A stretch of DNA of 64,000 nt from Comamonadaceae bacterium. Lineage in GTDB: Bacteria; Pseudomonadota; Gammaproteobacteria; Burkholderiales; Burkholderiaceae_C. The position numbers were made by a program, and so were the translations under genes. The notes under the pieces were generated by a model that was not told the DNA's origin, searched no databases, and saw only the letters and a program-made list of their open reading frames with translations. The stretch spans positions 1 through 64,000 of the forward strand of contig JAECRA010000019.1 of assembly GCA_015999985.1 (NCBI GenBank), written 5' to 3'. This document shows, piece by piece, positions 1-64,000 of this stretch. Within the stretch, counting starts at the first letter, position 1, and every line of letters begins with the position of its first letter.

Positions 1-1860
1 TGTTGACGCAAGGAGCGCGATGCTCTGTGTGCTTCCATTGTCCACAAACGTTGCTAGCGCAGCCGCCGAATCGGGGTCGGTATTGCGCTCGTTGTATTTC
101 TCGCTGTAGAAGATAGCCACACCGGCCAAGGCGCGCTTGTCGAACAGGTCCCACTTGCCGCCGATCTCGAAGTTGCGGCTTTTCTCGGGTGGGGTATTCG
201 ATGAGCGAGCTGTGCCAGAACCCACCGAGACTCCATACTGATAGGCATCACCTGACGTATTGAACGAACTTCCGTAGGACACGTAGTAAGAAGACGTGTC
301 GGTGGGCTGATAGATCAGGCCCAGGCGAGGACTCCACATGTTGTCGCTGCGGGCGTTGGTCAGCGAACCGTCGGTGTTGTGATAGGAGGCACGGAAGTTG
401 TCGAAGCGCACGCCACCCACCAATTTGAGCGTCTCATTGAGCGCCATGGTGTCTTGCGCATACAGGCTGATGCTGCGCGAGCTGAAGTCGTTGTACGGCA
501 CTGGCGTAGCGCGCGTATCCGGAACCCAGGCGCCGTCATTGGGCGTGCCGACCGTGGTGTTGGGGCGTGCAGGCGTGTTGGGCAATGGATAGTTGTTGGC
601 GCGCTTGGCTTTTTCGTCGTAGATGTCGACGCCGGTCAGCAGGGTGTGCTTGCGTCCACCCAGCTCGAATGTCTGGCTGTAATCGCTTTGCAGTTGCACC
701 ACATCGCTCTTGCCAATGCGGCCCTTGGAGCCGCGGGTCAGCACAGTGCTGTCGGTGATGTCTTCCACCACGGTTGGACGGGGTGTCGCAAACCCGACGG
801 TGGTGCCCAACAGGTCACGCTCGTATTGCCCAGCGCGCAGGCGTGTCTTGAGTTCGCCACCGTTATCGAAGCGGTGAGTGTGGCCAAAGTTGAGGTACTT
901 GGCTGAAGTGTTCAGATGGTCACCATCCAGACCGTAGAAACCTTTGGCTGGCAAAGTTGGAATGATGGTGCCTGAAGCGTCCGTCAGCCATGGGTGCGAA
1001 TAGCTTTGACGACCCTTCACGTCGAGATAGTAAGCCCCGACAGAAAACTCATCACGGGTGCCGATGCCCCAACGGAAGGTTGGCGCAACGCCGATCTTGC
1101 GCTGTTTGGAGCCCCAGTTTTCAGCGTCATAACCCATAAGATTAAGGCGCAAGGCCGAATCCGGACCGGTCTGGAAGTTGAGGTCGCCGGACACGCGTTT
1201 CTCGCTGCCGGTTCCTATCATGGCGTTGAACTCGTGCTGCGTCATCAAGAACGGTTGCTTGCTGACCTGGTTCACGACACCGCCAGTGGAGCCTTTGCCG
1301 AACAGCATGGATGCAGAACCCTTGATGATCTCGATGCGATCATCATTGAACGTATCACGCTCGTACAAGGGAGCATCACGCAGGCCATCCCGGTAGATAT
1401 CGCCTGCCTGGCCCAGCGAGAAGCCGCGTAACCGCACGTCTTCCTCACCCGTTTCACCGGCCTGGAACGTCACGCCGGCTGTGGTGCGAAGCACATCACG
1501 GAAGTCGTCCAGGTTTCTGTCATTGATGAGCTTTTCAGTCATCACGGTGACACTTTGTGGAATGTCGCGAAGTTCCTGGTCGCCCTTGCCAAGTTGAGTG
1601 CGGGTCGCGCGCAGCTCATTCTTGCTGTTGGTAGCGCCACCGCTTTGCACTGCATCTCTTACGGTCACTGTTCCCAACGTAGGCGTTGCAGGCGCCGCTG
1701 GCGCTTGAGTTTGCGCCCACGCCCCTCCCGCTAAAGAGCCTGCCAGAAGCATCGCCCCCAGGGGGCGCAGCGCCGGAACAGCCGCGGCTACTACGGGGCT
1801 GGACGCCTCGCGCGCAGCACGGGCGAGAGGAGACTCAAAGTCTTGGAAAGAAGAGGACAT
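1..1860 (-). CDS. TonB-dependent siderophore receptor (3' end outside window)
   Basis: Outer-membrane ferric-siderophore receptor of the FpvA/FhuA type, energised by TonB. The reverse strand is open from an ATG at 1860 to the window edge, giving 620 residues; family members are usually 700-750, so the last part of the beta-barrel is missing. Visible: a long signal peptide ending about residue 48 (GGAWAQ), then a plug domain with IPQSVTVMT, VLRTTAGV and the RIEIIKGSASMLFGKGSTGG segment typical of siderophore plugs, then barrel strands. The region preceding the start has no clear ribosome-binding site, so the start is chosen from the signal peptide. A Fur-box-like palindrome at 1978-1996 suggests iron repression. 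The siderophore is not identifiable. Confidence 0.93.
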   Translation of the reverse strand, partial: MSSSFQDFESPLARAAREASSPVVAAAVPALRPLGAMLLAGSLAGGAWAQTQAPAAPATPTLGTVTVRDAVQSGGATNSKNELRATRTQLGKGDQELRDIPQSVTVMTEKLINDRNLDDFRDVLRTTAGVTFQAGETGEEDVRLRGFSLGQAGDIYRDGLRDAPLYERDTFNDDRIEIIKGSASMLFGKGSTGGVVNQVSKQPFLMTQHEFNAMIGTGSEKRVSGDLNFQTGPDSALRLNLMGYDAENWGSKQRKIGVAPTFRWGIGTRDEFSVGAYYLDVKGRQSYSHPWLTDASGTIIPTLPAKGFYGLDGDHLNTSAKYLNFGHTHRFDNGGELKTRLRAGQYERDLLGTTVGFATPRPTVVEDITDSTVLTRGSKGRIGKSDVVQLQSDYSQTFELGGRKHTLLTGVDIYDEKAKRANNYPLPNTPARPNTTVGTPNDGAWVPDTRATPVPYNDFSSRSISLYAQDTMALNETLKLVGGVRFDNFRASYHNTDGSLTNARSDNMWSPRLGLIYQPTDTSSYYVSYGSSFNTSGDAYQYGVSVGSGTARSSNTPPEKSRNFEIGGKWDLFDKRALAGVAIFYSEKYNERNTDPDSAAALATFVDNGSTQSIALLAST

Positions 1861-1977
1861 GGAAAAGGCCAGTCAGACGAGGTTGGAGGAAAAAGTAGCT
1901 GGCTACGTGGGCGATCTCATCGGTGAGGCGCGTTTCGCTTGCTTGCAATGAATCGAAAAACTTTGCGATTCTACTAA

Positions 1978-1996
1978 AATGAGAATCGTTTTCATT
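1978..1996. promoter_or_regulatory. Candidate Fur box upstream of the siderophore receptor
   Basis: The 19-bp near-palindrome aatgagaatcgttttcatt fits the AATGAGAAT-n-ATTCTCATT form of Fur sites with two mismatched pairs. It lies about 120 bp upstream of the receptor start on the minus strand, where an iron-repressed promoter is expected. The neighbouring bacterioferritin gene adds an iron-homeostasis context. Binding itself is inferred. Confidence 0.75.
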
Positions 1997-2095
1997 CAAT
2001 TTGTCGCATCAAGGCAACAACCCGCTCCTGGCCCACTCCTGGGTTGGAGGCGTGAAAGCCCTATGCGGCGCTCATTGCGTTGAAGTGGAAAAAGT

Positions 2096-2292
2096 TAAGG
2101 AGCCTCTGCACAACCCCTCACGATGCCGGGCGCTGGCCTCGGGATGGGCTGCAAGGCGAGTTTTGCAGCCAATAGCTCGTGCTATTGGTAAAAAAATCAA
2201 CGCAACGGACCGTCTGGGGCAGAGTGATCTGGTGGGTCGGCCATCCGGCGGGGCCGGCTTCCGGCCGTGAGGGGTTGTGCAGAGGCGCCTTA
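2096..2292. mobile_element. MITE-like element with ~25-bp terminal inverted repeats
   Basis: A 197-bp stretch is bounded by inverted repeats. The 21 bases at 2102-2122 are the exact reverse complement of 2266-2286, and pairing extends outward to 2096/2292 with one mismatch (2101/2287). The dinucleotide TA is found at both outer edges (2096-2097 and 2291-2292), compatible with a TA target duplication. The interior has no credible gene but contains two small hairpins (2147-2169, ggctgcaa/ttgcagcc type; 2169-2188, ccaatagc/gctattgg). The ends, beginning GCCTCTGCACAA, resemble termini of some IS5-related elements, which is inference. No second copy was noticed in this window. Confidence 0.7.
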
Positions 2293-2503
2293 CGGGGCGA
2301 GGAGATGATTGTGGCGTTGGCCCCATCCCTGCGTTCCCCGCCTGCAGTGGGCGGGGAATGAATTCGGCTGAGCGGATACTGAGCGCTTTGAGCTGCTTGG
2401 AGGATATTCTCAACAGCTTTTAATATTACCGAGATATTAACAAGAATGACAATAATTCTTGATTAGATTCTCGGTGTTATATTACAAATGTCTTTAAACC
2501 AAC
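2293..2503. other. Gene-free interval between MITE-like element and bfr
   Basis: No gene is supported here. The interval is AT-rich in its right half and holds the nested palindrome described at 2421-2484. Short open frames that enter the interval lack coding character. Confidence 0.6.
2421..2484. repeat. Nested palindrome downstream of bfr
   Basis: The inner hairpin at 2441-2461 (caagaat...attcttg, 7-bp arms) is enclosed by outer arms at 2421-2434 and 2469-2484 that pair as taatat...ccgaga/tctcgg...atatta. It lies 20-80 bp beyond the bacterioferritin stop on the minus strand. It may be a transcription end or mRNA-stabilising structure. There is no U-run, so an intrinsic terminator is not established. 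The inner half also has a loose resemblance to a Fur site. Confidence 0.45.
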
Positions 2504-2974
2504 TCAGGCGCCCATCTGAGTCTGCAGGTAGTTCTGAATGCCGACTTTTTCAATCAGATCTAACTGGGTTTCAAGAAAGTCGATGTGTTCTTCCGTATCG
2601 TTCAGAATTTCCTGAAGCAGGTCGCGAGAAACGTAATCACGGACGCTTTCGCAGTGGGCCATGCCCTCTTTGATGGTGGCTTGTGCGCCGTATTCCATTT
2701 TCAGGTCACTGCGCAGGGCTTCGGGAACGTCCTCTCCTATGAGGAGCTTGCCCAGGTCCTGGAGGTTTGGTAGGCCGTCCAGGGTGAAGATGCGGTCCAT
2801 GAGCTTGTCGGCGTGTTTCATTTCGCCGATGGATTCCTCATACTCTTTCTTGGCGAGCTTCTCCAGTCCCCAGTGCTTGTACATGCGGTAGTGCAGGAAG
2901 TACTGGTTGATGGCGGTCAGTTCATTCTTCAACTGAGCCTGCAGGAATTCGATGGCCTTTTTATCGCCTTGCAT
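2504..2974 (-). CDS. bfr: Bacterioferritin
   Basis: Cytoplasmic haem-containing iron-storage protein that oxidises Fe(II) and stores it in a 24-mer shell. At 156 residues it has the normal length. The family signatures [17 protein letters not shown] and DYVSRDLL are all present, with haem ligand Met52 and ferroxidase residues Glu18, Glu51, His54, Glu94 and His130. The position equal to E. coli Glu127 is Thr (NDTEEH), so one dinuclear-site bridging ligand appears replaced unless the neighbouring Glu128 compensates. GGAG lies before the ATG. It is a single-gene unit close to a Fur-controlled receptor gene. Confidence 0.96.
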
Positions 2975-3393
2975 GCTTAACTCCGTAAGGGATTCTTAAA
3001 GCTGGATTTTAACCAGTCTGATTCAGAAATGAGTGAATGGATGGTCAAAACGACATAAAAGCAAAGGATTTTTGATTCATTTTCCGGGTTATGGGGTCAA
3101 GTTGCTGCGCAAGTGCGGATAAGAGTGTTTTACGAAAGCAGCAGTGAGCAGCGGGGGCTTGCGCGGGTTCTTCAATGCCAACGACGGGGCGATCCTTTCT
3201 GAGGGGTGCGCCGCGCAAGATGCGCGTAGCCTTATCGCGCCGTATACAAAAGCATTCTTTCGATGTGCGTTGTTTGAAGATGCATCGCCGAGAGCCATAC
3301 TAGAGTGTGCCTACCTTGTCGCTTGAGCCTGCGTCAGCGCGCGCTTGGCAATCGACGCCATCTATCACCGGACTTTCTGCAAGAGCAACCATC
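2975..3393. other. Intergenic region between bfr and serine hydrolase gene
   Basis: About 420 bp between divergent genes. It must contain the promoters of bfr (minus) and of the hydrolase (plus). No repeat, RNA gene or convincing operator was recognised. Small open frames on both strands overlap each other and lack coding signals. Confidence 0.6.
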
Positions 3394-4953
3394 ATGACAA
3401 AAAAGTTTCGTCACACCGGGTCCAGTCCGTCTGCGCCGGTAGTTGAGCATTTGCTAGGTAGGCGCACCTTGCTGCAGCGGGCAGGCTTCCTCGGCGTCGG
3501 GATGAGCTTGGGTGTGGGACTTGCATCCTGCGACAGCGATGGAGCGACCGTTTCCGCAGCCGCCCAGTTACCTGACATGGCCCGCGACTTGATGAAGAAA
3601 ACGGGTATTCCTGGTCTTGCCATCGCGGTGGTCCACAGAGGTGAGACGCTGCTGGCCGAGGGGTATGGCGTTCGTAGGGCGGGCCATTCCGAGGCTGTGA
3701 ATGCGGATACCGTGTTTCAACTGGCCTCAGTTTCCAAGCCGCTAGGCGCTACCGTTATGGCGCGCCAGGTCGGTGAAGGGACTTTGGGCTGGAATACACG
3801 GATGCGAGAATTGCTGCCTTGGTTTGAGCTCAGCAATGCGGAGACGACTGAGCAACTGACGGTGGCCGACCTCTATTCGCACCGCAGTGGGTTGCCAGAC
3901 CATGCTGGCGACGATCTGGAAGAAATGGGCTGGCCTCAGCGCGAAGAGCTTGAGCGCCTGCGTCTTCTTCCCTTGCTGCCATTTCGGCAGCGCAATAAAT
4001 ATACGAATGCCGGACCGACTTTAGCGGGCATAGGCGTTGCGGGCCGCCTCAATACGGACTGGGCCACGCTCTCTCAGACGACGCTTTATGCGCCTCTGGG
4101 AATGACGCGAACCACCTCGCGCTACGAAGAATTTGCCGCACAGAGCAATCGAGCGGTAGGTCATGTGCGAGACGGCGACGGTTGGGTACCTGGTGCGCCC
4201 CGAAATGCGGATCCACAATCACCCGCAGGTGGGGCCAGCAGCAGTGTGCGGGATATGGCCAACTGGCTGAAGCTGTTGTTGGCTGAAGGGCGCTGGCAGG
4301 GTCGCGCGCTGGTCAGCGCAGCGCCTTTGCAGGCGGCCATGTCACCGCACTCATCGGACGGGGAGTACGGTTATGGCTTCAATGTGGGCACGGTGGGGGC
4401 GGGTGGTCCGCGCATGGCCAGCCACTCTGGCGGTTTTCAGCTGGGGGCGGCCACTTGCTTCATGGTGGTGCCTGAGTACGATGTGGGCATCATTGTGCTG
4501 ACCAATAGTTCACCCATCGGGGTGCCGGAGGCGATTTGCCGCCAGTTTCTGGATCTGGTAGTGGAAGGGCGTCAGACTGCTGATTGGTGGGCACGTTACA
4601 GCCAGGCCTTGGCTGACTTCTCAGCACCTGTCGGAAGCCTGGTCGGCCAGTCGCCGCCTACCAACCCTGTTCCGCCCCGATCACTGGAACGGTACGTGGG
4701 TAGCTACCAGAACGACTACTTTGGCACTTTCAAAGTCGAGCGCACGCCAAGTGGCGGCTTGAGCATTGCGCTAGGGCCGATCCCTCAGCGCTACCCGATG
4801 GGCCACTGGAGCGGCGACGACTTTGTCTACTATCCCTCAAGCGAGAGCATCCCACCAGGAAGTGTCTCGTTGTTGCGCTTCAATCCTGACGTTGGCAGTC
4901 TTTGGGTAGAGGTATACAGCAGCAACGGGCTAGGCACTCTCATGCGCGTTTGA
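3394..4953 (+). CDS. Serine hydrolase, class C beta-lactamase family, Tat-type lipoprotein
   Basis: Exported serine hydrolase of the penicillin-binding/class C beta-lactamase (PF00144) fold; the substrate is unknown and could be a peptidoglycan peptide or an ester. The start ATG at 3394 is preferred over the upstream in-frame codon at 3307 because it leads directly into the signal: GRRTLLQRAGF (RR at 23-24), a hydrophobic stretch and lipobox GLASC with Cys46. Catalytic motifs are Ser112-V-S-Lys115, Tyr203-T-Asn205 and His344-S-G-G. The C-terminal ~120 residues form an extra beta-rich domain as in esterase-like members. Total 519 residues. It stands directly before the mla operon. It may be an envelope-remodelling enzyme rather than a true beta-lactamase. 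Confidence 0.9.
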   Translation: MTKKFRHTGSSPSAPVVEHLLGRRTLLQRAGFLGVGMSLGVGLASCDSDGATVSAAAQLPDMARDLMKKTGIPGLAIAVVHRGETLLAEGYGVRRAGHSEAVNADTVFQLASVSKPLGATVMARQVGEGTLGWNTRMRELLPWFELSNAETTEQLTVADLYSHRSGLPDHAGDDLEEMGWPQREELERLRLLPLLPFRQRNKYTNAGPTLAGIGVAGRLNTDWATLSQTTLYAPLGMTRTTSRYEEFAAQSNRAVGHVRDGDGWVPGAPRNADPQSPAGGASSSVRDMANWLKLLLAEGRWQGRALVSAAPLQAAMSPHSSDGEYGYGFNVGTVGAGGPRMASHSGGFQLGAATCFMVVPEYDVGIIVLTNSSPIGVPEAICRQFLDLVVEGRQTADWWARYSQALADFSAPVGSLVGQSPPTNPVPPRSLERYVGSYQNDYFGTFKVERTPSGGLSIALGPIPQRYPMGHWSGDDFVYYPSSESIPPGSVSLLRFNPDVGSLWVEVYSSNGLGTLMRV

Positions 4954-5065
4954 GCATCTAATTGCTCACAAAAATCGAGGTCTTGCAGACTCTGAGGGCA
5001 TTTCATCTGCTCTGTACAATGAGTGGAACGAATTCCTGCGCCGGCTCCGCCCGGCGATTTTTGTC

Positions 5066-5902
5066 TTGACGCCAGACATTTCCCCTGCTGCTGACGCCTT
5101 GGTGGAGCTGCGAAACGTGACTTTTGGTTACGACGAGCGACTTATCCTCAAGGATCTCTCGCTCGTGGTTCCACGAGGACGGGTCACGGCACTCATGGGC
5201 GCTTCCGGTGGGGGCAAAACCACGGTGCTGCGTCTGATTGGCGGGCAGCAGCGCGCGCAAAAGGGTGAGACCCTACTCGATGGCAAAGACGTGGGGAGCA
5301 TGGGCGAAGCCGAGCTTTATGTGGCACGCAGGCGCATGGGAATGCTGTTTCAGTTTGGTGCTTTGTTCACCGATCTATCTGTTTTTGAGAATGTGGCATT
5401 TCCGCTGCGTGAGCACACTGACCTGCCAGAAGCGCTTGTTCGCGACATTGTCCTCATGAAGCTGGGGGCGGTGGGTTTGCGAGGGGCCCGCGATCTGATG
5501 CCTGCTCAGGTGTCGGGCGGTATGGCTCGGCGCGTGGCCCTGGCGCGGGCCATAGCGCTTGACCCAGATCTTGTGATGTACGACGAGCCGTTTGCTGGAC
5601 TCGATCCCATTTCTCTCGGAACGACTGCGCGGCTGATCCGGCAACTCAATGACGCCCTGGGCATCACCAGTATCGTAGTTTCGCACGACGTGGATGAGAC
5701 TTTCCGCATCGCGGATAAGGTCATTATTTTGGCTGAAGGCGGTATTGCGGCTCAGGGCTCACCCGATGAAATTCGGGCCAGTAGCGATCCGCTGGTCCGG
5801 CAGTTTGTGGGTGCGCAAGCCGACGGGCCGGTGCGTTTTCATTATCCCGGCCCCAGCATAGAGCAGGATTTTGGCGATAACGTGTCTGAGGGGGCTCGAT
5901 GA
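5066..5902 (+). CDS. mlaF: Phospholipid ABC transporter ATP-binding protein MlaF
   Basis: Cytoplasmic ATPase of the Mla system, which moves phospholipids between inner membrane and periplasmic carrier to keep outer-membrane asymmetry. Visible: Walker [10 protein letters not shown] at 45-53, Q-loop Gln96, signature VSGGM at 149-153, Walker B ending Asp173-Glu174, switch His207. The start is a TTG with no clear ribosome-binding site; a short N-terminal extension precedes the usual [11 protein letters not shown] opening, so a downstream TTG at 5099 is also possible. The gene ends overlapping mlaE by the 4-bp ATGA. First gene of mlaFEDACB. Confidence 0.95.
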
Positions 5903-6681
5903 GCTGGTGGCGCCCGTCTGACATTGGTTATGCGCTGCGCGTCAGCGTCGCCGATATGGGTTATGCCACCCGCTTTTTCTGGCGTCTGCTCAAGCTGGCC
6001 GGTCCGACTTTCCGGCGTTTTTCGCTGGTACGGGACCAAATCCATTTTTTGGGCAATTATTCGCTCGCGATCATCGCCATCTCAGGCCTGTTTGTTGGCT
6101 TCGTTCTCGCCTTGCAGGGCTACAACATCCTGCAACGCTATGGTTCTGCTGAGGCCGTGGGGCTCATGGTCGCGCTCTCGCTACTGCGCGAATTGGGTCC
6201 CGTTGTGGCTGCACTCTTGTTTGCGGGCCGAGCGGGCACATCGCTGACGGCAGAGATCGGACTTATGAAGTCCGGTGAGCAATTCTCTGCCATGGAGATG
6301 ATGGCGGTAGACCCTGTGCGTCGCATCATCGCACCGCGTTTCTGGGCCGGCGTCATTGTGTTGCCACTGCTTACAGCGGTGTTCAATGCGGTCGGGATTC
6401 TCGGGGGCTGGGTGGTGAGCGTGCTGATGATCGGCGTTGATCCGGGCGCTTTCTGGAGTCAGATGCAGGGCGGTGTTGACGTCTGGGCCGATCTCGGCAA
6501 TGGCGTCATCAAGAGTGTGGTGTTTGGCGTCACGGTCACCTTTGTTGCCTTGCTTCAGGGCTATCGTGCCAAACCTACGGCAGATGGCGTCGCCCGGGCC
6601 ACGACGCGCACCGTGGTGATGGCTTCTTTGATGGTCCTGGGGCTGGATTTCCTGCTCACGGCCATGATGTTTAGTTTTTGA
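5899..6681 (+). CDS. mlaE: Phospholipid ABC transporter permease MlaE
   Basis: Inner-membrane permease subunit (PF02405) that partners MlaF and the MlaD ring. At 260 residues it has the family's usual size. It has an amphipathic N-terminal segment, about five hydrophobic spans, and the conserved [19 protein letters not shown] and [10 protein letters not shown] stretches between spans that contact the ATPase. ATGA overlap with mlaF suggests coupled translation; a 28-bp gap leads to mlaD. Confidence 0.96.
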
Positions 6682-6709
6682 GTGCCTGGTTTAAAGGACG
6701 ACAAGCGAC

Positions 6710-7213
6710 ATGGGACGTTCAAAAAACGATTTCTGGGTGGGCCTATTTGTGCTCATCGGCCTGGCGGCGTTGGTATTCCTGGCGCTGCAGTCGGCCAACC
6801 TGCTGAATATGAACTTCCAGCGTGGCTATCGAATCACCGCAGATTTTGACAACATAGGCGGGCTCAAGCCCAAGGCTGCAGTGAGAAGCGCAGGCGTGGT
6901 GGTTGGCCGCGTAGTCTCCATTGGGTTTGACGACCGGAAGTTTCAGGCCCATATCACGCTCGACATGGATCCTCGGTTCGCGTTTCCCAAAGACAGTTCG
7001 CTGAAAATTCTTACAAGCGGATTGCTGGGCGAGCAGTACATTGGGGTTGAACCTGGCGCCGACGAGAAAAATTTGGCGGCCGGTGATAATGTCACCGCCA
7101 CACAATCGGCCGTGGTGCTGGAGAATCTCATCAGCCAATTCCTGTTCAACGGGGCAGCTGATGGCGGGTCTGGAGGTGGAGCATCCAACCAGTCGAGGAG
7201 CGGCAGCAAGTAG
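6710..7213 (+). CDS. mlaD: Phospholipid transport protein MlaD (MCE domain)
   Basis: Inner-membrane anchored substrate-binding subunit forming a hexameric MCE ring in the periplasm. One N-terminal transmembrane helix (about 10-30) is followed by the MCE domain, recognisable from ITADFDNIGGLKPKAAVR, AGVVVGRV and TSGLLGEQYIGVEPG. At 167 residues it is close to other MlaD proteins, with a Gly/Ser-rich tail. AAAGGA lies before the ATG. Downstream is mlaA, as in other betaproteobacterial mla operons. Confidence 0.96.
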   Translation: MGRSKNDFWVGLFVLIGLAALVFLALQSANLLNMNFQRGYRITADFDNIGGLKPKAAVRSAGVVVGRVVSIGFDDRKFQAHITLDMDPRFAFPKDSSLKILTSGLLGEQYIGVEPGADEKNLAAGDNVTATQSAVVLENLISQFLFNGAADGGSGGGASNQSRSGSK

Positions 7214-7293
7214 CTCTGCCAACGCCGTAAAAATAATGCATAACCGGTTCTGCTTCAGAGGCAGGACTATGTAAATCAAGAATAAGGTACTCG

Positions 7294-8103
7294 ATGAATA
7301 CGCAATCACCGGCATGGTTCCGGTTGTCCGGCCGATTGGCTGTATTGATGCTGGCTGCGGTTTTGGTGGGCTGCGCCAGTGCGCCCAATGCAGATCCTCG
7401 CGACCCTTGGGAGCCGTATAACCGCTCCATGACGACGTTCAACGACGCAGTGGACGATGCGGTACTCAAACCTGTGGCCACTGTGTACAAGGAAGTTTTA
7501 CCCCGCCCGGTTCGAACAGGTGTGGGTAATTTCTTCGGCAACCTCAGCGATGTCTGGTCTTTTGTAAACAATGTGTTGCAAGCCAAGCCTGAGGGGGCCC
7601 TGCATTCCTTCTGGCGAGTCGTGATTAACACCTCCATTGGTATTGGCGGCGTTTTTGATCCAGCCAGCGAAATGGCGCTGGAGCGCCATCGAGAGGATTT
7701 TGGCCAAACCTTAGGGCGCTGGGGTGTGCCATCTGGCCCTTATGTCGTCTTGCCTATCCTCGGGTCGAGCACTCTGCGGGATTCTTTCGCCCTGCCGGTG
7801 GACTCTTACGGTCAACCGCTTCGGTATTCGGATAACGTTCGCCTGCGCAACTCTCTTTCCGTTCTCGGGATTGTGGACGTTCGGGCGCGCTTGCTTGATC
7901 TGGGCAATATTTTGGATGAGGCCGCGCTTGATCCCTATACGTTCAAGCGGGATGTCTATCTCCAAAAGCGCCAGAGTGACATCTCCGACGGCAGCGCCTC
8001 TGCTGATGAGGAGCGTTATGACCTCGATGAGGGTGACACTGGTGGGGCGGCTAAATCGCCCGCGTCCCCTCGCCCGCCCAGAGCAGGTCGGAGAGCGCGC
8101 TAA
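7294..8103 (+). CDS. mlaA: Outer-membrane lipoprotein MlaA (VacJ)
   Basis: Outer-membrane component that removes mislocalised phospholipids from the outer leaflet and passes them to MlaC. The signal peptide ends in lipobox VLVGC (Cys27). The conserved DPWEPYNRSMTTFNDAVD, PVRTGVGNFFGNL, EDFGQTLGRWGV and GPYVVLPILGSSTLRD blocks follow. The last ~40 residues are acidic, then Pro/Arg-rich and likely disordered. In enterobacteria mlaA is unlinked; its place inside the operon is the betaproteobacterial arrangement. Confidence 0.97.
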   Translation: MNTQSPAWFRLSGRLAVLMLAAVLVGCASAPNADPRDPWEPYNRSMTTFNDAVDDAVLKPVATVYKEVLPRPVRTGVGNFFGNLSDVWSFVNNVLQAKPEGALHSFWRVVINTSIGIGGVFDPASEMALERHREDFGQTLGRWGVPSGPYVVLPILGSSTLRDSFALPVDSYGQPLRYSDNVRLRNSLSVLGIVDVRARLLDLGNILDEAALDPYTFKRDVYLQKRQSDISDGSASADEERYDLDEGDTGGAAKSPASPRPPRAGRRAR

Positions 8104-8158
8104 TAGGAATCGATCACCCTCGCAAGTGCCGTGAAAGGAAATTCGCGGAACAACTTGT

Positions 8159-8185
8159 AACAGCCTGCGGGAACCTCAGGCTGTT
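8159..8185 (+). repeat. Hairpin between mlaA and mlaC
   Basis: Perfect 9-bp inverted repeat aacagcctg / caggctgtt with a 9-base loop. No U-run follows, so it is more likely an mRNA processing or stability element inside the operon than a terminator. It sits in the 139-bp gap that separates mlaFEDA from mlaCB. Confidence 0.5.
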
Positions 8186-8242
8186 CGGTGTATTCGAAAT
8201 AGACGTGACGCGCGTTGCGTCCTTTTGCGAGAAAGAAAAAAT

Positions 8243-8896
8243 ATGACTCAGCCGTTTCGACGTTCATTCATCAAAGCTTCCGTGGCACTTTTGGGTGCTT
8301 TGACATTGGTTGCCGCTGCGCCTTGGGCTCATGCTGCAGACGAAGCCCCAGATGCCATGATTCGTCGGCTGTCGGCAGAAGTGCTGGACACCATTCGTTC
8401 AGACAAAAGCCTGCAATCCGGCGACGTCGCGCGGGTAATGGCAGTGGTAGACAGCAAGATCATGCCCAACGTCAACTTCCGCCGCATGACAGCCTCGGCT
8501 ACGGGCCCCGGCTGGCGTAAGGCGACATCCGATCAGCAACAGAAGTTGCAGCAGGAATTCAAAACCCTTTTGATCCGGACATACGCTGGCGCGCTCAGGC
8601 AGGTAAGTGATCAATCCATCGAAGTGCGCCCCATGCGTGCGGCTGACACCGACAAGGAAGTCATGGTTCGCACACTGGTCAAAGGCAAGGGTGAGCCGGT
8701 GCAGCTGGATTACCGCATGGAGAAAACCCCCGGGCAGGGCTCGGGTTGGAAGATCTACGATTTGAACGTGGCTGGTATTTGGTTGGTAGATACCTACCGG
8801 CCACAATTTGCTCAGCAGATCAATGCGAATGGCATCGACGGGCTGATATCGTCTCTGGTTGAACGCAACCAGACCAACGCCAGTGCAAAGAACTGA
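8243..8896 (+). CDS. mlaC: Periplasmic phospholipid-binding protein MlaC
   Basis: Soluble periplasmic carrier (Tol_Tol_Ttg2, PF05494) shuttling lipids between MlaA and MlaD. ATG at 8243 follows gagaaag. 217 residues. The signal is RRSFIKASVALLG followed by a hydrophobic core and AHA cleavage site near residue 32; the RRxFIK pattern matches the twin-arginine consensus, so Tat export is possible. The mature part shows the family's NFRRMTASATG, LIRTYAGAL and GWKIYDLNVAGIWLVDTYR blocks. Confidence 0.95.
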   Translation: MTQPFRRSFIKASVALLGALTLVAAAPWAHAADEAPDAMIRRLSAEVLDTIRSDKSLQSGDVARVMAVVDSKIMPNVNFRRMTASATGPGWRKATSDQQQKLQQEFKTLLIRTYAGALRQVSDQSIEVRPMRAADTDKEVMVRTLVKGKGEPVQLDYRMEKTPGQGSGWKIYDLNVAGIWLVDTYRPQFAQQINANGIDGLISSLVERNQTNASAKN

Positions 8897-8940
8897 TACG
8901 GGATTCAGGGCTTACCCGAATCCTGAGCTAGGACTTCAAA

Positions 8941-9228
8941 TTGCTCGTTCTGCCTGCTGAACTGACATCTGCGCAGGCGCAGCCGTGCCTTAACATGCTG
9001 TTAAAAGCAGCTCGAGCCGAGTCGAGTGACGAAGTCTTGGTGGATGCCACAGCGCTTGTGAAATTCGATTCGTCCGCGCTGGCAGTTTTGTTGGAGTGCA
9101 GGCGTCAAGGCTTTCATGACGGCAAAACCTTGGCGGTCCAGGGATTGGCTCCTCGTCTCCGCGAGTTGGCTGAGTTATACGGTGTTTCCGCTTTACTCCC
9201 GGAGCCTAAGTTGGCTTTGAGTGCGTGA
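8941..9228 (+). CDS. mlaB: STAS-domain protein MlaB
   Basis: Small cytoplasmic STAS-domain subunit that binds and stabilises MlaF. The start is TTG at 8941 with AGGA seven bases before it. 95 residues with the STAS core VDATALVKFDSSALAVLLECRRQG and LAPRLRELAELYGV. Short and divergent like other MlaB proteins; assignment rests largely on its position as last gene of the mla operon. Confidence 0.88.
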   Translation: MLVLPAELTSAQAQPCLNMLLKAARAESSDEVLVDATALVKFDSSALAVLLECRRQGFHDGKTLAVQGLAPRLRELAELYGVSALLPEPKLALSA

Positions 9229-9349
9229 AAATGAGTATTCGAGTCGTCGATTCCTTCAGCGCGCAAACACCGCTTAGACAGTGCTGATTGGGTGAGCGGG
9301 CGGGGGCAGCCGATTCCACACCGCGTCAGCTCTGGAGCGACTTTTTCTT

Positions 9350-9372
9350 AGTGCCGGCTTATCGGCACTTAT
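9350..9372. repeat. Hairpin in the gap after mlaB
   Basis: Inverted repeat agtgccg / cggcact with a 6-base spacer, in the 250-bp gap between mlaB and the second serine hydrolase. A run of T precedes rather than follows it on the plus strand. It may end mla transcription, but a standard terminator shape is missing. Confidence 0.35.
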
Positions 9373-9480
9373 GCGCCATGCCCTGTACAACCGCCTAATC
9401 GCAATTGCGCGCGTGAGGTGGACCGCATAATGCGATGAGCCTATCTTCGCATTCTCGCTCCTTGAGGCGAGTTCCAGAGC

Positions 9481-11373
9481 ATGACCATGATCAGACGTAC
9501 GATCCTCACCCCTCTATCGTTCGGCACCGGGCGACGTCAATTTCTGGGAGCGGCCGGCGCGGGTATGCTGGCCGCCAGCTTGCCAGGCTGCAGCACCCCC
9601 GTCGGCGTGCCGCCTTCCTACGAGAACACCATTGGTTGGGCGCAAAAAAGCATCACCCAAGTCATGGGTGAACAAGCTGATGCGGCAGCTATTTCTGTCG
9701 CGCTGCTCAAGCGTGACAGCGTTGTATGGCAGCAAGCCTTTGGCATGGCTTCGACGATGGGCAATCAGCCCGCAACCACCCGTACGCGCTTTAACATAGG
9801 CTCGGTTTCGAAGGTTTTTGCGGGTCTTGCAGGTGTGATTCTCCAGGACCGCCAACTGATCGACCTTGATGCACCGATCAGCCGCTATCTCCCTGGCTTC
9901 AAGATGCTGTCGCCGGAATATCGACGCATCACCTCCCGGCATCTGTTGTCTCATTCCTCCGGACTGCCCGGTACCAACGGCAGAAACCTCTTTTCTTTCG
10001 CGCCCATAGCCGGCTATGCAGCAGACACCGAGCGCGAACTTGCGAACGCGCATCTAAAGCATTTGCCTGGACAACTGGCCGTGTACTGCAATGACGGATT
10101 CACCATGTTTGAACAGGTGGTGCTGGCAGTCACCGGCCAGGCGTATGCAGATTTTGTCGAGCAGCACATTCTCAAGCCTTTGAAAATGAACGACTCCGGC
10201 TTCCTGCGCGCTGCTAAGCCCGTCGGAGAGTTCGCCTATCCGCGCTATGAAGGCAAGCAATACCCTCTCGAGTTCGTCAATGCGTTCGCAACGGGCGGGC
10301 TGAGCTCCACACCTTCCGACATGATGAACCTCGCTCGAATGTTCCTGGGGGGCGGCGTGTTCCAGGGCACCCGAATCGTCTCTGCGGCCGGCCTAGCGGC
10401 CATGGGGACCGATCAGACCCAAAATCTGCAGATCAATCCTTCGCCGGAATGGCGTTGGGGCCTTGGCTGGGACAGTGTGCGGCAACCAGGGCTGGCTCAT
10501 GCCAACATCTTTGCCTGGGAAAAAAATGGCGGAACGGCTTTTTTCTCCACGGAGTTCTTTGTATTGCCAGACGCTCAGATGGGATTGCTGCTGACTGGCA
10601 ATTCTGCATACGGCGGAAAAGCGCTTGCGATTGCAGAGGGCATCTTGCTGCGCGCATTGCAAGAGGAGGGGACCCTCGCAGCGCTTCCTCCGACGGTGGT
10701 GACCACCGTGCCTGGTCTGGCGACCCCTGCCAACGCGGGAGAAGTGGCTGGGATATATGGCAATTACAAGGCACCAATTCAGGTCGGTTTGGACAGGGAT
10801 GGTGGCCTCACGCTCAATCAATGGAACGGCCAGGAATGGGTCCCGTTTTTGAAGGACACTCCCCGTCTTCAGTACCGCAACGACGGTTGGTGGTGGACTG
10901 ACAATGGTTCGCTGCCGAGCTTTCGCTTCTCTGAAGCTTCGGGTACTGATGCGTCCGGCAAGGCGATTCGTTTCCGTTACCTGATCCAGCGTGTACTTCC
11001 AGGCGCAGGTCTAGGGCGAATTACCTTGCCGATTGCCCAGCAACTGGAGCCGTTGCCGGCACTTTCTGCTGCTTGGCAAGCCAGATTGAAAAGTAAGTGG
11101 TCACCGACTAACGAGTCCGCTGAAGCAGTGTCCTGGGCCGTGACTGACGACATGCGGGTAACCGTGGGCACACTTGCCGAACTGCCTGGGTACGTGCTGT
11201 TTGGGGGTGCTGACATGGGTTACCAGCTACTTACCCCCTTGGCAGATGACCGTGCAGGCCCCTCGGTGAAGATTTCGGTCAATCATGGGCGAGATCTGAA
11301 CGAAATCAATTTCACGACTCAAAACGGCGCGTCTCTGTTGCAAACGGGCAGTCTGCTTTTCAAACAAGTGTGA
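9481..11373 (+). CDS. Serine hydrolase, class C beta-lactamase family, Tat-type lipoprotein
   Basis: Second exported serine hydrolase of the class C beta-lactamase fold in the window, 630 residues. The signal has GRRQFLG (RR at 18-19), a hydrophobic core and lipobox SLPGC with Cys37, as in Tat-exported lipoproteins. Catalytic motifs are Ser108-V-S-Lys111 and Tyr202-C-Asn204; a K-N-G-G segment near 345 sits where the third motif is expected. About 250 C-terminal residues form an additional region of beta-rich character. It lies between mlaB and the ABC exporter pair, genes more often adjacent in relatives (inference), so it may be an insertion. Substrate unknown. Confidence 0.88.
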   Translation: MTMIRRTILTPLSFGTGRRQFLGAAGAGMLAASLPGCSTPVGVPPSYENTIGWAQKSITQVMGEQADAAAISVALLKRDSVVWQQAFGMASTMGNQPATTRTRFNIGSVSKVFAGLAGVILQDRQLIDLDAPISRYLPGFKMLSPEYRRITSRHLLSHSSGLPGTNGRNLFSFAPIAGYAADTERELANAHLKHLPGQLAVYCNDGFTMFEQVVLAVTGQAYADFVEQHILKPLKMNDSGFLRAAKPVGEFAYPRYEGKQYPLEFVNAFATGGLSSTPSDMMNLARMFLGGGVFQGTRIVSAAGLAAMGTDQTQNLQINPSPEWRWGLGWDSVRQPGLAHANIFAWEKNGGTAFFSTEFFVLPDAQMGLLLTGNSAYGGKALAIAEGILLRALQEEGTLAALPPTVVTTVPGLATPANAGEVAGIYGNYKAPIQVGLDRDGGLTLNQWNGQEWVPFLKDTPRLQYRNDGWWWTDNGSLPSFRFSEASGTDASGKAIRFRYLIQRVLPGAGLGRITLPIAQQLEPLPALSAAWQARLKSKWSPTNESAEAVSWAVTDDMRVTVGTLAELPGYVLFGGADMGYQLLTPLADDRAGPSVKISVNHGRDLNEINFTTQNGASLLQTGSLLFKQV

Positions 11374-11465
11374 ACTTCAAGCACAGATTCACGCACTTGT
11401 AGCCTGGAGGTTGGGGCTGATCGCACGCCGATACGCTCAAACACGTAAAATCAAGGGTTAAGCTT

Positions 11466-12428
11466 ATGCCCGCTATATCAATCCAGTCGGTCTCGAAGGT
11501 CTACGAGGCCTCCGGTCGACCCGGCTCATCTCCTCTCAAAGCGCTTGATAACGTCAGCTTCGATATCGAAGAAGGCGAATTTTTCGGCCTGCTCGGTCCC
11601 AATGGTGCCGGTAAAACCAGCTTGATCTCCATCCTGGCTGGCCTTGCGCGAGCCAGCAGCGGAAGCATCAAAGTCCACGGCTTTGATGTCAGGCAGGATT
11701 TTGTCCAGGCGCGCCGTCATTTGGGAATCGTTCCCCAGGAATTGGTCTTCGATCCATTTTTTACCGTGCGCGAAGCGCTGGTTTTCCAGTCCGGCTATTT
11801 CGGTCTCCACCGTAATGGTGCCTGGATCGATGAACTCCTTCAAGGACTGGGTCTGACTGACAAGGCTGGTGCCAACATGAGGCAGCTCTCGGGCGGCATG
11901 AAGCGCCGCGTGTTGGTGGCGCAGGCCCTGGTGCACAAACCCCCTGTCATCGTGCTCGACGAACCGACTGCGGGTGTCGATGTCGAGTTGCGCCAGACAC
12001 TCTGGCAGTTCGTCGCTGAACTCAACCGGCGTGGACACACTGTTCTGTTGACCACTCACTATCTGGAAGAGGCCGAAGCTCTGTGCTCGCGGCTGGCCAT
12101 GCTCAAGAAGGGGCGGGTGATCGCACTAGAAAAAACCAGCACTTTGCTTAGCAACGCGACGTCCAACGTGCTGCACTTCAAGACGGACAGCCCACTGCCG
12201 GAGCACCTGGCAAGACTGGCACGAGTCACTGGCCGCATTGTGGAAATGCCAGCCGATGGTCCTGCGGCCATCGAACGCCATCTTGCAGCGTTGCGAGAGG
12301 CTGGGGTAGCGGCCGAAGACGTCGAAATTCGCAAGGCGGATCTGGAAGATGTGTTTATCGAACTCATGAACGGGGCCCCGGAGACCGGCGTCACAGAAGC
12401 CGGCTTGGCGGAGGCGGCCACTGTATGA
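11466..12428 (+). CDS. ABC-2 type exporter ATP-binding protein (YadG-like)
   Basis: Cytoplasmic ATPase of an ABC-2 exporter resembling E. coli YadG or NodI. Walker A GPNGAGKTS at 44-52, Q-loop around Gln91, signature LSGGM at 141-145, Walker B with Asp165-Glu166, and TTHYLEEAE switch region. The ~90-residue C-terminal extension is typical of the DrrA/YadG group. The stop overlaps the next start by ATGA. The pair commonly sits between mla and murA in Burkholderiales; the transported substrate is not known. Confidence 0.92.
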   Translation: MPAISIQSVSKVYEASGRPGSSPLKALDNVSFDIEEGEFFGLLGPNGAGKTSLISILAGLARASSGSIKVHGFDVRQDFVQARRHLGIVPQELVFDPFFTVREALVFQSGYFGLHRNGAWIDELLQGLGLTDKAGANMRQLSGGMKRRVLVAQALVHKPPVIVLDEPTAGVDVELRQTLWQFVAELNRRGHTVLLTTHYLEEAEALCSRLAMLKKGRVIALEKTSTLLSNATSNVLHFKTDSPLPEHLARLARVTGRIVEMPADGPAAIERHLAALREAGVAAEDVEIRKADLEDVFIELMNGAPETGVTEAGLAEAATV

Positions 12429-13252
12429 CCAATTCAGACATTACTCGGCCTGCGTCCATCAAAGTTTCTCCGCATCTCGAGGCCGTGCCAGCGCCCAATG
12501 ATGGGTGGAAGATGCTCCTCAAAAAGGAAGTGCTGCGGTTTTGGCGCGTAGCATTTCAGACCATTGCTGCGCCGGTCCTCACAGCGGTGCTCTACCTGCT
12601 GATCTTCGGGCATGTGATGAGCGACCGGGTGCAGGTCTACCCCGGCGTGAGCTACGTGGCATTTCTGGTGCCTGGCCTCGTGATGATGAGCATGCTGCAA
12701 AACGCATTTGCCAACAGCGCGTCCAGCCTGGTGCAAAGCAAGATCATGGGCAATCTTGTGTTCGTGCTGCTGACTCCCCTGGGGCCTTGGCATTGGTTCA
12801 TCGCCTACGTCGGCGCGGCCATTTTGCGCGGCCTGCTGGTGGGTACCGGTGTGTATCTCATCACGCTGTTCTATGCGCCTGCACAGGCGGCGGCACCAGT
12901 CTGGATCTTCGTATTCGCGTTCCTGGGCACGTCGCTGATGGGGGTGCTGGGTTTACTCGCGGGCCTGTGGGCAGACAAGTTCGACCAAATGGCGGTCTTC
13001 CAGAACTTTGTGATCATGCCCATGACCTTTCTGGCGGGTGTCTTCTATTCCATTCATTCCCTGCCGGGGGTTTGGCAGAAACTCAGCCATTTCAATCCGT
13101 TTTTCTACATGATTGATGGATTCAGGTACGGTTTCTTTGGTGTGAGCGACGTTTCCCCCTGGCTGAGCCTGGCGGTCTCTGGGGCCAGCTGCCTCGGCGT
13201 TGCGCTGTTGACGCTCCATCTCCTGAAAATCGGATACAAATTAAGAGGCTGA
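12425..13252 (+). CDS. ABC-2 type exporter permease (YadH-like)
   Basis: Inner-membrane permease (ABC2_membrane, PF01061) partnering the preceding ATPase. 275 residues with about six hydrophobic spans; the conserved FLVPGLVMMSMLQNAFANSA and AGVFYSIHSLPGVWQ stretches are family hallmarks. The polar N-terminal ~30 residues are cytoplasmic. The 4-bp overlap with the ATPase gene indicates coupled expression. Confidence 0.92.
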   Translation: MTNSDITRPASIKVSPHLEAVPAPNDGWKMLLKKEVLRFWRVAFQTIAAPVLTAVLYLLIFGHVMSDRVQVYPGVSYVAFLVPGLVMMSMLQNAFANSASSLVQSKIMGNLVFVLLTPLGPWHWFIAYVGAAILRGLLVGTGVYLITLFYAPAQAAAPVWIFVFAFLGTSLMGVLGLLAGLWADKFDQMAVFQNFVIMPMTFLAGVFYSIHSLPGVWQKLSHFNPFFYMIDGFRYGFFGVSDVSPWLSLAVSGASCLGVALLTLHLLKIGYKLRG

Positions 13253-13334
13253 AGACGCGCTGGAGTCTCGAAACTCGAACTCCGGTGCGTGACAAGGTGG
13301 TATTTTTCCGCCTCGACGCTATTCAACCAAGATC

Positions 13335-13577
13335 ATGACTGCGCAAGAACTCCAATCCATCATTGCCGCCGGCCTGCCGTGCGAGCACCTCAGCGTTGAA
13401 GGCGACGGACGCCACTGGTTCGCGACCATTGTCTCGTCTGCCTTCGAAGGCCTGCGCCCTATCGCACGCCATCAGCGTGTGTATGCTGCCCTTGGCGATC
13501 GCATGAAGACCGATGAGGTACATGCCTTGTCAATGAAAACGCTCACACCCACCGAATATCAAAAAAATCCTGCATGA
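13335..13577 (+). CDS. BolA family protein (IbaG-like)
   Basis: Small cytoplasmic BolA/IbaG-type protein (80 residues), a partner of monothiol glutaredoxins in iron-sulfur cluster handling. The BolA core is seen in [40 protein letters not shown], ending in the conserved [10 protein letters not shown]. It sits one base before murA, the same neighbourhood as ibaG-murA in E. coli. Confidence 0.93.
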
Positions 13578-13578
13578 C

Positions 13579-14886
13579 ATGGACAAATTGCTGATCCGCG
13601 GAGGCCGGCCACTTCGGGGCGAGGTCGTGATTTCCGGCGCAAAGAATGCTGCATTGCCCGAAATGTGCGCAGCGCTACTGACCGAAGAACCTGTAGTGCT
13701 GACCAACGTGCCGCGCCTTCAGGACGTGCGCACCATGCGTAAACTGCTCGACAACATGGGTTGCGTGACCGAAACCCAAGGCGAGCGGGGCGGTATGACC
13801 TTCAATGCCGGAGGGGCCATCACTCCTGAGGCGCCGTACGAATTGGTCAAGACCATGCGCGCCTCCGTACTGGCCTTGGGGCCTTTGCTGACGCGATTTG
13901 GACGTGCCAAGGTTTCCTTGCCCGGTGGCTGTGCCATTGGTTCGAGGCCTGTAGACCAGCACATCAAAGGTCTGCAGGCCATGGGCGCTGAGATCGATGT
14001 GGAGCACGGCTACATGCTGGCGCGTTTGCCAGAAGGCCGCACGCGCCTGAAGGGCGCACGTATCACCACCGATATGGTGACCGTGACAGGCACGGAAAAC
14101 TTTCTCATGGCTGCCACCCTCGCGGAGGGTGAGACTGTGCTGGAAAATGCTGCGCAGGAGCCAGAGATCACCGATCTCGCCGAGATGCTTATCAAGATGG
14201 GGGCGCGCATTGAGGGCCACGGCACCAGCCGCATTCGTATCGTCGGCGTTGAGAAACTGCATGGCTGCACGCATGAGGTGGTGGCCGACCGCATAGAGGC
14301 CGGCACCTTCCTGTGTGCCGTAGCAGCCACGGGAGGCGAAGCAACTTTGAACAACGCTTGCGCCCACCATCTGGATGCCGTGATCGAAAAGCTCCGTGAC
14401 GCCGGTGCCGAGATCGAGGCGTTGGGAGGCCCCGATTGCGAGGGCGGACCCAAAGCACACGCCATTACGATCCGCAGCCTCGGTGGCAGAGCGCTGAAGG
14501 CCCAGAGCTTTCGCACCAGCGAATATCCGGGCTTTCCAACCGACATGCAGGCGCAGTTCATGACACTCAATTGTGTGGCTGCCGGCTCCAGCATGGTCAG
14601 TGAGACCATCTTCGAAAACCGGTTCATGCACGTCAACGAACTGACGCGGCTGGGCGCAGCTATTCACGTGGACGGTAGATCCGCCATGATCGACGGTGTG
14701 CAAAACCTGTCCGGCGCCAGCGTCATGGCAACTGACCTGCGCGCTTCTGCCAGCTTGGTCATTGCCGGGCTGGTGGCCGAGGGCGAAACCATGATCGACC
14801 GCATCTATCACCTCGACCGCGGCTACGACCAGATGGAAGAAAAGCTGCGCTTGATCGGGGCGGATATTCAGAGAGTCCAGTCATGA
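13579..14886 (+). CDS. murA: UDP-N-acetylglucosamine 1-carboxyvinyltransferase
   Basis: First committed step of peptidoglycan synthesis: transfers enolpyruvate from PEP to UDP-GlcNAc in the cytoplasm. 435 residues, normal length. Lys22-Asn23 of the GAKNAA motif and the loop [12 protein letters not shown] with catalytic Cys118 (fosfomycin target) are present. The stop overlaps hisG by ATGA, so murA and hisGD appear co-transcribed. Confidence 0.98.
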
Positions 14887-15536
14887 TTACCCTCGCGTTA
14901 TCCAAGGGCCGGATCTTTGAGGAAACGCTGCCGCTTCTGGCTGCCGCGGGCATCGAAGTACTCGAAGATCCTGAAAAGTCCAGGAAACTCATCCTTCCGA
15001 CCAATCAGGAAGGTGTTCGCGTGGTGCTGGTTCGTGCCACCGATGTGCCTACTTATGTGGAATACGGCGGAGCCGATATCGGCGTGACTGGTAAGGACGT
15101 GTTGATCGAGCATGGTGGCGCGGGGCTGTACCAGCCCTTGGATCTGCGGATTGCGCAATGCCACATGGCCGTCGCTGCCCCTGCCGGTTTTGATTACCTG
15201 CGCGCTGTCCGCCAAGGCAGCCGCATCACCGTGGCGACCAAGTACACCGCTATTGCCCGCAATTTTTTTGCAGACAAGGGCGTTCACGTTGACCTGATCA
15301 AGCTCTATGGCAGCATGGAGTTGGCTCCTTTGACCGGCATGGCTGACGCCATTGTCGATCTGGTGAGTACGGGCAAGACGCTCAAGGCCAACAATCTGGT
15401 AGAGGTCGAGCACATCATGGATATCAGCTCGCGTCTGGTGGTCAACCAGGCGGCACTCAAGCTCAAGACTGCACCCATTCGCCGCATCATCGATTCTTTT
15501 GCTGCGGCCGTAGGCCCAGTTGTTGTCCCCGCCTGA
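14883..15536 (+). CDS. hisG: ATP phosphoribosyltransferase, short form
   Basis: First enzyme of histidine biosynthesis, condensing ATP and PRPP. 217 residues: the short HisG form lacking the C-terminal regulatory domain, which works as a hetero-octamer with HisZ. No hisZ is seen in this window. Motifs [26 protein letters not shown] and the PRPP-binding [18 protein letters not shown] are present. Starts inside the murA stop (ATGA), leaving no room for a separate his leader. Confidence 0.97.
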
Positions 15537-15562
15537 CGGAGTTCAAAAGGAGCTTCCAAACC

Positions 15563-16882
15563 ATGACTTTCATCGCTGTCCCTGCTCGTTTGTCCACCAC
15601 CAGCGCCGATTTCGAGCAGCAATTTGCTGCTCGCCTGCATTGGAGTGATGAGCAGGATGCGGCCATCGAAGATCGGGTGAAGGAAATCCTTGCTGATGTG
15701 CGGACTCGCGGCGACGCTGCGGTGCTGGAATACACGGCAAGGTTTGACCATCTGGCAGAAATCAGCATGGCTGGGCTTGAACTGAAGCCTGACGAACTGA
15801 AGGCGGCGTTCGAGAGTTTGCCAGCGGTTCAGCGGGAAGCCTTGGAGGTTGCGGCCGCGCGCATCCGGCGCTACCACGAGTGGCAGAAACGCCAGGGTGG
15901 AGAAACAGCCACTTACCGTGATGAAGACGGAACCCTGCTAGGGCAGAAAATCACTCCTCTGGACCGAGTGGGCATCTATGTACCGGGGGGCAAGGCAGCC
16001 TACCCCAGCAGCCTGCTGATGAACGCCATTCCTGCACATGTGGCCGGTGTGGGAGAGATTGTGATGGTCGTGCCAACCCCCCGAGGTGAGAAAAACCCGC
16101 TGGTGCTTGCTGCGGCCTACGTCGCTGGGGTCAGCCGTGCTTTCACCATCGGAGGCGCGCAAGCTGTGGCGGCGCTGGCGTATGGCACAGCGACAGTGCC
16201 CAAAGTGGACAAGATCACTGGCCCCGGAAACGCCTACGTGGCCAGCGCCAAAAAGCATGTCTTTGGCACTGTGGGCATCGACATGATCGCCGGGCCAAGC
16301 GAAATCCTGGTGTTGGCTGATGGCAGCACCCGACCTGATTGGGTGGCTATGGATCTGTTCAGCCAGGCAGAGCACGATGAGCTGGCTCAGAGCATTCTGC
16401 TGAGCCCGGACGCGGCCTACATAGACGCCGTACAGCGCGAGATAGACCGTTTGCTTCCGACCATGCCTCGCGCTGAAATCATTGCCAAGAGCCTCACCGG
16501 CCGTGGCGCCTTGATACACACGCGCAGTATGGAAGAGGCGTGTGAGATCAGCAACCGCATCGCTCCAGAACACCTGGAAGTCAGCAGCAATGATCCGCAT
16601 CGCTGGGAGCCGCTGCTGAGGCATGCTGGCGCCATTTTCCTGGGGGCGTATACCAGCGAGTCATTGGGCGACTACTGCGCGGGTCCCAATCACGTGCTGC
16701 CTACCAGCGGTACGGCGCGGTTCTCATCTCCTCTGTCTGTATACGACTTTCAAAAGCGCAGCAGCCTGATTGAGGTCAGCCAGGCCGGTGCTCAGAAGCT
16801 GGGCCGTATCGCTCGTGTCTTGGCCCTGGGAGAGGGTCTGCAGGCCCACGCAGGTGCAGCGGAGATGCGGCTGTCGTCCTGA
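15563..16882 (+). CDS. hisD: Histidinol dehydrogenase
   Basis: Catalyses the last two oxidations from L-histidinol to histidine using NAD and zinc. 439 residues. Characteristic segments: [45 protein letters not shown] and FSQAEHDE with the catalytic Glu-His pair. AAGGAG precedes the ATG; 26 bp after hisG. The his gene run is interrupted after this gene by the CTERM/AraC locus. Confidence 0.98.
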
Positions 16883-16957
16883 GCTGAGCAGCCACGCAGA
16901 ATGCACAACCGGTGCTGTTGGACTGGCCTTCTTCTGCGGGCAAGCACTTTAAGCGTG

Positions 16958-18190
16958 CTATCCGCGACTACGGATGCGGCGTAGTCCCAAGGCGCCTAAG
17001 CCCAGGCCCAACATCGTCAACATCCACTCGCCAAGCGTCGGCACGGCCGTCACCCCCGCTCCGGAAGGGCCATCGTCATCTCGTACGGTGACGGTCTGCG
17101 GCGTGCCCGCGACTACCCATGAGGGCTCCGCACCCCCGGAGCTGACAGCCACAGTGACCGGCGCTGTACCATCGCCCGGCGTGGTGTTCGGGGTGGCTGA
17201 AATCGTACATGTAGCTTGCGTTTGAAGCTCAGCGAATGCAACGCTTGCGCAATTGGAGCTAAAGCGCGCTGCATCGCCCGTCAAGGTCAGGCCAATGGCA
17301 TAGGCTGAGCGCGGAGGATTGATGACATCAACGGTGCAGGTGGCGCTTTGACCTGCGGTATCGACCAGCGTGGCCGGTGTGCAGGTAACGCGCGCTTCTG
17401 GAATGAGGGGAATCACACCAAACGCCACCGCCTGTGCTTCTGACTGGTCGCCAGGGCTGGGCTCCGTGCCTAGAATGGCGATGATGTTGCTCGGATTGGT
17501 GGTGGTGTGCATCCAGGCTGAGGCAGCGTAGTTTTCTGGCAGCAAGGGTAGGCGGCTTTGAAGCAACACGCTCTTGGGATCGGGATAGCTTGCCAACACA
17601 GTCGCGGCCAGTTGACCTGCCAGGGGCGTCAACTGGACTGGGTCGATCCAGTCGCCGCCGTCCGTGGTGAAACGGATTCCTTCGGTTTGACTATTGCCGA
17701 GGGGGGTGGTTTCCTCTGCATCCACTGCGACCATCTGGAATTGCAGTTCATGCCCGGCTGGATTGGTAAGGACTAATTGATTCAGATTCAGCCGCATGAT
17801 GCCTCCCCGGCTGCGCAGTGCCGGCTCGCGCGCAGCGGTATCGGGGCGGTAGCGCGCCGTCAGTCCAAACGTCGATCCACGGTTCGGTTGTGCGCCCACA
17901 TATGCAGGCAGCGGCCGAGCGCTTAAGGTGCCGTGGTACGTGGCCAAGATGGAGCCGCGTTCAAGGGTAAGAGCCAACTGAGTGCTCACGCCGCTCGGCG
18001 AAGGCACGTCAAACAGAAAGTCCTGCGAATAGCTTGGTCCCGCGCCCGTCATGCCTGAGAAGTCAAGCCATCGAATGACGTCGGCGTTCACAGGCCCATC
18101 AAGTGCCTGATAGGCCTGTGCGGAAGTTTGAGCCTGAGCAAGCGTCCAGGGAAGCAGAAGGCCGGCAAGTGCGAGAAGCTTATGTTTCAT
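16958..18190 (-). CDS. Secreted protein with VPTL-CTERM sorting signal
   Basis: Exported protein of unknown function, 410 residues. The start at 18190 gives a clean signal peptide (KLLALAGLLLPWTLAQAQ); an upstream in-frame start at 18283 would bury it. The C-terminus is VPTLGEW, a hydrophobic helix, then RRIRSRG, i.e. an IPTL-CTERM tail thought to be processed by an exosortase of the XrtH type. The middle is beta-rich, with paired cysteines in TCTPATL, SATCTVDV and QATCTISA, suggesting one or two Ig-like domains. Divergent from the AraC-type gene. Convergent with hisD. Confidence 0.82.
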   Translation of the reverse strand: MKHKLLALAGLLLPWTLAQAQTSAQAYQALDGPVNADVIRWLDFSGMTGAGPSYSQDFLFDVPSPSGVSTQLALTLERGSILATYHGTLSARPLPAYVGAQPNRGSTFGLTARYRPDTAAREPALRSRGGIMRLNLNQLVLTNPAGHELQFQMVAVDAEETTPLGNSQTEGIRFTTDGGDWIDPVQLTPLAGQLAATVLASYPDPKSVLLQSRLPLLPENYAASAWMHTTTNPSNIIAILGTEPSPGDQSEAQAVAFGVIPLIPEARVTCTPATLVDTAGQSATCTVDVINPPRSAYAIGLTLTGDAARFSSNCASVAFAELQTQATCTISATPNTTPGDGTAPVTVAVSSGGAEPSWVVAGTPQTVTVRDDDGPSGAGVTAVPTLGEWMLTMLGLGLGALGLRRIRSRG

Positions 18191-18490
18191 GATCGAAGCG
18201 CTTTTTGAGCTTGAAAGGCGTAGGAGCCGTTTGGGGATGAACTTGCGTGCATCTGCGTTTGCGCACCCATCCATCTTGAGCAAAAAACAAGTGAAGCTTC
18301 CAGAAGCAAAACTTGATTGCCGAGGTCATGGGTGTACGTACCCACTTGCCATCGAAGATAGAACAATGCTGCTTTTTTCGCTTGGACTCCAGTGAACTCC
18401 ATATGGTTTAAAGTGAACTTCTCTGACTATTTATCCGATCCAAAAAAAACTGAACTGGTCAGGTCTGGAAATAAGCAACAAGGGGTCGTC
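18191..18490. promoter_or_regulatory. Divergent control region of CTERM gene and AraC-type gene, with direct repeats
   Basis: This 300-bp interval separates the two divergent starts. It holds the exact direct repeat AGTGAACT at 18391-18398 and 18412-18419, spaced 21 bp start to start (two helical turns), a spacing suited to an AraC-family regulator binding half-sites on one face. A near-palindrome gggtgtacgtaccc lies at 18329-18342. Role of either is inferred. Confidence 0.45.
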
Positions 18491-19471
18491 ATGAAAAGAA
18501 GTTTTTCCGGTGATCAGTCGGCAACGCTTTCGCTGCGGAGCCCTCCAATTCATGATCCGAACCAACTGACGGCTTTTCAGGAAAAGTTCGAGCAGTTCTT
18601 TGGCGGCATTCAGGTGGAACCGCTCTATGGCCATCCGTTGATGGTGACTGGCACGATCAGCACTTTCGGGCAAATGGGCATCCTGATCGGACAAGCGTCT
18701 CCTTCGCGTTGCATTCACCCAGCGTCCATTGGCGCTGACGACGCTATCTTGATGATGGGCATCTACGAGGGGCGCGGTTCGATCGGGGCTCGCTCCCGTG
18801 AATGGAGCATGGGCAATGGAGACATCGTTTTTGCTGGCTCCCATCACCCAGAGTCGGTGGCAATGCACACGTTGGCGCATTTGTGTCAAGTCACCCTGAG
18901 TCGCTCACTCTTGACATCCATGGGGGTGGATGTCGATGCCAGCATGCTGAAACCTTTGCGCGGACATTCGGCATCGGCCATGATGATGCGCTACGCCTAT
19001 ATGTTGCGTGACCATGATGAGCTGTCCACACCGGAATTGCGCCGTGCAGCCACGTTGCACATGCATGATTTGGCAGCTCTGGCGATGGGGGCTACAGGAG
19101 ACGTGGCCCATACAGCCCATGTCCGCGGCGCACGATCCGCGCGTGTCCTGGCCATCAAAAATGACATTGCAGCCCATTTCACCGACACATCACTGTCCGC
19201 GGAGGTGCTCGCTAAGCGCCAGGGCATCACCCCCCGCTATCTTCATATGCTGCTGGCACGTGAAGGCGTGGCTTTCAGTGCCCTGGTGAGGGAGCAACGA
19301 CTCGCCCTGGTGTACCGCCGATTGCGAGACCCTCGCCTGCTGGCAAGCAGCATCCAGACCATCGCTTTTGATGCCGGTTTTGGGGATTTGTCCTATTTCA
19401 ACCGCAGCTTCAGGCAGCGCTACGGCATGACCCCTTCAGAGGCGCGGATACGGGAAGACACCTTGCAATAG
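18491..19471 (+). CDS. AraC family transcriptional regulator
   Basis: DNA-binding regulator with a C-terminal AraC-type double helix-turn-helix of about 100 residues: LSAEVLAKRQGITPRYLHMLLAREG for the first and IQTIAFDAGFGDLSYFNRSFRQRYGMTPSEAR for the second. The N-terminal ~200 residues resemble the AraC_binding_2 sensor type (acidic, cupin-like). Start at 18491 follows GGGG seven bases upstream and leaves the direct repeats AGTGAACT outside the gene; a start at 18392 (+33 residues) is also open. It lies between two CTERM protein genes and may control them. Confidence 0.88.
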   Translation: MKRSFSGDQSATLSLRSPPIHDPNQLTAFQEKFEQFFGGIQVEPLYGHPLMVTGTISTFGQMGILIGQASPSRCIHPASIGADDAILMMGIYEGRGSIGARSREWSMGNGDIVFAGSHHPESVAMHTLAHLCQVTLSRSLLTSMGVDVDASMLKPLRGHSASAMMMRYAYMLRDHDELSTPELRRAATLHMHDLAALAMGATGDVAHTAHVRGARSARVLAIKNDIAAHFTDTSLSAEVLAKRQGITPRYLHMLLAREGVAFSALVREQRLALVYRRLRDPRLLASSIQTIAFDAGFGDLSYFNRSFRQRYGMTPSEARIREDTLQ

Positions 19472-19723
19472 CTTGTGATCAACTCGAAGCAGAGGGGACC
19501 GGCCGGGCTCACTCTCGCAGAGCTATGTGCTGCAGATGTTAGGAGCGCACTGAGCTCCTGCGGCTAGCCTCTGGTATGAAAACTATTCACTAGATATGTG
19601 AAAAAAGTCTCAATCTTGTCATGTGTGAAGAGTGTGGTGACGGGGGCTTTCCAAAGAAAAAGCAAAGAATGCAATGAGTGCAAGTGCGGCTTTTCGTTCG
19701 CATTTCCTTACTGGGGTGTGATC

Positions 19724-20545
19724 ATGATCTTTGCTTCGCGTATCGGTGGTGCTGTGGTCCTGCTGGCAGCAGCCCTCTTTGGCTCCAATCTTCAGGCCGC
19801 GCCTGTATGGCTCCAGGTCAGCCCGGTGGGGACGTCAGGCACGAGTTTGACCGGGACTTTAGGCGGCGTTTCGGTGACCATGACGAGTTCAGGGCCAAGC
19901 ATTGCAAGTACGCCCAGTGTCAATCCTCCCTATAACTCCTACGACATTTGGGATAACAACGCCACAGACGTCATCAGCGGCAACACGGTCTACCCGAACG
20001 GTGCTGGGATATGGCCGGCATCTGCGATGGGCAACATGCAGTACGTCATTGCAGCCCGAGCTACTGCAAGCCTTGTAACTTTGCGGTTCGACCATCCTGT
20101 ATTCAATCCCCAGGTGCTGATCTACAGCCTTGACAACTCGCATGTGGACTTTTCACAAACCACGAATTTTGTGGGCGGTACGGCCAGCATTTCGGCCGTG
20201 ACCAATACGTCTGCGCAGTTCGTGGCTGGCACCAGAAGGCTTGATCGCCTGCCATTCAGCCCTTCCTTCCCGAGAGAAGGCTGTAGCAAAAGCACGGTAG
20301 CTGATCCAAACGTTCCAAGCGGGCGTGGGTGCGGGGTGATGCAATTGCAGGGCTACTATTCCGAAATCAAGATGATCTTCGTGACGGATGTAGGGGGCAA
20401 CGACGGTGTTGGCTTCCAGGTGGGCTATGACCCTGATGCTGCGAAGTCTGTCGCGGCAGTTCCGACACTAGCGCCTGCGGGCCTGGCTGCTCTGGGACTC
20501 ATCATGGCCGGTTTTTTTGGATGGCGCCGCCGCTCGCAACGGTGA
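19724..20545 (+). CDS. Secreted protein with VPTL-CTERM-like tail
   Basis: Exported protein of unknown function, 273 residues. ATG at 19724 follows GGGG and begins a signal peptide (RIGGAVVLLAAALFGSNLQA); the longer open frame from 19598 has no signal. The C-terminus reads AVPTLAPAGLAALGLIMAGFFGWRRRS: a short V-P-T-L motif, transmembrane helix and Arg cluster, as in CTERM exosortase substrates, but without the Trp-Gly of the canonical IPTLxxWG. The body is rich in Ser, Thr, Gly, with a Cys pair (GCSKS, GRGCGVM). Likely surface or extracellular. Confidence 0.78.
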   Translation: MIFASRIGGAVVLLAAALFGSNLQAAPVWLQVSPVGTSGTSLTGTLGGVSVTMTSSGPSIASTPSVNPPYNSYDIWDNNATDVISGNTVYPNGAGIWPASAMGNMQYVIAARATASLVTLRFDHPVFNPQVLIYSLDNSHVDFSQTTNFVGGTASISAVTNTSAQFVAGTRRLDRLPFSPSFPREGCSKSTVADPNVPSGRGCGVMQLQGYYSEIKMIFVTDVGGNDGVGFQVGYDPDAAKSVAAVPTLAPAGLAALGLIMAGFFGWRRRSQR

Positions 20546-20671
20546 AGACCTGTCAAGAGTGAAGGTGTTGACGACCCATAGTTGGAGTCGTCACCCCTGA
20601 GTTTAGATTCAAGATCCGAGTTCTTGTAGCATCGGTGGCCTGTTCCAGGGCACTTTTGCCAAAAACGCTTC

Positions 20672-21790
20672 ATGAATACGGAAACTCAATTGCTCGACCC
20701 GCTTTCCCGCATCCGTCAGGACGTACAGGGCATGCACGCCTATGCGGTACAGGATTCAGCGGGCATGCTGAAGCTGGACGCGATGGAGAATTCGCACCGC
20801 CTGCCATCTGTGCTTCGAGCTGAGCTGGGCAGACGTCTGGGCGAGGTGGCCATCAATCGTTACCCCGGCGCGCGCGTGGAGGATCTGAAACTGGCTCTGG
20901 CCAAGTACGCTGAGCTGCCTTCAGATTGGTCGTTGATGTTGGGCAATGGTTCGGACGAACTCATCAGCCTGCTGGCCATGGCATTTGTGCGGCCAGGCTC
21001 GGCGCAAGAGCCCGAGGTGATCCTGGCTCCTCTGCCAGGCTTTGTGATGTACGGCATGAGTGCGCAGTTCCAGGGGCTGGCCTTTCGAGGCGTGCCGCTC
21101 ACAGAGCAGTTTGAATTGGACGAAGCGGCCATGCTGGAGGCCATTGCGATGCATCGCCCGGCTGTGCTTTACCTGGCTTATCCCAACAATCCCACCGGCA
21201 CGCTCTGGAACCAGGGCGTAATTGACCGCCTTATAGATGCCCAGGGCGCGCAAGGGGGGCTGGTGGTCATGGATGAAGCCTACCAACCCTTTGCTGCCCG
21301 CAGCTGGATGGAGTCGGTCCAGGCTGAACCTGATCGGCACCGGCACGTGCTGGTTATGCGCACGCTCAGCAAGTTCGGCTTGGCGGGTGTGCGTCTCGGT
21401 TATCTCATGGGCCCTGCAGCTATCGTTCATCAGCTCGACAAACTGCGCCCTCCGTATAACGTGAGTGTGCTGAATGCAGAATGCGCCTTGTTTGCCTTGG
21501 AGCATCAGGATGTGTTCGCCCAGCAGGCTGTAGATATACGCACTGAGCGTGAAAAGCTCGTCGCGGCGCTGAACGCACTGCCTGGTGTGCATGCTTATCC
21601 CAGCGAAGCGAATATGCTGCTGGTGCGACTGCCTGACGCCGCGAAAACCTTCAATGGCATGAGGGCGCGAAAGGTCTTGGTCAAGAACGTTTCTACAATG
21701 CATGTTTTACTGGCCAATTGCCTGCGACTGACCGTGGGCACTCAGAGTGAAAATGAGCAGATGCTGGCCGCTCTGCAAGCATCCCTATGA
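20672..21790 (+). CDS. hisC: Histidinol-phosphate aminotransferase
   Basis: PLP-dependent aminotransferase converting imidazole-acetol phosphate to L-histidinol phosphate. 372 residues, fold-type I: NGSDELI (phosphate cup), YPNNPTGT at 170-177, Asp201 (MDEAY) against the PLP ring nitrogen, and Schiff-base Lys234 in TLSKFGLAG. Resumes the his gene order after the AraC/CTERM insertion. Overlaps hisB by ATGA. Confidence 0.97.
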
Positions 21791-22383
21791 ATATTCCACG
21801 TACCGCAGAAGTCACCCGCAATACCGCCGAGACCAAAATCAAGGTCAGCCTCAACCTGGACGGCAAAGGCCAGTCACGTCTGGCGACGGGCATTGGCTTT
21901 TTTGACCATATGCTCGATCAGATTGCCCGCCACGGCATGATTGATCTTGACGTCCAGTGCGAGGGCGACTTGCATATTGACGGCCACCACTCGGTGGAAG
22001 ACGTAGGCATTGCCATCGGCCAGGCCGTCAAGGAAGCGGTGGGCGACAAGAAAGGCATCACCCGCTACGGTCACAGCTACGTCCCATTGGATGAGGCGCT
22101 TTCTCGGGTGGTGATCGACTTCTCTGGCCGCCCTGGCCTGGTGTCTGACGTGAAATTCACCAGCGGCATGATTGGCAGTTTCGACACCCAGTTGTTCCAC
22201 GAGTTCTTTCAGGGCTTTGTCAATCACGCGTTTGTCACGCTGCACATTGACAACCTCAAAGGCGTCAACGCCCACCACCAGGCCGAAACCGTATTCAAGG
22301 CTTTTGGCCGTGCGCTTCGCATGGCACTGACGCCTGACCCACGTGCCGAAGGGCAAATACCTTCAACCAAGGGTGTGCTTTAA
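21787..22383 (+). CDS. hisB: Imidazoleglycerol-phosphate dehydratase
   Basis: Manganese enzyme dehydrating imidazoleglycerol phosphate. 198 residues: monofunctional, without the N-terminal histidinol-phosphatase of E. coli HisB, so phosphatase activity must come from another gene. Metal-binding histidine motifs [21 protein letters not shown] and [17 protein letters not shown] are present. Followed convergently by the inverted efflux operon. Confidence 0.98.
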
Positions 22384-22411
22384 GGCCTGCTAACACGCCC
22401 TAGTCGCTTGT

Positions 22412-23902
22412 TCAAGGTCTGGGCGCGGACCCCAGCGCGCCCGTTGCCAGCGCCAGTGTGACCGCAGCCGATTGAGCGGCGGCACGTGCGTCGGCCAGAA
22501 GTTGTCCAGCTTCGAGCAGTTGTGTTTCGGCCAAGGTGACGGCCGTGACGGTCCCTATCCCGTGGCGATAAGCGTCTGATGCCGCCTCCTGAGTCACACG
22601 GGAGGCCATACGCAGCTGCGTCGCAGCCTCTACAGAAGCCAGCGCTGTGAAAAGCGCATCCTGGGCGACTACTATTTGCTGCACAGCCTGTTGGCGTACT
22701 CTATCAAGACGTGCCTGGGCTGCTTCTACGCGCTGATACGCCTGCATCTGCATGGATGAGCGGGTTTCGCCGTCCCATAGAGGAATGGTGACGCCGATGA
22801 ACGCGCCGACCCCGGAGCCACTGCCAGAGAGATTGAGCGTGGGGCCATCTTGCCCCAAGCCAGGCAAAGTCGTCACATTGCTTGCGCTGCTTCGTGAGGC
22901 TGAAGCTGCCAGGAATACTTTGGGCATTCGGGCCGCTTCCGTTGCCTTGGCGCCTGCACGGCTGGCTTGGAGCGTCGCGTAGGCAGCCTGGATATCCGGA
23001 CGGCGAGCAAGGGCGTCCGCCACGAGACGCTCGATGGGCTCCTTGTCTGCAAGTCCGAGTCGAGGATTCGGAGCTTCTGCCAGTTTCAGGGGTGTCAGCG
23101 GTGAGATGCCCATTGCGGCAATCAGAGAGTGGTAGGTGTCGCGCTCTCTTCCGTTGGCCTGTACCCTGGCAAGATCCGCCTGAGCAACCGCCTGCTGGGC
23201 ATGAGCCACTTCAAGCACGGTGCCAATACCTTGTTTAAAGCGTGCCTGGGCGGCTTCCAGGACCTGGCGGCTGTTGGCCAAGGCGCTTTGCGCTACGCCC
23301 ACTCGTGCCCGCGCAGCACTGTGAGCATAGTAGGCCAGGCTGACCGCTTCAATGATTTGCTGATGGGCTGCGGTGAATCCAATGTTGGCGACCATGGCCT
23401 CATGCCCAGCTCCTTCTGCAATAGCCGCGCGCTCGCCAAAGTCGAACAGCAGCCACTGAAGCGAAAGAATGCCCGCAGCCGCGTGGCCATTTCTTTCGCT
23501 GTCCACAGACACTATCTGGCCACCAGCTTCTCCATGCCGGTGCCGCGCACCTGCCAGCACCGTGGCAGATAGCCTGGGAAGCCAGCTTCTTTGTGCTATC
23601 TCGGTCGTCGTGGCGGCATTTCGTGCTGCAATCCACGCGATCCGGGTGGCAGGGTGGTTGCGCTGCGCGAGATCTATCAACTCCGCCAGGGAATACGGGT
23701 GGAGTGTATCTATGCCTGGCGTGGGGCTGAGCTCTGCCAGAGCCGGCTTTGGCGGCAGAACGAAATCCTTGGAGCTGCTGTTCGGTTGCCAGGCCGCGTC
23801 CGGACGAGGAGGCGCCAGCTGAGGAGTTGGCGTTGCGCAACCGCCGAGCATTCCCAGCGTGACAGAAAAGGCCAGGAGCCTAGATGGGGATAGGGTTGAC
23901 AT
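22412..23902 (-). CDS. Outer-membrane efflux lipoprotein (TolC/NodT family, MdtP-like)
   Basis: Outer-membrane channel of a tripartite efflux pump. 496 residues from ATG 23902, giving signal and lipobox GMLGGC with Cys22; the start lies inside the mdtO-like gene (23-bp overlap). Two OEP repeats (PF02321) are visible with coiled-coil segments such as ARARVGVAQSALANSRQVLEAAQARFKQGIGT and its second copy near the C-terminus (YRHGIGTVTAVTLAETQLLEAGQ). Last gene of a ytcA-mdtN-mdtO-mdtP-like operon, whose E. coli counterpart handles sulfa drugs and small aromatics. Confidence 0.92.
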   Translation of the reverse strand: MSTLSPSRLLAFSVTLGMLGGCATPTPQLAPPRPDAAWQPNSSSKDFVLPPKPALAELSPTPGIDTLHPYSLAELIDLAQRNHPATRIAWIAARNAATTTEIAQRSWLPRLSATVLAGARHRHGEAGGQIVSVDSERNGHAAAGILSLQWLLFDFGERAAIAEGAGHEAMVANIGFTAAHQQIIEAVSLAYYAHSAARARVGVAQSALANSRQVLEAAQARFKQGIGTVLEVAHAQQAVAQADLARVQANGRERDTYHSLIAAMGISPLTPLKLAEAPNPRLGLADKEPIERLVADALARRPDIQAAYATLQASRAGAKATEAARMPKVFLAASASRSSASNVTTLPGLGQDGPTLNLSGSGSGVGAFIGVTIPLWDGETRSSMQMQAYQRVEAAQARLDRVRQQAVQQIVVAQDALFTALASVEAATQLRMASRVTQEAASDAYRHGIGTVTAVTLAETQLLEAGQLLADARAAAQSAAVTLALATGALGSAPRP

Positions 23903-25814
23903 CGGTTTGCTTCTGTACTGCATCGACCACGGTTTGCAAGGGCTGCTGCAGCCATGAAATTCGCGTAGGGACCAACAACTCTTCAGTGGCCGTCTCGGTT
24001 TCAATCTGCCGGGCCAGTGAATTCAGCAGTTTGCTCAAGGCAGGATCACCGTCCTGAAGAGCAATCGGTCCAGTCAATGCATAGGTCGATTCCAACGTCC
24101 GTTCACGTTGCGCTATCCACTGCGGGTCGGGCTGCACGTTGGAGGGCTCGTAAGCCAAAAGGGCCAGGTCCGTAGCCGCGGCGGAATATCCGGCTTCAAC
24201 TTTGGCCAACTCGACATGGGCCAGTCGAGTTGCCGGCGCTTGGGCGATGCGCGCCAGCCGGCGCAGCATCAGGGCCAGGAGGGAGTCCAGCCGAGAGGCC
24301 ACACTTACGGGCCACAGACGTGTGAAAACGAGGTAGACGACCGCATTGCCGATCAGAATGCCAACGACCCGGTCACGAGCCAGCCCCAGGTCGTAAGACG
24401 GTCCGTTCCCCTGCAGCACGCAAAGATAAAACGCAAAAGCGATCTGAAAACCCGCATAGGAGATGCGAGAGCTGCCTGCTGCTACCCAGCTTGCACCCAA
24501 CGTGACCGCAAAGACCAAGCCAAGTAGACCTGCCAGACCGCTTATGGCTGGCAATATCCAGAGCAGAGCCACCAGGCTGAGGGCAGCACCGAGCAGGCAA
24601 CCTGCGATGCGCAAGCTCAGCTTCTGTACAGTTTCACCGGTGGTGCTCAGCGCGACGATGAAGCAGGTGATGAAGGCTGTGTGAATGCCATTCCAGCCTA
24701 ACGCGTGATAAAAAAGATAGCAAAACATGGCTGCACCGGTCGCTTTGATCGCAAAGCGCGTGTGCCCTGGGTTGCTGAACGCGTCGGCTGCGAAAAAGCC
24801 TGCGCTTCCCTCTGGGTCGGTCGGAGCCGGCTCACCAGTATTCGTAAAGTGAGCGAGCGTCCGTCGCAACGCGGCCATTGCACAGTGGGCGGGCTCAGGC
24901 AGTGCAGTGGCGGAAAAGACCGGCAACTCCACTTCGACTGGGTAAGCCCCGTTCTCCAAGATGTCGGCCATGCCTTCCAGCGTGTTCGCCACGCTGATCC
25001 GCACCTCCGGTATCGTCAAAGAATGGTCCAGCGAATCGACAAGGACAAGCACGCGCGTGATGGATTCGCTGGCGTGGCTTAGAGCATGGATGGTTTCTGC
25101 GGAGCTGGTGTGCTCCAGCCTGGCAAGCCGCAACCAGGACTGGATTTCAGCTGTGCCTTGCATCCGCAGTTGTCGCAATTCATCGCGGCTCTCATCATCG
25201 GCAGCTCGCAGCACGGTTGCCGCGGCCGCCAGTCGGTGTGCCAATGCAGCTTCAGCCAGACGGCGTGGCGCTGGCCCGAACAGCAGATTGACGGCTGTCG
25301 ACACGCCCACAGGGATGGCCACCATCAGCCAGGCATAGAGCAACGCGCGTGTCGCCAATTCGCCTATCGGAAGCGCGCCGATCAGTGAGAGCGCATAGGT
25401 GGTGATCAAGGCCAGGATCCCGCCCACAGGGGCCAGCTTGCTTGCTGAGGTCAGGAAAAACAAGGCAAACGCAATCAGGGTCATGCTGGCCAGCAGGGCG
25501 GCAGGCTGGCCAATCAGGCCGTTGGCCATCAGCGCCACCAGGCCGATCAGCAGGGATGCCAGCACCAGCATACCCAATCCCACGGCGACGCTAGTGGCGC
25601 GGTCTGCTCGGATCAGAAAGAAGCCCACATAGGCTGTCAGCGCGACCTCTGGCGTGTGGAACCACTCGGCCACGGCCACGCTCAGCGTGCAGATCAGCGT
25701 CAAACGCAGGGCGAACTCAAGCCGCCCCGGCGTGGGGCGCAGGAGAGCGGGCAGGGACCACAGTTGAGGCATCAGCGCCGTGGATGCAGCAGATTCAAGG
25801 GCAGGCGCTGCCAT
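23880..25814 (-). CDS. FUSC-family inner-membrane transporter (MdtO-like)
   Basis: Inner-membrane pump component of the FUSC/aromatic acid exporter family (as MdtO, AaeB). 644 residues with two blocks of about five to six hydrophobic spans (near 30-180 and 370-500), each followed by a cytoplasmic region. The family sequence AGCLLGAALSLVALLWILP and SRISYAGFQIAFAFYL is present. Overlaps both neighbours (20 bp with the membrane-fusion gene, 23 bp with the channel gene). Confidence 0.9.
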   Translation of the reverse strand: MAAPALESAASTALMPQLWSLPALLRPTPGRLEFALRLTLICTLSVAVAEWFHTPEVALTAYVGFFLIRADRATSVAVGLGMLVLASLLIGLVALMANGLIGQPAALLASMTLIAFALFFLTSASKLAPVGGILALITTYALSLIGALPIGELATRALLYAWLMVAIPVGVSTAVNLLFGPAPRRLAEAALAHRLAAAATVLRAADDESRDELRQLRMQGTAEIQSWLRLARLEHTSSAETIHALSHASESITRVLVLVDSLDHSLTIPEVRISVANTLEGMADILENGAYPVEVELPVFSATALPEPAHCAMAALRRTLAHFTNTGEPAPTDPEGSAGFFAADAFSNPGHTRFAIKATGAAMFCYLFYHALGWNGIHTAFITCFIVALSTTGETVQKLSLRIAGCLLGAALSLVALLWILPAISGLAGLLGLVFAVTLGASWVAAGSSRISYAGFQIAFAFYLCVLQGNGPSYDLGLARDRVVGILIGNAVVYLVFTRLWPVSVASRLDSLLALMLRRLARIAQAPATRLAHVELAKVEAGYSAAATDLALLAYEPSNVQPDPQWIAQRERTLESTYALTGPIALQDGDPALSKLLNSLARQIETETATEELLVPTRISWLQQPLQTVVDAVQKQTDVNPIPI

Positions 25815-26844
25815 GGCGGATCTCGATCACCGCGCTCGCACCCAGCCGCATCAGGCCGTCGGGGGGCTCATGCAAATCTACGCGCACGGGAAAACGCTGT
25901 GCCACGCGGACCCAATTCATGGATTTCTGCACATATGGAAGACTTCGCGGCAAGGCAATGCGATCCGCATCCAAGACTCCCGCTCCAATGCCCTGAACCG
26001 TGCCGCGAAGCGCTGTGCGCCGGTCGATCATGGAATACACCGTCGCGCAGTCTCCCTTCGCAATTTTCGAGAGATCCGACTCGCGCATATTGGCCACGGC
26101 AGACCACTCGTTGGAAACCACCAGAGTGAAAAGCGATTGGGAAGGCGCGACGATTTCTCCGCTGGTCACGGTCAGGCCGGCAACGCGACCATCATGTGGT
26201 GCGCGAACTGTCGCGCTGGCCAGCGCATGCCGTGCGAGCCCCAAGGCGGCTTCCCGTGCGCGCACTGTTGCCAGGCCTCCGTCATCTGTTCCCACGGCCT
26301 GTCCGGCAGCGCGCGCCTGCTCCTGGGCCTGACGCAAGCTCGTCTCGGCGTCGCGCTCTGCCGTTTCAGCTTGGTCCAGTTGCTGCTGCGGGACGTAGCC
26401 CTTGGCCGCCAGGGGGCGTAGCCTCTCTACTGTGCGATGAGCAAGGGCCAGGTTGGTTTCGGCTCTGCGCGTCTGGTCGGCTGCCTGTGACACGGCGGAG
26501 CGTTGCGTGTGAACGCCGCGCTGCTGCGTCGCCAGCGTTGCACGGGCCAGTGCCAAGTCAGCCTCCGCCTGATTAACGGCTAATTGCAGCGGTTCGGGGT
26601 CGATCTGGAACAGCTCTTCACCGGCCCGGACGCTACTGTTTTCTTTCACCGCAATGCGGCTGATGCGCCCCCCGACCGTCGAGGCGATGTGGACCACCTC
26701 AGCATCGAGCGTGGCATCATCCGAAGAAACCATCTGAGTTTTCTGATGGAGCAGCCAGGCACCTGCGCCTATGGCCACTGCCACGACGGCGATCACGAAA
26801 GCGCGCCGCCACTTGAGGGGACGATGCTGGCCAGCAGCTCTCAT
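25795..26844 (-). CDS. HlyD-family membrane fusion protein (MdtN/EmrA-like)
   Basis: Periplasmic adaptor linking the inner-membrane FUSC protein to the outer channel. 349 residues from ATG 26844, chosen because a single N-terminal membrane helix (RRAFVIAVVAVAIGAGAWLL) follows. The biotin-lipoyl-like halves (VGGRISRIAVKENSSVRAGEELFQID and VRAPHDGRVAGLTVTSGEIV) flank a long alpha-helical coiled-coil hairpin with QAEADLALARATLATQQ. Overlaps the ytcA-like gene by 4 bp. Confidence 0.92.
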   Translation of the reverse strand: MRAAGQHRPLKWRRAFVIAVVAVAIGAGAWLLHQKTQMVSSDDATLDAEVVHIASTVGGRISRIAVKENSSVRAGEELFQIDPEPLQLAVNQAEADLALARATLATQQRGVHTQRSAVSQAADQTRRAETNLALAHRTVERLRPLAAKGYVPQQQLDQAETAERDAETSLRQAQEQARAAGQAVGTDDGGLATVRAREAALGLARHALASATVRAPHDGRVAGLTVTSGEIVAPSQSLFTLVVSNEWSAVANMRESDLSKIAKGDCATVYSMIDRRTALRGTVQGIGAGVLDADRIALPRSLPYVQKSMNWVRVAQRFPVRVDLHEPPDGLMRLGASAVIEIRHGSACP

Positions 26845-27128
26845 GGCAGTGCTCCCGCAGCGAAAAACCACAAAACCAGTGCCAGCAGAAACCCGCCAGC
26901 AAGGCAAAGAGCCAGTGGCCAGGGCCAGGTGGCTCCCGCGCCCATGAGAACCATGACCACGCGTACGGCTACTGCCAGCATGCCCCAGAGCAGTGCAAAC
27001 AGCAACCAGGAAGGAAAGTAAGCGCCAAAGAAAACGTGGCTCGGTGCGCTGGATGAGCCGCAGCCTGCAAGGAGCAGACTAAATGTCGCGCAGGCTGCTT
27101 GCCTGTAGTTGAAGTCGTCAGAACGCAT
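26841..27128 (-). CDS. YtcA-like small membrane lipoprotein
   Basis: 95-residue predicted lipoprotein: signal with lipobox LLLAGC (Cys23), then two transmembrane helices (about 40-60 and 70-92). The E. coli mdtNOP operon is preceded by ytcA, a protein of the same size and layout, and the gene order here is the same. AAGGTG lies nine bases before the ATG. Function unknown; possibly helps assemble the pump. Confidence 0.8.
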   Translation of the reverse strand: MRSDDFNYRQAACATFSLLLAGCGSSSAPSHVFFGAYFPSWLLFALLWGMLAVAVRVVMVLMGAGATWPWPLALCLAGGFLLALVLWFFAAGALP

Positions 27129-27132
27129 GAAC

Positions 27133-27315
27133 TTATGCACCTTGGGTGAGCGGCAGGCCTGATGGGGACATGCTGTTGGCAATCCAAGCCTCGAAATCCT
27201 TGCAGATTACCCAGGCGGCGATCTCGCCCAGGTGAGGCCGATAATGGTAACTCACCGCTTGGGTAAGGCCATGGGACATTCCGAATGACTGGCGCCAAAA
27301 ACTGAATAAAATCAT
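27133..27315 (-). CDS. Possible small ORF ahead of the efflux operon
   Basis: Open frame of 60 codons (48 from an internal ATG preceded by GGA) whose stop lies 4 bp before the ytcA-like start. The close spacing would suit translational coupling or a leader peptide. The residues (for example [21 protein letters not shown]) match no family I recognise. It occupies most of the divergent gap with hisH, so it may be chance. Confidence 0.25.
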
Positions 27316-27346
27316 CTTGCTGCGCTATGTGAATGCGCCAGGAATT

Positions 27347-28018
27347 ATGAATCCTTTAGTTAACCAGACCGTTGCGGTAATCGATTACGGCATGGGCAAC
27401 CTGCGCTCTGTGGCGCAGGCTGTCATGCATGCCACTGCGGATACGCGCGTCAAGGCGATCGTGACCTCTGACGCCAGTGTGGTCAGAGATGCGCATCGGG
27501 TGGTTCTGCCCGGACAGGGCGCCATGGCAGACTGCATGCAGCAACTTCGCGCATCTGGCCTGCTTGAAGCGGTTCTGGACGCCGCCAGCACCAAGCCGCT
27601 CTTTGGGGTTTGTGTGGGTATGCAGATGCTGCTCGATCACAGCGCAGAAGGCCATACGTTGGAAGGTACCCCCGGCTTGGGCCTGATTCCCGGGCAGGTG
27701 GTGAAGTTCGACATTGCTGGACGCACGGCACCGGATGGCAGCCGTTTCAAGGTTCCACAAATGGGTTGGAACCGCGTCAAACAGGCGCAACCTCATGCTG
27801 TATGGGATGGAGTTCCTGATGACAGCTGGTTCTACTTCGTACACAGCTACTATGCACGCCCGTCCCAGGCGCAGCATTGCGTCGGACAGGCAGACTATGG
27901 TGGCAGTTTTGCCGCCGCCATTGCGCGCGATAATATTTTCGCCACTCAATTCCACCCTGAAAAGAGTGCTGCTCAAGGGCTAGCCCTTTATCGCAATTTC
28001 CTCCACTGGGAACCTTGA
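27347..28018 (+). CDS. hisH: Imidazole glycerol phosphate synthase, glutaminase subunit
   Basis: Class I glutamine amidotransferase subunit supplying ammonia to HisF. 223 residues from ATG 27347, which begins the family's [16 protein letters not shown]. Catalytic triad Cys89 (GVCVGMQ), His203 and Glu205 (QFHPEKS). The his run resumes here after the inverted efflux operon; 81 bp to hisA. Confidence 0.98.
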
Positions 28019-28099
28019 ATTCAAGGCCGCCCGGCCAGATGCTCGCGCATGGGGCGCGAACAACCCGCCTGGGCTCTCGCAACGCTTTATCTAATCGCC

Positions 28100-28840
28100 A
28101 TGCTATTGATTCCCGCCATCGACCTCAAAGACGGCCACTGCGTTCGCCTCAAACAAGGGGATATGGACCAAGCCACCACTTTCAGCGAAGACCCGGCCGC
28201 CATGGCTGCGAAATGGCTGGAGCGCGGAGCGCGCCGGCTGCATCTGGTTGATCTCAATGGCGCTTTTGCGGGCAAACCGCAGAACATGAGCGCCATCAAA
28301 TCCATCCTGAAAGAGGTTGGCGACGATATCCCGGTGCAATTGGGGGGCGGTATTCGTGATCTGGACACGATCGAGCGCTACGTAGACGCTGGCATGGCCT
28401 ACGTGATCATAGGCACGGCGGCAGTCAAAAACCCTGGCTTTCTGAAAGACGCCTGCACCGCCTTTGCAGGACACATCATTGTCGGCCTGGACGCCAAGGA
28501 TGGCAAAGTGGCCACTGATGGCTGGAGCAAGCTCACTGGGCACGAGGTGATCGATCTGGCCAAGAAATTCGAAGACTGGGGTGTCGAAAGCATCATCTAC
28601 ACCGACATCGGCCGCGACGGCATGCTGAGCGGCATCAACATCGACGCCACCGTCAAACTGGCGCAAGCGCTGACCATCCCCGTCATCGCCTCTGGCGGGC
28701 TTTCCAACATGGCCGATATTGAAGCCTTGTGTGCGGTAGAGGGCGAAGGCGTTCAGGGGGTCATATGCGGCCGTGCCGTCTACAGCGGTGACCTCGATTT
28801 TGCCAAGGCCCAGGAACGGGCCGACGAGCTCAACGGTTAG
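28100..28840 (+). CDS. hisA: Phosphoribosylformimino-AICAR phosphate isomerase
   Basis: TIM-barrel isomerase (ProFAR isomerase) of histidine biosynthesis. 246 residues from ATG 28100 ([12 protein letters not shown]). Catalytic Asp8 and the second Asp in YTDIGRDGM are present, and the two phosphate-binding Gly motifs (QLGGGIRD and ASGGLSN) are intact. 13 bp before hisF. Confidence 0.98.
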
Positions 28841-28853
28841 GCCTCTATTCCCC

Positions 28854-29633
28854 ATGCTTGCCAAACGAATCATCCCCTGCCTGGACGTCACGGGTGGCCG
28901 AGTGGTCAAAGGCGTCAACTTCGTCGAACTTCGAGATGCTGGCGATCCGGTTGAAATTGCGGCCCGCTACAACGAACAGGGAGCAGACGAGCTGACTTTT
29001 CTGGACATCACCGCCACCAGTGATGGCCGTGATCTGATCCTTCACATCATCGAGTCGGTCGCTTCGCAGGTTTTCATACCGCTCACGGTAGGAGGGGGTG
29101 TTCGCACGGTGGACGACGTCCGCAGGCTCCTCAATGCCGGGGCAGACAAAACCAGTTTCAATTCGGCCGCTATCTCCAATCCGCAGGTGATCCGCGACGC
29201 GTCTGCCAAATACGGTGCCCAATGCATTGTGGTGGCCATCGATGCCAAGCGCAGGCTTGGGGACGACCTGCTTGAACGCGGCCCGGGCTGGGACGTCTAT
29301 AGCCATGGTGGCCGCAAGAATACCGGTCTTGATGCAGTCGAGTGGGCGCGCCGAATGGCGGAGTACGGCGCGGGAGAAATCCTTCTTACCAGCATGGACC
29401 GAGATGGCACCAAATCGGGGTTTGATCTCGAATTGACCCGCGCCGTGTCCGATGCTGTGACCGTACCGGTTATCGCATCAGGCGGGGTGGGTACACTTGA
29501 CGATTTGGCTGACGGCGTTCAGATCGGCGGCGCCGACGCGGTGCTGGCGGCCAGCATTTTTCACTACGGGGAATTCACGGTAGCCCAGGCCAAAAATCGC
29601 ATGGCCGAACGGGGAATTACCGTGCGCATTTGA
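28854..29633 (+). CDS. hisF: Imidazole glycerol phosphate synthase, cyclase subunit
   Basis: TIM-barrel cyclase that, with HisH, forms imidazole glycerol phosphate and AICAR. 259 residues from ATG 28854. Catalytic Asp11 (IIPCLDV) and Asp in [12 protein letters not shown], plus phosphate-binding VGGGVRT and ASGGVGT, are conserved. Normally followed directly by hisI in this group; here gdhA intervenes. Confidence 0.98.
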
Positions 29634-29634
29634 G

Positions 29635-29656
29635 AGCATGCACTCATTGGCATGCT
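29635..29656 (+). repeat. Hairpin just after hisF
   Basis: Perfect 7-bp inverted repeat agcatgc / gcatgct with an 8-base loop, beginning 2 bp past the hisF stop. No U-tract. It may weaken read-through into gdhA or stabilise the his mRNA end. Confidence 0.4.
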
Positions 29657-29720
29657 GACAAGCTCGTGGTGAAGGCCAGGGACGGATTTTTATCCAACAA
29701 TCAAAAGTAGGGGAAACATT

Positions 29721-31064
29721 TTGACGACAGCGAGCATGCAGGAATTTCTGGATTCAGTTACACAGCGCGATCCGCACCAACCCGAGTTTCTGCAAGCCGT
29801 CAAGGAGGTTGTCGTCAGCCTCTGGCCATTCCTTGAAAAGAATCCCAAGTACCGCGAGCACGGCATATTGGAGCGCTTGGTTGAACCGGATCGTGCCATT
29901 CAGTTTCGCGTGAGCTGGGTGAACGACAAAGGCCAGACACAGGTCAATCGCGCCTTCCGCGTGCAGCACAGCATGGCCATCGGACCGTACAAGGGCGGCA
30001 TGCGTTTTCACCCTTCGGTCAACCTCTCTATTCTGAAGTTTCTGGGTTTCGAGCAGACCTTCAAGAACGCTCTGACCACCCTGCCCATGGGCGGAGGCAA
30101 GGGCGGCTCTGACTTTGATCCCAAAGGCAAGAGCGACGGCGAAGTGATGCGGTTTTGCCAAGCCTTGATGACCGAGCTGTATCGTCATCTCGGCCCGGAC
30201 ACCGACGTGCCTGCGGGCGATATCGGCGTGGGCGCGCGTGAAGTCGGCTTCATGGCTGGCATGATGAAAAAGCTGTCCAACGACGCCAGCAGCGTGTTCA
30301 CTGGCAAGGGTATTGCCTTTGGCGGCAGTTTGATGCGCCCCGAAGCCACAGGCTACGGTACGGTGTATTTTGCCCAGGAGATGCTTCGCCGCAAGCAGAT
30401 GGGCTTTGAAAACCGCAGCGTCAGTATTTCTGGCTCCGGCAATGTGGCGCAATTCGCTGCAGAAAAAGCCATGGAACTGGGTGCCAAGATCATCACCCTT
30501 TCAGATTCTGGTGGCACCCTGGTGCACGAAGCAGGACTCACCCACGGCATGCTGGAAGATCTCATGGAATGGAAGAACGTCAAGCGCGGGCGTTTGGCCG
30601 ACTTCTGTAGCCTGCACAAGATCAAATTCGAAGCAGACAAGAACCCTTGGCACGTACCGGTTGATATTGCGCTTCCCTGCGCCACCCAGAACGAACTGGA
30701 CGGAACTGATGCCAAGCACCTTATCGCTAACGGCGTAGTCTGTGTGGCTGAAGGCGCCAATATGCCCAGCACGCTGGATGCGGTGGATCACTTCCTGGAA
30801 GCCGGTACGCTGTACGCGCCGGGTAAAGCCAGCAACGCGGGAGGCGTAGCTACATCGGGTCTGGAAATGAGCCAGAACGCCATGCGCCTGTCGTGGTCGC
30901 ACAGTGAGGTAGATCTGCGTTTGCACGAGATCATGAAGGACATCCACGGCAATTGCGTGCGCTACGGCGAGCGCTCTGATGGCAGCGTCAACTACGTCGA
31001 AGGTGCCAACGTGGCCGGCTTCGTCAAGATCGCTGACGCCATGATGGCGCAAGGCGTTCTCTGA
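29721..31064 (+). CDS. gdhA: Glutamate dehydrogenase (NADP-type)
   Basis: Assimilatory glutamate dehydrogenase converting 2-oxoglutarate and ammonium to glutamate. 447 residues, the hexameric NADP-type length. N-terminal catalytic domain with GPYKGGMRFHP, TLPMGGGKGGSDFDPKG (catalytic lysines) and a Rossmann domain with SGSGNVAQFAAEK. Start is TTG at 29721 with GGGG a few bases upstream; the ATG at 29736 is an alternative. Inserted between hisF and hisI; HisH consumes glutamine, giving a loose nitrogen link. Confidence 0.96.
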   Translation: MTTASMQEFLDSVTQRDPHQPEFLQAVKEVVVSLWPFLEKNPKYREHGILERLVEPDRAIQFRVSWVNDKGQTQVNRAFRVQHSMAIGPYKGGMRFHPSVNLSILKFLGFEQTFKNALTTLPMGGGKGGSDFDPKGKSDGEVMRFCQALMTELYRHLGPDTDVPAGDIGVGAREVGFMAGMMKKLSNDASSVFTGKGIAFGGSLMRPEATGYGTVYFAQEMLRRKQMGFENRSVSISGSGNVAQFAAEKAMELGAKIITLSDSGGTLVHEAGLTHGMLEDLMEWKNVKRGRLADFCSLHKIKFEADKNPWHVPVDIALPCATQNELDGTDAKHLIANGVVCVAEGANMPSTLDAVDHFLEAGTLYAPGKASNAGGVATSGLEMSQNAMRLSWSHSEVDLRLHEIMKDIHGNCVRYGERSDGSVNYVEGANVAGFVKIADAMMAQGVL

Positions 31065-31094
31065 GTCAACCTGGCCAAGGGCCGCTGGAGTGTC

Positions 31095-31484
31095 ATGAAC
31101 TGGCTCGATGAAATCCGCTGGGATGCCCAAGGCCTGGTGCCGGTGATTGCGCAGGAGCAGTCATCCGGTGATGTGCTCATGTTTGCGTGGATGAACCGCG
31201 AGGCGCTCGCCAAGACGGCGGAGACGGGCCGCGCCGTGTATTACAGCCGTTCGCGCGGCAAACTATGGCCCAAAGGCGAAGAGTCGGGCCATGTGCAGAC
31301 CGTGCATGAGATTCGCATGGATTGCGACAATGACGTCGTTCTTTTGAAGGTGACTCAGCTCGGTCATGAGCCCGGTATAGCCTGCCATACCGGTCGCCAC
31401 AGCTGCTTCTTCCAGAAATTTGAGAATGGCGCCTGGGTCTCGATAGAGCCGGTCTTGAAAGATCCCGCATTCATCTATAAATAA
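31095..31484 (+). CDS. hisI: Phosphoribosyl-AMP cyclohydrolase
   Basis: Zinc enzyme opening the adenine ring of PR-AMP. 129 residues, cyclohydrolase only; the pyrophosphohydrolase is a separate gene here. Metal and active-site motifs [36 protein letters not shown] and [10 protein letters not shown] are complete. 4 bp before hisE. Confidence 0.97.
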
Positions 31485-31488
31485 GGGC

Positions 31489-31869
31489 ATGAGTTCAGAA
31501 GACACCCTGGCGCGCTTGGCCGCCGTCATTGAAAGCCGTAAGCCATCGGCGGGCGGCGATGCGTCGTCCAGCTACGTGGCCCGATTGCTCGCCAAAGGCC
31601 CGGATGCCTTCCTGAAGAAAATCGGGGAAGAAGCCACTGAGGTCGTCATGGCCGCCAAGGACGCTGATCACGGTGGCGAACCTTCCAAAATCGTCTATGA
31701 GGTGGCCGATCTCTGGTTTCACAGCATGATTGCGCTCGCGCACTATGGCTTTTCGCCGGCGGACGTGGTCAATGAACTGGCACGCCGCGAAGGCATGAGC
31801 GGCATTGAGGAAAAAGCCTTGCGCAAGGCGGTTGCGCGTGACGCTGACGAAGAAGGATCCAAGTCATGA
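31489..31869 (+). CDS. hisE: Phosphoribosyl-ATP pyrophosphohydrolase
   Basis: MazG-like all-alpha enzyme hydrolysing PR-ATP to PR-AMP. 126 residues with [26 protein letters not shown] carrying the Glu metal ligands and [15 protein letters not shown]. Overlaps the following small membrane gene by 4 bp, so histidine genes and the next cluster are transcriptionally linked. Confidence 0.96.
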
Positions 31870-32258
31870 ACAAAGATATCATCGACGTGCAAGCCATCGA
31901 CTCTGAGCGTAACCAGTCGCTCAAGACGTGGGGCTGGGTGAGCTATATCCTGCATTTGATCGTGGCGGTCGCCGCAGTCGTGCCTGGGGCTCAGGTCAGT
32001 ATTGCCTTGCTGCTGATTGCCCTCATCATCGATCTGGTGAAAAAGGGCGATGCCGCCGGAACCTGGCAGGAGAGCCACTTCAGTTGGCGCATCCGCTCTG
32101 TGATCTGGGCCGGGATCCTGTATCTTGTCACGGCCCCCCTGTTTATTTTGTTATACCTGCCGGGTGCCGTTGCCTGGGCCATCATTTCCTTGTGGTTCCT
32201 CTACCGCATCATCAAAGGTATGGTGCGCATGAACGCCGATCAAGCGATCAATGCCTGA
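31866..32258 (+). CDS. DUF4870-type small membrane protein
   Basis: 130 residues with three to four hydrophobic spans, resembling DUF4870 ([12 protein letters not shown]-like opening, [13 protein letters not shown] loop, final [14 protein letters not shown]). Inner-membrane protein of unknown function that commonly sits downstream of hisE in this lineage. Starts in the hisE stop (ATGA) and overlaps the patatin gene by 8 bp. Confidence 0.8.
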
Positions 32259-33300
32259 CGAAGGCTCCGCCGCTCGCGCGACCGGGGAGCATCCCGGGCG
32301 CCAGAACAAGACAGTCAATCTGGCTCTCCAGGGCGGCGGATCGCATGGCGCTTTTACCTGGGGTGTTCTGGATGCATTTCTGGAAGACGGCCGAGTCGAC
32401 TTTGAGGGCATCAGCGGTACTAGCGCGGGGGCCATGAACGCTGTTGTACTGGCTCATGCGCTTGCCAAGGCTGAAGTCGAGGGGGTGCGAGGCCACGATG
32501 CGCGTGAGGCTGCTCGTGCGGCTCTGTCGCGTTTCTGGGACGGCGTTGGAGTGATGGGGACATTCATGGCGGGCCTGCCATTGCCCGCAGCGCAGGCGAT
32601 GGCCAGCATGTTCACGCAATGGTTTTCTCCTTCTCAAGTCAACCCGCTGGGTCTCAACCCCTTGCGTCAATTGCTGGAGCGGGAAGTCGACTTCGAGCTG
32701 CTCGCCAAGCACGGCCAGATCAAGATATTCGTGACCGCCACGAATGTGCGGACCGGGCGCGGAGATACCTTCAGTGGTACGCGCTTGTCTGCAGATGCCG
32801 TGATGGCCTCTGCGTGTTTGCCCAGCCTGTTTCAGGCGGTGCAAATCGAAGGTGAGCATTACTGGGATGGCGGGTTTTCGGGTAACCCAGCGATCTATCC
32901 CCTCATTTACGAAACCAAGTCCTGCGACGTAGTGTTGGTACAGATCAACCCCGTTGAAACGCCTTACATTCCAGGCGCTTCATCGCAAGAAATCATGGAG
33001 CGGGTCAACGAGATCACTTTCAATGCCCCCCTTTTGGCTGAAATGAGGGCAATTGAATTTGTCCGGCGACTCCTGGCCGAGGGCCGGCTGGACCCGGATC
33101 GTTACAAGAACGTGCTTTTGCACAGGGTCGACGGTGGAGCAGCCTTGGCGGAATTTGGCGCTAGTTCCAAATCACGCGCGGACTCGCCTTTCCTGCGCCG
33201 GCTATTTGATCTCGGGCGAGCAACGGGTCAACAGTGGCTCAAGCAGCACCTGCGTGACGTCGGGGTACGATCGAGCGCAGAACATACTCACAGACCATGA
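32251..33300 (+). CDS. Patatin-like phospholipase
   Basis: Cytoplasmic or membrane-associated lipid acyl hydrolase of the patatin family. 349 residues. Oxyanion loop GGGSHG (28-33), nucleophile Ser58 in GTSAG, catalytic Asp206 in DGGFSGNP: the Ser-Asp dyad is complete. No signal peptide. Likely acts on phospholipids or related esters; not a known secreted effector type from sequence alone. Overlaps hitA by ATGA. Confidence 0.9.
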   Translation: MPDEGSAARATGEHPGRQNKTVNLALQGGGSHGAFTWGVLDAFLEDGRVDFEGISGTSAGAMNAVVLAHALAKAEVEGVRGHDAREAARAALSRFWDGVGVMGTFMAGLPLPAAQAMASMFTQWFSPSQVNPLGLNPLRQLLEREVDFELLAKHGQIKIFVTATNVRTGRGDTFSGTRLSADAVMASACLPSLFQAVQIEGEHYWDGGFSGNPAIYPLIYETKSCDVVLVQINPVETPYIPGASSQEIMERVNEITFNAPLLAEMRAIEFVRRLLAEGRLDPDRYKNVLLHRVDGGAALAEFGASSKSRADSPFLRRLFDLGRATGQQWLKQHLRDVGVRSSAEHTHRP

Positions 33301-33662
33301 ACGCTTCTCACGATCCCAACTGCATTTTTTGCAAAATCATCGCTGGCCAGATTCCATCTAAAAAAATCTATGAAGATGATGAACTGTTTGCTTTTCATGA
33401 CATTGCGCCATGGGCTCCCGTTCATTTCATGATCATTCCCAAGGCGCATATACCCTCGATGGCGCAGGTCGGGCCTGACCATGAGGCTTTGCTGGGCCGA
33501 CTGATGGTGCTGGCACCCAAACTTGCACTTGAGCAGGGGTGCCGTCCCTATCCAGATGGCGGTTTCCGTATTGTGACAAATACAGGTTCAGAGGGCGGCC
33601 AGGAAGTGCATCACCTTCACGTGCATGTCATGGGAGGTCCGCGTCCATGGTTGCGCGGGTAA
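33297..33662 (+). CDS. hinT: HIT family nucleotide-binding protein
   Basis: Histidine-triad hydrolase of the HinT branch, cleaving adenosine phosphoramidates. 121 residues with CIFCKIIAGQIPSKKIYEDD opening and the triad His106-x-His108-x-His110 (HHLHVHVMGG). Cytoplasmic. Translationally coupled to the patatin gene and 105 bp upstream of tatA, as widely seen in betaproteobacteria. Confidence 0.95.
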   Translation: MNASHDPNCIFCKIIAGQIPSKKIYEDDELFAFHDIAPWAPVHFMIIPKAHIPSMAQVGPDHEALLGRLMVLAPKLALEQGCRPYPDGGFRIVTNTGSEGGQEVHHLHVHVMGGPRPWLRG

Positions 33663-33767
33663 GCGTTTAAGGCCAATATGGTCAATTAAAAGTCTATTGA
33701 AGGCCTCGGGGGAACCTGAATGCCTCCGTCGGCGTCTAAAATCAACTGATTCGCAAGGAGAATTGCA

Positions 33768-34004
33768 ATGGGTTCCTTTTCTATCTGGCATTGGCTGATC
33801 GTGCTGCTCATCGTGGTGATGATCTTTGGCACCAAGAAACTGAAAAATATGGGCACCGACTTGGGTGGTGCCGTGAAGGGCTTCAAAGACGGCATGAAAG
33901 ACGGCTCCGCCGATGCGGATCCAAACAAGCCCGCCGCTGGTCAAGTCGCTAACGCAGCGGCAGACAAGACCACGATCGACGTGCAAGCCAAAGAGAAGAG
34001 CTGA
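33768..34004 (+). CDS. tatA: Twin-arginine translocase subunit TatA
   Basis: Pore-forming subunit of the Tat system that exports folded proteins. 78 residues: N-terminal membrane helix ([15 protein letters not shown]), hinge [13 protein letters not shown] and an amphipathic helix [12 protein letters not shown], then a polar tail. Good AAGGAG before the ATG. First gene of tatABC; several candidate Tat substrates lie in the same window. Confidence 0.97.
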
Positions 34005-34086
34005 TCTTTCATTTCAGCTTCAGTGCCCCGGCACCTGGCAGCGAATCCGCTGTTGGCCGGGCGATTGACGTTGAATTCAAACGCTT

Positions 34087-34569
34087 ATGCTAGATATCGG
34101 CCTTTCCAAAATGGCGCTCATCGGAGCGGTGGCGTTGATCGTCATCGGACCGGAGAAATTGCCACGCGTCGCGCGTACCGTTGGTACTCTGCTGGGCAAA
34201 GCGCAGCGTTACGTCTCTGACGTCAAAGCCGAGGTCAATCGGTCGATGGATCTGGACGAGCTAAAAAAGATGAAGGAATCGATGGAAGATGCTGGCCGAG
34301 AGGTCGAAAAAAGCATTCATTCCACCAGATCCGATTTTGAGAAAGATTGGTCCAGTGCCACCTCAGGTCTGGAGAATGCTGAGGGCTCCGACGCCAGCAC
34401 CAGCACTCCCTCTTGGGAACCACCGCCGCCTTCCTATAAAAATCCGGGCAAGAACTGGCGCGTGAAGCGAGGTGCCACCCCACAGTGGTACAAGGTGCGC
34501 CAAGGCGTGCGCCGGCAAGCGCAATCAGGGGCGGCGCGCGTGGCGCGTTACCGGCCCAAGAGTAAATAG
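34087..34569 (+). CDS. tatB: Twin-arginine translocase subunit TatB
   Basis: Receptor-complex subunit that passes Tat substrates from TatC to TatA. 160 residues with short membrane helix ([14 protein letters not shown]), the conserved [13 protein letters not shown] and a long amphipathic charged helix. The C-terminal third is Pro/Ser-rich then strongly basic. Lies 82 bp after tatA. Confidence 0.96.
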
Positions 34570-34638
34570 TAGAAAAATGACGGTTGAATTTACGCACCTG
34601 AGCGGCAAAGTCTTCTGTTGTAGGCAATAAAAACCGAG

Positions 34639-35451
34639 ATGTCCAACCCCAAGCCCGAATCCGAAGACGAACTCGCAGGTACAGAGCAGCCGTTCGTCAC
34701 GCATTTGATGGAGCTGCGCGACCGGCTTATCAAAGCCCTGCTGGCAGTCGGGGTGGTGGCCGGGGGGTTGGCGTTCTACCCCGGCCCGGGTGAACTCTAC
34801 GACTTGCTCGCCCAGCCTCTGATCGCGAACTTGCCAGCGGGCGCGACCATGATCGCCACATCGGTCATATCGCCATTCATGGTGCCGCTGAAGATACTGC
34901 TCATGGCGGCCTTTCTGATCGCATTGCCGATCGTGCTCTATCAGGTGTGGGCGTTCGTGGCACCTGGTCTGTACATGCATGAGAAGAAAATGGTGCTACC
35001 GCTGGTGGTTTCCAGCACCGTGCTGTTCTTCTCGGGGGTGGCATTTTGTTACTTTTTCGTCTTTGGCAAGGTATTTGCCTTCATCCAGCAATTTGCGCCT
35101 AAGAGTATTACCGCTGCTCCAGATATTGAGGCTTACCTGAGCTTCGTGATGACCATGTTCCTGGCATTCGGGCTGGCTTTCGAAGTGCCCATTGCGGTGG
35201 TTGTTCTGGCTCGTATCGGGGTCGTGACCATTGCGCAGCTCAAACAATTCCGTGGCTACTTCATCGTCTTGGCTTTCGTGATCGCTGCCGTTGTGACGCC
35301 GCCCGATGTGGTTTCCCAGCTCGCACTGGCGATTCCGATGTGCTTGCTCTACGAAGTTGGCATATGGGCCGCCCAGCTTTTCATCAGGCACACCAAAAAG
35401 CCTGAAGACGCGGCGGATGAAACGTCTGCTGACGTCGTGAAGCAGGACTAA
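34639..35451 (+). CDS. tatC: Twin-arginine translocase subunit TatC
   Basis: Polytopic inner-membrane core of the Tat receptor, recognising the RR motif. 270 residues, six predicted spans. The family signatures PFVTHLMELRDRLIKALL, FVAPGLYMHEKK and TPPDVVSQLALAIPMCLLYE are present. Polar acidic C-terminal tail. Last gene of tatABC. Confidence 0.98.
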   Translation: MSNPKPESEDELAGTEQPFVTHLMELRDRLIKALLAVGVVAGGLAFYPGPGELYDLLAQPLIANLPAGATMIATSVISPFMVPLKILLMAAFLIALPIVLYQVWAFVAPGLYMHEKKMVLPLVVSSTVLFFSGVAFCYFFVFGKVFAFIQQFAPKSITAAPDIEAYLSFVMTMFLAFGLAFEVPIAVVVLARIGVVTIAQLKQFRGYFIVLAFVIAAVVTPPDVVSQLALAIPMCLLYEVGIWAAQLFIRHTKKPEDAADETSADVVKQD

Positions 35452-35817
35452 GTAGCTGTCTCTGCTGCCTCTGCCCAAATCAACGCTCCGTTAGGCGGCA
35501 ACAGCAGGTCTTAGAGCTCGACTTGTCTTTGGCTGACGCGGTGGGCCGCAGCCTTAGCTGTCGGTTGGCCTTGGCTGTTGGCCTTGGAGCGCCAAGCTCC
35601 AGCTCGGCATCTTCTGGCGCTTCCGAAGTGGAGTGCTTATCAAGGCGATTGCCGCTAACGACGCCCACTTAAACCGATCTCAGCGACAAGGCCGGCACGG
35701 CGCACCCCTCGAAATTCAGGCGGGTGCCAAGCCAGGGCTTGCCGGCTGGCGGAAGAGCGCTCCTAGGAGCGTGATGGTCTATAGAGAGCTTTGACCGCCC
35801 CCTAAGGAGCTTTTCCC
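35452..35817. other. Convergent intergenic region tatC / serine protease
   Basis: 366 bp between converging genes. No gene supported. It contains short direct repeats of ggccttgg near 35568-35588, a small hairpin ggagc-gccaa-gctcc at 35586-35600 and a perfect 14-bp palindrome cgctcctaggagcg at 35758-35771. None has a U-tract typical of intrinsic terminators. Confidence 0.55.
35758..35771. repeat. 14-bp palindrome cgctcctaggagcg
   Basis: Self-complementary sequence in the convergent gap, 47 bp from the protease stop. It could form part of a bidirectional transcription end, or be chance. No other function is suggested by context. Confidence 0.3.
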
Positions 35818-36972
35818 TCAGCGTCCCTGCTGCTGCTGCTGCTGGCGCGGCCGAGGACGCTGAGTAGGCGTCACGCTGGCCTGAGTCTTCTCTCCACGCC
35901 GTTGTAGTGTGAACTCAGACGCCTGACCTGGGGCCAGTGCCGCAATGCGCGTCAGCAACTCGGAAACCGTGCGTATGGACTCTCCACCCACCTCGGTAAT
36001 CACATCGCCAGGCCGAATGCCCGCCTGTGATGCCGGGCCGCCATTGAGTACGCCGGTAACGATGACGCCTTCCAGGGTGTTGGTGCCAAAGGTTTGCGCC
36101 AGCTCAGGGGTCAGCTCGCCTGGCTCTATTCCAATCCAGCCGCGCACGACCTGACCATTCTTGACGATGCTTTCCATGACCTGCTTGGCAGTCGACACGG
36201 GAATCGCAAAGCCAATGCCCATGCTTCCTCCCGACCGTGAATAGATGGCGGTGTTGACTCCCATCAGGTTGCCGTTGACGTCTATGAGCGCGCCGCCCGA
36301 GTTGCCAGGGTTGATGGCGGCATCGGTCTGAATGAAGTTCTCGAACGTATTGATTCCCAGTTGATTTCGCCCCAAGGCACTGACGATCCCACTCGTGACC
36401 GTCTGGCCGACGCCAAACGGGTTTCCAATCGCCAAAACCCTGTCTCCTACCTGCAGGTGGTCCGAGTCGCCCAGAACGATCACTGGCAGCTTGTCCAGGT
36501 CGATCTTCAGCACTGCCAGATCCGACTCCGGATCGGTGCCGATCACCTTGGCTGCCGCACGGCGAGAATCTGCCAGAAGCACTTCAATCTCGTCCGCACC
36601 CTCGACAACGTGGTTGTTGGTGAGCACGTAGCCCTGTGGGCTCATGATGACGCCGGAACCCAGGCCAGCTTGCTGCTGTTCACCCTGATCGCCGAAGAAA
36701 AAGCGAAACCAGGGGTCTCTGGCGTTGGGGTGCCGCGAAGTCTTGCTGGTATTGATGCTGACCACGGCTGGGGCAGCACGTTTGACCGCTGCACTGAAAC
36801 TGCCTTCGGCAATGGCTCCAGGCGTGGGCGCAGGCGCTTCCAGGATCGAGACAGTCCCTACAGTGCTTGAGACGGCGCGGCCCAGCCATTGAGGCTTGAG
36901 CGTGCCAACGACAAAATAGGCTGCCAGCAGCACGGTGGCTGCCTGGGCAAACAAAAGCCAGAGACGTTTCAT
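35818..36972 (-). CDS. Periplasmic serine protease, HtrA family (DegS/DegQ type)
   Basis: Membrane-anchored trypsin-like protease for envelope quality control. 384 residues from ATG 36972, which starts an N-terminal membrane helix (LWLLFAQAATVLLAAYFVV); the upstream open frame to 37152 lacks coding signs. Triad His121 (TNNHVVEG), Asp151 (ESDLAVLKID) and Ser225 (GNSGGALID). One PDZ domain (about 270-365) makes it closer to DegS than DegP. The tail ends in a poly-Gln run before GR. Confidence 0.93.
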   Translation of the reverse strand: MKRLWLLFAQAATVLLAAYFVVGTLKPQWLGRAVSSTVGTVSILEAPAPTPGAIAEGSFSAAVKRAAPAVVSINTSKTSRHPNARDPWFRFFFGDQGEQQQAGLGSGVIMSPQGYVLTNNHVVEGADEIEVLLADSRRAAAKVIGTDPESDLAVLKIDLDKLPVIVLGDSDHLQVGDRVLAIGNPFGVGQTVTSGIVSALGRNQLGINTFENFIQTDAAINPGNSGGALIDVNGNLMGVNTAIYSRSGGSMGIGFAIPVSTAKQVMESIVKNGQVVRGWIGIEPGELTPELAQTFGTNTLEGVIVTGVLNGGPASQAGIRPGDVITEVGGESIRTVSELLTRIAALAPGQASEFTLQRRGEKTQASVTPTQRPRPRQQQQQQGR

Positions 36973-37075
36973 GGAGAGCCTGACGACGGCGTATTGAGTG
37001 CGCAGAAATGCGTAGAGCGAGACATTGTAGGCTCCTGGCATGCTGGTAATGTGCCTATCACCGACAATGACCCCT

Positions 37076-37849
37076 ATGCCTGAAACTTTCCAAACTGATC
37101 GGTCGGCATTGCTGGCTGCCTGCAATGCCGAAATGCAGCCTGAGCGCTTCAAGGACTACGGGCCCAACGGGTTGCAAGTGGAAGGCCGGGCGCAGATTGG
37201 CAAGCTAGTGTCGGGCGTCACAGCGAGCCGAGCCTTGATCGAAGCGGCCATAGACGTCGGTGCTGACGCCATCCTGGTCCATCACGGTCTGTTCTGGCGA
37301 GGCCAGAGCGGCACCATCACCGGATGGCTTAAAGAGCGGCTGCGCCTGCTCTTGTCCCACGAAATCAATCTGCTGGCCTACCATCTTCCGCTTGATGCCC
37401 ATCCCGCATTGGGCAACAACGCTCAATTGGCTCGGGTCTTGGGCTTGCAAGCGACGGGACGCTTCGGGGAGCAAGACCTGGGTTTCATTGGTGGCCGCCT
37501 GGACGGCGAGGCATTCGCAGACGCAGATGTTCTCTCATGGCAGCTGGAGCACGCACTGGGCCGCCCGGTGGTGTCGATCCAAGGAAAGCGCGAGGCCATC
37601 GAGAGGGTTGCTTGGTGCACGGGCGGTGCACAAAGCTATTTCGAAGCGGCTATCGCTGCTGGTGCGCAAGCATTCATTACCGGGGAAATATCCGAGCCAC
37701 AGGCACATTTGGCCAGGGAGTGCGGGGTTTCATTCTTCGCCTGCGGCCACCATGCGACCGAAAGGTATGGCGCGCCGGCATTGGGAGCGCATGTCGCGGC
37801 GCAGTTGGGTATTTCCCACCAGTTCATCGATATCGACAACCCCGCATGA
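37076..37849 (+). CDS. Nif3/YbgI-like dinuclear metal protein
   Basis: Nif3 family (DUF34, often labelled GTP cyclohydrolase 1 type 2), a ring-forming cytoplasmic metalloprotein of uncertain role. About 257 residues: KDYGPNGLQVEGR opening, metal-site ILVHHGLFWRG, LAYHLPLDAHPALGNNAQLA, and C-terminal GHHATERYGAPALG. An in-frame ATG at 37067 is an equal alternative; neither has a clear ribosome-binding site. Divergent from the protease, overlaps pdxA by ATGA. Confidence 0.9.
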   Translation: MPETFQTDRSALLAACNAEMQPERFKDYGPNGLQVEGRAQIGKLVSGVTASRALIEAAIDVGADAILVHHGLFWRGQSGTITGWLKERLRLLLSHEINLLAYHLPLDAHPALGNNAQLARVLGLQATGRFGEQDLGFIGGRLDGEAFADADVLSWQLEHALGRPVVSIQGKREAIERVAWCTGGAQSYFEAAIAAGAQAFITGEISEPQAHLARECGVSFFACGHHATERYGAPALGAHVAAQLGISHQFIDIDNPA

Positions 37850-38907
37850 TGACCGCGCCCCCTCTGCAAAAGCCTCTGGCCATCACCATGGGAGACCCCG
37901 CGGGCATTGGGCCTGAAATTCTCGCCAAGGCGTTTCGCGACGCGCATGATTTGACTCGTGGGTGCTTTGTGGCGGGCGACCTCGCCACCTTGCGCCGCGC
38001 GGCTCAAATTGTGCAGGCAAGCCATGGAGCGAGCCTTCCTGTGGCGCTGATCGAATCGCCGCAGCAGGCTTGGGATGTGCCGCCTGGCTGCATTCCGGTA
38101 TTGCAAGTTGTGGAGCCTGGGGCACTGGTGCCGCTTGGCGAAGTGAGCGCAATCGCCGGAAAAATGGCCGGAGACTGCGTGTTCTGGGCTGCCCGGGCCG
38201 CACTTCGCGGTGAGGTGGCTGCGGTGGTGACAGCCCCGTTGCACAAGGAAGCTCTGGCAGCCGCAGGAGAGCCTTACACCTGGTTCCCTGGCCACACGGA
38301 GCTGTTGCAAGCCGAAGCAGCCTCACATCTGGGCAGGGCCACTCAAGAGGTGCCTGTGCGCATGATGCTGGCCAACGAGGAGTTGCGCACGGTGCTCGTG
38401 AGCATTCACCTTTCTCTACGCGATGCCCTGGAAAAAGTCACCATAGAAAATATTTTGCAGACCTTGCGCATTACCCATGAATCTGTCGGCGCAGCGCTAC
38501 AGAGGGCACCGCGCATCGGCGTAGCGGGACTTAACCCGCATGCGGGGGAGGGGGGTCTATTCGGTCGTGAAGAAATTGAAATCATCTCCCCAGCCGTGGC
38601 AGCGGCGCGCGCTGGGGGGATTGATGCGCGCGGCCCCTTCGCGCCAGACACCGTATTCATGCGAGCGCGTTCGACTCCGCAGCGAGCGGGTGAATTTGAC
38701 GTTGTGGTGGCCATGTACCACGACCAAGGCTTGATTCCAGTGAAGTACCTGGGCGTGGAGCAGGGCGTCAATGTCACGCTGGGGTTGCCTTTCGTGCGCA
38801 CCAGCCCTGACCACGGCACTGCGTTTGATATTGCCGGCAGCGGTCAGGCCGACCCCGCCAGCTTGTTGGCCGCCGTTCACATGGCGCGCCAACTTATTCC
38901 AAAATGA
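37846..38907 (+). CDS. pdxA: 4-hydroxythreonine-4-phosphate dehydrogenase
   Basis: Zinc/NAD-dependent step of pyridoxal 5'-phosphate biosynthesis. 353 residues from ATG 37846, which overlaps the Nif3-like stop. Conserved ITMGDPAGIGPE, TAPLHKEAL, FPGHTELL (metal His), GLNPHAGEGGLFG and AMYHDQGLIPVK are all visible. Two adjacent ATGs (37846, 37849) are possible. Confidence 0.97.
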   Translation: MMTAPPLQKPLAITMGDPAGIGPEILAKAFRDAHDLTRGCFVAGDLATLRRAAQIVQASHGASLPVALIESPQQAWDVPPGCIPVLQVVEPGALVPLGEVSAIAGKMAGDCVFWAARAALRGEVAAVVTAPLHKEALAAAGEPYTWFPGHTELLQAEAASHLGRATQEVPVRMMLANEELRTVLVSIHLSLRDALEKVTIENILQTLRITHESVGAALQRAPRIGVAGLNPHAGEGGLFGREEIEIISPAVAAARAGGIDARGPFAPDTVFMRARSTPQRAGEFDVVVAMYHDQGLIPVKYLGVEQGVNVTLGLPFVRTSPDHGTAFDIAGSGQADPASLLAAVHMARQLIPK

Positions 38908-38932
38908 AGGTTTTTGGAGCGCTTGATCGGCG

Positions 38933-39349
38933 TTATCCGCGCTTCAGGCTGTCGCGAATTTCACGCAGCAATTGGACCTCTTCCGGAGGGGCTTCCGGTG
39001 GGGGTGCAGGTTCTGCCTTTTTTAAGCGGTTGATCTGCTTGACCATCAGGAAAATGATGAACGCCAGAATGATGAAGTTCACCAGGATGGTGATGAAATT
39101 GCCGTAGGCGAAGACTGCTCCCAGCTTTTTGGCTTCGACCAATGCCATGCCGGGTGCTTGGCCGGCCAGCGGAATGTAGTAGTTGGAAAAATCAAGGCCC
39201 CCTACCACCTTGCCGGCGATGGGCATGATCAAATCGCCCACGATCGAATCGACGATCTTGCCGAAGGCGGCACCAATGATCACACCGACCGCCAGGTCCA
39301 TGGCATTGCCCTTGACCGCGAATTCCTTGAATTCCGAGACTATTCCCAT
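38933..39349 (-). CDS. mscL: Large-conductance mechanosensitive channel
   Basis: Inner-membrane channel opening on hypo-osmotic shock. 138 residues from ATG 39349 ([29 protein letters not shown]), with two membrane helices (first about 15-45, second near 75-100: [18 protein letters not shown]) and the cytoplasmic helix [14 protein letters not shown] preceded by a Pro-rich linker. The longer open frame to 39382 adds an atypical N-terminus. Convergent with pdxA. Confidence 0.97.
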
Positions 39350-39692
39350 ACTGTCCGCTCCTGTAAAAGTTGATTGATACACAAGTATTGCCGGGTGTAG
39401 ATGCTTGTCAAGCCCGTGGGTTCATGACTGCAACAGCTACTCCTGCTGCTCTCGTCCCCTATCGGCTCCGCTACAATCGCGAGTTGACCATAGTGTCATG
39501 AGTTGGAAGTACTCGGGAGCGATTGAGCCGAAAATCAAAGCCATGCGGCGTTAAACCTTGCAATGACTGAAGAAGTTGCTACGGTTTTTACACTGGTGAG
39601 CATTGATTTAGACTGATTCCTACCGGCCAGCTTTTGGTCTCAGGCACTGATGTCGCGACATTACATACCAAGAACATACCCATAGGACAGCC
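39350..39692. promoter_or_regulatory. Divergent intergenic region mscL / petABC
   Basis: 343 bp without a gene. It should carry the petABC promoter. Possible elements include TACAAT near 39472 and TTGACC near 39484, but no pair with good spacing was found, so a specific promoter is not assigned. No repeat seen. Confidence 0.45.
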
Positions 39693-40313
39693 ATGAGTGA
39701 CGCTCCGTCCAACACATTCACTCCCGCCCCCCTCGATGCCAGTAAGCGCACGTGGTTGATCGCCTCGGGATGTGCTGGTGCCGTAGGGGCTGGCTTCGCA
39801 GCCGTGCCCTTCGTCTCCAGCATCCAGCCCTCGGAAAAAGCCAAGGCTGCCGGGGCTGCCGTGGAGGTTGACATTAGCAACATCAAGCCAGGCGACAAGA
39901 TGACTGTCGAATGGCGCGGCAAGCCCGTGTGGATTCTGCGTCGCACGCCTGAGATGTTGGCCACGCTGAAGAAGACTGATCCTGAGGTCGCTGACCCCAA
40001 GTCTTTGCGTACAGCCTACCCCACACCGGAATACGCCCAGAACGAATGGCGTTCCATCAAAGAGGAGTACCTCGTGGTGGTCGGTATCTGCACTCACTTG
40101 GGCTGCTCGCCCGTTGATCGTTTGCAAACCGGACCTCAGCCCTCGCTCCCCGATAACTGGGAAGGCGGATTCTTCTGCCCTTGCCATGGCTCCACTTTTG
40201 ATATGGCGGGCCGTGTGTTCAAGAACAAGCCGGCACCAGATAACCTCGAAGTGCCTCCCTACATGTACCTGTCAGACGCCAAGATGTTGATCGGCGAAGA
40301 CAAAAAAGCTTGA
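39693..40313 (+). CDS. petA: Ubiquinol-cytochrome c reductase Rieske iron-sulfur subunit
   Basis: Rieske subunit of the cytochrome bc1 complex, anchored in the inner membrane with its 2Fe-2S domain in the periplasm. 206 residues. N-terminal Tat-type signal anchor has SKRTWLIASG, i.e. Lys-Arg instead of the usual Arg-Arg. Cluster ligands Cys133, His135 (CTHLGC) and Cys162, His165 (CPCHGS), with disulfide partners Cys138 and Cys164. First gene of petABC, 15 bp before petB. Confidence 0.97.
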   Translation: MSDAPSNTFTPAPLDASKRTWLIASGCAGAVGAGFAAVPFVSSIQPSEKAKAAGAAVEVDISNIKPGDKMTVEWRGKPVWILRRTPEMLATLKKTDPEVADPKSLRTAYPTPEYAQNEWRSIKEEYLVVVGICTHLGCSPVDRLQTGPQPSLPDNWEGGFFCPCHGSTFDMAGRVFKNKPAPDNLEVPPYMYLSDAKMLIGEDKKA

Positions 40314-40328
40314 AGAAGGTAGAGGGAC

Positions 40329-41774
40329 ATGGCTGAATTCAAGGAAATTTCCCCCAACGCGCCCGTGGGTGCGAAAGTGGGCAACTGGTTCAATAACCGT
40401 TTTCCAACAGTGTTCGCGGAATATCGCAAACACATGTCGGAGTACTACGCACCGAAGAACTTCAACTTCTGGTACTTTTTTGGCTCCCTGGCCATGCTGG
40501 TTCTGGTCATCCAGATCGTCACCGGCATCTTCCTGGTCATGCACTACAAACCAGATGCCGCCAAGGCATTTGAATCCGTTGAGTACATCATGCGTGATGT
40601 GCCCTGGGGCTGGCTGATTCGCTACATGCACTCCACAGGCGCTTCAGCGTTCTTTGTGGTGGTGTATTTGCACATGTACCGTGGCCTGATTTACGGCAGC
40701 TACCGCAAGCCACGTGAACTGGTCTGGGTTTTTGGTTGCGCCATTTTCCTGTGCTTGATGGCAGAGGCCTTCATGGGCTATCTGCTGCCTTGGGGCCAGA
40801 TGTCCTACTGGGGCGCGCAGGTGATCGTGAACCTGTTCTCCGCTGTGCCATTTATCGGCCCTGATCTGGCTCTGCTGATCCGTGGTGATTACGTGGTGGG
40901 TGATGCAACGCTGAACCGCTTCTTCGCATTCCACGTCATCGCCGTGCCGCTGGTTTTGATCGGTCTGGTCGTCGCTCACTTGTTGGCCCTGCACGACGTA
41001 GGCTCCAACAACCCGGATGGCGTTGAAATCAAGGCGGGCCCCAAAGGCAATCGCTGGTCGCCTGATGCGCCTGCAGATGGTGTTCCATTCCATCCTTACT
41101 ACACGGTGCACGACATCGTGGGCGTGAGCGTATTCCTGATGATCTTCTTCGCTGTGGTGTTCTTTGCGCCAGAGATGGGGGGCTACTTCCTGGAGTACAA
41201 CAACTTCATTCCTGCCGATCCGCTGGTTACGCCTTCGCACATCGCGCCGGTCTGGTATTTCACACCGTTCTACTCCATGTTGCGTGCAACGACTGACCTC
41301 ATGGTCAACGTTCTATCCATCATCATTGCGTTGGCTGCGGTACTCACGTTCCTCAAGAGCAAGTCGTCCATGGCGATCAAGGTTGCCATTGCGGTCGCTG
41401 CATTGGTTGCCATCGTCCTGCTCAAGACTTTTGACGCCAAGTTCTGGGGCGTGGTGGTCATGGGTGGTGCCGTCATCATCTTGTTCTTCCTGCCTTGGCT
41501 GGATCACAGTCCTGCCCGCTCGATCCGCTACAGGCCTGATTGGCACAAAGTGCTCTACGGCGTCTTTGTGGTTTGGTTCATCATCCTCATGGTCCTCGGC
41601 ATCAAGGCGCCGGGCCCGATTTTCAGCACAGCTTCCCTGAGCTGGATGACGAACGAGTTGGTAGCCATGGTGGGCACGTTGTTCTACTTTGGATTCTTCC
41701 TGCTCATGCCGTGGTGGAGCCAAATTGGCGAGCCTAAGCAAGTGCCAGAACGTATTACGTTCACCTCGCACTGA
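40329..41774 (+). CDS. petB: Cytochrome b subunit of bc1 complex
   Basis: Inner-membrane cytochrome b carrying the two b haems and both quinone sites. 481 residues. N-terminal domain has RYMHSTGASAFFVVVYLHMYRG and FHVIAVPLVLIGLVVAHLLALHDVGSNNP (haem His), PWGQMSYWGAQV near Qo, and the PEW-like region is FIPADPLVTP...PVWYFTPFYSMLR. About eight to nine spans, with a long C-terminal half. Middle gene of petABC. Confidence 0.98.
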   Translation: MAEFKEISPNAPVGAKVGNWFNNRFPTVFAEYRKHMSEYYAPKNFNFWYFFGSLAMLVLVIQIVTGIFLVMHYKPDAAKAFESVEYIMRDVPWGWLIRYMHSTGASAFFVVVYLHMYRGLIYGSYRKPRELVWVFGCAIFLCLMAEAFMGYLLPWGQMSYWGAQVIVNLFSAVPFIGPDLALLIRGDYVVGDATLNRFFAFHVIAVPLVLIGLVVAHLLALHDVGSNNPDGVEIKAGPKGNRWSPDAPADGVPFHPYYTVHDIVGVSVFLMIFFAVVFFAPEMGGYFLEYNNFIPADPLVTPSHIAPVWYFTPFYSMLRATTDLMVNVLSIIIALAAVLTFLKSKSSMAIKVAIAVAALVAIVLLKTFDAKFWGVVVMGGAVIILFFLPWLDHSPARSIRYRPDWHKVLYGVFVVWFIILMVLGIKAPGPIFSTASLSWMTNELVAMVGTLFYFGFFLLMPWWSQIGEPKQVPERITFTSH

Positions 41775-41794
41775 AGACGCTGGAGACTGCAAAC

Positions 41795-42562
41795 ATGAAC
41801 TTCTACAAGAAATTGGTCTTCGGACTGGTGCTCGCGCTCAATTTGGCAGCTGGCGCCAACGCGGCGTCAGCTGGTATTCCATGGGACACAGCGCCTGGAA
41901 AAATCAACGACACAGCCTCACTGCAAAACGGTGCCAAGCTGTTCGTCAACTATTGCCTGAGCTGCCACTCAGCAGCCTTCATGCGCTATAACCGGTTGAC
42001 CGACATCGGCCTGACCGAACAGCAAATCAAGGACAACCTGCTGTTTGCCACCGACAAGGTGGGCGACACCATGAAGGCCAACATTGATCCGCGCCAGGCC
42101 AAAGCCTGGTTTGGCTCCAATCCGCCTGATCTCACCCTGATTGCACGTTCGCGTGCGGGTGCTGGCGGCAGCGGTGCAGATTACCTCTACACCCTGTTCC
42201 GTAGCTATTACCGCGACGCAAGCCGTCCGCCAGGCTGGAACAATCTGGCCTTCCCGAACATCGGTATGCCTCATCCACTGTGGGAATTGCAAGGTGAGCG
42301 CAAGCCCATTTTCGAGACACGTGAAGAACACGGCCATGAAGTCCATGTTTTTACAGGACGCTGGGAGCAAGTCTCGCCGGGTAGCTTGACGCCGCTGCAA
42401 TACGATCAGGCGGTGGGTGATCTGGTGAACTACTTGAAATGGATGGGGGAGCCAGCGCAAAATAAACGCGTAAGTATTGGCGTTTGGGTGCTGTTGTTCT
42501 TGCTGGTGTTTACATTCATCGCATGGCGATTGAACGCGGCGTACTGGAAAGACGTCAAGTAA
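41795..42562 (+). CDS. petC: Cytochrome c1 subunit of bc1 complex
   Basis: Periplasmic c-type haem subunit, anchored by one C-terminal helix. 255 residues with Sec signal peptide (residues 1-24), haem motif Cys54-L-S-Cys57-His58, a Met ligand region NIGMPHPLW and C-terminal membrane helix VSIGVWVLLFLLVFTFIAWRL. Passes electrons to soluble cytochrome c. Last gene of petABC. Confidence 0.97.
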   Translation: MNFYKKLVFGLVLALNLAAGANAASAGIPWDTAPGKINDTASLQNGAKLFVNYCLSCHSAAFMRYNRLTDIGLTEQQIKDNLLFATDKVGDTMKANIDPRQAKAWFGSNPPDLTLIARSRAGAGGSGADYLYTLFRSYYRDASRPPGWNNLAFPNIGMPHPLWELQGERKPIFETREEHGHEVHVFTGRWEQVSPGSLTPLQYDQAVGDLVNYLKWMGEPAQNKRVSIGVWVLLFLLVFTFIAWRLNAAYWKDVK

Positions 42563-42664
42563 GTTTCATTCTTCGGCCGGCCTTCAAAGCTGGCTTGACA
42601 CAGAGTGGGGGGGCGCCGGTGCCGGCATCCCCTCCACTCTTTTGGTTTTAAGGAGCCTCTCACC

Positions 42665-43276
42665 ATGATGGTGCTGTATTCAGGAACAACCTGCCCCTTC
42701 TCGCATCGTTGCCGTTTCGTGTTGTTCGAAAAAGGTATGGATTTCGAGATCCGCGATGTAGATCTCTATAACAAGCCAGAAGACATCGGCGTGATGAATC
42801 CATATGGTCAAGTTCCGATCCTGGTCGAACGCGACTTGATTCTGTATGAGTCGAACATCATCAACGAATACATCGACGAGCGTTTTCCTCATCCCCAATT
42901 GATGCCTGGAGATCCGGTTGATCGCGCACGCGTTCGCCTGTTCTTGCTCAACTTCGAGAAAGAGCTGTTCGCGCATGTCAGCACGCTGGAAAATCGCGCC
43001 AGCAAAGGCAACGACAAAGCGCTCGAAAAAGCACGCTCCAATATCCGTGACCGCTTGACGCAGATGGCGCCGGTGTTCCTCAAGAACAAATACATCCTGG
43101 GCGACAATTTCTCCATGTTGGACGTCGCCTTGGCGCCGCTGCTGTGGCGTCTGGATTACTACGGTATTGATCTGTCGAAGAATGCAGCGCCGTTGCTCAA
43201 ATACGCCGAGCGCATTTTCTCGCGCCCGGCGTACATTGAAGCGTTGACGCCTTCCGAGAAAGTCATGCGCAAGTAA
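42665..43276 (+). CDS. sspA: Stringent starvation protein A homologue
   Basis: GST-fold RNA-polymerase-associated protein regulating starvation and acid responses. 203 residues from ATG 42665 (MMVLYSGTTCPFSHRCRFVLFEKGM); the open frame extends upstream but lacks homology-like sequence. Thioredoxin-like N-terminal domain (NPYGQVPILVERDLILYESNII) and alpha-helical C-terminal domain. Sits between petABC and sspB, as in many proteobacteria. Confidence 0.96.
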   Translation: MMVLYSGTTCPFSHRCRFVLFEKGMDFEIRDVDLYNKPEDIGVMNPYGQVPILVERDLILYESNIINEYIDERFPHPQLMPGDPVDRARVRLFLLNFEKELFAHVSTLENRASKGNDKALEKARSNIRDRLTQMAPVFLKNKYILGDNFSMLDVALAPLLWRLDYYGIDLSKNAAPLLKYAERIFSRPAYIEALTPSEKVMRK

Positions 43277-43310
43277 TGCGTGAATATTGCGTACATAGGA
43301 TGCTTTGGCG

Positions 43311-43841
43311 ATGATGAGCGCACTTGATTCCACGTCCACGCGTCCGTACCTCATACGGGCGCTGTACGAATGGTGCACAGACAATGGTCTGACGCCTTAT
43401 ATCGCGGTGGTGGTTGATGAGCGAGTGCAAGTTCCGCGTGAATTCGTGCAAAACGGAGAGATCGTGCTGAACATTAGCTTCGATGCCACCAGTTCATTGA
43501 AGCTGGGCAATGATTTTGTCGAGTTCAAAGCTCGCTTCGGCGGTGTGGCGCGTGAAATCATTGTGCCCATGGACCGGATCATCGCCATCTATGCGCGCGA
43601 AAATGGCCAAGGCATGGCCTTCCCTGTCTCGGCGCCTGCTGCACCCACTGACGAAGCCACTACTGACCAGGTTCAGGTAGAGGCTCCATCAGTTGCACCA
43701 ACACCTGCAGAGCCTGGCCGTGGGGGCATTCAACTAGTGCAAAGCTCAGAGCCTGAAGAGGGTCAAGATAATGATCCCGAGCCTCCAGTTCCGCCATCGT
43801 CTGGGAAACATAAAAGGCCTGCGCTTAAACGCATCAAGTAG
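43311..43841 (+). CDS. sspB: ClpXP protease specificity-enhancing factor SspB
   Basis: Adaptor that delivers ssrA-tagged proteins to ClpXP. 176 residues: folded domain RPYLIRALYEWCTDNGLTPYIAVVVD...VLNISFDATSSLKLGNDFVEFKARFGG...VPMDRIIAIYARENGQGMAF, then a disordered acidic/Pro-rich linker and a C-terminal basic ClpX-docking tail (RPALKRIK). ATG 43311 or 43314; an in-frame TTG at 43305 is less likely. Confidence 0.96.
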   Translation: MMSALDSTSTRPYLIRALYEWCTDNGLTPYIAVVVDERVQVPREFVQNGEIVLNISFDATSSLKLGNDFVEFKARFGGVAREIIVPMDRIIAIYARENGQGMAFPVSAPAAPTDEATTDQVQVEAPSVAPTPAEPGRGGIQLVQSSEPEEGQDNDPEPPVPPSSGKHKRPALKRIK

Positions 43842-43880
43842 CCAATTATTGCGCTACTTATAGGCTAGAATACTAGCTTC

Positions 43881-43956
43881 GCCGCTTTAGCTCAGTTGGT
43901 AGAGCACCCGCCTTGTAAGCGGTAGGTCGTCAGTTCGAGTCCGACAAGCGGCACCA
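43881..43956 (+). tRNA. tRNA-Thr(TGT)
   Basis: 76 nt ending in an encoded CCA. Acceptor GCCGCTT pairs fully with AAGCGGC; D-arm GCTCAGTTGGTAGAGC; anticodon loop CTTGTAA with anticodon TGT (Thr, codon ACA); T-arm GTCAGTTCGAGTCCGAC with the invariant TTCGA. The outermost anticodon-stem pair reads C-T, one mismatch. Followed at once by an intrinsic terminator. Confidence 0.97.
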
Positions 43957-43964
43957 AAAACACG

Positions 43965-43998
43965 AAACCCGCAATGCTTCTGGCATTGCGGGTTTTTT
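43965..43998 (+). terminator. Intrinsic terminator after tRNA-Thr
   Basis: Stem acccgcaatgc / gcattgcgggt with a 5-base loop followed by six Ts; an A-run precedes it, so it may act in both directions. Starts 8 bp after the tRNA CCA. Confidence 0.93.
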
Positions 43999-44026
43999 GT
44001 CGTCCGAAGGGTCCTTCGCGTGTCGA

Positions 44027-44096
44027 CCGCTCAACTTTTCGAATTCTTTCGATGGCGGTTCAGTGATTTTCTTCACGAATCATAAAAGTTGACCGC
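44027..44096. repeat. Imperfect inverted repeat upstream of the DUF11 protein gene
   Basis: ccgctcaactttt at 44027-44039 pairs with aaaagttgaccgc at 44084-44096 apart from one position. It lies 140-200 bp before the large surface-protein gene. Could be a regulatory palindrome; role unknown. Confidence 0.35.
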
Positions 44097-44233
44097 TAGG
44101 TTGAATTCCCGAGAAAAGCTAAACTGAATTGTGCTAAAAATAACTGAAGTTACATTTTTACACTTTAGGTAGATTTTCACTCGGTGGCGGGAGCCAATCC
44201 TTGCTCGGTAGATCCTTTTTTGAAAGGTGTCAC

Positions 44234-47200
44234 ATGTTGACGTTCATCCAACGCCTGTGCACACACTGGACTTGGCGCTGCATCAGCGTCTTCTCTTTGC
44301 TTTGTGTGGCGCTTCCAGCATCCGCTGCAGTAAGTTCCATAGCCATTCAATTGATCAACCCGGTGTCAGGCTCAGCCTTCTCGGGGACGCAGTTCCAGTA
44401 CCAAATCAATTACACCTGTTCTCCAAGTGTGCCCGCCGTGCCAGGGGAGGCGGCATGCAACAACATGGTGATCAGGGTCCCTTTGGGTGCGGCTGTGCCA
44501 AACCCAGCGGGTTGGACAGTCGCCAACTGGACGCGCAATGTGACCTTGCTGCCTCCAGGTTCATCTACCAGCATGTCAGGCACTGATCTGCTGATCACTC
44601 TGCCTCCCGCCATCCCCACCAATGGACAGTCGAACACTTTCCAACTGAGTCTGACACCGCCAGATTACGTCACCTTCAACAATACCACTTGGTCCCTGGC
44701 TCCTTCCATTTCGGGTGTCAACATTCAGACGGCCACTGCGGCACCAGTGTCGGCCAGCGCCACTGCGAAAGCTGACATGAGTTTGGCCAAGCGATCGCTG
44801 ACTGGCAACGTTGGGGTGTTAGGCGATGAGGTGACCTACCGCATTACTGCATTTTGCGCAGGTATGGATGGGTTTTCTGGGCGCCTTGCGCTGCAAAGCT
44901 TTGACCTGGTAGATACGCTGCCGAACACCGTAACTTACGTATCTTCAACTCCTGCGGCCATATATAACTCTGGCGCCCGCACCCTGACGTGGACCAACTT
45001 GCCCGCTCGCTGCTCTCAGCCTGACACCAATCACTTTGAGTATGACGTGACGGTGCGGATCAACGATGGCGTCACCTACCCCGGCCCTGTGGTTGCGAAC
45101 GGGGGTAGCATTGTCAACCCGGTTCAGTCGCGCTACCAAAGCATCAGCGATGCGGCTCCTCGCACTGCGACAGCACAACACACGATGACCGTCTACCACG
45201 GCGCGCCGCCACTGGGCAACATCGTGAGTAAGGAGGCTCGCGGTTATCTGAATGCGACCAACAACAACCGATGGGGAACCCCCACTTACGCAGGGCATTG
45301 GTTGCCTGAAGCCCCAACGCCTTCTTTGTGGGGCCAAGCCGAAGCATCTTTCCGGATCAACATCAGCGCACCGCCAGTGGGTTACTCCTCTGAATTGATT
45401 GATCCGATGCCGTGCCTGGACAACTATGTGTCCAGTCCGACCAGCGGGCAATACAGTTCCAAGCCGCTGGCAGCAGCGACGACGGACCTGTCGGCCAACC
45501 CTTTGACAAATCTTTGCCAGAACCCTGCGTTCCATCCAATCCGTTTCTCGCTCACCCCCAGATACTATGATTCCGCATCTACCATCGGCATACGCGCAGC
45601 CTATGCCAGCGGCTGGCGCCCCGCAGCTATTCTGAAGGACGGGACACGCGTCGACCTGGTCATTGAATCTGAGGAGACGCTCAACGGCTACATGTGGTTT
45701 GCCATCCCCGCAGCCAACAGGGAGCAGGTCGCCATGCTGCATCTACCTCACCACACTGCCCTTCAGCGCATGGAACTTGGTGTCCAGGGGTACGCTGATC
45801 CTCGAACAGACGACAACATCACCGCCAGTCGTACGGCTATCCAGATCAATAACACAGCGTACGCTCGGATGTACTGGCGCGACGCAACTACCTTCGCCCA
45901 AAGCAACCAGACCAGCTATTTCACGGTCATTGCGCCCTCGGTGCAGTTGCAAATCGACAAGCTAATGTCCCAGTTCTATGCAACTTCCACTTCGACTGGC
46001 AAAAACTATACGCCCATACGCTTGTTTGCATATGTGACTACACCGACGGACGTGGCCTCCGAAGTCATCATCACTGACCTATTGCCTGAAGGCATGACGC
46101 TCGCAGACTATCCGTCCGCCAGTGTGCCAGTCACGCTTCGGAACACGCAGACGTCCGTCACTCAGAGCGGCGTGAATGCTGCCATAGAGATTCTTCCCAA
46201 CTATCTCGGAACAGGGCGTGAGCTGCTGCGGCTGACGATTCCGGGAGGAACATTCACAGCCGGCTCCTACCGTGTGAGCTTCGAACCAGCCAGGCCACCA
46301 GGCCCCTTTAGCTCGCAGAGCTCTCAAACTCTCAACGACACCGTCTCGTTCTTTGCAGAGTCACCCATCGCGGTTGGCACTTATTCGAACACCGCCAATA
46401 TCTACGCGCCAGATGCGAGCCTGTTGCCGATCTGCCAGGCAGGCAACCCTGCGCCCAGCCTGCCGCAAACAACCGATCCTTTAAACCAAAGCGGACGCGG
46501 CATAGACGTCCCATATTGCCAAAGCACCAATAGTTTTACGCGTTCGGGACAGGGTGCGGCTGGGTATACATTGAGTAAGCAGGTGCAAGGCGATCTGGAT
46601 CCTGCATTCCAGCCTGCTGGCACGCCGGGCCACATCTCCCTGCCCAATGGCACCGCGCGTTACCGCTTGACCTGGACCAACACCGGGGGACAAGCACTTA
46701 GCAATGTAGTGGTCTACGACGTCCTTCCCAATGTTGGTGACACCAGCACGATCAGCGGCGATGCACGGGGAAGCCAGTTCGGGACCACGCTGAGCAGCCT
46801 GGTGACTCCCTTGCCTTCCGGCCTCACAGTCCAATACTCTGCCTCGACCAACCCGTGCCGCCCAGAGGTGTATTCCTCCCAGCCAATTGGCTGTGTGAGC
46901 GACTGGACCAATAGCCCTGCGACCTTGGGTGGCCTGGCGAATGTCCGGGCGCTGCGTTACAGCTCTTCTCAGAGCTATTCTTCCGGACAGGCCTTCAGTC
47001 TGGAATTGAACGTGAGCGCCTCGGGTGTGCTGCGTGGTCAGCTTGCGAACAACAACGCGGCTTCGCGGGCGTCTTTGGGTGCCAACCCTCTGCTGCCGGC
47101 AGAAAGCCCCATTGTTGCCATCCGCGGCACGGACGATGGCCAACTGCAGATTGGGAAAACCGTGGATCAGGCCACTGCGCGGTCTGGCGATACGTTGACC

Positions 47201-48091
47201 TACACGGTCACTGTGCGCAATACAGGACCGCTACCCGCCATAGGTGTCCAGGTCAGTGACAGTCTGCCAGAGCACACAGGCTTCGTATCGGCCACGGGCA
47301 ACGGGGTTCATGACGCTGCAGCGACTGGCGGCAATGTCACCTGGACGACCGACCTGGCCCCGGGCGCAAGCACGAGCTTCACCGTAGTCGTCACGGTGCA
47401 GAGCAGCGCACCCGCGGCCAGTACCTTGACCAACTCGGTCGGGCTGACAAATCCCGCGACAGGGCCATTCCTGCCCCCAGTGGTGGATCAGGCCTGCCCA
47501 GAGCCCTTGACAGGCAGATCCTGCGCGAGCACGCGAATTCCGACTGCGGCCAACATCACCTTGAGCAAACAGGGTCCCACCATAGTGGCACCGGGACGCG
47601 CGCTTTCATACAGCATTGCACTGGGTAACAGCGGAGAGACTGTCAGCGGCACGACGTTGACGGTGACCGAATTGCTCCCCGCAGGTGTCGCGGCCCAAAC
47701 TGTGGTGCCGGGCAACAACGTCCAGTCAGTGAGCTGCCTGCCTGCACTGCCGCAAACGGGCACTGCTTTGACTTGCACCTTGACTCTGGCAGCGCCGCTG
47801 GCCGCTGGCAGTGCCAACGGAGCAGCTTCCATTCAGGTCAATGCCTTCGCACCTCAGGGAGACGGACAGGTGGTGAACTATGCGTCGGTAGATCCGACCG
47901 GTGGCACTACCCCTCCAGCACCAGGCCCCACGTGTGCGCCAGAGGGCAGTTGTGGTTCTGCGACAACCCAGGTGGCAACATCAAAACTGGAGCCGATTCC
48001 AACCGCATCACCATTGGCTCTGGTCCTGATGGGCTTGGCTCTGGGCTGGGCTGGACATTATGAAAACAGGCGCCGCCGTCGCCAGAGATGA
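44234..48091 (+). CDS. Large DUF11-repeat surface protein with IPT-type CTERM tail
   Basis: 1285-residue exported protein. ATG 44234 follows AAAGG and begins a Sec signal (CISVFSLLCVALPASAA). The chain is Thr/Ser/Pro/Asn-rich and beta-structured; DUF11-type repeats are recognisable near 820-900 (YRLTWTNTGGQALSNVVVYDVLP), 990-1070 (SGDTLTYTVTVRNTGPLPAIGVQVSDSLP) and 1130-1220 (ALSYSIALGNSGETVSGTTLTVTELLP). The C-terminus is EPIPTASP, hydrophobic helix, RRRRRQR: an IPTL-CTERM-like sorting signal lacking the usual L and WG. Probably a cell-surface or adhesion protein. Alone in its unit, with a terminator-like hairpin after it. Confidence 0.85.
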   Translation: MLTFIQRLCTHWTWRCISVFSLLCVALPASAAVSSIAIQLINPVSGSAFSGTQFQYQINYTCSPSVPAVPGEAACNNMVIRVPLGAAVPNPAGWTVANWTRNVTLLPPGSSTSMSGTDLLITLPPAIPTNGQSNTFQLSLTPPDYVTFNNTTWSLAPSISGVNIQTATAAPVSASATAKADMSLAKRSLTGNVGVLGDEVTYRITAFCAGMDGFSGRLALQSFDLVDTLPNTVTYVSSTPAAIYNSGARTLTWTNLPARCSQPDTNHFEYDVTVRINDGVTYPGPVVANGGSIVNPVQSRYQSISDAAPRTATAQHTMTVYHGAPPLGNIVSKEARGYLNATNNNRWGTPTYAGHWLPEAPTPSLWGQAEASFRINISAPPVGYSSELIDPMPCLDNYVSSPTSGQYSSKPLAAATTDLSANPLTNLCQNPAFHPIRFSLTPRYYDSASTIGIRAAYASGWRPAAILKDGTRVDLVIESEETLNGYMWFAIPAANREQVAMLHLPHHTALQRMELGVQGYADPRTDDNITASRTAIQINNTAYARMYWRDATTFAQSNQTSYFTVIAPSVQLQIDKLMSQFYATSTSTGKNYTPIRLFAYVTTPTDVASEVIITDLLPEGMTLADYPSASVPVTLRNTQTSVTQSGVNAAIEILPNYLGTGRELLRLTIPGGTFTAGSYRVSFEPARPPGPFSSQSSQTLNDTVSFFAESPIAVGTYSNTANIYAPDASLLPICQAGNPAPSLPQTTDPLNQSGRGIDVPYCQSTNSFTRSGQGAAGYTLSKQVQGDLDPAFQPAGTPGHISLPNGTARYRLTWTNTGGQALSNVVVYDVLPNVGDTSTISGDARGSQFGTTLSSLVTPLPSGLTVQYSASTNPCRPEVYSSQPIGCVSDWTNSPATLGGLANVRALRYSSSQSYSSGQAFSLELNVSASGVLRGQLANNNAASRASLGANPLLPAESPIVAIRGTDDGQLQIGKTVDQATARSGDTLTYTVTVRNTGPLPAIGVQVSDSLPEHTGFVSATGNGVHDAAATGGNVTWTTDLAPGASTSFTVVVTVQSSAPAASTLTNSVGLTNPATGPFLPPVVDQACPEPLTGRSCASTRIPTAANITLSKQGPTIVAPGRALSYSIALGNSGETVSGTTLTVTELLPAGVAAQTVVPGNNVQSVSCLPALPQTGTALTCTLTLAAPLAAGSANGAASIQVNAFAPQGDGQVVNYASVDPTGGTTPPAPGPTCAPEGSCGSATTQVATSKLEPIPTASPLALVLMGLALGWAGHYENRRRRRQR

Positions 48092-48098
48092 GTTAATA

Positions 48099-48129
48099 CC
48101 AACGCCTGATACCCTGTGGCAGGCGTTGG
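48099..48129 (+). terminator. Terminator-like hairpin after the DUF11 protein gene
   Basis: Perfect 10-bp stem ccaacgcctg / caggcgttgg with an 11-base loop, 7 bp past the stop. The following ggtaattt is only weakly U-rich, so strength is uncertain. Confidence 0.55.
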
Positions 48130-48344
48130 GGTAATTTCAATAAGGCCTGGATTTCTGACTCGGACGCAAGGACAATCGCGTGCATGCAGGCGTCAAGACC
48201 GCTTGCGCATTCATGAAGTCAAAGGTCGAGGGAGCTGTATGCAGATGGCGATGATGGTGAGCGCAGGAGAACTGCAGCTTTCCGGGTTTCTGATTTCCGG
48301 CTGGCGCGTGAGCTTCCAACAGCCAATTTTTCCGGGTTGAACAC

Positions 48345-50138
48345 ATGTCCGCCGAAGCAAGTACAAGCGACCTGATCAGTGTCGTCAGTTTGTTGGGCGC
48401 TGCCGTAGTCGCAGTTCCTATTTTCAAGAAGATCGGACTGGGTTCGGTACTGGGCTACCTCGCGGCAGGTCTGGTCATCGGCCCTTTTGGGCTCAAGCTG
48501 TTCAACGACCCGCAAGCCATTTTGCATGTGGCTGAACTTGGGGTGGTGATGTTTCTGTTCGTGATTGGGCTGGAGATGCAACCCTCTCACCTGTGGAGCT
48601 TGCGGCGCCAGATTTTTGGCCTGGGCAGTATGCAGTGCCTGGTCTGCGGAGTTCTGCTCACACTGGTCGGCATCAGCTTTGGCTTTCCGCTCGCAGTGTC
48701 ATTCGTGAGCGCCATGGGCTTTGTGCTCACCTCGACTGCCATCGTCATGCAGTTGCTGGGCGAGCGCGGCGATATTGCCGCTCCACGGGGCCAGCGCATG
48801 GTCTCCATCCTGTTGTTTGAAGACCTGTTGATCGTGCCGCTGCTGGCCATTGTGGCTTTCATTGCACCTCCTGCGCTTGACGCCTCAGCCGTGGCAGCTC
48901 CCTCTCGATGGGGCGTGATTGGACTGGCGCTGGCCTCGTTGGCGGCCCTGGTGGCCGCGGGGATATGGCTGCTGAACCCATTTTTCCGTGTGCTTGCGAA
49001 CGCCAAGGCGCGCGAGGTCATGACGGCTGCGGCGCTGCTGGTGGTGCTCGGAGCTGCTCTGCTGATGCAACTGGGGGGGCTGTCTATGGCAATGGGGGCA
49101 TTCCTAGCGGGGGTGCTGTTGTCCGAGTCCACTTTCCGGCATCAACTGGAGGCTGATATCGAGCCTTTCCGTGGCTTGTTATTGGGCTTGTTCTTCCTTG
49201 GCGTGGGGATGTCGTTGGATCTCAGCGTCGTTGCCGCGAACTGGCAACTGATCGTCGCCGGTGTGTTGGCTCTTATGGCCACTAAAGCATCGTGCATCTA
49301 TGTCGTGGCACGGCTCACCAAGAGCTCGCACACGGACGCGCTGGACCGCGCGGTCCTGATGGCACAAGGTGGTGAGTTTGCCTTCGTTCTTTTTGCGGCC
49401 GCCCTTGGAGCACGCGTGATTGATGCGACCGTCAATGCCAATATGACCGCGATCGTGGTGTTGTCCATGGCCCTGACACCGCTGGTCGTGCTAGTGCACC
49501 AACGTTTCGGTCCACGCGCCAAGGTGTCCATGGAAGGCGTGGAAGCGCCCCAAGACCGGCAGTCCAGCGTGCTTGTGATTGGCTTCGGCCGGGTCGGCCA
49601 GATCGCCAGCCAGGGCGTTTTGGCGCGCGGCGCTTCCCTGACTGTGATCGATAACGATACGCAGGTGATTCGAGACGCGCAGGCCTACCTGGGCTTCAAG
49701 GTGTACTACGGTGACGGTGGCCGCTCAGATGTGCTCCATGCTGCAGGGGCGCACACCGCCAATGCCATCCTGGTTTGCGTGGATGACAAGGCCGCTGCCA
49801 CGCGCATTGCCGAAAGCGTCCGCTCCGAATGCCCGCACGCGCGCGTATTGGTGCGAGCCTTCGATAGAGAGCACGCTGTGGAGTTGTTCAAGACCGATGG
49901 CGCTGATGTCGTGATTCGCGAGACCTTCGAGTCAGCCATGAAAATGGGCTACGAAGCCATGCTGGCGACTGGTGCAACAGAGGAAGAGGCTCAAGCTGTC
50001 GTCTCAGACCTTCGGCGCTTGGACAGCGAGCGATTTGATCTGGAAGTCGCTGGCGACGCATTTGCGGGTCGCGCCTTGTTGAGGGCAGGCTTGAGGCAAA
50101 AAGACATTCCGGATGCGAGTGCGCAAGCGCACGTCTGA
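48345..50138 (+). CDS. CPA2-family cation/proton antiporter (KefB/KefC/YbaL-like)
   Basis: Monovalent cation:proton antiporter-2 family. 597 residues: about 12 hydrophobic spans in the first ~390 (including GSVLGYLAAGLVIGPFGL and the MGFVLTSTAIVMQLL motif), then a cytoplasmic TrkA-N/RCK domain with Rossmann motif VLVIGFGRVGQIASQGVLARG and acidic IDND at the end of the second strand. Likely K+ or Na+ efflux under stress; glutathione-gating residues of Kef cannot be confirmed. No ancillary flavoprotein gene adjacent. Confidence 0.9.
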   Translation: MSAEASTSDLISVVSLLGAAVVAVPIFKKIGLGSVLGYLAAGLVIGPFGLKLFNDPQAILHVAELGVVMFLFVIGLEMQPSHLWSLRRQIFGLGSMQCLVCGVLLTLVGISFGFPLAVSFVSAMGFVLTSTAIVMQLLGERGDIAAPRGQRMVSILLFEDLLIVPLLAIVAFIAPPALDASAVAAPSRWGVIGLALASLAALVAAGIWLLNPFFRVLANAKAREVMTAAALLVVLGAALLMQLGGLSMAMGAFLAGVLLSESTFRHQLEADIEPFRGLLLGLFFLGVGMSLDLSVVAANWQLIVAGVLALMATKASCIYVVARLTKSSHTDALDRAVLMAQGGEFAFVLFAAALGARVIDATVNANMTAIVVLSMALTPLVVLVHQRFGPRAKVSMEGVEAPQDRQSSVLVIGFGRVGQIASQGVLARGASLTVIDNDTQVIRDAQAYLGFKVYYGDGGRSDVLHAAGAHTANAILVCVDDKAAATRIAESVRSECPHARVLVRAFDREHAVELFKTDGADVVIRETFESAMKMGYEAMLATGATEEEAQAVVSDLRRLDSERFDLEVAGDAFAGRALLRAGLRQKDIPDASAQAHV

Positions 50139-50157
50139 GCTGAGCGCCAGTCTTCAT

Positions 50158-50196
50158 AAAAAAACCCGCCACGCCAGAAGCGTCGCGGGTTTTTTT
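50158..50196 (+). terminator. Intrinsic terminator after antiporter gene
   Basis: A-run, stem acccgc-c-acgc / gcgt-c-gcgggt with one internal mismatch, then seven Ts. The symmetric A and T flanks let it serve both the antiporter gene and the convergent small gene that ends at 50242. Confidence 0.92.
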
Positions 50197-50241
50197 GCGG
50201 ATATGCAATTAGGGCTGTGATAAGCGCAGTGCGCGCGCGTC

Positions 50242-50682
50242 CTACTTGTTGGCTGGCGGCACCGCACACTCAGCGGCTGTTTGCTCGTCCGCATCTTTGC
50301 CGCACGCAAGCTGCTTGTGGAAGTCAAGCACACGTGCCTGGGTAATAGCTGCGTGACACATGCGTTGTCGCATCGGTTGAATGCTCCCACCGGCAGATCG
50401 CATCACCTGAAAACTGCACTCAGCGTCCCGAAAGCTTATCCATTTGCGTTGCGCGTCCACCAGCAATTGACGGGCCTTCTTATCGTTTCCAAGGCGGTCG
50501 GTCATTTGTTTGAAAAGACTATTGAGTTCGTTGTCAGCGCGCTTCAAGCCGTCTGTAGCGCACGCATTCAATTGAGCTTGGGTTTGCGCTTTCTCGAAGC
50601 ACGGGTCATCGGCTGCCTGTGCAGCGCAAGGTAGTGCGGCTACAAGCGCCGCCAGCAGAAACATCAAGCAGTTTTTACGCAT
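50242..50682 (-). CDS. Secreted LprI-like (DUF1311) protein
   Basis: Small periplasmic protein, 146 residues from ATG 50682 (signal MFLLAALVAALPCAAQA). The mature part has the LprI/DUF1311 pattern: PCFEKAQTQAQLNACA, ADNELNSLFKQM, QRKWISFRDAECSF and MCHAAITQAR, with four conserved cysteines likely forming disulfides. Relatives include lysozyme inhibitor-type proteins; an inhibitory role here is only a possibility. The open frame upstream to 50781 is not needed. Confidence 0.85.
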   Translation of the reverse strand: MRKNCLMFLLAALVAALPCAAQAADDPCFEKAQTQAQLNACATDGLKRADNELNSLFKQMTDRLGNDKKARQLLVDAQRKWISFRDAECSFQVMRSAGGSIQPMRQRMCHAAITQARVLDFHKQLACGKDADEQTAAECAVPPANK

Positions 50683-50769
50683 CAGTTGAACTCCAGTCGC
50701 TCTGACCCCAGTGTTACCAGGTGTTCTCGGTGTTGGGGGGCATCCCATCCGCATTTTCCATAAGAAAAA

Positions 50770-50795
50770 GCCCGTATGCATTTTGCATGACGGGC
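50770..50795 (-). terminator. Intrinsic terminator of the catabolic operon
   Basis: Stem gcccgt-atgca / tgcat-gacgggc (pairing gcccgt with acgggc around an inner atgca/tgcat) followed on the minus strand by a run of Ts. It lies 46 bp beyond the stop of the last minus-strand gene and marks the 3' end of the 50.8-62.7 kb operon. Confidence 0.88.
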
Positions 50796-50841
50796 CTTAC
50801 GGTGGGGAAGGGGCGTGCGTTAAGCCTGTGAAAGCAACAGC

Positions 50842-51807
50842 CTAAGAGTGGACGCTGCTGCGCGACATGGCCCGCATCCTGCTGCAAGCTTCTTCGAGCT
50901 CACGCACCAGGTTCTTCATAAGTTCGGCCGCGGGCTCCAGGGTCTTCACAAGCCCTGCGGATTGGCCAGCTTCGACTTTTCCCCACTCCACATCGCCGTC
51001 CAGTGCCGCTTGCTTAAGGGTGTTTTTCTTGAAGAGCGCCTCGTATTCTTCCTGTGGAACGTCGCGTTGTTCGGCTGCGAAGATCGCTTGAGCAAAGGCA
51101 TTGTTCAGTGCCCGCACCGGCAGGCTGCGTTTGCCGACCAGCACAGCGTCGGCGGCACGAGCGCCCAAGACCGCCTCTTTGTAGGCCGCGTGGACCGTAG
51201 CTTCATGCGTGGCGATGAATCGAGTGCCAAGTTGAACGGCGTCCGCTCCCAGGGCCAGAAGCGCAGCGATACCCCAGCCGTCGGCTACGCCACCACCGGC
51301 AATGACCGGAATGGACACCTCTTTCAACACCTGGCGTACGGTAACGAGTGTGCTGACCCCGCTGACGGGGGGGTGCCCACCGGCTTCAGCACCCACAACC
51401 ACCAGCGCGTCAACCCCTGCCGCCTCCGCCTTCAGGGCATGCTCAAGCGTGGAGACCACATGAATCCACTTGGCGCCGTATTCACGAAAACGTGGCAAGT
51501 GGACCTTGGGACCACCCTGAGAAGCAATGATGACGGGCACCCGGTGCTCAAACATCACGTCCAGGATCTCTTCTACCTTTGGGCGGTACAGGGGGATGTT
51601 GACGGCGAATGGCTTGTTCGTCAGGGACGACATCTCCTGCAGCACACTCTTGAAGGTTTCGACATACATGGGCCCGGCGGCAATGACCCCCAAGCCTCCC
51701 TCGTTGGAGACGGCTGCCGGCAGCGCAGCGCTGGAGGAAGCCCAGCTCATTCCCGCTTGTACGATGGGATGCTCGATGCCGAGCATTTCGGTAATTCTTG
51801 TCTTCAT
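50842..51807 (-). CDS. Nitronate monooxygenase-like flavoprotein
   Basis: FMN-dependent TIM-barrel enzyme of the 2-nitropropane dioxygenase/NMO family (PF03060), cytoplasmic. 321 residues. PIVQAGMSWASSSAALPAAVSNEGGLGVIAAG start, GAEAGGHPP with the His expected of class I NMOs, and FMN phosphate-binding IAGGGVADG and GADAVQLGTRF. Members also include enoyl-ACP reductase FabK, so the substrate may be an enoyl-CoA or a nitronate. Last gene of the operon, 68 bp from its upstream neighbour. Confidence 0.85.
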   Translation of the reverse strand: MKTRITEMLGIEHPIVQAGMSWASSSAALPAAVSNEGGLGVIAAGPMYVETFKSVLQEMSSLTNKPFAVNIPLYRPKVEEILDVMFEHRVPVIIASQGGPKVHLPRFREYGAKWIHVVSTLEHALKAEAAGVDALVVVGAEAGGHPPVSGVSTLVTVRQVLKEVSIPVIAGGGVADGWGIAALLALGADAVQLGTRFIATHEATVHAAYKEAVLGARAADAVLVGKRSLPVRALNNAFAQAIFAAEQRDVPQEEYEALFKKNTLKQAALDGDVEWGKVEAGQSAGLVKTLEPAAELMKNLVRELEEACSRMRAMSRSSVHS

Positions 51808-51875
51808 GTGAAGCTCTTAACTCAAAAGGATACTGAACCTGGGGGGACCGGAGCGCCTGCGGAGCATGCGGTGGC

Positions 51876-52859
51876 TTACTCAATCTTGATGCCAGATTCC
51901 TTGATGAGTTTGCTGTACGCGTTGCGCTCTTCTTCGACCAGCTTCGCCAGATCCGTGCTGGAACCTGGCAGTGCGATGTTGCCTGACGAAGCAAACTGGG
52001 CTTTGAGTTTTTCCGAGTTGAGTGCACGTCCGATGGCTGCATTCAAAGTGGCGATCGCAGCAGGTGGGGTATTGGCGGGTGCGAAGACAGCGAACCAGTT
52101 GCTTGCGGAAAAGCTGGGTACTCCGCTCTCGGCAATGGTCGGAATCTCGGGGAACAGGGGCTCCCTGGTTTTTCCGCTGGAAGCGAGAGCTGTGAGTGCG
52201 CCCGAGCGCACTTGTCCCAGCACCGTGGGAACCGAATCAAAGAGCAGGTCAATGGTGCCCGAGCGCAAATCAGTCAGGGCCGGGCTGGTCCCTTTGTACG
52301 GTATGTGCCTGAGTTGAATACCCGCAGCCTGTTGAAAAGCAGCGGCCGCCAAGTGGGTGTTGGAGCCATTGCCTGCCGAGCCAATGGTGAGCTTGCCCGG
52401 TTGCTGACGTGCGAAGGCGATGAGTTCAGCCACAGTCTTGAACTGCAGGCCTGGGCGTCCGAGCAGAAGGTAGGCGAACCGCGCAACTCCGCCCACCGGC
52501 AGGAAATCCTTCTGCGGGTCATAGGGAAGATTGGGCATCAACACAGGGTTGATGACGAAAGTGGCGGCGCTGCCCAATAACAGGGTGTAGCCGTCCGGCT
52601 CTGCAGAGGCTGCTTGCTGGGCCGCAATGATCCCGCCTGCACCTGGCCTGTTTTCAATGATCATGGCTTGGCCTAGAGGACCTTGAATTTCCTGGGCCAG
52701 GGCGCGCGCGACAAAATCACTGCCGCCACCTGCTGCAAAGCCCACCACCAGTTTTGGCGGTTTGACCGGCCATCTGGCTTGTGCCAGAAGTTTCGGGGTG
52801 GCCAGCATGGACGCGGCAAGCGCGCCAAATGTGCGTCTATTGAAGTGGAGCATTTGCAA
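51876..52859 (-). CDS. Bug-family solute receptor (TctC type), Tat-like signal
   Basis: Periplasmic tripartite tricarboxylate transporter receptor. 327 residues. The signal is FNRRTFGALAASMLA, a twin-arginine pattern (an ATG at 52853 would keep it). Mature start PPKLVVGFAAGGGSDFVARALAQEIQ, then IIENRPGAGGIIAAQQAASAEPDGYTLLLG, both hallmark Bug blocks. Binds an organic acid, unidentified. 5 bp after the CoA-transferase gene; no TctA/TctB membrane genes are in the window. Confidence 0.92.
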   Translation of the reverse strand: MQMLHFNRRTFGALAASMLATPKLLAQARWPVKPPKLVVGFAAGGGSDFVARALAQEIQGPLGQAMIIENRPGAGGIIAAQQAASAEPDGYTLLLGSAATFVINPVLMPNLPYDPQKDFLPVGGVARFAYLLLGRPGLQFKTVAELIAFARQQPGKLTIGSAGNGSNTHLAAAAFQQAAGIQLRHIPYKGTSPALTDLRSGTIDLLFDSVPTVLGQVRSGALTALASSGKTREPLFPEIPTIAESGVPSFSASNWFAVFAPANTPPAAIATLNAAIGRALNSEKLKAQFASSGNIALPGSSTDLAKLVEEERNAYSKLIKESGIKIE

Positions 52860-52864
52860 ATTCC

Positions 52865-54100
52865 TTAAGTGGAGCGCGGCGACTGGCCGGGCTTGTGCGC
52901 AAGCGCGATGGCGCGCTTGAACAAGTTTTCGATGTCGGCCGGGGAGTAACCCAGTTCACGCAGAATCTCCTCCGATTGCTCGCCGATGTGCGGCGCGTGG
53001 TGCCGCAGCTTCGCTTGAAAGCCGGACATGGACACTGCAGGCTTGATCCGCTTGATCGCACCTTGTGTGGGATGGATGTCGTTTTCTATCAAGCCCACGT
53101 CCTGTAGGTGAGGATCCTGCAGAAGACTCTCCAAGGTATGGCAGGGCATGATGGGAACGTCGTGCTCCAGCAAGCGTTCCATCAGTTCTTCCGTGCTGAA
53201 CTGACGCACAACGTCTGCGCGCGCAGAAAAGAATTCGGAGACATGTTCGATTCGAGCAAGCGATGTCGCGTACCGGGCATCATTGGCCAGCTCGCTCCGC
53301 CCCAGGGCCTCAAAAAGGCGCTTCACCTGGGCATCTGTGTTGGTTGTGATGCACACATAACCGTCCCTGGTTTGCACCGGTTTGGCGTTGGCATCCAGCA
53401 GCCGCTGATCGCCCAGTGGCCCGGTCGGTGGATCGAAGGTATGACCATACATATGTTCGCTGAGCAGCAACGCCGCAAAGCTTTCGAACATCGGGATTTC
53501 CAGCGTTCTACCCGCCCCATCTCTTTGGTGGGCGAAGAGTGCAGCAAGCACCGCGTTGGCCACCATGAGCCCTGCAGTCCGGTCTACCACCACATAGGGC
53601 ACGTAGCGCGGCTCTGCCCCATGGGTTGCGAACAGGCTGGCCAGGCCGGTCCCTCCCTGCAAGATGGAGTCGTACGCTGGTCGTCCGGCATAGCGTCCCT
53701 TGCTCCCAAACCCGACTATGGATGCATGGATGAGCGCGGGGTGACGCTTGCACAGGGTCTCGGCATCCAAACCCAGGCGAGCCAATGCAGCGGGCCTCAT
53801 GTTGTGCAGGAAGACGTGAGCGGTGTCCACCAGTTTGAGCAGAGCCTGGCGGCCTTCCTCCTGCTTGAGATCCAGGCAGATGCTGCGCTTGTTGCCATTC
53901 ATGTGCAGAAACTTGCCCGGCATGCCCGGTGTGGGTGATCGGCCGCAGATCCATCGGATCACGTCACCGGAACGCTCCTCCACCTTAACCACATCGGCGC
54001 CGTATTCCCCCAGAACCTGTGTGGCGTAGGGGCCTACGACTGCGGAAGTCAGATCAACGATTCGAATGCCGGCTAGCGGCGCGGATGTGTTTTGCGTCAC
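52865..54100 (-). CDS. CaiB/BaiF-type (class III) CoA-transferase
   Basis: Moves CoA between acyl groups via an aspartyl intermediate in the cytoplasm. 411 residues. LAGIRIVDLTSAVVGPYATQVLGEYGADVVKVE opening, MNGNKRSICLDLK, and catalytic Asp173 in VVDRTAG are present, with the C-terminal HAPHIGEQSEEILRELGYS tail. Likely activates or recycles the acid imported by the adjacent Bug receptors. 6 bp after its upstream neighbour. Confidence 0.93.
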   Translation of the reverse strand: MTQNTSAPLAGIRIVDLTSAVVGPYATQVLGEYGADVVKVEERSGDVIRWICGRSPTPGMPGKFLHMNGNKRSICLDLKQEEGRQALLKLVDTAHVFLHNMRPAALARLGLDAETLCKRHPALIHASIVGFGSKGRYAGRPAYDSILQGGTGLASLFATHGAEPRYVPYVVVDRTAGLMVANAVLAALFAHQRDGAGRTLEIPMFESFAALLLSEHMYGHTFDPPTGPLGDQRLLDANAKPVQTRDGYVCITTNTDAQVKRLFEALGRSELANDARYATSLARIEHVSEFFSARADVVRQFSTEELMERLLEHDVPIMPCHTLESLLQDPHLQDVGLIENDIHPTQGAIKRIKPAVSMSGFQAKLRHHAPHIGEQSEEILRELGYSPADIENLFKRAIALAHKPGQSPRST

Positions 54101-54106
54101 GGTGTG

Positions 54107-55108
54107 TCAGGTATCCAGCTTGATGCCGCGGTCCTTGATGATCTTTCTCCACGTCTCAATCTCTTTGCTCAGAAACGCTTCGAACTCTTTGGGCGTGGTG
54201 CCACGCACACGAATGCCTTCCATGGCCAGTTTGGGCGCCAGGTCTGGTGCCTTGACTGCGTCGATGATGGCCTTGTTCAATCGCTCCACGATCGCTGCAG
54301 GTGTATTGGCAGGCGCGGCGAAGGCCCACCAACCCTCGATGTCGTAGGTGGGGTAGCCCGCTTCAGCGATGGTGGGGTAGTCCTTGAAAGCGGGAGAACG
54401 TTCCGCGCTTGTAATGGCCAGCACGCGCACGCGGTCGGCTTTCAGTGCAGACGCTGCACCCGAGTAGGTACTGAACGTGTAGTTCAACTGCCCGCCGATC
54501 AAATCATTGATCACGGGCGCCGTACCTTTATAAGGTACGTGCAGCATCTTGATACCTGCTACCGACTGAAGCAACTCACCCATGAGGTGCGCGTTGCCGC
54601 CTGTGCCGGATGATCCGAAAGAGTATTGGCCCGGCTTCTCTTTGGCCAACCGCACGAGTTCCTTCACGTTCTGCACGGGGGAATCCTTGCGCGTCAGAAG
54701 CAGAAAAGGTGCGCTTGCTGCGAGCGTGATGGGGGTGAAGCTCTTGACGGAGTCGTAGGGTAGATTGCCTACCAGGCTGGCGTTGATGGCGTGAGCCGCA
54801 GGCATCTGGAGCAGGGTGTAGCCATCGGGCTTGGCGGTCGCCACGGCCTGCGTACCGATCAAGGTGTTGCCGCCGGCGCGGTTTTCGACGATGACCGACT
54901 GCTTCAGTGACTGCGTCATCTGGTCTGCAATGGCGCGCGCCAACACATCATTGATCGCGCCCGGAGGGTAGGGGACCACGATCTTGATGATGCGGTTGGG
55001 AAACTCCTCCGCATAGACGCCAGCGGAAATCGCGGCAAGGCTGGCCCCGAAGGCTTGGAGAATCGTTCGGCGAGAAGCCAGGGTTGACTTGTTAGGCAAA
55101 GATTTCAT
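54107..55108 (-). CDS. Bug-family solute receptor (TctC type), Tat-like signal
   Basis: Second periplasmic Bug receptor of the operon, 333 residues. Signal ASRRTILQAFGASLAAISAG has a twin-arginine motif. Bug blocks IKIVVPYPPGAINDVLARAIADQM and VIVENRAGGNTLIGTQAVATAKPDGYTLL are clear, and VPYKGTAPVINDLIGGQ is the second ligand loop. Overlaps the enolase-superfamily gene by 4 bp. Confidence 0.92.
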   Translation of the reverse strand: MKSLPNKSTLASRRTILQAFGASLAAISAGVYAEEFPNRIIKIVVPYPPGAINDVLARAIADQMTQSLKQSVIVENRAGGNTLIGTQAVATAKPDGYTLLQMPAAHAINASLVGNLPYDSVKSFTPITLAASAPFLLLTRKDSPVQNVKELVRLAKEKPGQYSFGSSGTGGNAHLMGELLQSVAGIKMLHVPYKGTAPVINDLIGGQLNYTFSTYSGAASALKADRVRVLAITSAERSPAFKDYPTIAEAGYPTYDIEGWWAFAAPANTPAAIVERLNKAIIDAVKAPDLAPKLAMEGIRVRGTTPKEFEAFLSKEIETWRKIIKDRGIKLDT

Positions 55109-56259
55109 GTGGTTGTCTCCCAGGAAATGGATGTTTGATCAGGGCCGGAGCTATTGAAGTCGACGCCTGTACCCACGGCGTCGCACACGGTGATGGATCC
55201 GTCATGAACGTCGAATCCAGAAAACGGGTCGTCCAGAATGTGTTCGGACTCAGCCAGCTCAACCCCCAGGCTGGGCGCGGGAAGAATGCTTGCCATGTGT
55301 GCTGCCTGAGCAGATGCCAGGCGAGGCCCGAAGATCGCCCCGACTCGGCACTGCTTGCCCGCCGCCTGGCATATGCGGGCAGCTTGCAAGGTGTCACGCA
55401 AGCCGCCGAAGTAAGGCACTTTCAGGTTGAAGGAGTTCGCCGCCTTCAACTCAATGAGCTTGAGCAAATTCGCAAGCGATCCTGCAATGCTTTCATCGGC
55501 TTCGATGGGAATGCTGGATTCGCGTGTGATGCGAGCCATGCCTTCCCAATCGGAAGCCGCGACCGGCTGCTCTATCAAGCTCACACCGAAAGAGGACAGC
55601 ATCCTGCACAACTCCAGCGCTGAATCCGTCTCATAGGCCTGGTTGGCGTCCACTGTCAGCAGAGCGGCCGGCCCGGCCGCTTGCCTAATGGCTTGAACTC
55701 TTTGCTTGTCGAGATCCCATTCACCGCTCAGCTTGATTTTGAGGATTCGGTAACCCTCGGCAGTCAACTTGCTCGCGGCCTGGGCCATCTCTACGGGCGC
55801 TTTGATCGGTAGCAATCTGGCAGCCAGCGCGCTGCGAGTGATGGCGCCGCCCAGAATCTGATGCAGCGGTACACCATGCTGTTTGGCAATCAGGTCATAG
55901 ACGGCACCCACAATCCCGGCTCTCACTGGCGCCACTTCTGGGCACACCTCGTACAGCGTACGATGCATCCGTTCGGTTTCCAGCAGCGTCTGGGCTTTCA
56001 GCGCGCTCAGGCTGTCCTTCAGTGCAGCCAGGGTTCGTGCGGGGTTGGGCTTTCCGATTGGCGTAGTCAGCACATACCCATAGCCCACCAAACCCTCCGC
56101 CGTAGTGGCTGATACCAACCAGCCGTTGACGTGCTCGATGTGGCCTTGAGCGAAGCGCCAGGTAGGGTCCTCCTGACGTTGACGCAGTTGTGCAAACGCA
56201 AAACGAACATCAGCAGAGCTCAACTCACGCTCCTGCGTTATGAAGCCTGGCCTGGGCAT
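55105..56259 (-). CDS. Enolase-superfamily enzyme (mandelate racemase/muconate lactonizing type)
   Basis: Abstracts a proton alpha to a carboxylate with Mg2+ (racemase, epimerase, dehydratase or cycloisomerase). 384 residues. KxK base at Lys174/Lys176 (LKIKLS), metal ligands Asp204 (TVDANQAY), Glu230 (LIEQPV), Asp255 (EADESI) and a second-face Lys280 (FNLKVPYFGG): the muconate-lactonizing subgroup pattern. The C-terminal ~25 residues are an extension. The start overlaps the lyase gene by 35 bp. The exact reaction cannot be told. Confidence 0.9.
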   Translation of the reverse strand: MPRPGFITQERELSSADVRFAFAQLRQRQEDPTWRFAQGHIEHVNGWLVSATTAEGLVGYGYVLTTPIGKPNPARTLAALKDSLSALKAQTLLETERMHRTLYEVCPEVAPVRAGIVGAVYDLIAKQHGVPLHQILGGAITRSALAARLLPIKAPVEMAQAASKLTAEGYRILKIKLSGEWDLDKQRVQAIRQAAGPAALLTVDANQAYETDSALELCRMLSSFGVSLIEQPVAASDWEGMARITRESSIPIEADESIAGSLANLLKLIELKAANSFNLKVPYFGGLRDTLQAARICQAAGKQCRVGAIFGPRLASAQAAHMASILPAPSLGVELAESEHILDDPFSGFDVHDGSITVCDAVGTGVDFNSSGPDQTSISWETTT

Positions 56260-57211
56260 GGGCTTGCCGCAGTGGGTTCAAGCCGCTGCGACCCACACGT
56301 CCATCCAGTTCGCGCCCCAAGGCTGCCTCGCAGGCCTCCACGGTCTCCAGCAGACGGTCCAGGTCGATGCCCGTGCGTATACCCATGTTTTCGAACAGGT
56401 CGATCAAATCCTCGGTGGCCACATTGCCCGTGTGCCCACTGCCATACTTGACCTTGCTCGGATGCCCTCCCACCCCGCCCAGTGCGCTGTCGAAGTAACG
56501 CACGCCGGCATCGTAGGCTGCGACGTAGTTGGCAAGGCCAGTTCCACGCGTGTCGTGGAAGTGGGCAATGAGCGTCGCATCAGGAATAGCTTCGCGCGTG
56601 TTCTGGAACAAGGCGCGTGTGGTCAAAGGTGTGGCGGTGCCGGTGGTGTCTGCCAATGTGATGTGATGCACGCCCAGATCAAACATGCGTTTGGAATCTG
56701 AGATCACTTGCGCGGGTTCTACCCAGCCTTCAAACGAGCAGCCAAATGCCATGGAGATCGTGCCAATCAAGCGGAAGCGGCCCTGAGCAGCGGCGATCAT
56801 CTCTTCGATGTTGCGCCATTGCTCTTCCCGGGTCCGGGCCAGATTCTTCTTCGAATGGGTGTCTGTGGCAGAGACCAGCAAGCTGATTTCATTGGCTCCG
56901 AAACCTGCATCTGCATCCGCCAGAGCGCGCTCCACCGCACGCACGTTGGCGCATGTCGCCTTGTAGAAGACGCCCTCCTTGCGAGGCAGCGTGCGCAAGA
57001 GCTCGCTCGCATCTGCGAACTGCGGCACGACCTTCGGATTGGAATAGGAAGTGGCCTCCACGCGCTCGAATCCCAGGTCAGCCAGGCGGCTGATGAGCTC
57101 CACTTTCTTGGGTGTCGGCATGAATTCGGATTCATGCTGAAGACCGTCGCGCGGAAAGCATTCGCAAAGAACGACGTCGCGGTCAGAGGGTGTGTTTGTG
57201 GAGTTCGTCAT
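56225..57211 (-). CDS. DRE-TIM metallolyase, hydroxymethylglutaryl-CoA lyase-like, Cys site altered
   Basis: HMGL-like TIM barrel (PF00682), 328 residues. Arg21-Asp22 (FPRDGLQ) and metal His217/His219 (AHFHDT) are kept, and Asn263 follows. In true HMG-CoA lyases the loop is GGCPxAxGASGN with catalytic Cys; here it reads GGVGGHPSKVKYGSGHTGN, with His250 at the Cys position and four extra residues. A retro-aldol or Claisen cleavage of a different branched acyl-CoA or 4-hydroxy-acid is more likely than HMG-CoA itself. Overlaps the ligase gene by 4 bp. Confidence 0.88.
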   Translation of the reverse strand: MTNSTNTPSDRDVVLCECFPRDGLQHESEFMPTPKKVELISRLADLGFERVEATSYSNPKVVPQFADASELLRTLPRKEGVFYKATCANVRAVERALADADAGFGANEISLLVSATDTHSKKNLARTREEQWRNIEEMIAAAQGRFRLIGTISMAFGCSFEGWVEPAQVISDSKRMFDLGVHHITLADTTGTATPLTTRALFQNTREAIPDATLIAHFHDTRGTGLANYVAAYDAGVRYFDSALGGVGGHPSKVKYGSGHTGNVATEDLIDLFENMGIRTGIDLDRLLETVEACEAALGRELDGRVGRSGLNPLRQAHAQARLHNAGA

Positions 57212-58872
57212 GTCGTGGGCGCGTTGGTTTCCGCGGTGATGTTCCAGAGCCGGATGGCGTGTTCGCGAAGCTTGTTCTTCTGAATCTTGGAGCTGCCGGT
57301 CATGCCGATGTGCTCAAAGGTGTCCACCACGTCCAGATAGCGGGGCACTTTGAAATTCGCTGAGCGATCTCGGCACCATTGGATGAGTTCAGCCCTGTCA
57401 GCGCTGCTGCCCTCCTTCAGCAGGATGAACGCTGCGGTGACCTCGCCCAGGCGGGCGTCAGGCACACCAATCACCTGGGCTTGTTGCACGGCAGGGTGTG
57501 CGTGAAGAACCTCCTCGACTTCTGCGGGGGCGACGTTTTCACCGCCTACGCGGAACATGTCCTTGAGCCGCCCGACCATGCGAAAGCGGCCGTGTGCATT
57601 GCGTTCGCCGAGATCGCCGGTCTTGAGCCATCCATCAGCTGTAAAGGCCTTGGCGGTCGCTTCTGGCTGGTTGTGATAACCCTTCATCACGTTCCAGCCG
57701 CGCACCTGAATTTCACCTTGTGCTCCGGCCTTGGAGAAAACTTCGCCCGTGCCTTCGTCTGCCAGCCTGACTTCGACACCAGGGTGGGGCAGCATGAAAC
57801 CGTCGCGGCGATCTTCCAGGCTGTCGTCCCAGTCTGAAAGCAAAACATTGGGCGATGCTTCAGACTGTCCGTAGGCGTTGCACATGTGCGCTACGCCCAT
57901 TCGTTCACTGATCTTGAGCATGACTTCAGGCCCCGCTGCAGCCCATCCTCCGCGAAGATGAATGCGGCTTTTGTCAAACTCAGGGTGACCGATCAGCATC
58001 AGGAAGATGGTGTCGTTGCCGGAGGTCAGCGTGCAGCGCTCGGTGTCCAGCACCTGCAATGCCTGGGCAACGTCGAACTTGGGCAGGCTCAGCAGGCAGC
58101 AACCCGAGACCAGGCTGACCAGGATGGACAAGGTGCTTCCGGCCACATGGAAAAATGGCCGAATGCTGAAGTAGCGGTCAGTAGCCTGTACCCCCATTCG
58201 GCGCGCGACAGACGCCGCGTCGCCGATCATGTTCAGGTGGCTCAGCATCACACCCTTGGGGAACGACGTGGTGCCAGAGGTGTACTGGATCAGCAAGGTG
58301 TCGTGTGGGTCCACCTTACCCATGGCTGATTCAAGTTCCGTGGGGCTCGCCTGTTCCCCTGTAGCCATGAACTGCTGAAGGCTGATGGCACCCGCAGGGA
58401 CAACTTTGCCGCCCACCTGAACCGCTACTTTCAGTGAGGACAGGCCACTACCAGGCAATCTGGACAGGACGGCGGGTTCCACCTGTTCCAGCATGGCCTG
58501 GAAATCGATGCCTAGGAAGTTGCTGGCGTAGATCAGCAGCTTGACGTCGGCTTGGCGAAGGCAATACTGAAGCTCATCAGCCTTGAACCTGGTGTTCACA
58601 GGCACGGCGACCGCACCTATCAGCGCGCATCCGAAGAAGATTTCTATCCAAAGGCTCTCGTTGCCGATCAGTATGCCGACATGGTCGCCACGCCGTATGC
58701 CCGATGCATGCAAGCTGGCCGCGATGCTCTGTGCACCAGCCTGAAGCTGTGACCAGGTGCGTCGTTCGCCAGGCCCTACATAGGCCTCCTGGTTGCCGCG
58801 GCTGGCCACTGTAGAGGCCAGGACTTCGGCCAGGGTGTGCGGCAGGGGAACCTGTTTGGAATCAAGCAGCAC
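57208..58872 (-). CDS. Acyl-CoA synthetase (AMP-forming)
   Basis: ANL-superfamily ligase activating a carboxylic acid through an acyl-adenylate. 554 residues. P-loop YTSGTTSFPKGVMLSH, adenine motif around NAYGQSEASPN, hinge motif GWLKTGDLGERNAHGRFRMVGRLKDMFRVGGENV and C-terminal catalytic Lys in GSSKIQKNK. Medium-chain or aromatic/cyclic acid ligase-like; substrate unknown. 11-bp overlap with the hydratase gene upstream. Confidence 0.93.
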   Translation of the reverse strand: MLLDSKQVPLPHTLAEVLASTVASRGNQEAYVGPGERRTWSQLQAGAQSIAASLHASGIRRGDHVGILIGNESLWIEIFFGCALIGAVAVPVNTRFKADELQYCLRQADVKLLIYASNFLGIDFQAMLEQVEPAVLSRLPGSGLSSLKVAVQVGGKVVPAGAISLQQFMATGEQASPTELESAMGKVDPHDTLLIQYTSGTTSFPKGVMLSHLNMIGDAASVARRMGVQATDRYFSIRPFFHVAGSTLSILVSLVSGCCLLSLPKFDVAQALQVLDTERCTLTSGNDTIFLMLIGHPEFDKSRIHLRGGWAAAGPEVMLKISERMGVAHMCNAYGQSEASPNVLLSDWDDSLEDRRDGFMLPHPGVEVRLADEGTGEVFSKAGAQGEIQVRGWNVMKGYHNQPEATAKAFTADGWLKTGDLGERNAHGRFRMVGRLKDMFRVGGENVAPAEVEEVLHAHPAVQQAQVIGVPDARLGEVTAAFILLKEGSSADRAELIQWCRDRSANFKVPRYLDVVDTFEHIGMTGSSKIQKNKLREHAIRLWNITAETNAPTT

Positions 58873-59683
58873 CCTGAGCTCCTGATGTTGATGCCTGAGC
58901 TGAGGGAGTGGCGGAACCGTCAGAGGCTGAACCGCCGAATCCCGAAATCGCCTTTTTCCAGTCGCTATGGCGCAGGTTTTCCTGAATGGCGAGCAGCTCC
59001 TGGGCCATGGCGCCTTCCCTCGTGGTTTCCAGACCCGTGTCTATGCTGCGCTTGGTAAGCGCCACCGTCAGAGGATTGGCCTTGGCAATGCGCTCGGCAA
59101 GTTCCTGAACGCGCGCATCCAGTTCGCCAACCGCATAGACATGATTGACCAGGCCGAGTTCAAGCGCTTCTTCGGCTCCCACCTTGCGTCCGGAAAACAG
59201 CAGTTCTTTCGCAACGCGAGGCCCCACGATGCGGGGTAGGCGCTGGGTAGCACCAATCGTGCCCCAGCCTACTTCCGGGTAGCAAAAGACTGCCTCTGTA
59301 CTTGCCAGGATGAAATCGCATGCGCCTGCGATTTCGCAACCTGAGCCGTAAGCAGGGCCATGGACTACCGCGATCACGGGTTTGGACAGGCGTTCCAGCG
59401 ACGCATATGCCGTGAAACCGTCCACCCTGCGCGCCAATGTCTCGGCGCCACTCATGGTTTGGCGTTCCTTGAGGTCCGCACCAGCGCAGAAAGCCACCCC
59501 TTCGCCGCGAAGCAAGATGACACGAACGTTTTCGTCGGCCTCCAGAGCTTCGCATGCCGCAACGATTTCGTGGCACATCTGCAAGTTGAGCGCGTTGCGG
59601 TTGTCAGGTCGGGCCAGGCGCAAGGTTGCGATGCTCCCCGAAGTGGTCACTTGAATGGCTTGAAAATCAGGCTTGCTCATCAC
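58862..59683 (-). CDS. Enoyl-CoA hydratase/isomerase (crotonase) family protein
   Basis: Crotonase-fold enzyme, 273 residues. Oxyanion Gly-rich motif AFCAGADLKER and GPAYGSGCEIAGACDF with Glu117, plus Glu137 in YPEVGWG: both catalytic glutamates of hydratases are present, so true hydration of an enoyl-CoA is likely. The last ~25 residues are a low-complexity Ser/Ala/Gly/Thr tail. 3 bp after the Bug gene stop. Confidence 0.92.
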   Translation of the reverse strand: MMSKPDFQAIQVTTSGSIATLRLARPDNRNALNLQMCHEIVAACEALEADENVRVILLRGEGVAFCAGADLKERQTMSGAETLARRVDGFTAYASLERLSKPVIAVVHGPAYGSGCEIAGACDFILASTEAVFCYPEVGWGTIGATQRLPRIVGPRVAKELLFSGRKVGAEEALELGLVNHVYAVGELDARVQELAERIAKANPLTVALTKRSIDTGLETTREGAMAQELLAIQENLRHSDWKKAISGFGGSASDGSATPSAQASTSGAQGAA

Positions 59684-59686
59684 GTA

Positions 59687-60661
59687 TTACTCTTGAAGTT
59701 TCATTCCGGTGTCTTTAACCAACTGCGCAAGGCGCTTGCCATCCAGGGCCGCAAAATCTTTGGCCTGGGCACGCATCTGAGGCATCAGCTCGGAGTTCTG
59801 TCTGTCCAGGGCAGCACGAAATTCCGGTGAAGCCTTCACTTTTTCAAGCGCTTGGGCCAAGCGTTCCACGACCGCTGCAGGGGTTTTTGCAGGGGCAGCC
59901 AGGCTGTACCAACTGCCGGTTTCCATGCCTTTGAGGCCGGCCTCTGCAAACGTGGGCACATCAGGCAGCTCTGGAGAGCGCTTGGCGCCACCGTAGGCCA
60001 GAGCCTTCAGGCGTCCGTCCTTGATGAATGGCACCACCACAGACACGTTGAGCATGCCCGCCTGTACTGTGCCCGCCACCATGTCTGTGGTTGCCGGCGC
60101 TGCGCCTCTGTAGGGAATATGAACCAGGGAGATGCCGGCCGTATGCTTGAACATCTCGAAGGCGATATGCGGTGAGCTGCCCATGCCCGCGGAGGCATAG
60201 CTGAGCTTGCCGGGCTGAGGCTTGACCAGAGCAATGAACTCCTTGAGCGTGCCAGCCTTGACGCCGGGATTGATCGTCAGGATATTCGGAACGTTGGCGA
60301 TCATGCCGACGAACTCGAAATCCTTGATACCGTCGTAAGGCACCTTGGTCGCCAGGGGTGTGACCGTGTGCGCGGCGGCGGTCCCCATGAGCAGCGTGTA
60401 GCCATCGGCGGGCGCACGCGCCACGAAGGCTGCGCCTACCGAAGCACCTCCACCGGGGCGGTTGTCCACAATCACTTGCTGGCCAAGAACATCTCCCAGA
60501 CGCTTGGCCAGCTCACGACCAAGAATATCTGCTGGGCCCCCTGCCGCGTAGGGATTCACCATGGTAATCGGCTTGCTCGGAAATGGGTCGCCCTGGGCGT
60601 TCGCGACGGCTGCCACTGCGACCAGAAGGCTGGCGAGCAGGCGTTTGTGAAAATTTGGCAT
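59687..60661 (-). CDS. Bug-family solute receptor (TctC type)
   Basis: Third Bug receptor of the operon, 324 residues, with an ordinary Sec signal (LLASLLVAVAAVANAQG). PITMVNPYAAGGPADILGRELAKRL, VIVDNRPGGGASVGAAFVARAPADGYTLLMG and IPYRGAAPATTDMVAGTVQ are diagnostic. It differs from the other two in sequence and signal type, which suggests a distinct ligand. 64 bp after the second CoA-transferase gene. Confidence 0.92.
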   Translation of the reverse strand: MPNFHKRLLASLLVAVAAVANAQGDPFPSKPITMVNPYAAGGPADILGRELAKRLGDVLGQQVIVDNRPGGGASVGAAFVARAPADGYTLLMGTAAAHTVTPLATKVPYDGIKDFEFVGMIANVPNILTINPGVKAGTLKEFIALVKPQPGKLSYASAGMGSSPHIAFEMFKHTAGISLVHIPYRGAAPATTDMVAGTVQAGMLNVSVVVPFIKDGRLKALAYGGAKRSPELPDVPTFAEAGLKGMETGSWYSLAAPAKTPAAVVERLAQALEKVKASPEFRAALDRQNSELMPQMRAQAKDFAALDGKRLAQLVKDTGMKLQE

Positions 60662-60725
60662 GACGGGCTACTTTCTTGAAGAGTGTCGAAAGGGAGTCGG
60701 AAAGTTGTCGAGCAGGAGAGGTGGA

Positions 60726-61922
60726 TCAGATGGCGCGCTGGGTGCGCAATGCTTCGATCTCGGCGGGCTTAAGTCCCAGCACTTTCGAGAGCACTTCCTC
60801 TGTGTGTTCGCCAAGGAGCGGCGGCCGCTCCGTCTTCGGGTCATCCAGGCCGTCGAACCGGAAGGGAACCCGCAAGCCCTTGAATTCGCCTATGAGCGGG
60901 TGGTCATACTTGACCACCATTTCGCGCTCTGCGACGTGTTCGTTGCCCAGTACTTCGCCGACGTCAAGAATGGGCCCTGCGGGCACGCCCACGGCGTCAC
61001 AGCGCCGGCACAGTTCTTCCTGGCTGAGCTTTTTGATGGCATCGCCCAAGCCTTGCATGACCTCTTCTCGTCTGGCTAGCCGGTCAGCGTTCTTCAGCAG
61101 CGTTGGATCAGTGGCCCAGGCCTCAAGGCCCAGCAGTTCGCACAAGGGTTTCCAATGCTGATCACTTCCCGTAATCTGCACCCACTTGCCGTCGGAGCAC
61201 TCAAAGGCTGCCGATGGAATTCGCCCAGGGTGTTCGGTGCCAAGCCGCTCTGGCACTTCGCCCAGGGTGAACCAGCGAGCCGCTGCCAACGACAGCAGGC
61301 CCACTTGGCCGTCGAACATCGAGAAATCCACATGGCTGCCGAGCCCGCTGGTGTGGCGGCCATTGATGGCAGAAAGAATGGCAATGGCTACCCACAAGCC
61401 AGAGGTGAGGTCTGCAACGGGCAGCCCGGGTTTCACAGGGCCGCCACCGCGCTCTCCTGTAAGGCTCATGATGCCGCCCATGGCCTGGAAGACGGTGTCG
61501 TAGCCTTTGCGATGCGCGTAAGGGCCGGTCATGCCAAAACCGGTGCAGGACACGTAGACCAACCGGTCGTTGAGTGGCTTAAGCGTTTCGTAGTCCAGCC
61601 CATAGCGCTTCAACGTTCCCGTGGGGAAATTTTCAAGCAGCACATCGGATTGGGCCGCCAGGCCGCGAATGACTTCCTGGCCTTGGGCAGAACGAAGATT
61701 GACCGTGACTGACTTCTTGCTGCGGTTGAACGCCAGGTAATAAGCGGAGACATCGCCTTGGTCGCCGTGCACGACGGGTTCGAAGGCGCGGGTTTCATCG
61801 CCCGTGCCGGGCTGCTCCACCTTGATGACTTCGGCACCGAGTTCTGCCAGGATCATGGACGCGAATGGACATGCCAGAACACGCGAGAGATCCAGGATCT
61901 TGAGTCCTTCGAGCGGGCGCAT
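60726..61922 (-). CDS. CaiB/BaiF-type (class III) CoA-transferase
   Basis: Second class III CoA-transferase, 398 residues. LEGLKILDLSRVLACPFASMILAELGAEVIKVEQP opening, FNRSKKSVTVNL, catalytic Asp171 (VADLTSG) and the HTEEVLSKVLGLKPAEIEALR end. Similar to succinyl-CoA:acid CoA-transferases of dicarboxylate pathways, but specificity is not readable. 2 bp downstream of the operon's first gene. Confidence 0.93.
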   Translation of the reverse strand: MRPLEGLKILDLSRVLACPFASMILAELGAEVIKVEQPGTGDETRAFEPVVHGDQGDVSAYYLAFNRSKKSVTVNLRSAQGQEVIRGLAAQSDVLLENFPTGTLKRYGLDYETLKPLNDRLVYVSCTGFGMTGPYAHRKGYDTVFQAMGGIMSLTGERGGGPVKPGLPVADLTSGLWVAIAILSAINGRHTSGLGSHVDFSMFDGQVGLLSLAAARWFTLGEVPERLGTEHPGRIPSAAFECSDGKWVQITGSDQHWKPLCELLGLEAWATDPTLLKNADRLARREEVMQGLGDAIKKLSQEELCRRCDAVGVPAGPILDVGEVLGNEHVAEREMVVKYDHPLIGEFKGLRVPFRFDGLDDPKTERPPLLGEHTEEVLSKVLGLKPAEIEALRTQRAI

Positions 61923-61924
61923 GC

Positions 61925-62716
61925 TCAGTGCTTTCCGTTTGCAGAAGCGGAAGTTGAAGCAGAAGTACTAGCGGCGGCAGAGCTTGCCGAACGAAAGCCT
62001 CTCATCATCACGTTCGCGTCCCGGCCCACATCGAGTGCATCGCCCAGAGACAGATCGCTGGCGCGGTGAAAAGTGCGCTTGGTGGTGGCCATAGCCAGAG
62101 GGCTCCAGCCTGCCATCTTGGAGGCCATTTGCATGGCGGTGTCCAAAACATCCTCGTTAGGCACCGCACGATTGACCAAGCCCAGCGCCTTGGCTTCGTG
62201 ACCATTAATGGGTTCTGCCATCGCAACCAGTTCAAAGGCCTGCTTGCGGCCCAGTTGCCGAACCAGGTTGGCAAGTACCACGGCAGCCACGATGCCGTGC
62301 TTGAGTTCCGGATAGCCGAAGCGCGCGGTGTCTGACATTACGACCAGATCACACGCCAGGGCGAGACCCGCGCCGCCGCCCAAAGCATTGCCGCGAACCG
62401 CTGCGACCACAGGCTTGTTCATCTGAGAGAACACCAGATGCAGCGACGTCGTGAGATCAGCTCTGGCATTGACGGCGCGAGGGTCATCAGGCGTCAGGGC
62501 AGAGAACTCAGTGGTGTCGGCACCGGCACAGAAGGACTTCCCGGCGCCTACCAGCACGACCGCGTTGACAGTGGGGTCCGCATCCGCCGCGCGCAAACCG
62601 TCCAGCAGCTCCTGCGTCAGCACGGTGTTCAGCGCGTTGTGCTTTTCTGGCCGGTTCATGGTCAACACCCGAACAGGGCCGTGATTTTCGATCAGGAGGT
62701 GTGTCTCTGAGGTCAT
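61925..62716 (-). CDS. Enoyl-CoA hydratase/isomerase family protein, one Glu lost
   Basis: First gene of the operon, crotonase fold, 263 residues. AGADTTEFSA and GNALGGGAGLALACDLV show the oxyanion pocket, but the first catalytic Glu position is Gly117; Glu137 (YPELKHG) remains. This pattern fits isomerases or retro-reactions rather than simple hydration. The C-terminus is an unusual Ser/Ala/Thr repeat (SAAASTSASTSASANGKH). Preceded by a promoter with a MarR-type operator. Confidence 0.9.
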   Translation of the reverse strand: MTSETHLLIENHGPVRVLTMNRPEKHNALNTVLTQELLDGLRAADADPTVNAVVLVGAGKSFCAGADTTEFSALTPDDPRAVNARADLTTSLHLVFSQMNKPVVAAVRGNALGGGAGLALACDLVVMSDTARFGYPELKHGIVAAVVLANLVRQLGRKQAFELVAMAEPINGHEAKALGLVNRAVPNEDVLDTAMQMASKMAGWSPLAMATTKRTFHRASDLSLGDALDVGRDANVMMRGFRSASSAAASTSASTSASANGKH

Positions 62717-62808
62717 GAATATTCTTCAATACAGCTGGTTGATCAGTTCTCGTGAGTGCCTGCTGGTTCGTGCGAGGAACCACTTGGCACGCGCCTTAAT
62801 TTGTGGAC

Positions 62809-62837
62809 AATGTAAACTAACAAGTTGAGATCGTCAA
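62809..62837 (-). promoter_or_regulatory. Promoter of the catabolic operon
   Basis: On the minus strand TTGACG (62837-62832) and TACATT (62814-62809) are separated by 17 bp, a good sigma-70 pattern, about 90 bp before the first gene. Its -35 lies inside the palindrome at 62822-62840. Confidence 0.7.
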
Positions 62838-62840
62838 CTT
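62822..62840. promoter_or_regulatory. Candidate MarR operator
   Basis: Perfect palindrome aagttga-gatcg-tcaactt in the divergent region between the operon and the marR-type gene. It covers the -35 of the operon promoter, so bound repressor would block polymerase. Length and symmetry fit MarR-family sites. Confidence 0.72.
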
Positions 62841-62878
62841 ATTTGCAGGCAGCTCAAGTGGTTGTTGATGTCAGCGTT

Positions 62879-62893
62879 GATCTGGATCAGATC
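62879..62893. promoter_or_regulatory. Second small palindrome near the marR-type start
   Basis: gatctg-gat-cagatc, perfect 6-bp arms, 36 bp upstream of the regulator's ATG. It may be an autoregulatory site, but its sequence differs from the operator at 62822, so it may be unrelated. Confidence 0.35.
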
Positions 62894-62928
62894 GATAAAA
62901 TGGGCCAGCAGTAGATGATGAAAGCCGT

Positions 62929-63420
62929 ATGAAGAAGCAAAAAGTACCCAAAGAGTCCGAGCTCGCGTTCGGAGAGTTGGTGTCGACGCGCCTTCACGCG
63001 CTGGCAGGCATCTCCGCGACCGTGACGACCCTGCGGATGCGCAGAAAACTCAATCTCACCTTGCTCGAGTGGCGCGCCGTCGGCCACCTGGGGAGTTACG
63101 GCCCGCTTTCGCTCAAACAACTCGCTCAGCGAACCGGGCTGGACAAAAGCTACGCCAGCCGAACCGTGACCGCCTTGGTCAATAAGGGCGCCATCGTGAG
63201 CGAGCGAAGCGAAGAGGACGGCCGGGGCGTGGTGCTTTCGCTCACCGAGCAGGGTGTCAAACTCTTCCATCAGGGCATGGATGACGCCCTCCAGCGCAAC
63301 GAGACCTTGCTGTCCACCCTGGCGAGCGGGGATCGCGAGAAGCTTCTGGCGCTCCTGGACATGCTGGCAGTGCAGGCCAAAGCCATGCTGAAAGACGAAC
63401 GGGCGATTTCAGGCGGGTGA
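62929..63420 (+). CDS. MarR family transcriptional regulator
   Basis: 163-residue winged-helix regulator. Recognition region LSLKQLAQRTGLDKSYASRTVTALVNKGAIVSERSEEDGRGVVLSLTEQG includes the helix-turn-helix and the wing with Asp-x-Arg. Helical dimerisation ends on both sides. Divergent from the eleven-gene operon and immediately upstream of an acyl-CoA dehydrogenase gene; probably represses one or both and responds to the substrate or its CoA ester. Confidence 0.93.
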   Translation: MKKQKVPKESELAFGELVSTRLHALAGISATVTTLRMRRKLNLTLLEWRAVGHLGSYGPLSLKQLAQRTGLDKSYASRTVTALVNKGAIVSERSEEDGRGVVLSLTEQGVKLFHQGMDDALQRNETLLSTLASGDREKLLALLDMLAVQAKAMLKDERAISGG

Positions 63421-63856
63421 GGCCGCGCGCCGGACCCGACCCCAAAGTCCGCCTTCTGTGGGAGGCAGGGGCAACCGATCTAGCATCGCTGAACCCCCAA
63501 AGATGCGAAGGTCTGCTTGGATACTGATCTCTCCAAGCTCTCCGTCATTCCCGCGCAGGCGGGAATCTAGGGTTAAGAAGCGCAGCTTTTGCCAGTCACC
63601 GCGGTTGTTAGTCCCGAGTTTTATGCTGTAGTGCTGGGAAGCTCGCGATTAACGATGCATAGCACCAGTTAACCCTGGATTCCCGCCTGCGGGCAGGGCC
63701 GGCCGTCCGGGAGTGACGGGAATGACAAACCCCCGGAATCTCCGGCTTGTCTGGGAGGCGACATCCACGGTCAATTCACTGTGAGAGGATGCGTGCAAGG
63801 CGCACCCAAAGCCCAAAATTCCAACGTCCCCCTCCCAAGAAGCAGGAGCCTCTTTC
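63421..63856. other. Intergenic region with inverted repeat element
   Basis: 436 bp between the marR-type gene and the acyl-CoA dehydrogenase gene. Its main content is the palindromic repeat described at 63543-63726. AAGAAGCAGGAG before 63857 supplies the ribosome-binding site. No small gene is supported. Confidence 0.6.
63543..63726. repeat. REP/MITE-like inverted repeat pair
   Basis: The left unit at 63543-63576 starts with gtcattcccgc, folds on itself as attcccgc-gcag-gcgggaat, and ends aatctagggttaa. The right unit (63669-63726) is its inverted copy: ttaaccctggattcccgcctgc matches with one mismatch, then a ~27-bp insertion precedes gggaatgac. The ~92-bp spacer has no gene. The gtcattcccgc core is widespread in proteobacterial intergenic repeats of the REP/NEMIS kind. 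Confidence 0.8.
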
Positions 63857-64000
63857 ATGGATTTTTCCCTCTCGCCGGAAATTATTGCCCTGCGCGACAA
63901 GACGCGCGAGTTCATTGCCGAGCAGATCATTCCCCTGGAAAACGATGCGCGCACGTCCCATCACGGCCCTAGTGAGGAACTGCGCCGTGAATTGGTGGGC
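63857..64000 (+). CDS. Acyl-CoA dehydrogenase (5' end only)
   Basis: The window ends 48 codons into this gene. MDFSLSPEIIALRDKTREFIAEQIIPLEND is the N-terminal helix pair of FAD-dependent acyl-CoA dehydrogenases, which introduce the alpha-beta double bond. ATG 63857 follows an AGGAG-like site. With the divergent hydratases, ligase and transferases it completes a beta-oxidation-like set. Confidence 0.85.
   Translation, partial: MDFSLSPEIIALRDKTREFIAEQIIPLENDARTSHHGPSEELRRELVG

Follow-up and report, generated by a model that had tools for sequence, protein, structure and literature searches.

A predicted MarR-controlled operon with a variant HMGL-type lyase in a Comamonadaceae bacterium, and its candidate role in the breakdown of beta-branched dicarboxylates

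Introduction

Eleven closely spaced genes in a Comamonadaceae MAG (79% complete, 4.3 Mb assembly) raise the question of which acid they serve to degrade, and whether the whole set acts as a single pathway, as the initial annotation had proposed. The window, i.e., the whole stretch of DNA that was analyzed, was 64,000 nt in length. The reading favored here, at a probability of roughly 0.6, is that of a MarR-controlled catabolic operon that would process a beta-branched dicarboxylate as CoA esters and release acetyl-CoA by a retro-aldol step. The exact gene set did not emerge as the unit that defines a pathway; six enzymes and the MarR regulator recurred among relatives, and the remaining genes were modules.

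Operon Organization and Gene Content

The 11 ORFs, all on the minus strand, spanned positions 50842–62716. Families were assigned using Pfam and NCBIfam profiles. In the order of transcription, the genes encoded the crotonase ECH1, lacking the first of the two usual glutamates but retaining the second (61925–62716); CaiB-A, a family III CoA-transferase (60726–61922); Bug1, a TctC-type receptor (59687–60661); ECH2, a crotonase of hydratase type with both usual glutamates (58862–59683); an AMP-forming acyl-CoA ligase (57208–58872); an HMGL-like lyase with His250 in place of Cys and a four-residue insertion in the G-loop (56225–57211); an MLE/MR enzyme of the enolase superfamily with KxK-D-E-D-K residues (55105–56259); Bug2, a second TctC-type receptor (54107–55108); CaiB-B, a second family III CoA-transferase (52865–54100); Bug3, a third TctC-type receptor (51876–52859); and a FabK/nitronate-monooxygenase-like FMN protein (50842–51807). 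From 5′ to 3′, the junctions were a gap of 2, a gap of 64, a gap of 3, overlaps of 11, 4, 35, and 4, and gaps of 6, 5, and 68 bp. The initial description of eleven genes on one strand, with several overlaps and gaps of at most 68 bp, was therefore accurate, all ORFs being present and four junctions overlapping.

The families named initially also stood, except for the last gene: among solved structures its product most closely resembles enoyl-ACP reductases, so FabK-like is a better name than NMO-like. Several specific models stayed below their cut-offs. The flavoprotein scored 300.5 bits against the FabK equivalog TIGR03151 (cut-off 453.1), the MLE 124.9 bits against the muconate cycloisomerase model TIGR02534 (cut-off 334.95), CaiB-A and CaiB-B 109.6 and 129.2 bits against the carnitine CaiB equivalog (cut-off 413), and the ligase 245.8 bits against the carnitine CaiC equivalog (cut-off 651). 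With the Cai operon, as generally known, the window shares a CaiB-type transferase, a ligase, a crotonase and an adjoining acyl-CoA dehydrogenase (ACAD), to which it adds the HMGL, the MLE and the FabK-like protein.

Behind the operon, a hairpin followed by U5 on the minus strand (50765–50795) makes a convincing predicted Rho-independent terminator, in agreement with the initial annotation. The surrounding 51 nt (50755–50805) folded at -22.4 kcal/mol (z -4.65), although a simple terminator scan had not listed the hairpin. Ahead of the operon and divergent from it was a gene for a MarR-family regulator (62929–63420, plus strand). The ACAD gene does follow this regulator, starting at 63857 on the plus strand and running beyond the window (63857–64000 within it; 391 aa on the contig). 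Its start, however, lay 436 bp behind the MarR gene with an inverted repeat in the interval, a layout in which tight coupling of the two is only conjectural.

A Recurring Core With Added Modules

Species genomes were scanned with an alignment of 10 variant lyases, which gave 215 confirmed loci, of which 80 were kept. Adding loci found on plasmids and in whole genomes gave the 92 variant-HMGL loci compared, a set that counts two contigs twice (L046/L061 and L047/L074) and holds groups of near-identical strains, so that its counts are not numbers of independent events. The 20 control loci surrounded ordinary HMGLs, namely the nearest canonical lyases of the window's own family, and were thus a non-random choice. 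Genes were called with a hexamer-scored caller, whose calls in the Bosea locus matched nearly all annotated genes.

All five partner enzymes of the lyase were found at ≥45% identity in 64 of the 92 loci (ECH1 in 83, CaiB-A in 81, ligase in 75, ECH2 and the FabK-like protein in 74 each), and none of the five in any control locus. When identity was lowered to 35%, ECH1-like, CaiB-A-like and ECH2-like genes were detected in 4, 3, and 2 of the 20 controls. Bug1 was present in 44/92 loci at ≥45%. The other genes were rare at the same identity, with the MLE in 10 loci, CaiB-B in 6, Bug3 in 4, Bug2 in 3 and the ACAD in 1; even at ≥35%, the ACAD was linked in a single locus, that of Ottowia. The comparison thus reveals a recurring core of ECH1, ECH2, CaiB-A, ligase, variant HMGL and FabK-like protein with MarR, often accompanied by Bug1. 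Since the accessory genes are rare in relatives, the window operon is, judged by gene content, this core with modules added and not one indivisible pathway. The independent occurrence in relatives that the initial annotation had named as evidence against it applied to the accessory genes (MLE, Bug2, CaiB-B and Bug3, present in few relatives) and largely not to the core.

The core itself was largely kept together, though some relatives missed single genes. At least one core gene was absent at 45% from 28/92 loci, partly accounted for by the ends of contigs or fetched segments. The FabK-like gene was missing inside otherwise complete clusters in L080, L093, L102, and L105; two to four core genes were missing from L071, L077, and L092, read for 10 kb per side; and in L040, L043, and L136 a crotonase below the cut-off occupied the place of ECH2. 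The pairs ECH1-CaiB-A and ECH2-ligase were mostly conserved, while the order of blocks varied. Among accessory genes, CaiB-B adjoined Bug3 in L059, L108, and L123, and the MLE adjoined Bug2 in L059 and L065. In seven Pigmentiphaga-type loci the MLE adjoined Bug1 and Bug2 was lacking, which speaks against a fixed MLE-Bug2 module. For more distant MLE relatives (38–39% identity) on Roseomonas and Comamonas plasmids, no HMGL was annotated within 10 kb.

The nearest named locus found was that of Ottowia thiooxydans DSM 14619 (L051), which carried the same 11 genes in the same order, with the divergent MarR and the ACAD, at 82–95% identity. Polaromonas jejuensis NBRC 106434 (L057) carried the core.

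The core gene set occurred in beta-, gamma- and alphaproteobacteria and in Rhodococcus. A lyase at ≥60% identity was found in 4 of 299 genomes of the sampled family and in 2 of 398 genomes of a phylum-wide sample, the source genome being included in both counts. On these samples, the core is a patchy but broadly distributed catabolic module.

The Variant Lyase and the Crotonases

The window lyase matched PF00682 (1.1e-38) and passed the cut-off of PRK05692, the NCBIfam HMG-CoA lyase subfamily (268.3 bits, cut-off 246). Solved HMG-CoA lyases match its sequence well enough to make the fold clear, with 6nds aligned over residues 13–312 at 4.1e-67 and 2cw6 also matched. Residues R21, D22, E52, D188, H217, H219, and N263, which we take to map to the HMG-CoA lyase active site, were all retained. 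The enzyme therefore shares with HMG-CoA lyase (LiuE/HMGCL) both the profile and the Arg/Asp/Glu/His/His/Asn set, and differs from it in the His for Cys and in the insertion.

Relatives with ≥50% identity, ≥60% coverage and no stop were aligned, which left out 5 of the 92 lyases. The change from Cys to His in the G-loop, together with the four-residue insertion, was found in the window lyase and in 86 of 87 relatives (one gap), whereas all 20 controls had Cys at this position. The variant loop reads GGHP, four more residues and YG; the canonical loop reads GGCP followed directly by YA or FA. Further features that differ from HMG-CoA lyase were K84 and T86, present in 87/87 relatives, and C87, present in 86. 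Pairwise identity was at least 52% within the variant group and 33–49% to the 20 canonical lyases, and the window lyase and its 87 relatives formed one clade apart from the controls (support 0.875). The loop Cys is catalytic in HMG-CoA lyase. The window lyase lacks this Cys, and with it the GGCP loop looked for in an enzyme of EC 4.1.3.4, so the reaction of the variant may differ from that of HMG-CoA lyase. The initial view of a CoA-based catabolic unit with an unusual HMGL-type lyase, an enzyme that fits a retro-aldol step, is supported.

Among the crotonases, ECH2 kept the first glutamate in 61/62 sequences and the second in 62/62, at positions presumed to correspond to those of the rat enzyme. 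ECH1 had Gly at the first position and kept the second glutamate in 64/64 sequences; being without one hydratase glutamate, it could be an isomerase instead of a hydratase. Two loci point to hydration. In L049 and L126, ECH1 and HMGL occurred without CaiB-A, ligase, ECH2 or FabK-like protein at ≥45%. In L049 they followed carboxyltransferase and biotin-carboxylase genes and preceded BioB-like and other biotin-synthesis-like genes, and both of these carboxylase clusters were also represented in L126. Carboxylase, hydratase and lyase in series is the logic of leucine and acyclic-terpene breakdown, and this likeness argues that ECH1 would hydrate a 3-substituted glutaconyl-type ester that HMGL would then cleave.

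A Predicted Operator and Candidate Regulon

A single promoter had been proposed ahead of the operon. The only sigma-70-like match there was TTGACG-17-TACATT (9 of 12) at 62809–62837 on the minus strand (reading 62837–62809), and such matches were about as frequent in the region as expected (5 found vs. 3.8 expected), so that, taken alone, it is no evidence for a promoter. Its -35 element, however, overlapped a conserved perfect palindrome, AAGTTGAGATCGTCAACTT, at 62822–62840 in the gap between ECH1 and MarR, which is the predicted MarR operator and sits within a 45-bp segment shared without change with Ottowia. The palindrome had been read from the window alone; in the other loci, at a tolerance of 3 mismatches, it turned up in 68 of the 187 intergenic regions that precede core or MarR genes vs. 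2 of 592 others, the only test that uses the window sequence itself. The contrast was poorer at 4 mismatches (31 further regions vs. 20).

A refined motif, WAGTTGA-N5-TCAACTW with up to 2 mismatches, was shaped on the same loci in which it was counted, and gave 152 sites in 88 loci vs. 9 for a reversed control pattern. Of these sites, 130 lay no more than 250 bp from the start of a core or MarR gene (2 for the control pattern) and 22 elsewhere; sites near such a start were present in 61 of the 88 loci. A related count gave 155 sites, 15 of them inside genes, and the 20 canonical-HMGL loci held one site. Sites in relatives were also located between core genes and PcaGH-like, MLE, CaiB-B/Bug3, SSADH-like, GMC or MFS genes. 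The refined-motif scan listed none for the Rhodococcus locus L042 or the Bosea loci L039 and L122.

The conserved palindrome upstream of genes that marks a MarR regulon was thus present. The divergent MarR is predicted to bind the palindrome at 62822–62840, and the operon is probably switched by its own MarR repressor. In the source genome, the window site was the one perfect match. A single site with 1 mismatch, considered as a second target, fell inside an ORF resembling mnmA, named from its translation, and was set aside; with up to 2 mismatches, 25 sites vs. 43 for the control were found in that genome, supporting no second target. What began as an unnamed single operon thus becomes a candidate regulon, marked by the six-enzyme core, the lyase motif GGHPxxxxYG and the operator WAGTTGA-N5-TCAACTW. 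These markers allow the system to be recognized across several bacterial classes and give annotators a reason to avoid the label "HMG-CoA lyase".

Proposed Pathway and Alternative Readings

The existence of one unit with one predicted operator, and of a lyase clade with a changed loop, is well supported by the comparisons; the reactions of the favored dicarboxylate pathway and their order we infer from family chemistry alone. Periplasmic Bug receptors would bind the acid or acids, which would be converted to CoA esters by the ligase or, through CoA transfer, by CaiB. Adjustment of the chain by hydration or dehydration and by reduction or a double-bond shift could fall to ECH2 and the FabK-like flavoprotein, and ECH1 would yield a 3-hydroxy-3-substituted glutaryl-CoA-type ester. 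Retro-aldol cleavage by the variant HMGL would then give acetyl-CoA and a keto acid, which CaiB could activate. The MLE, Bug2, CaiB-B and Bug3 would be add-ons feeding this core. As the initial annotation had held, no described pathway matched, here among open-license PMC papers, a scope outside which most subscription journals fall. Also considered and provisionally set aside were the steroid C/D-ring, isoprene, itaconate, thiodipropionate and indole-acetate pathways.

The genes that would feed the core differ so much among relatives that they may serve different substrates. TauD, ketopantoate-reductase-like, RraA-like, GMC and thioesterase genes were found in some, and MetE-like genes at ≥45% in 11 of the 92 loci and in none of the 20 controls. 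Others carried ring-cleavage genes, which raise the modest possibility that 4-substituted catechols are degraded by ortho cleavage and that the core supplies the later steps of this route. An intradiol dioxygenase would produce a 3-substituted muconate, which a cycloisomerase of the enolase superfamily would turn into a quaternary muconolactone; once the lactone is opened and activated with CoA, HMGL would split off the branch point in the form of acetyl-CoA. For the window, this would require a dioxygenase encoded at another site or import of the acid already ring-cleaved. PcaH-like (beta) genes at ≥45% were found in 14 and PcaG-like (alpha) genes in 13 of the 92 loci, and in 0/20 controls. 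They were part of the core operon or were transcribed divergently from HMGL across an operator site, and the closest solved relative of the PcaH-like protein was the beta chain of protocatechuate 3,4-dioxygenase. Enolase-superfamily genes occurred in at least 21 loci, in three groups of the tree, and Bosea had an alpha/beta hydrolase nearest to the PcaD models, far under their cut-offs. However, 78/92 core loci had no PcaH-like gene at 45% within reach, and the window operon contained no intradiol dioxygenase, the only one found in the genome being on contig C97 near an MLE-family paralog. Moreover, no dioxygenase locus carried a window-type MLE, any enolase-superfamily gene there falling in another group of the tree, which makes a ring-cleavage reading weaker for the window.

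A wider and somewhat more speculative version sees in the core a general route for beta-branched ring-cleaved acids, in which quaternary muconolactones, classically dead ends, would be CoA-activated and cut by a Cys-less HMGL-type lyase, with loss of the branch as acetyl-CoA. If true, this would give Burkholderiales, Pseudomonas and alphaproteobacteria an alternative finish to ortho cleavage controlled through one shared operator, a related gene set being present in Rhodococcus.

It is unlikely that the core instead belongs to a pathway for acyl amines or amino acids and handles its acid half, with the dicarboxylate supplied by an aminotransferase and a semialdehyde dehydrogenase. SSADH-like genes (15/92) and class III aminotransferase genes (10/92) were present at ≥45% and absent from all 20 controls. 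Bosea added a PotA-type transporter gene, an HDAC-like gene and RidA, Shinella an HDAC-like gene, and in G492 genes for SSADH, ABC, HMGL, ECH1, CaiB-A, ECH2 and aminotransferase formed one run. The window operon, however, holds no aminotransferase, SSADH-like or other such gene.

An ordinary leucine or acyclic-terpene (Liu/Atu) pathway is very improbable, although it would share the HMGL family, crotonases, CoA chemistry and a passed PRK05692 cut-off. Hydration followed by HMGL-type cleavage is common to these routes and the proposed one, whereas the window has a ligase, CaiB and a FabK-like protein, and no acyl-CoA carboxylase is encoded among the operon genes. The catalytic Cys is absent from its lyase, and five further HMGL-family matches elsewhere in the genome leave room for a true LiuE. 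The closest published lead, the beta-valine pathway of Pseudomonas SBV1, likewise combines a CoA ligase, enoyl-CoA-hydratase-like enzymes and an HMGL, but differs in its use of 3-methylcrotonyl-CoA carboxylase and in its HMGL, which is 75% identical to P. aeruginosa 2FTP (PMC4619459).

Least credible is that catabolic genes with no common function came together by chance alongside Bug receptors, which are numerous in this bacterial group: the accessory genes are indeed patchy, but the core recurs in beta-, gamma- and alphaproteobacteria and Rhodococcus, with a single operator motif in the proteobacterial loci.

Genes and Repeats Flanking the Operon

Two genes were located behind the operon (window 48345–50781). 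The first, on the plus strand and convergent with the operon (48345–50138), appeared antiporter-like from a reading of its translation, while the second, a small gene on the minus strand like the operon itself (50242–50781), had its longest start within the operon terminator. A REP-like palindrome was found between the divergent MarR gene and the acyl-CoA dehydrogenase gene (window 63547–63691), with inverted arms of 23 nt each at 63554–63576 and 63669–63691. Its ATTCCCGC-N4-GCGGGAAT part occurred in 5 copies in the genome, vs. 0 for the reversed control.

Loci in Relatives

The copy of the core gene set on the Polaromonas P1-6 plasmid was in pieces (L038:10362–15939); the annotation split both the ligase and HMGL regions, and the HMGL match required three pieces. 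Near the core in genome G492, a 782-aa ORF fused an APH-type phosphotransferase to a class III aminotransferase (L159:16015–18363), whereas in Bosea (L039) these were two separate adjacent genes. An enolase-superfamily ORF with an additional N-terminal stretch of ∼180 residues ran open at the contig edge (L120:1–1680).

In genome G162, the region behind ECH1-HMGL and the carboxylase (L158:3692–9366) contained BioB-like, class I/II aminotransferase and AAA_26 (BioD-type) genes, as well as a single 897-aa ORF combining P450 and class III aminotransferase domains. In another locus, the protein c19 (L070:6790–7386) was encoded downstream of HMGL and a MetE-like gene; it is 198 aa long and matched no Pfam family at 1e-5, and its cluster was present in 8 loci. 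The core cluster was also carried by MAGs titled Bordetella parapertussis and Klebsiella pneumoniae (L068 and L121), species names that look doubtful.
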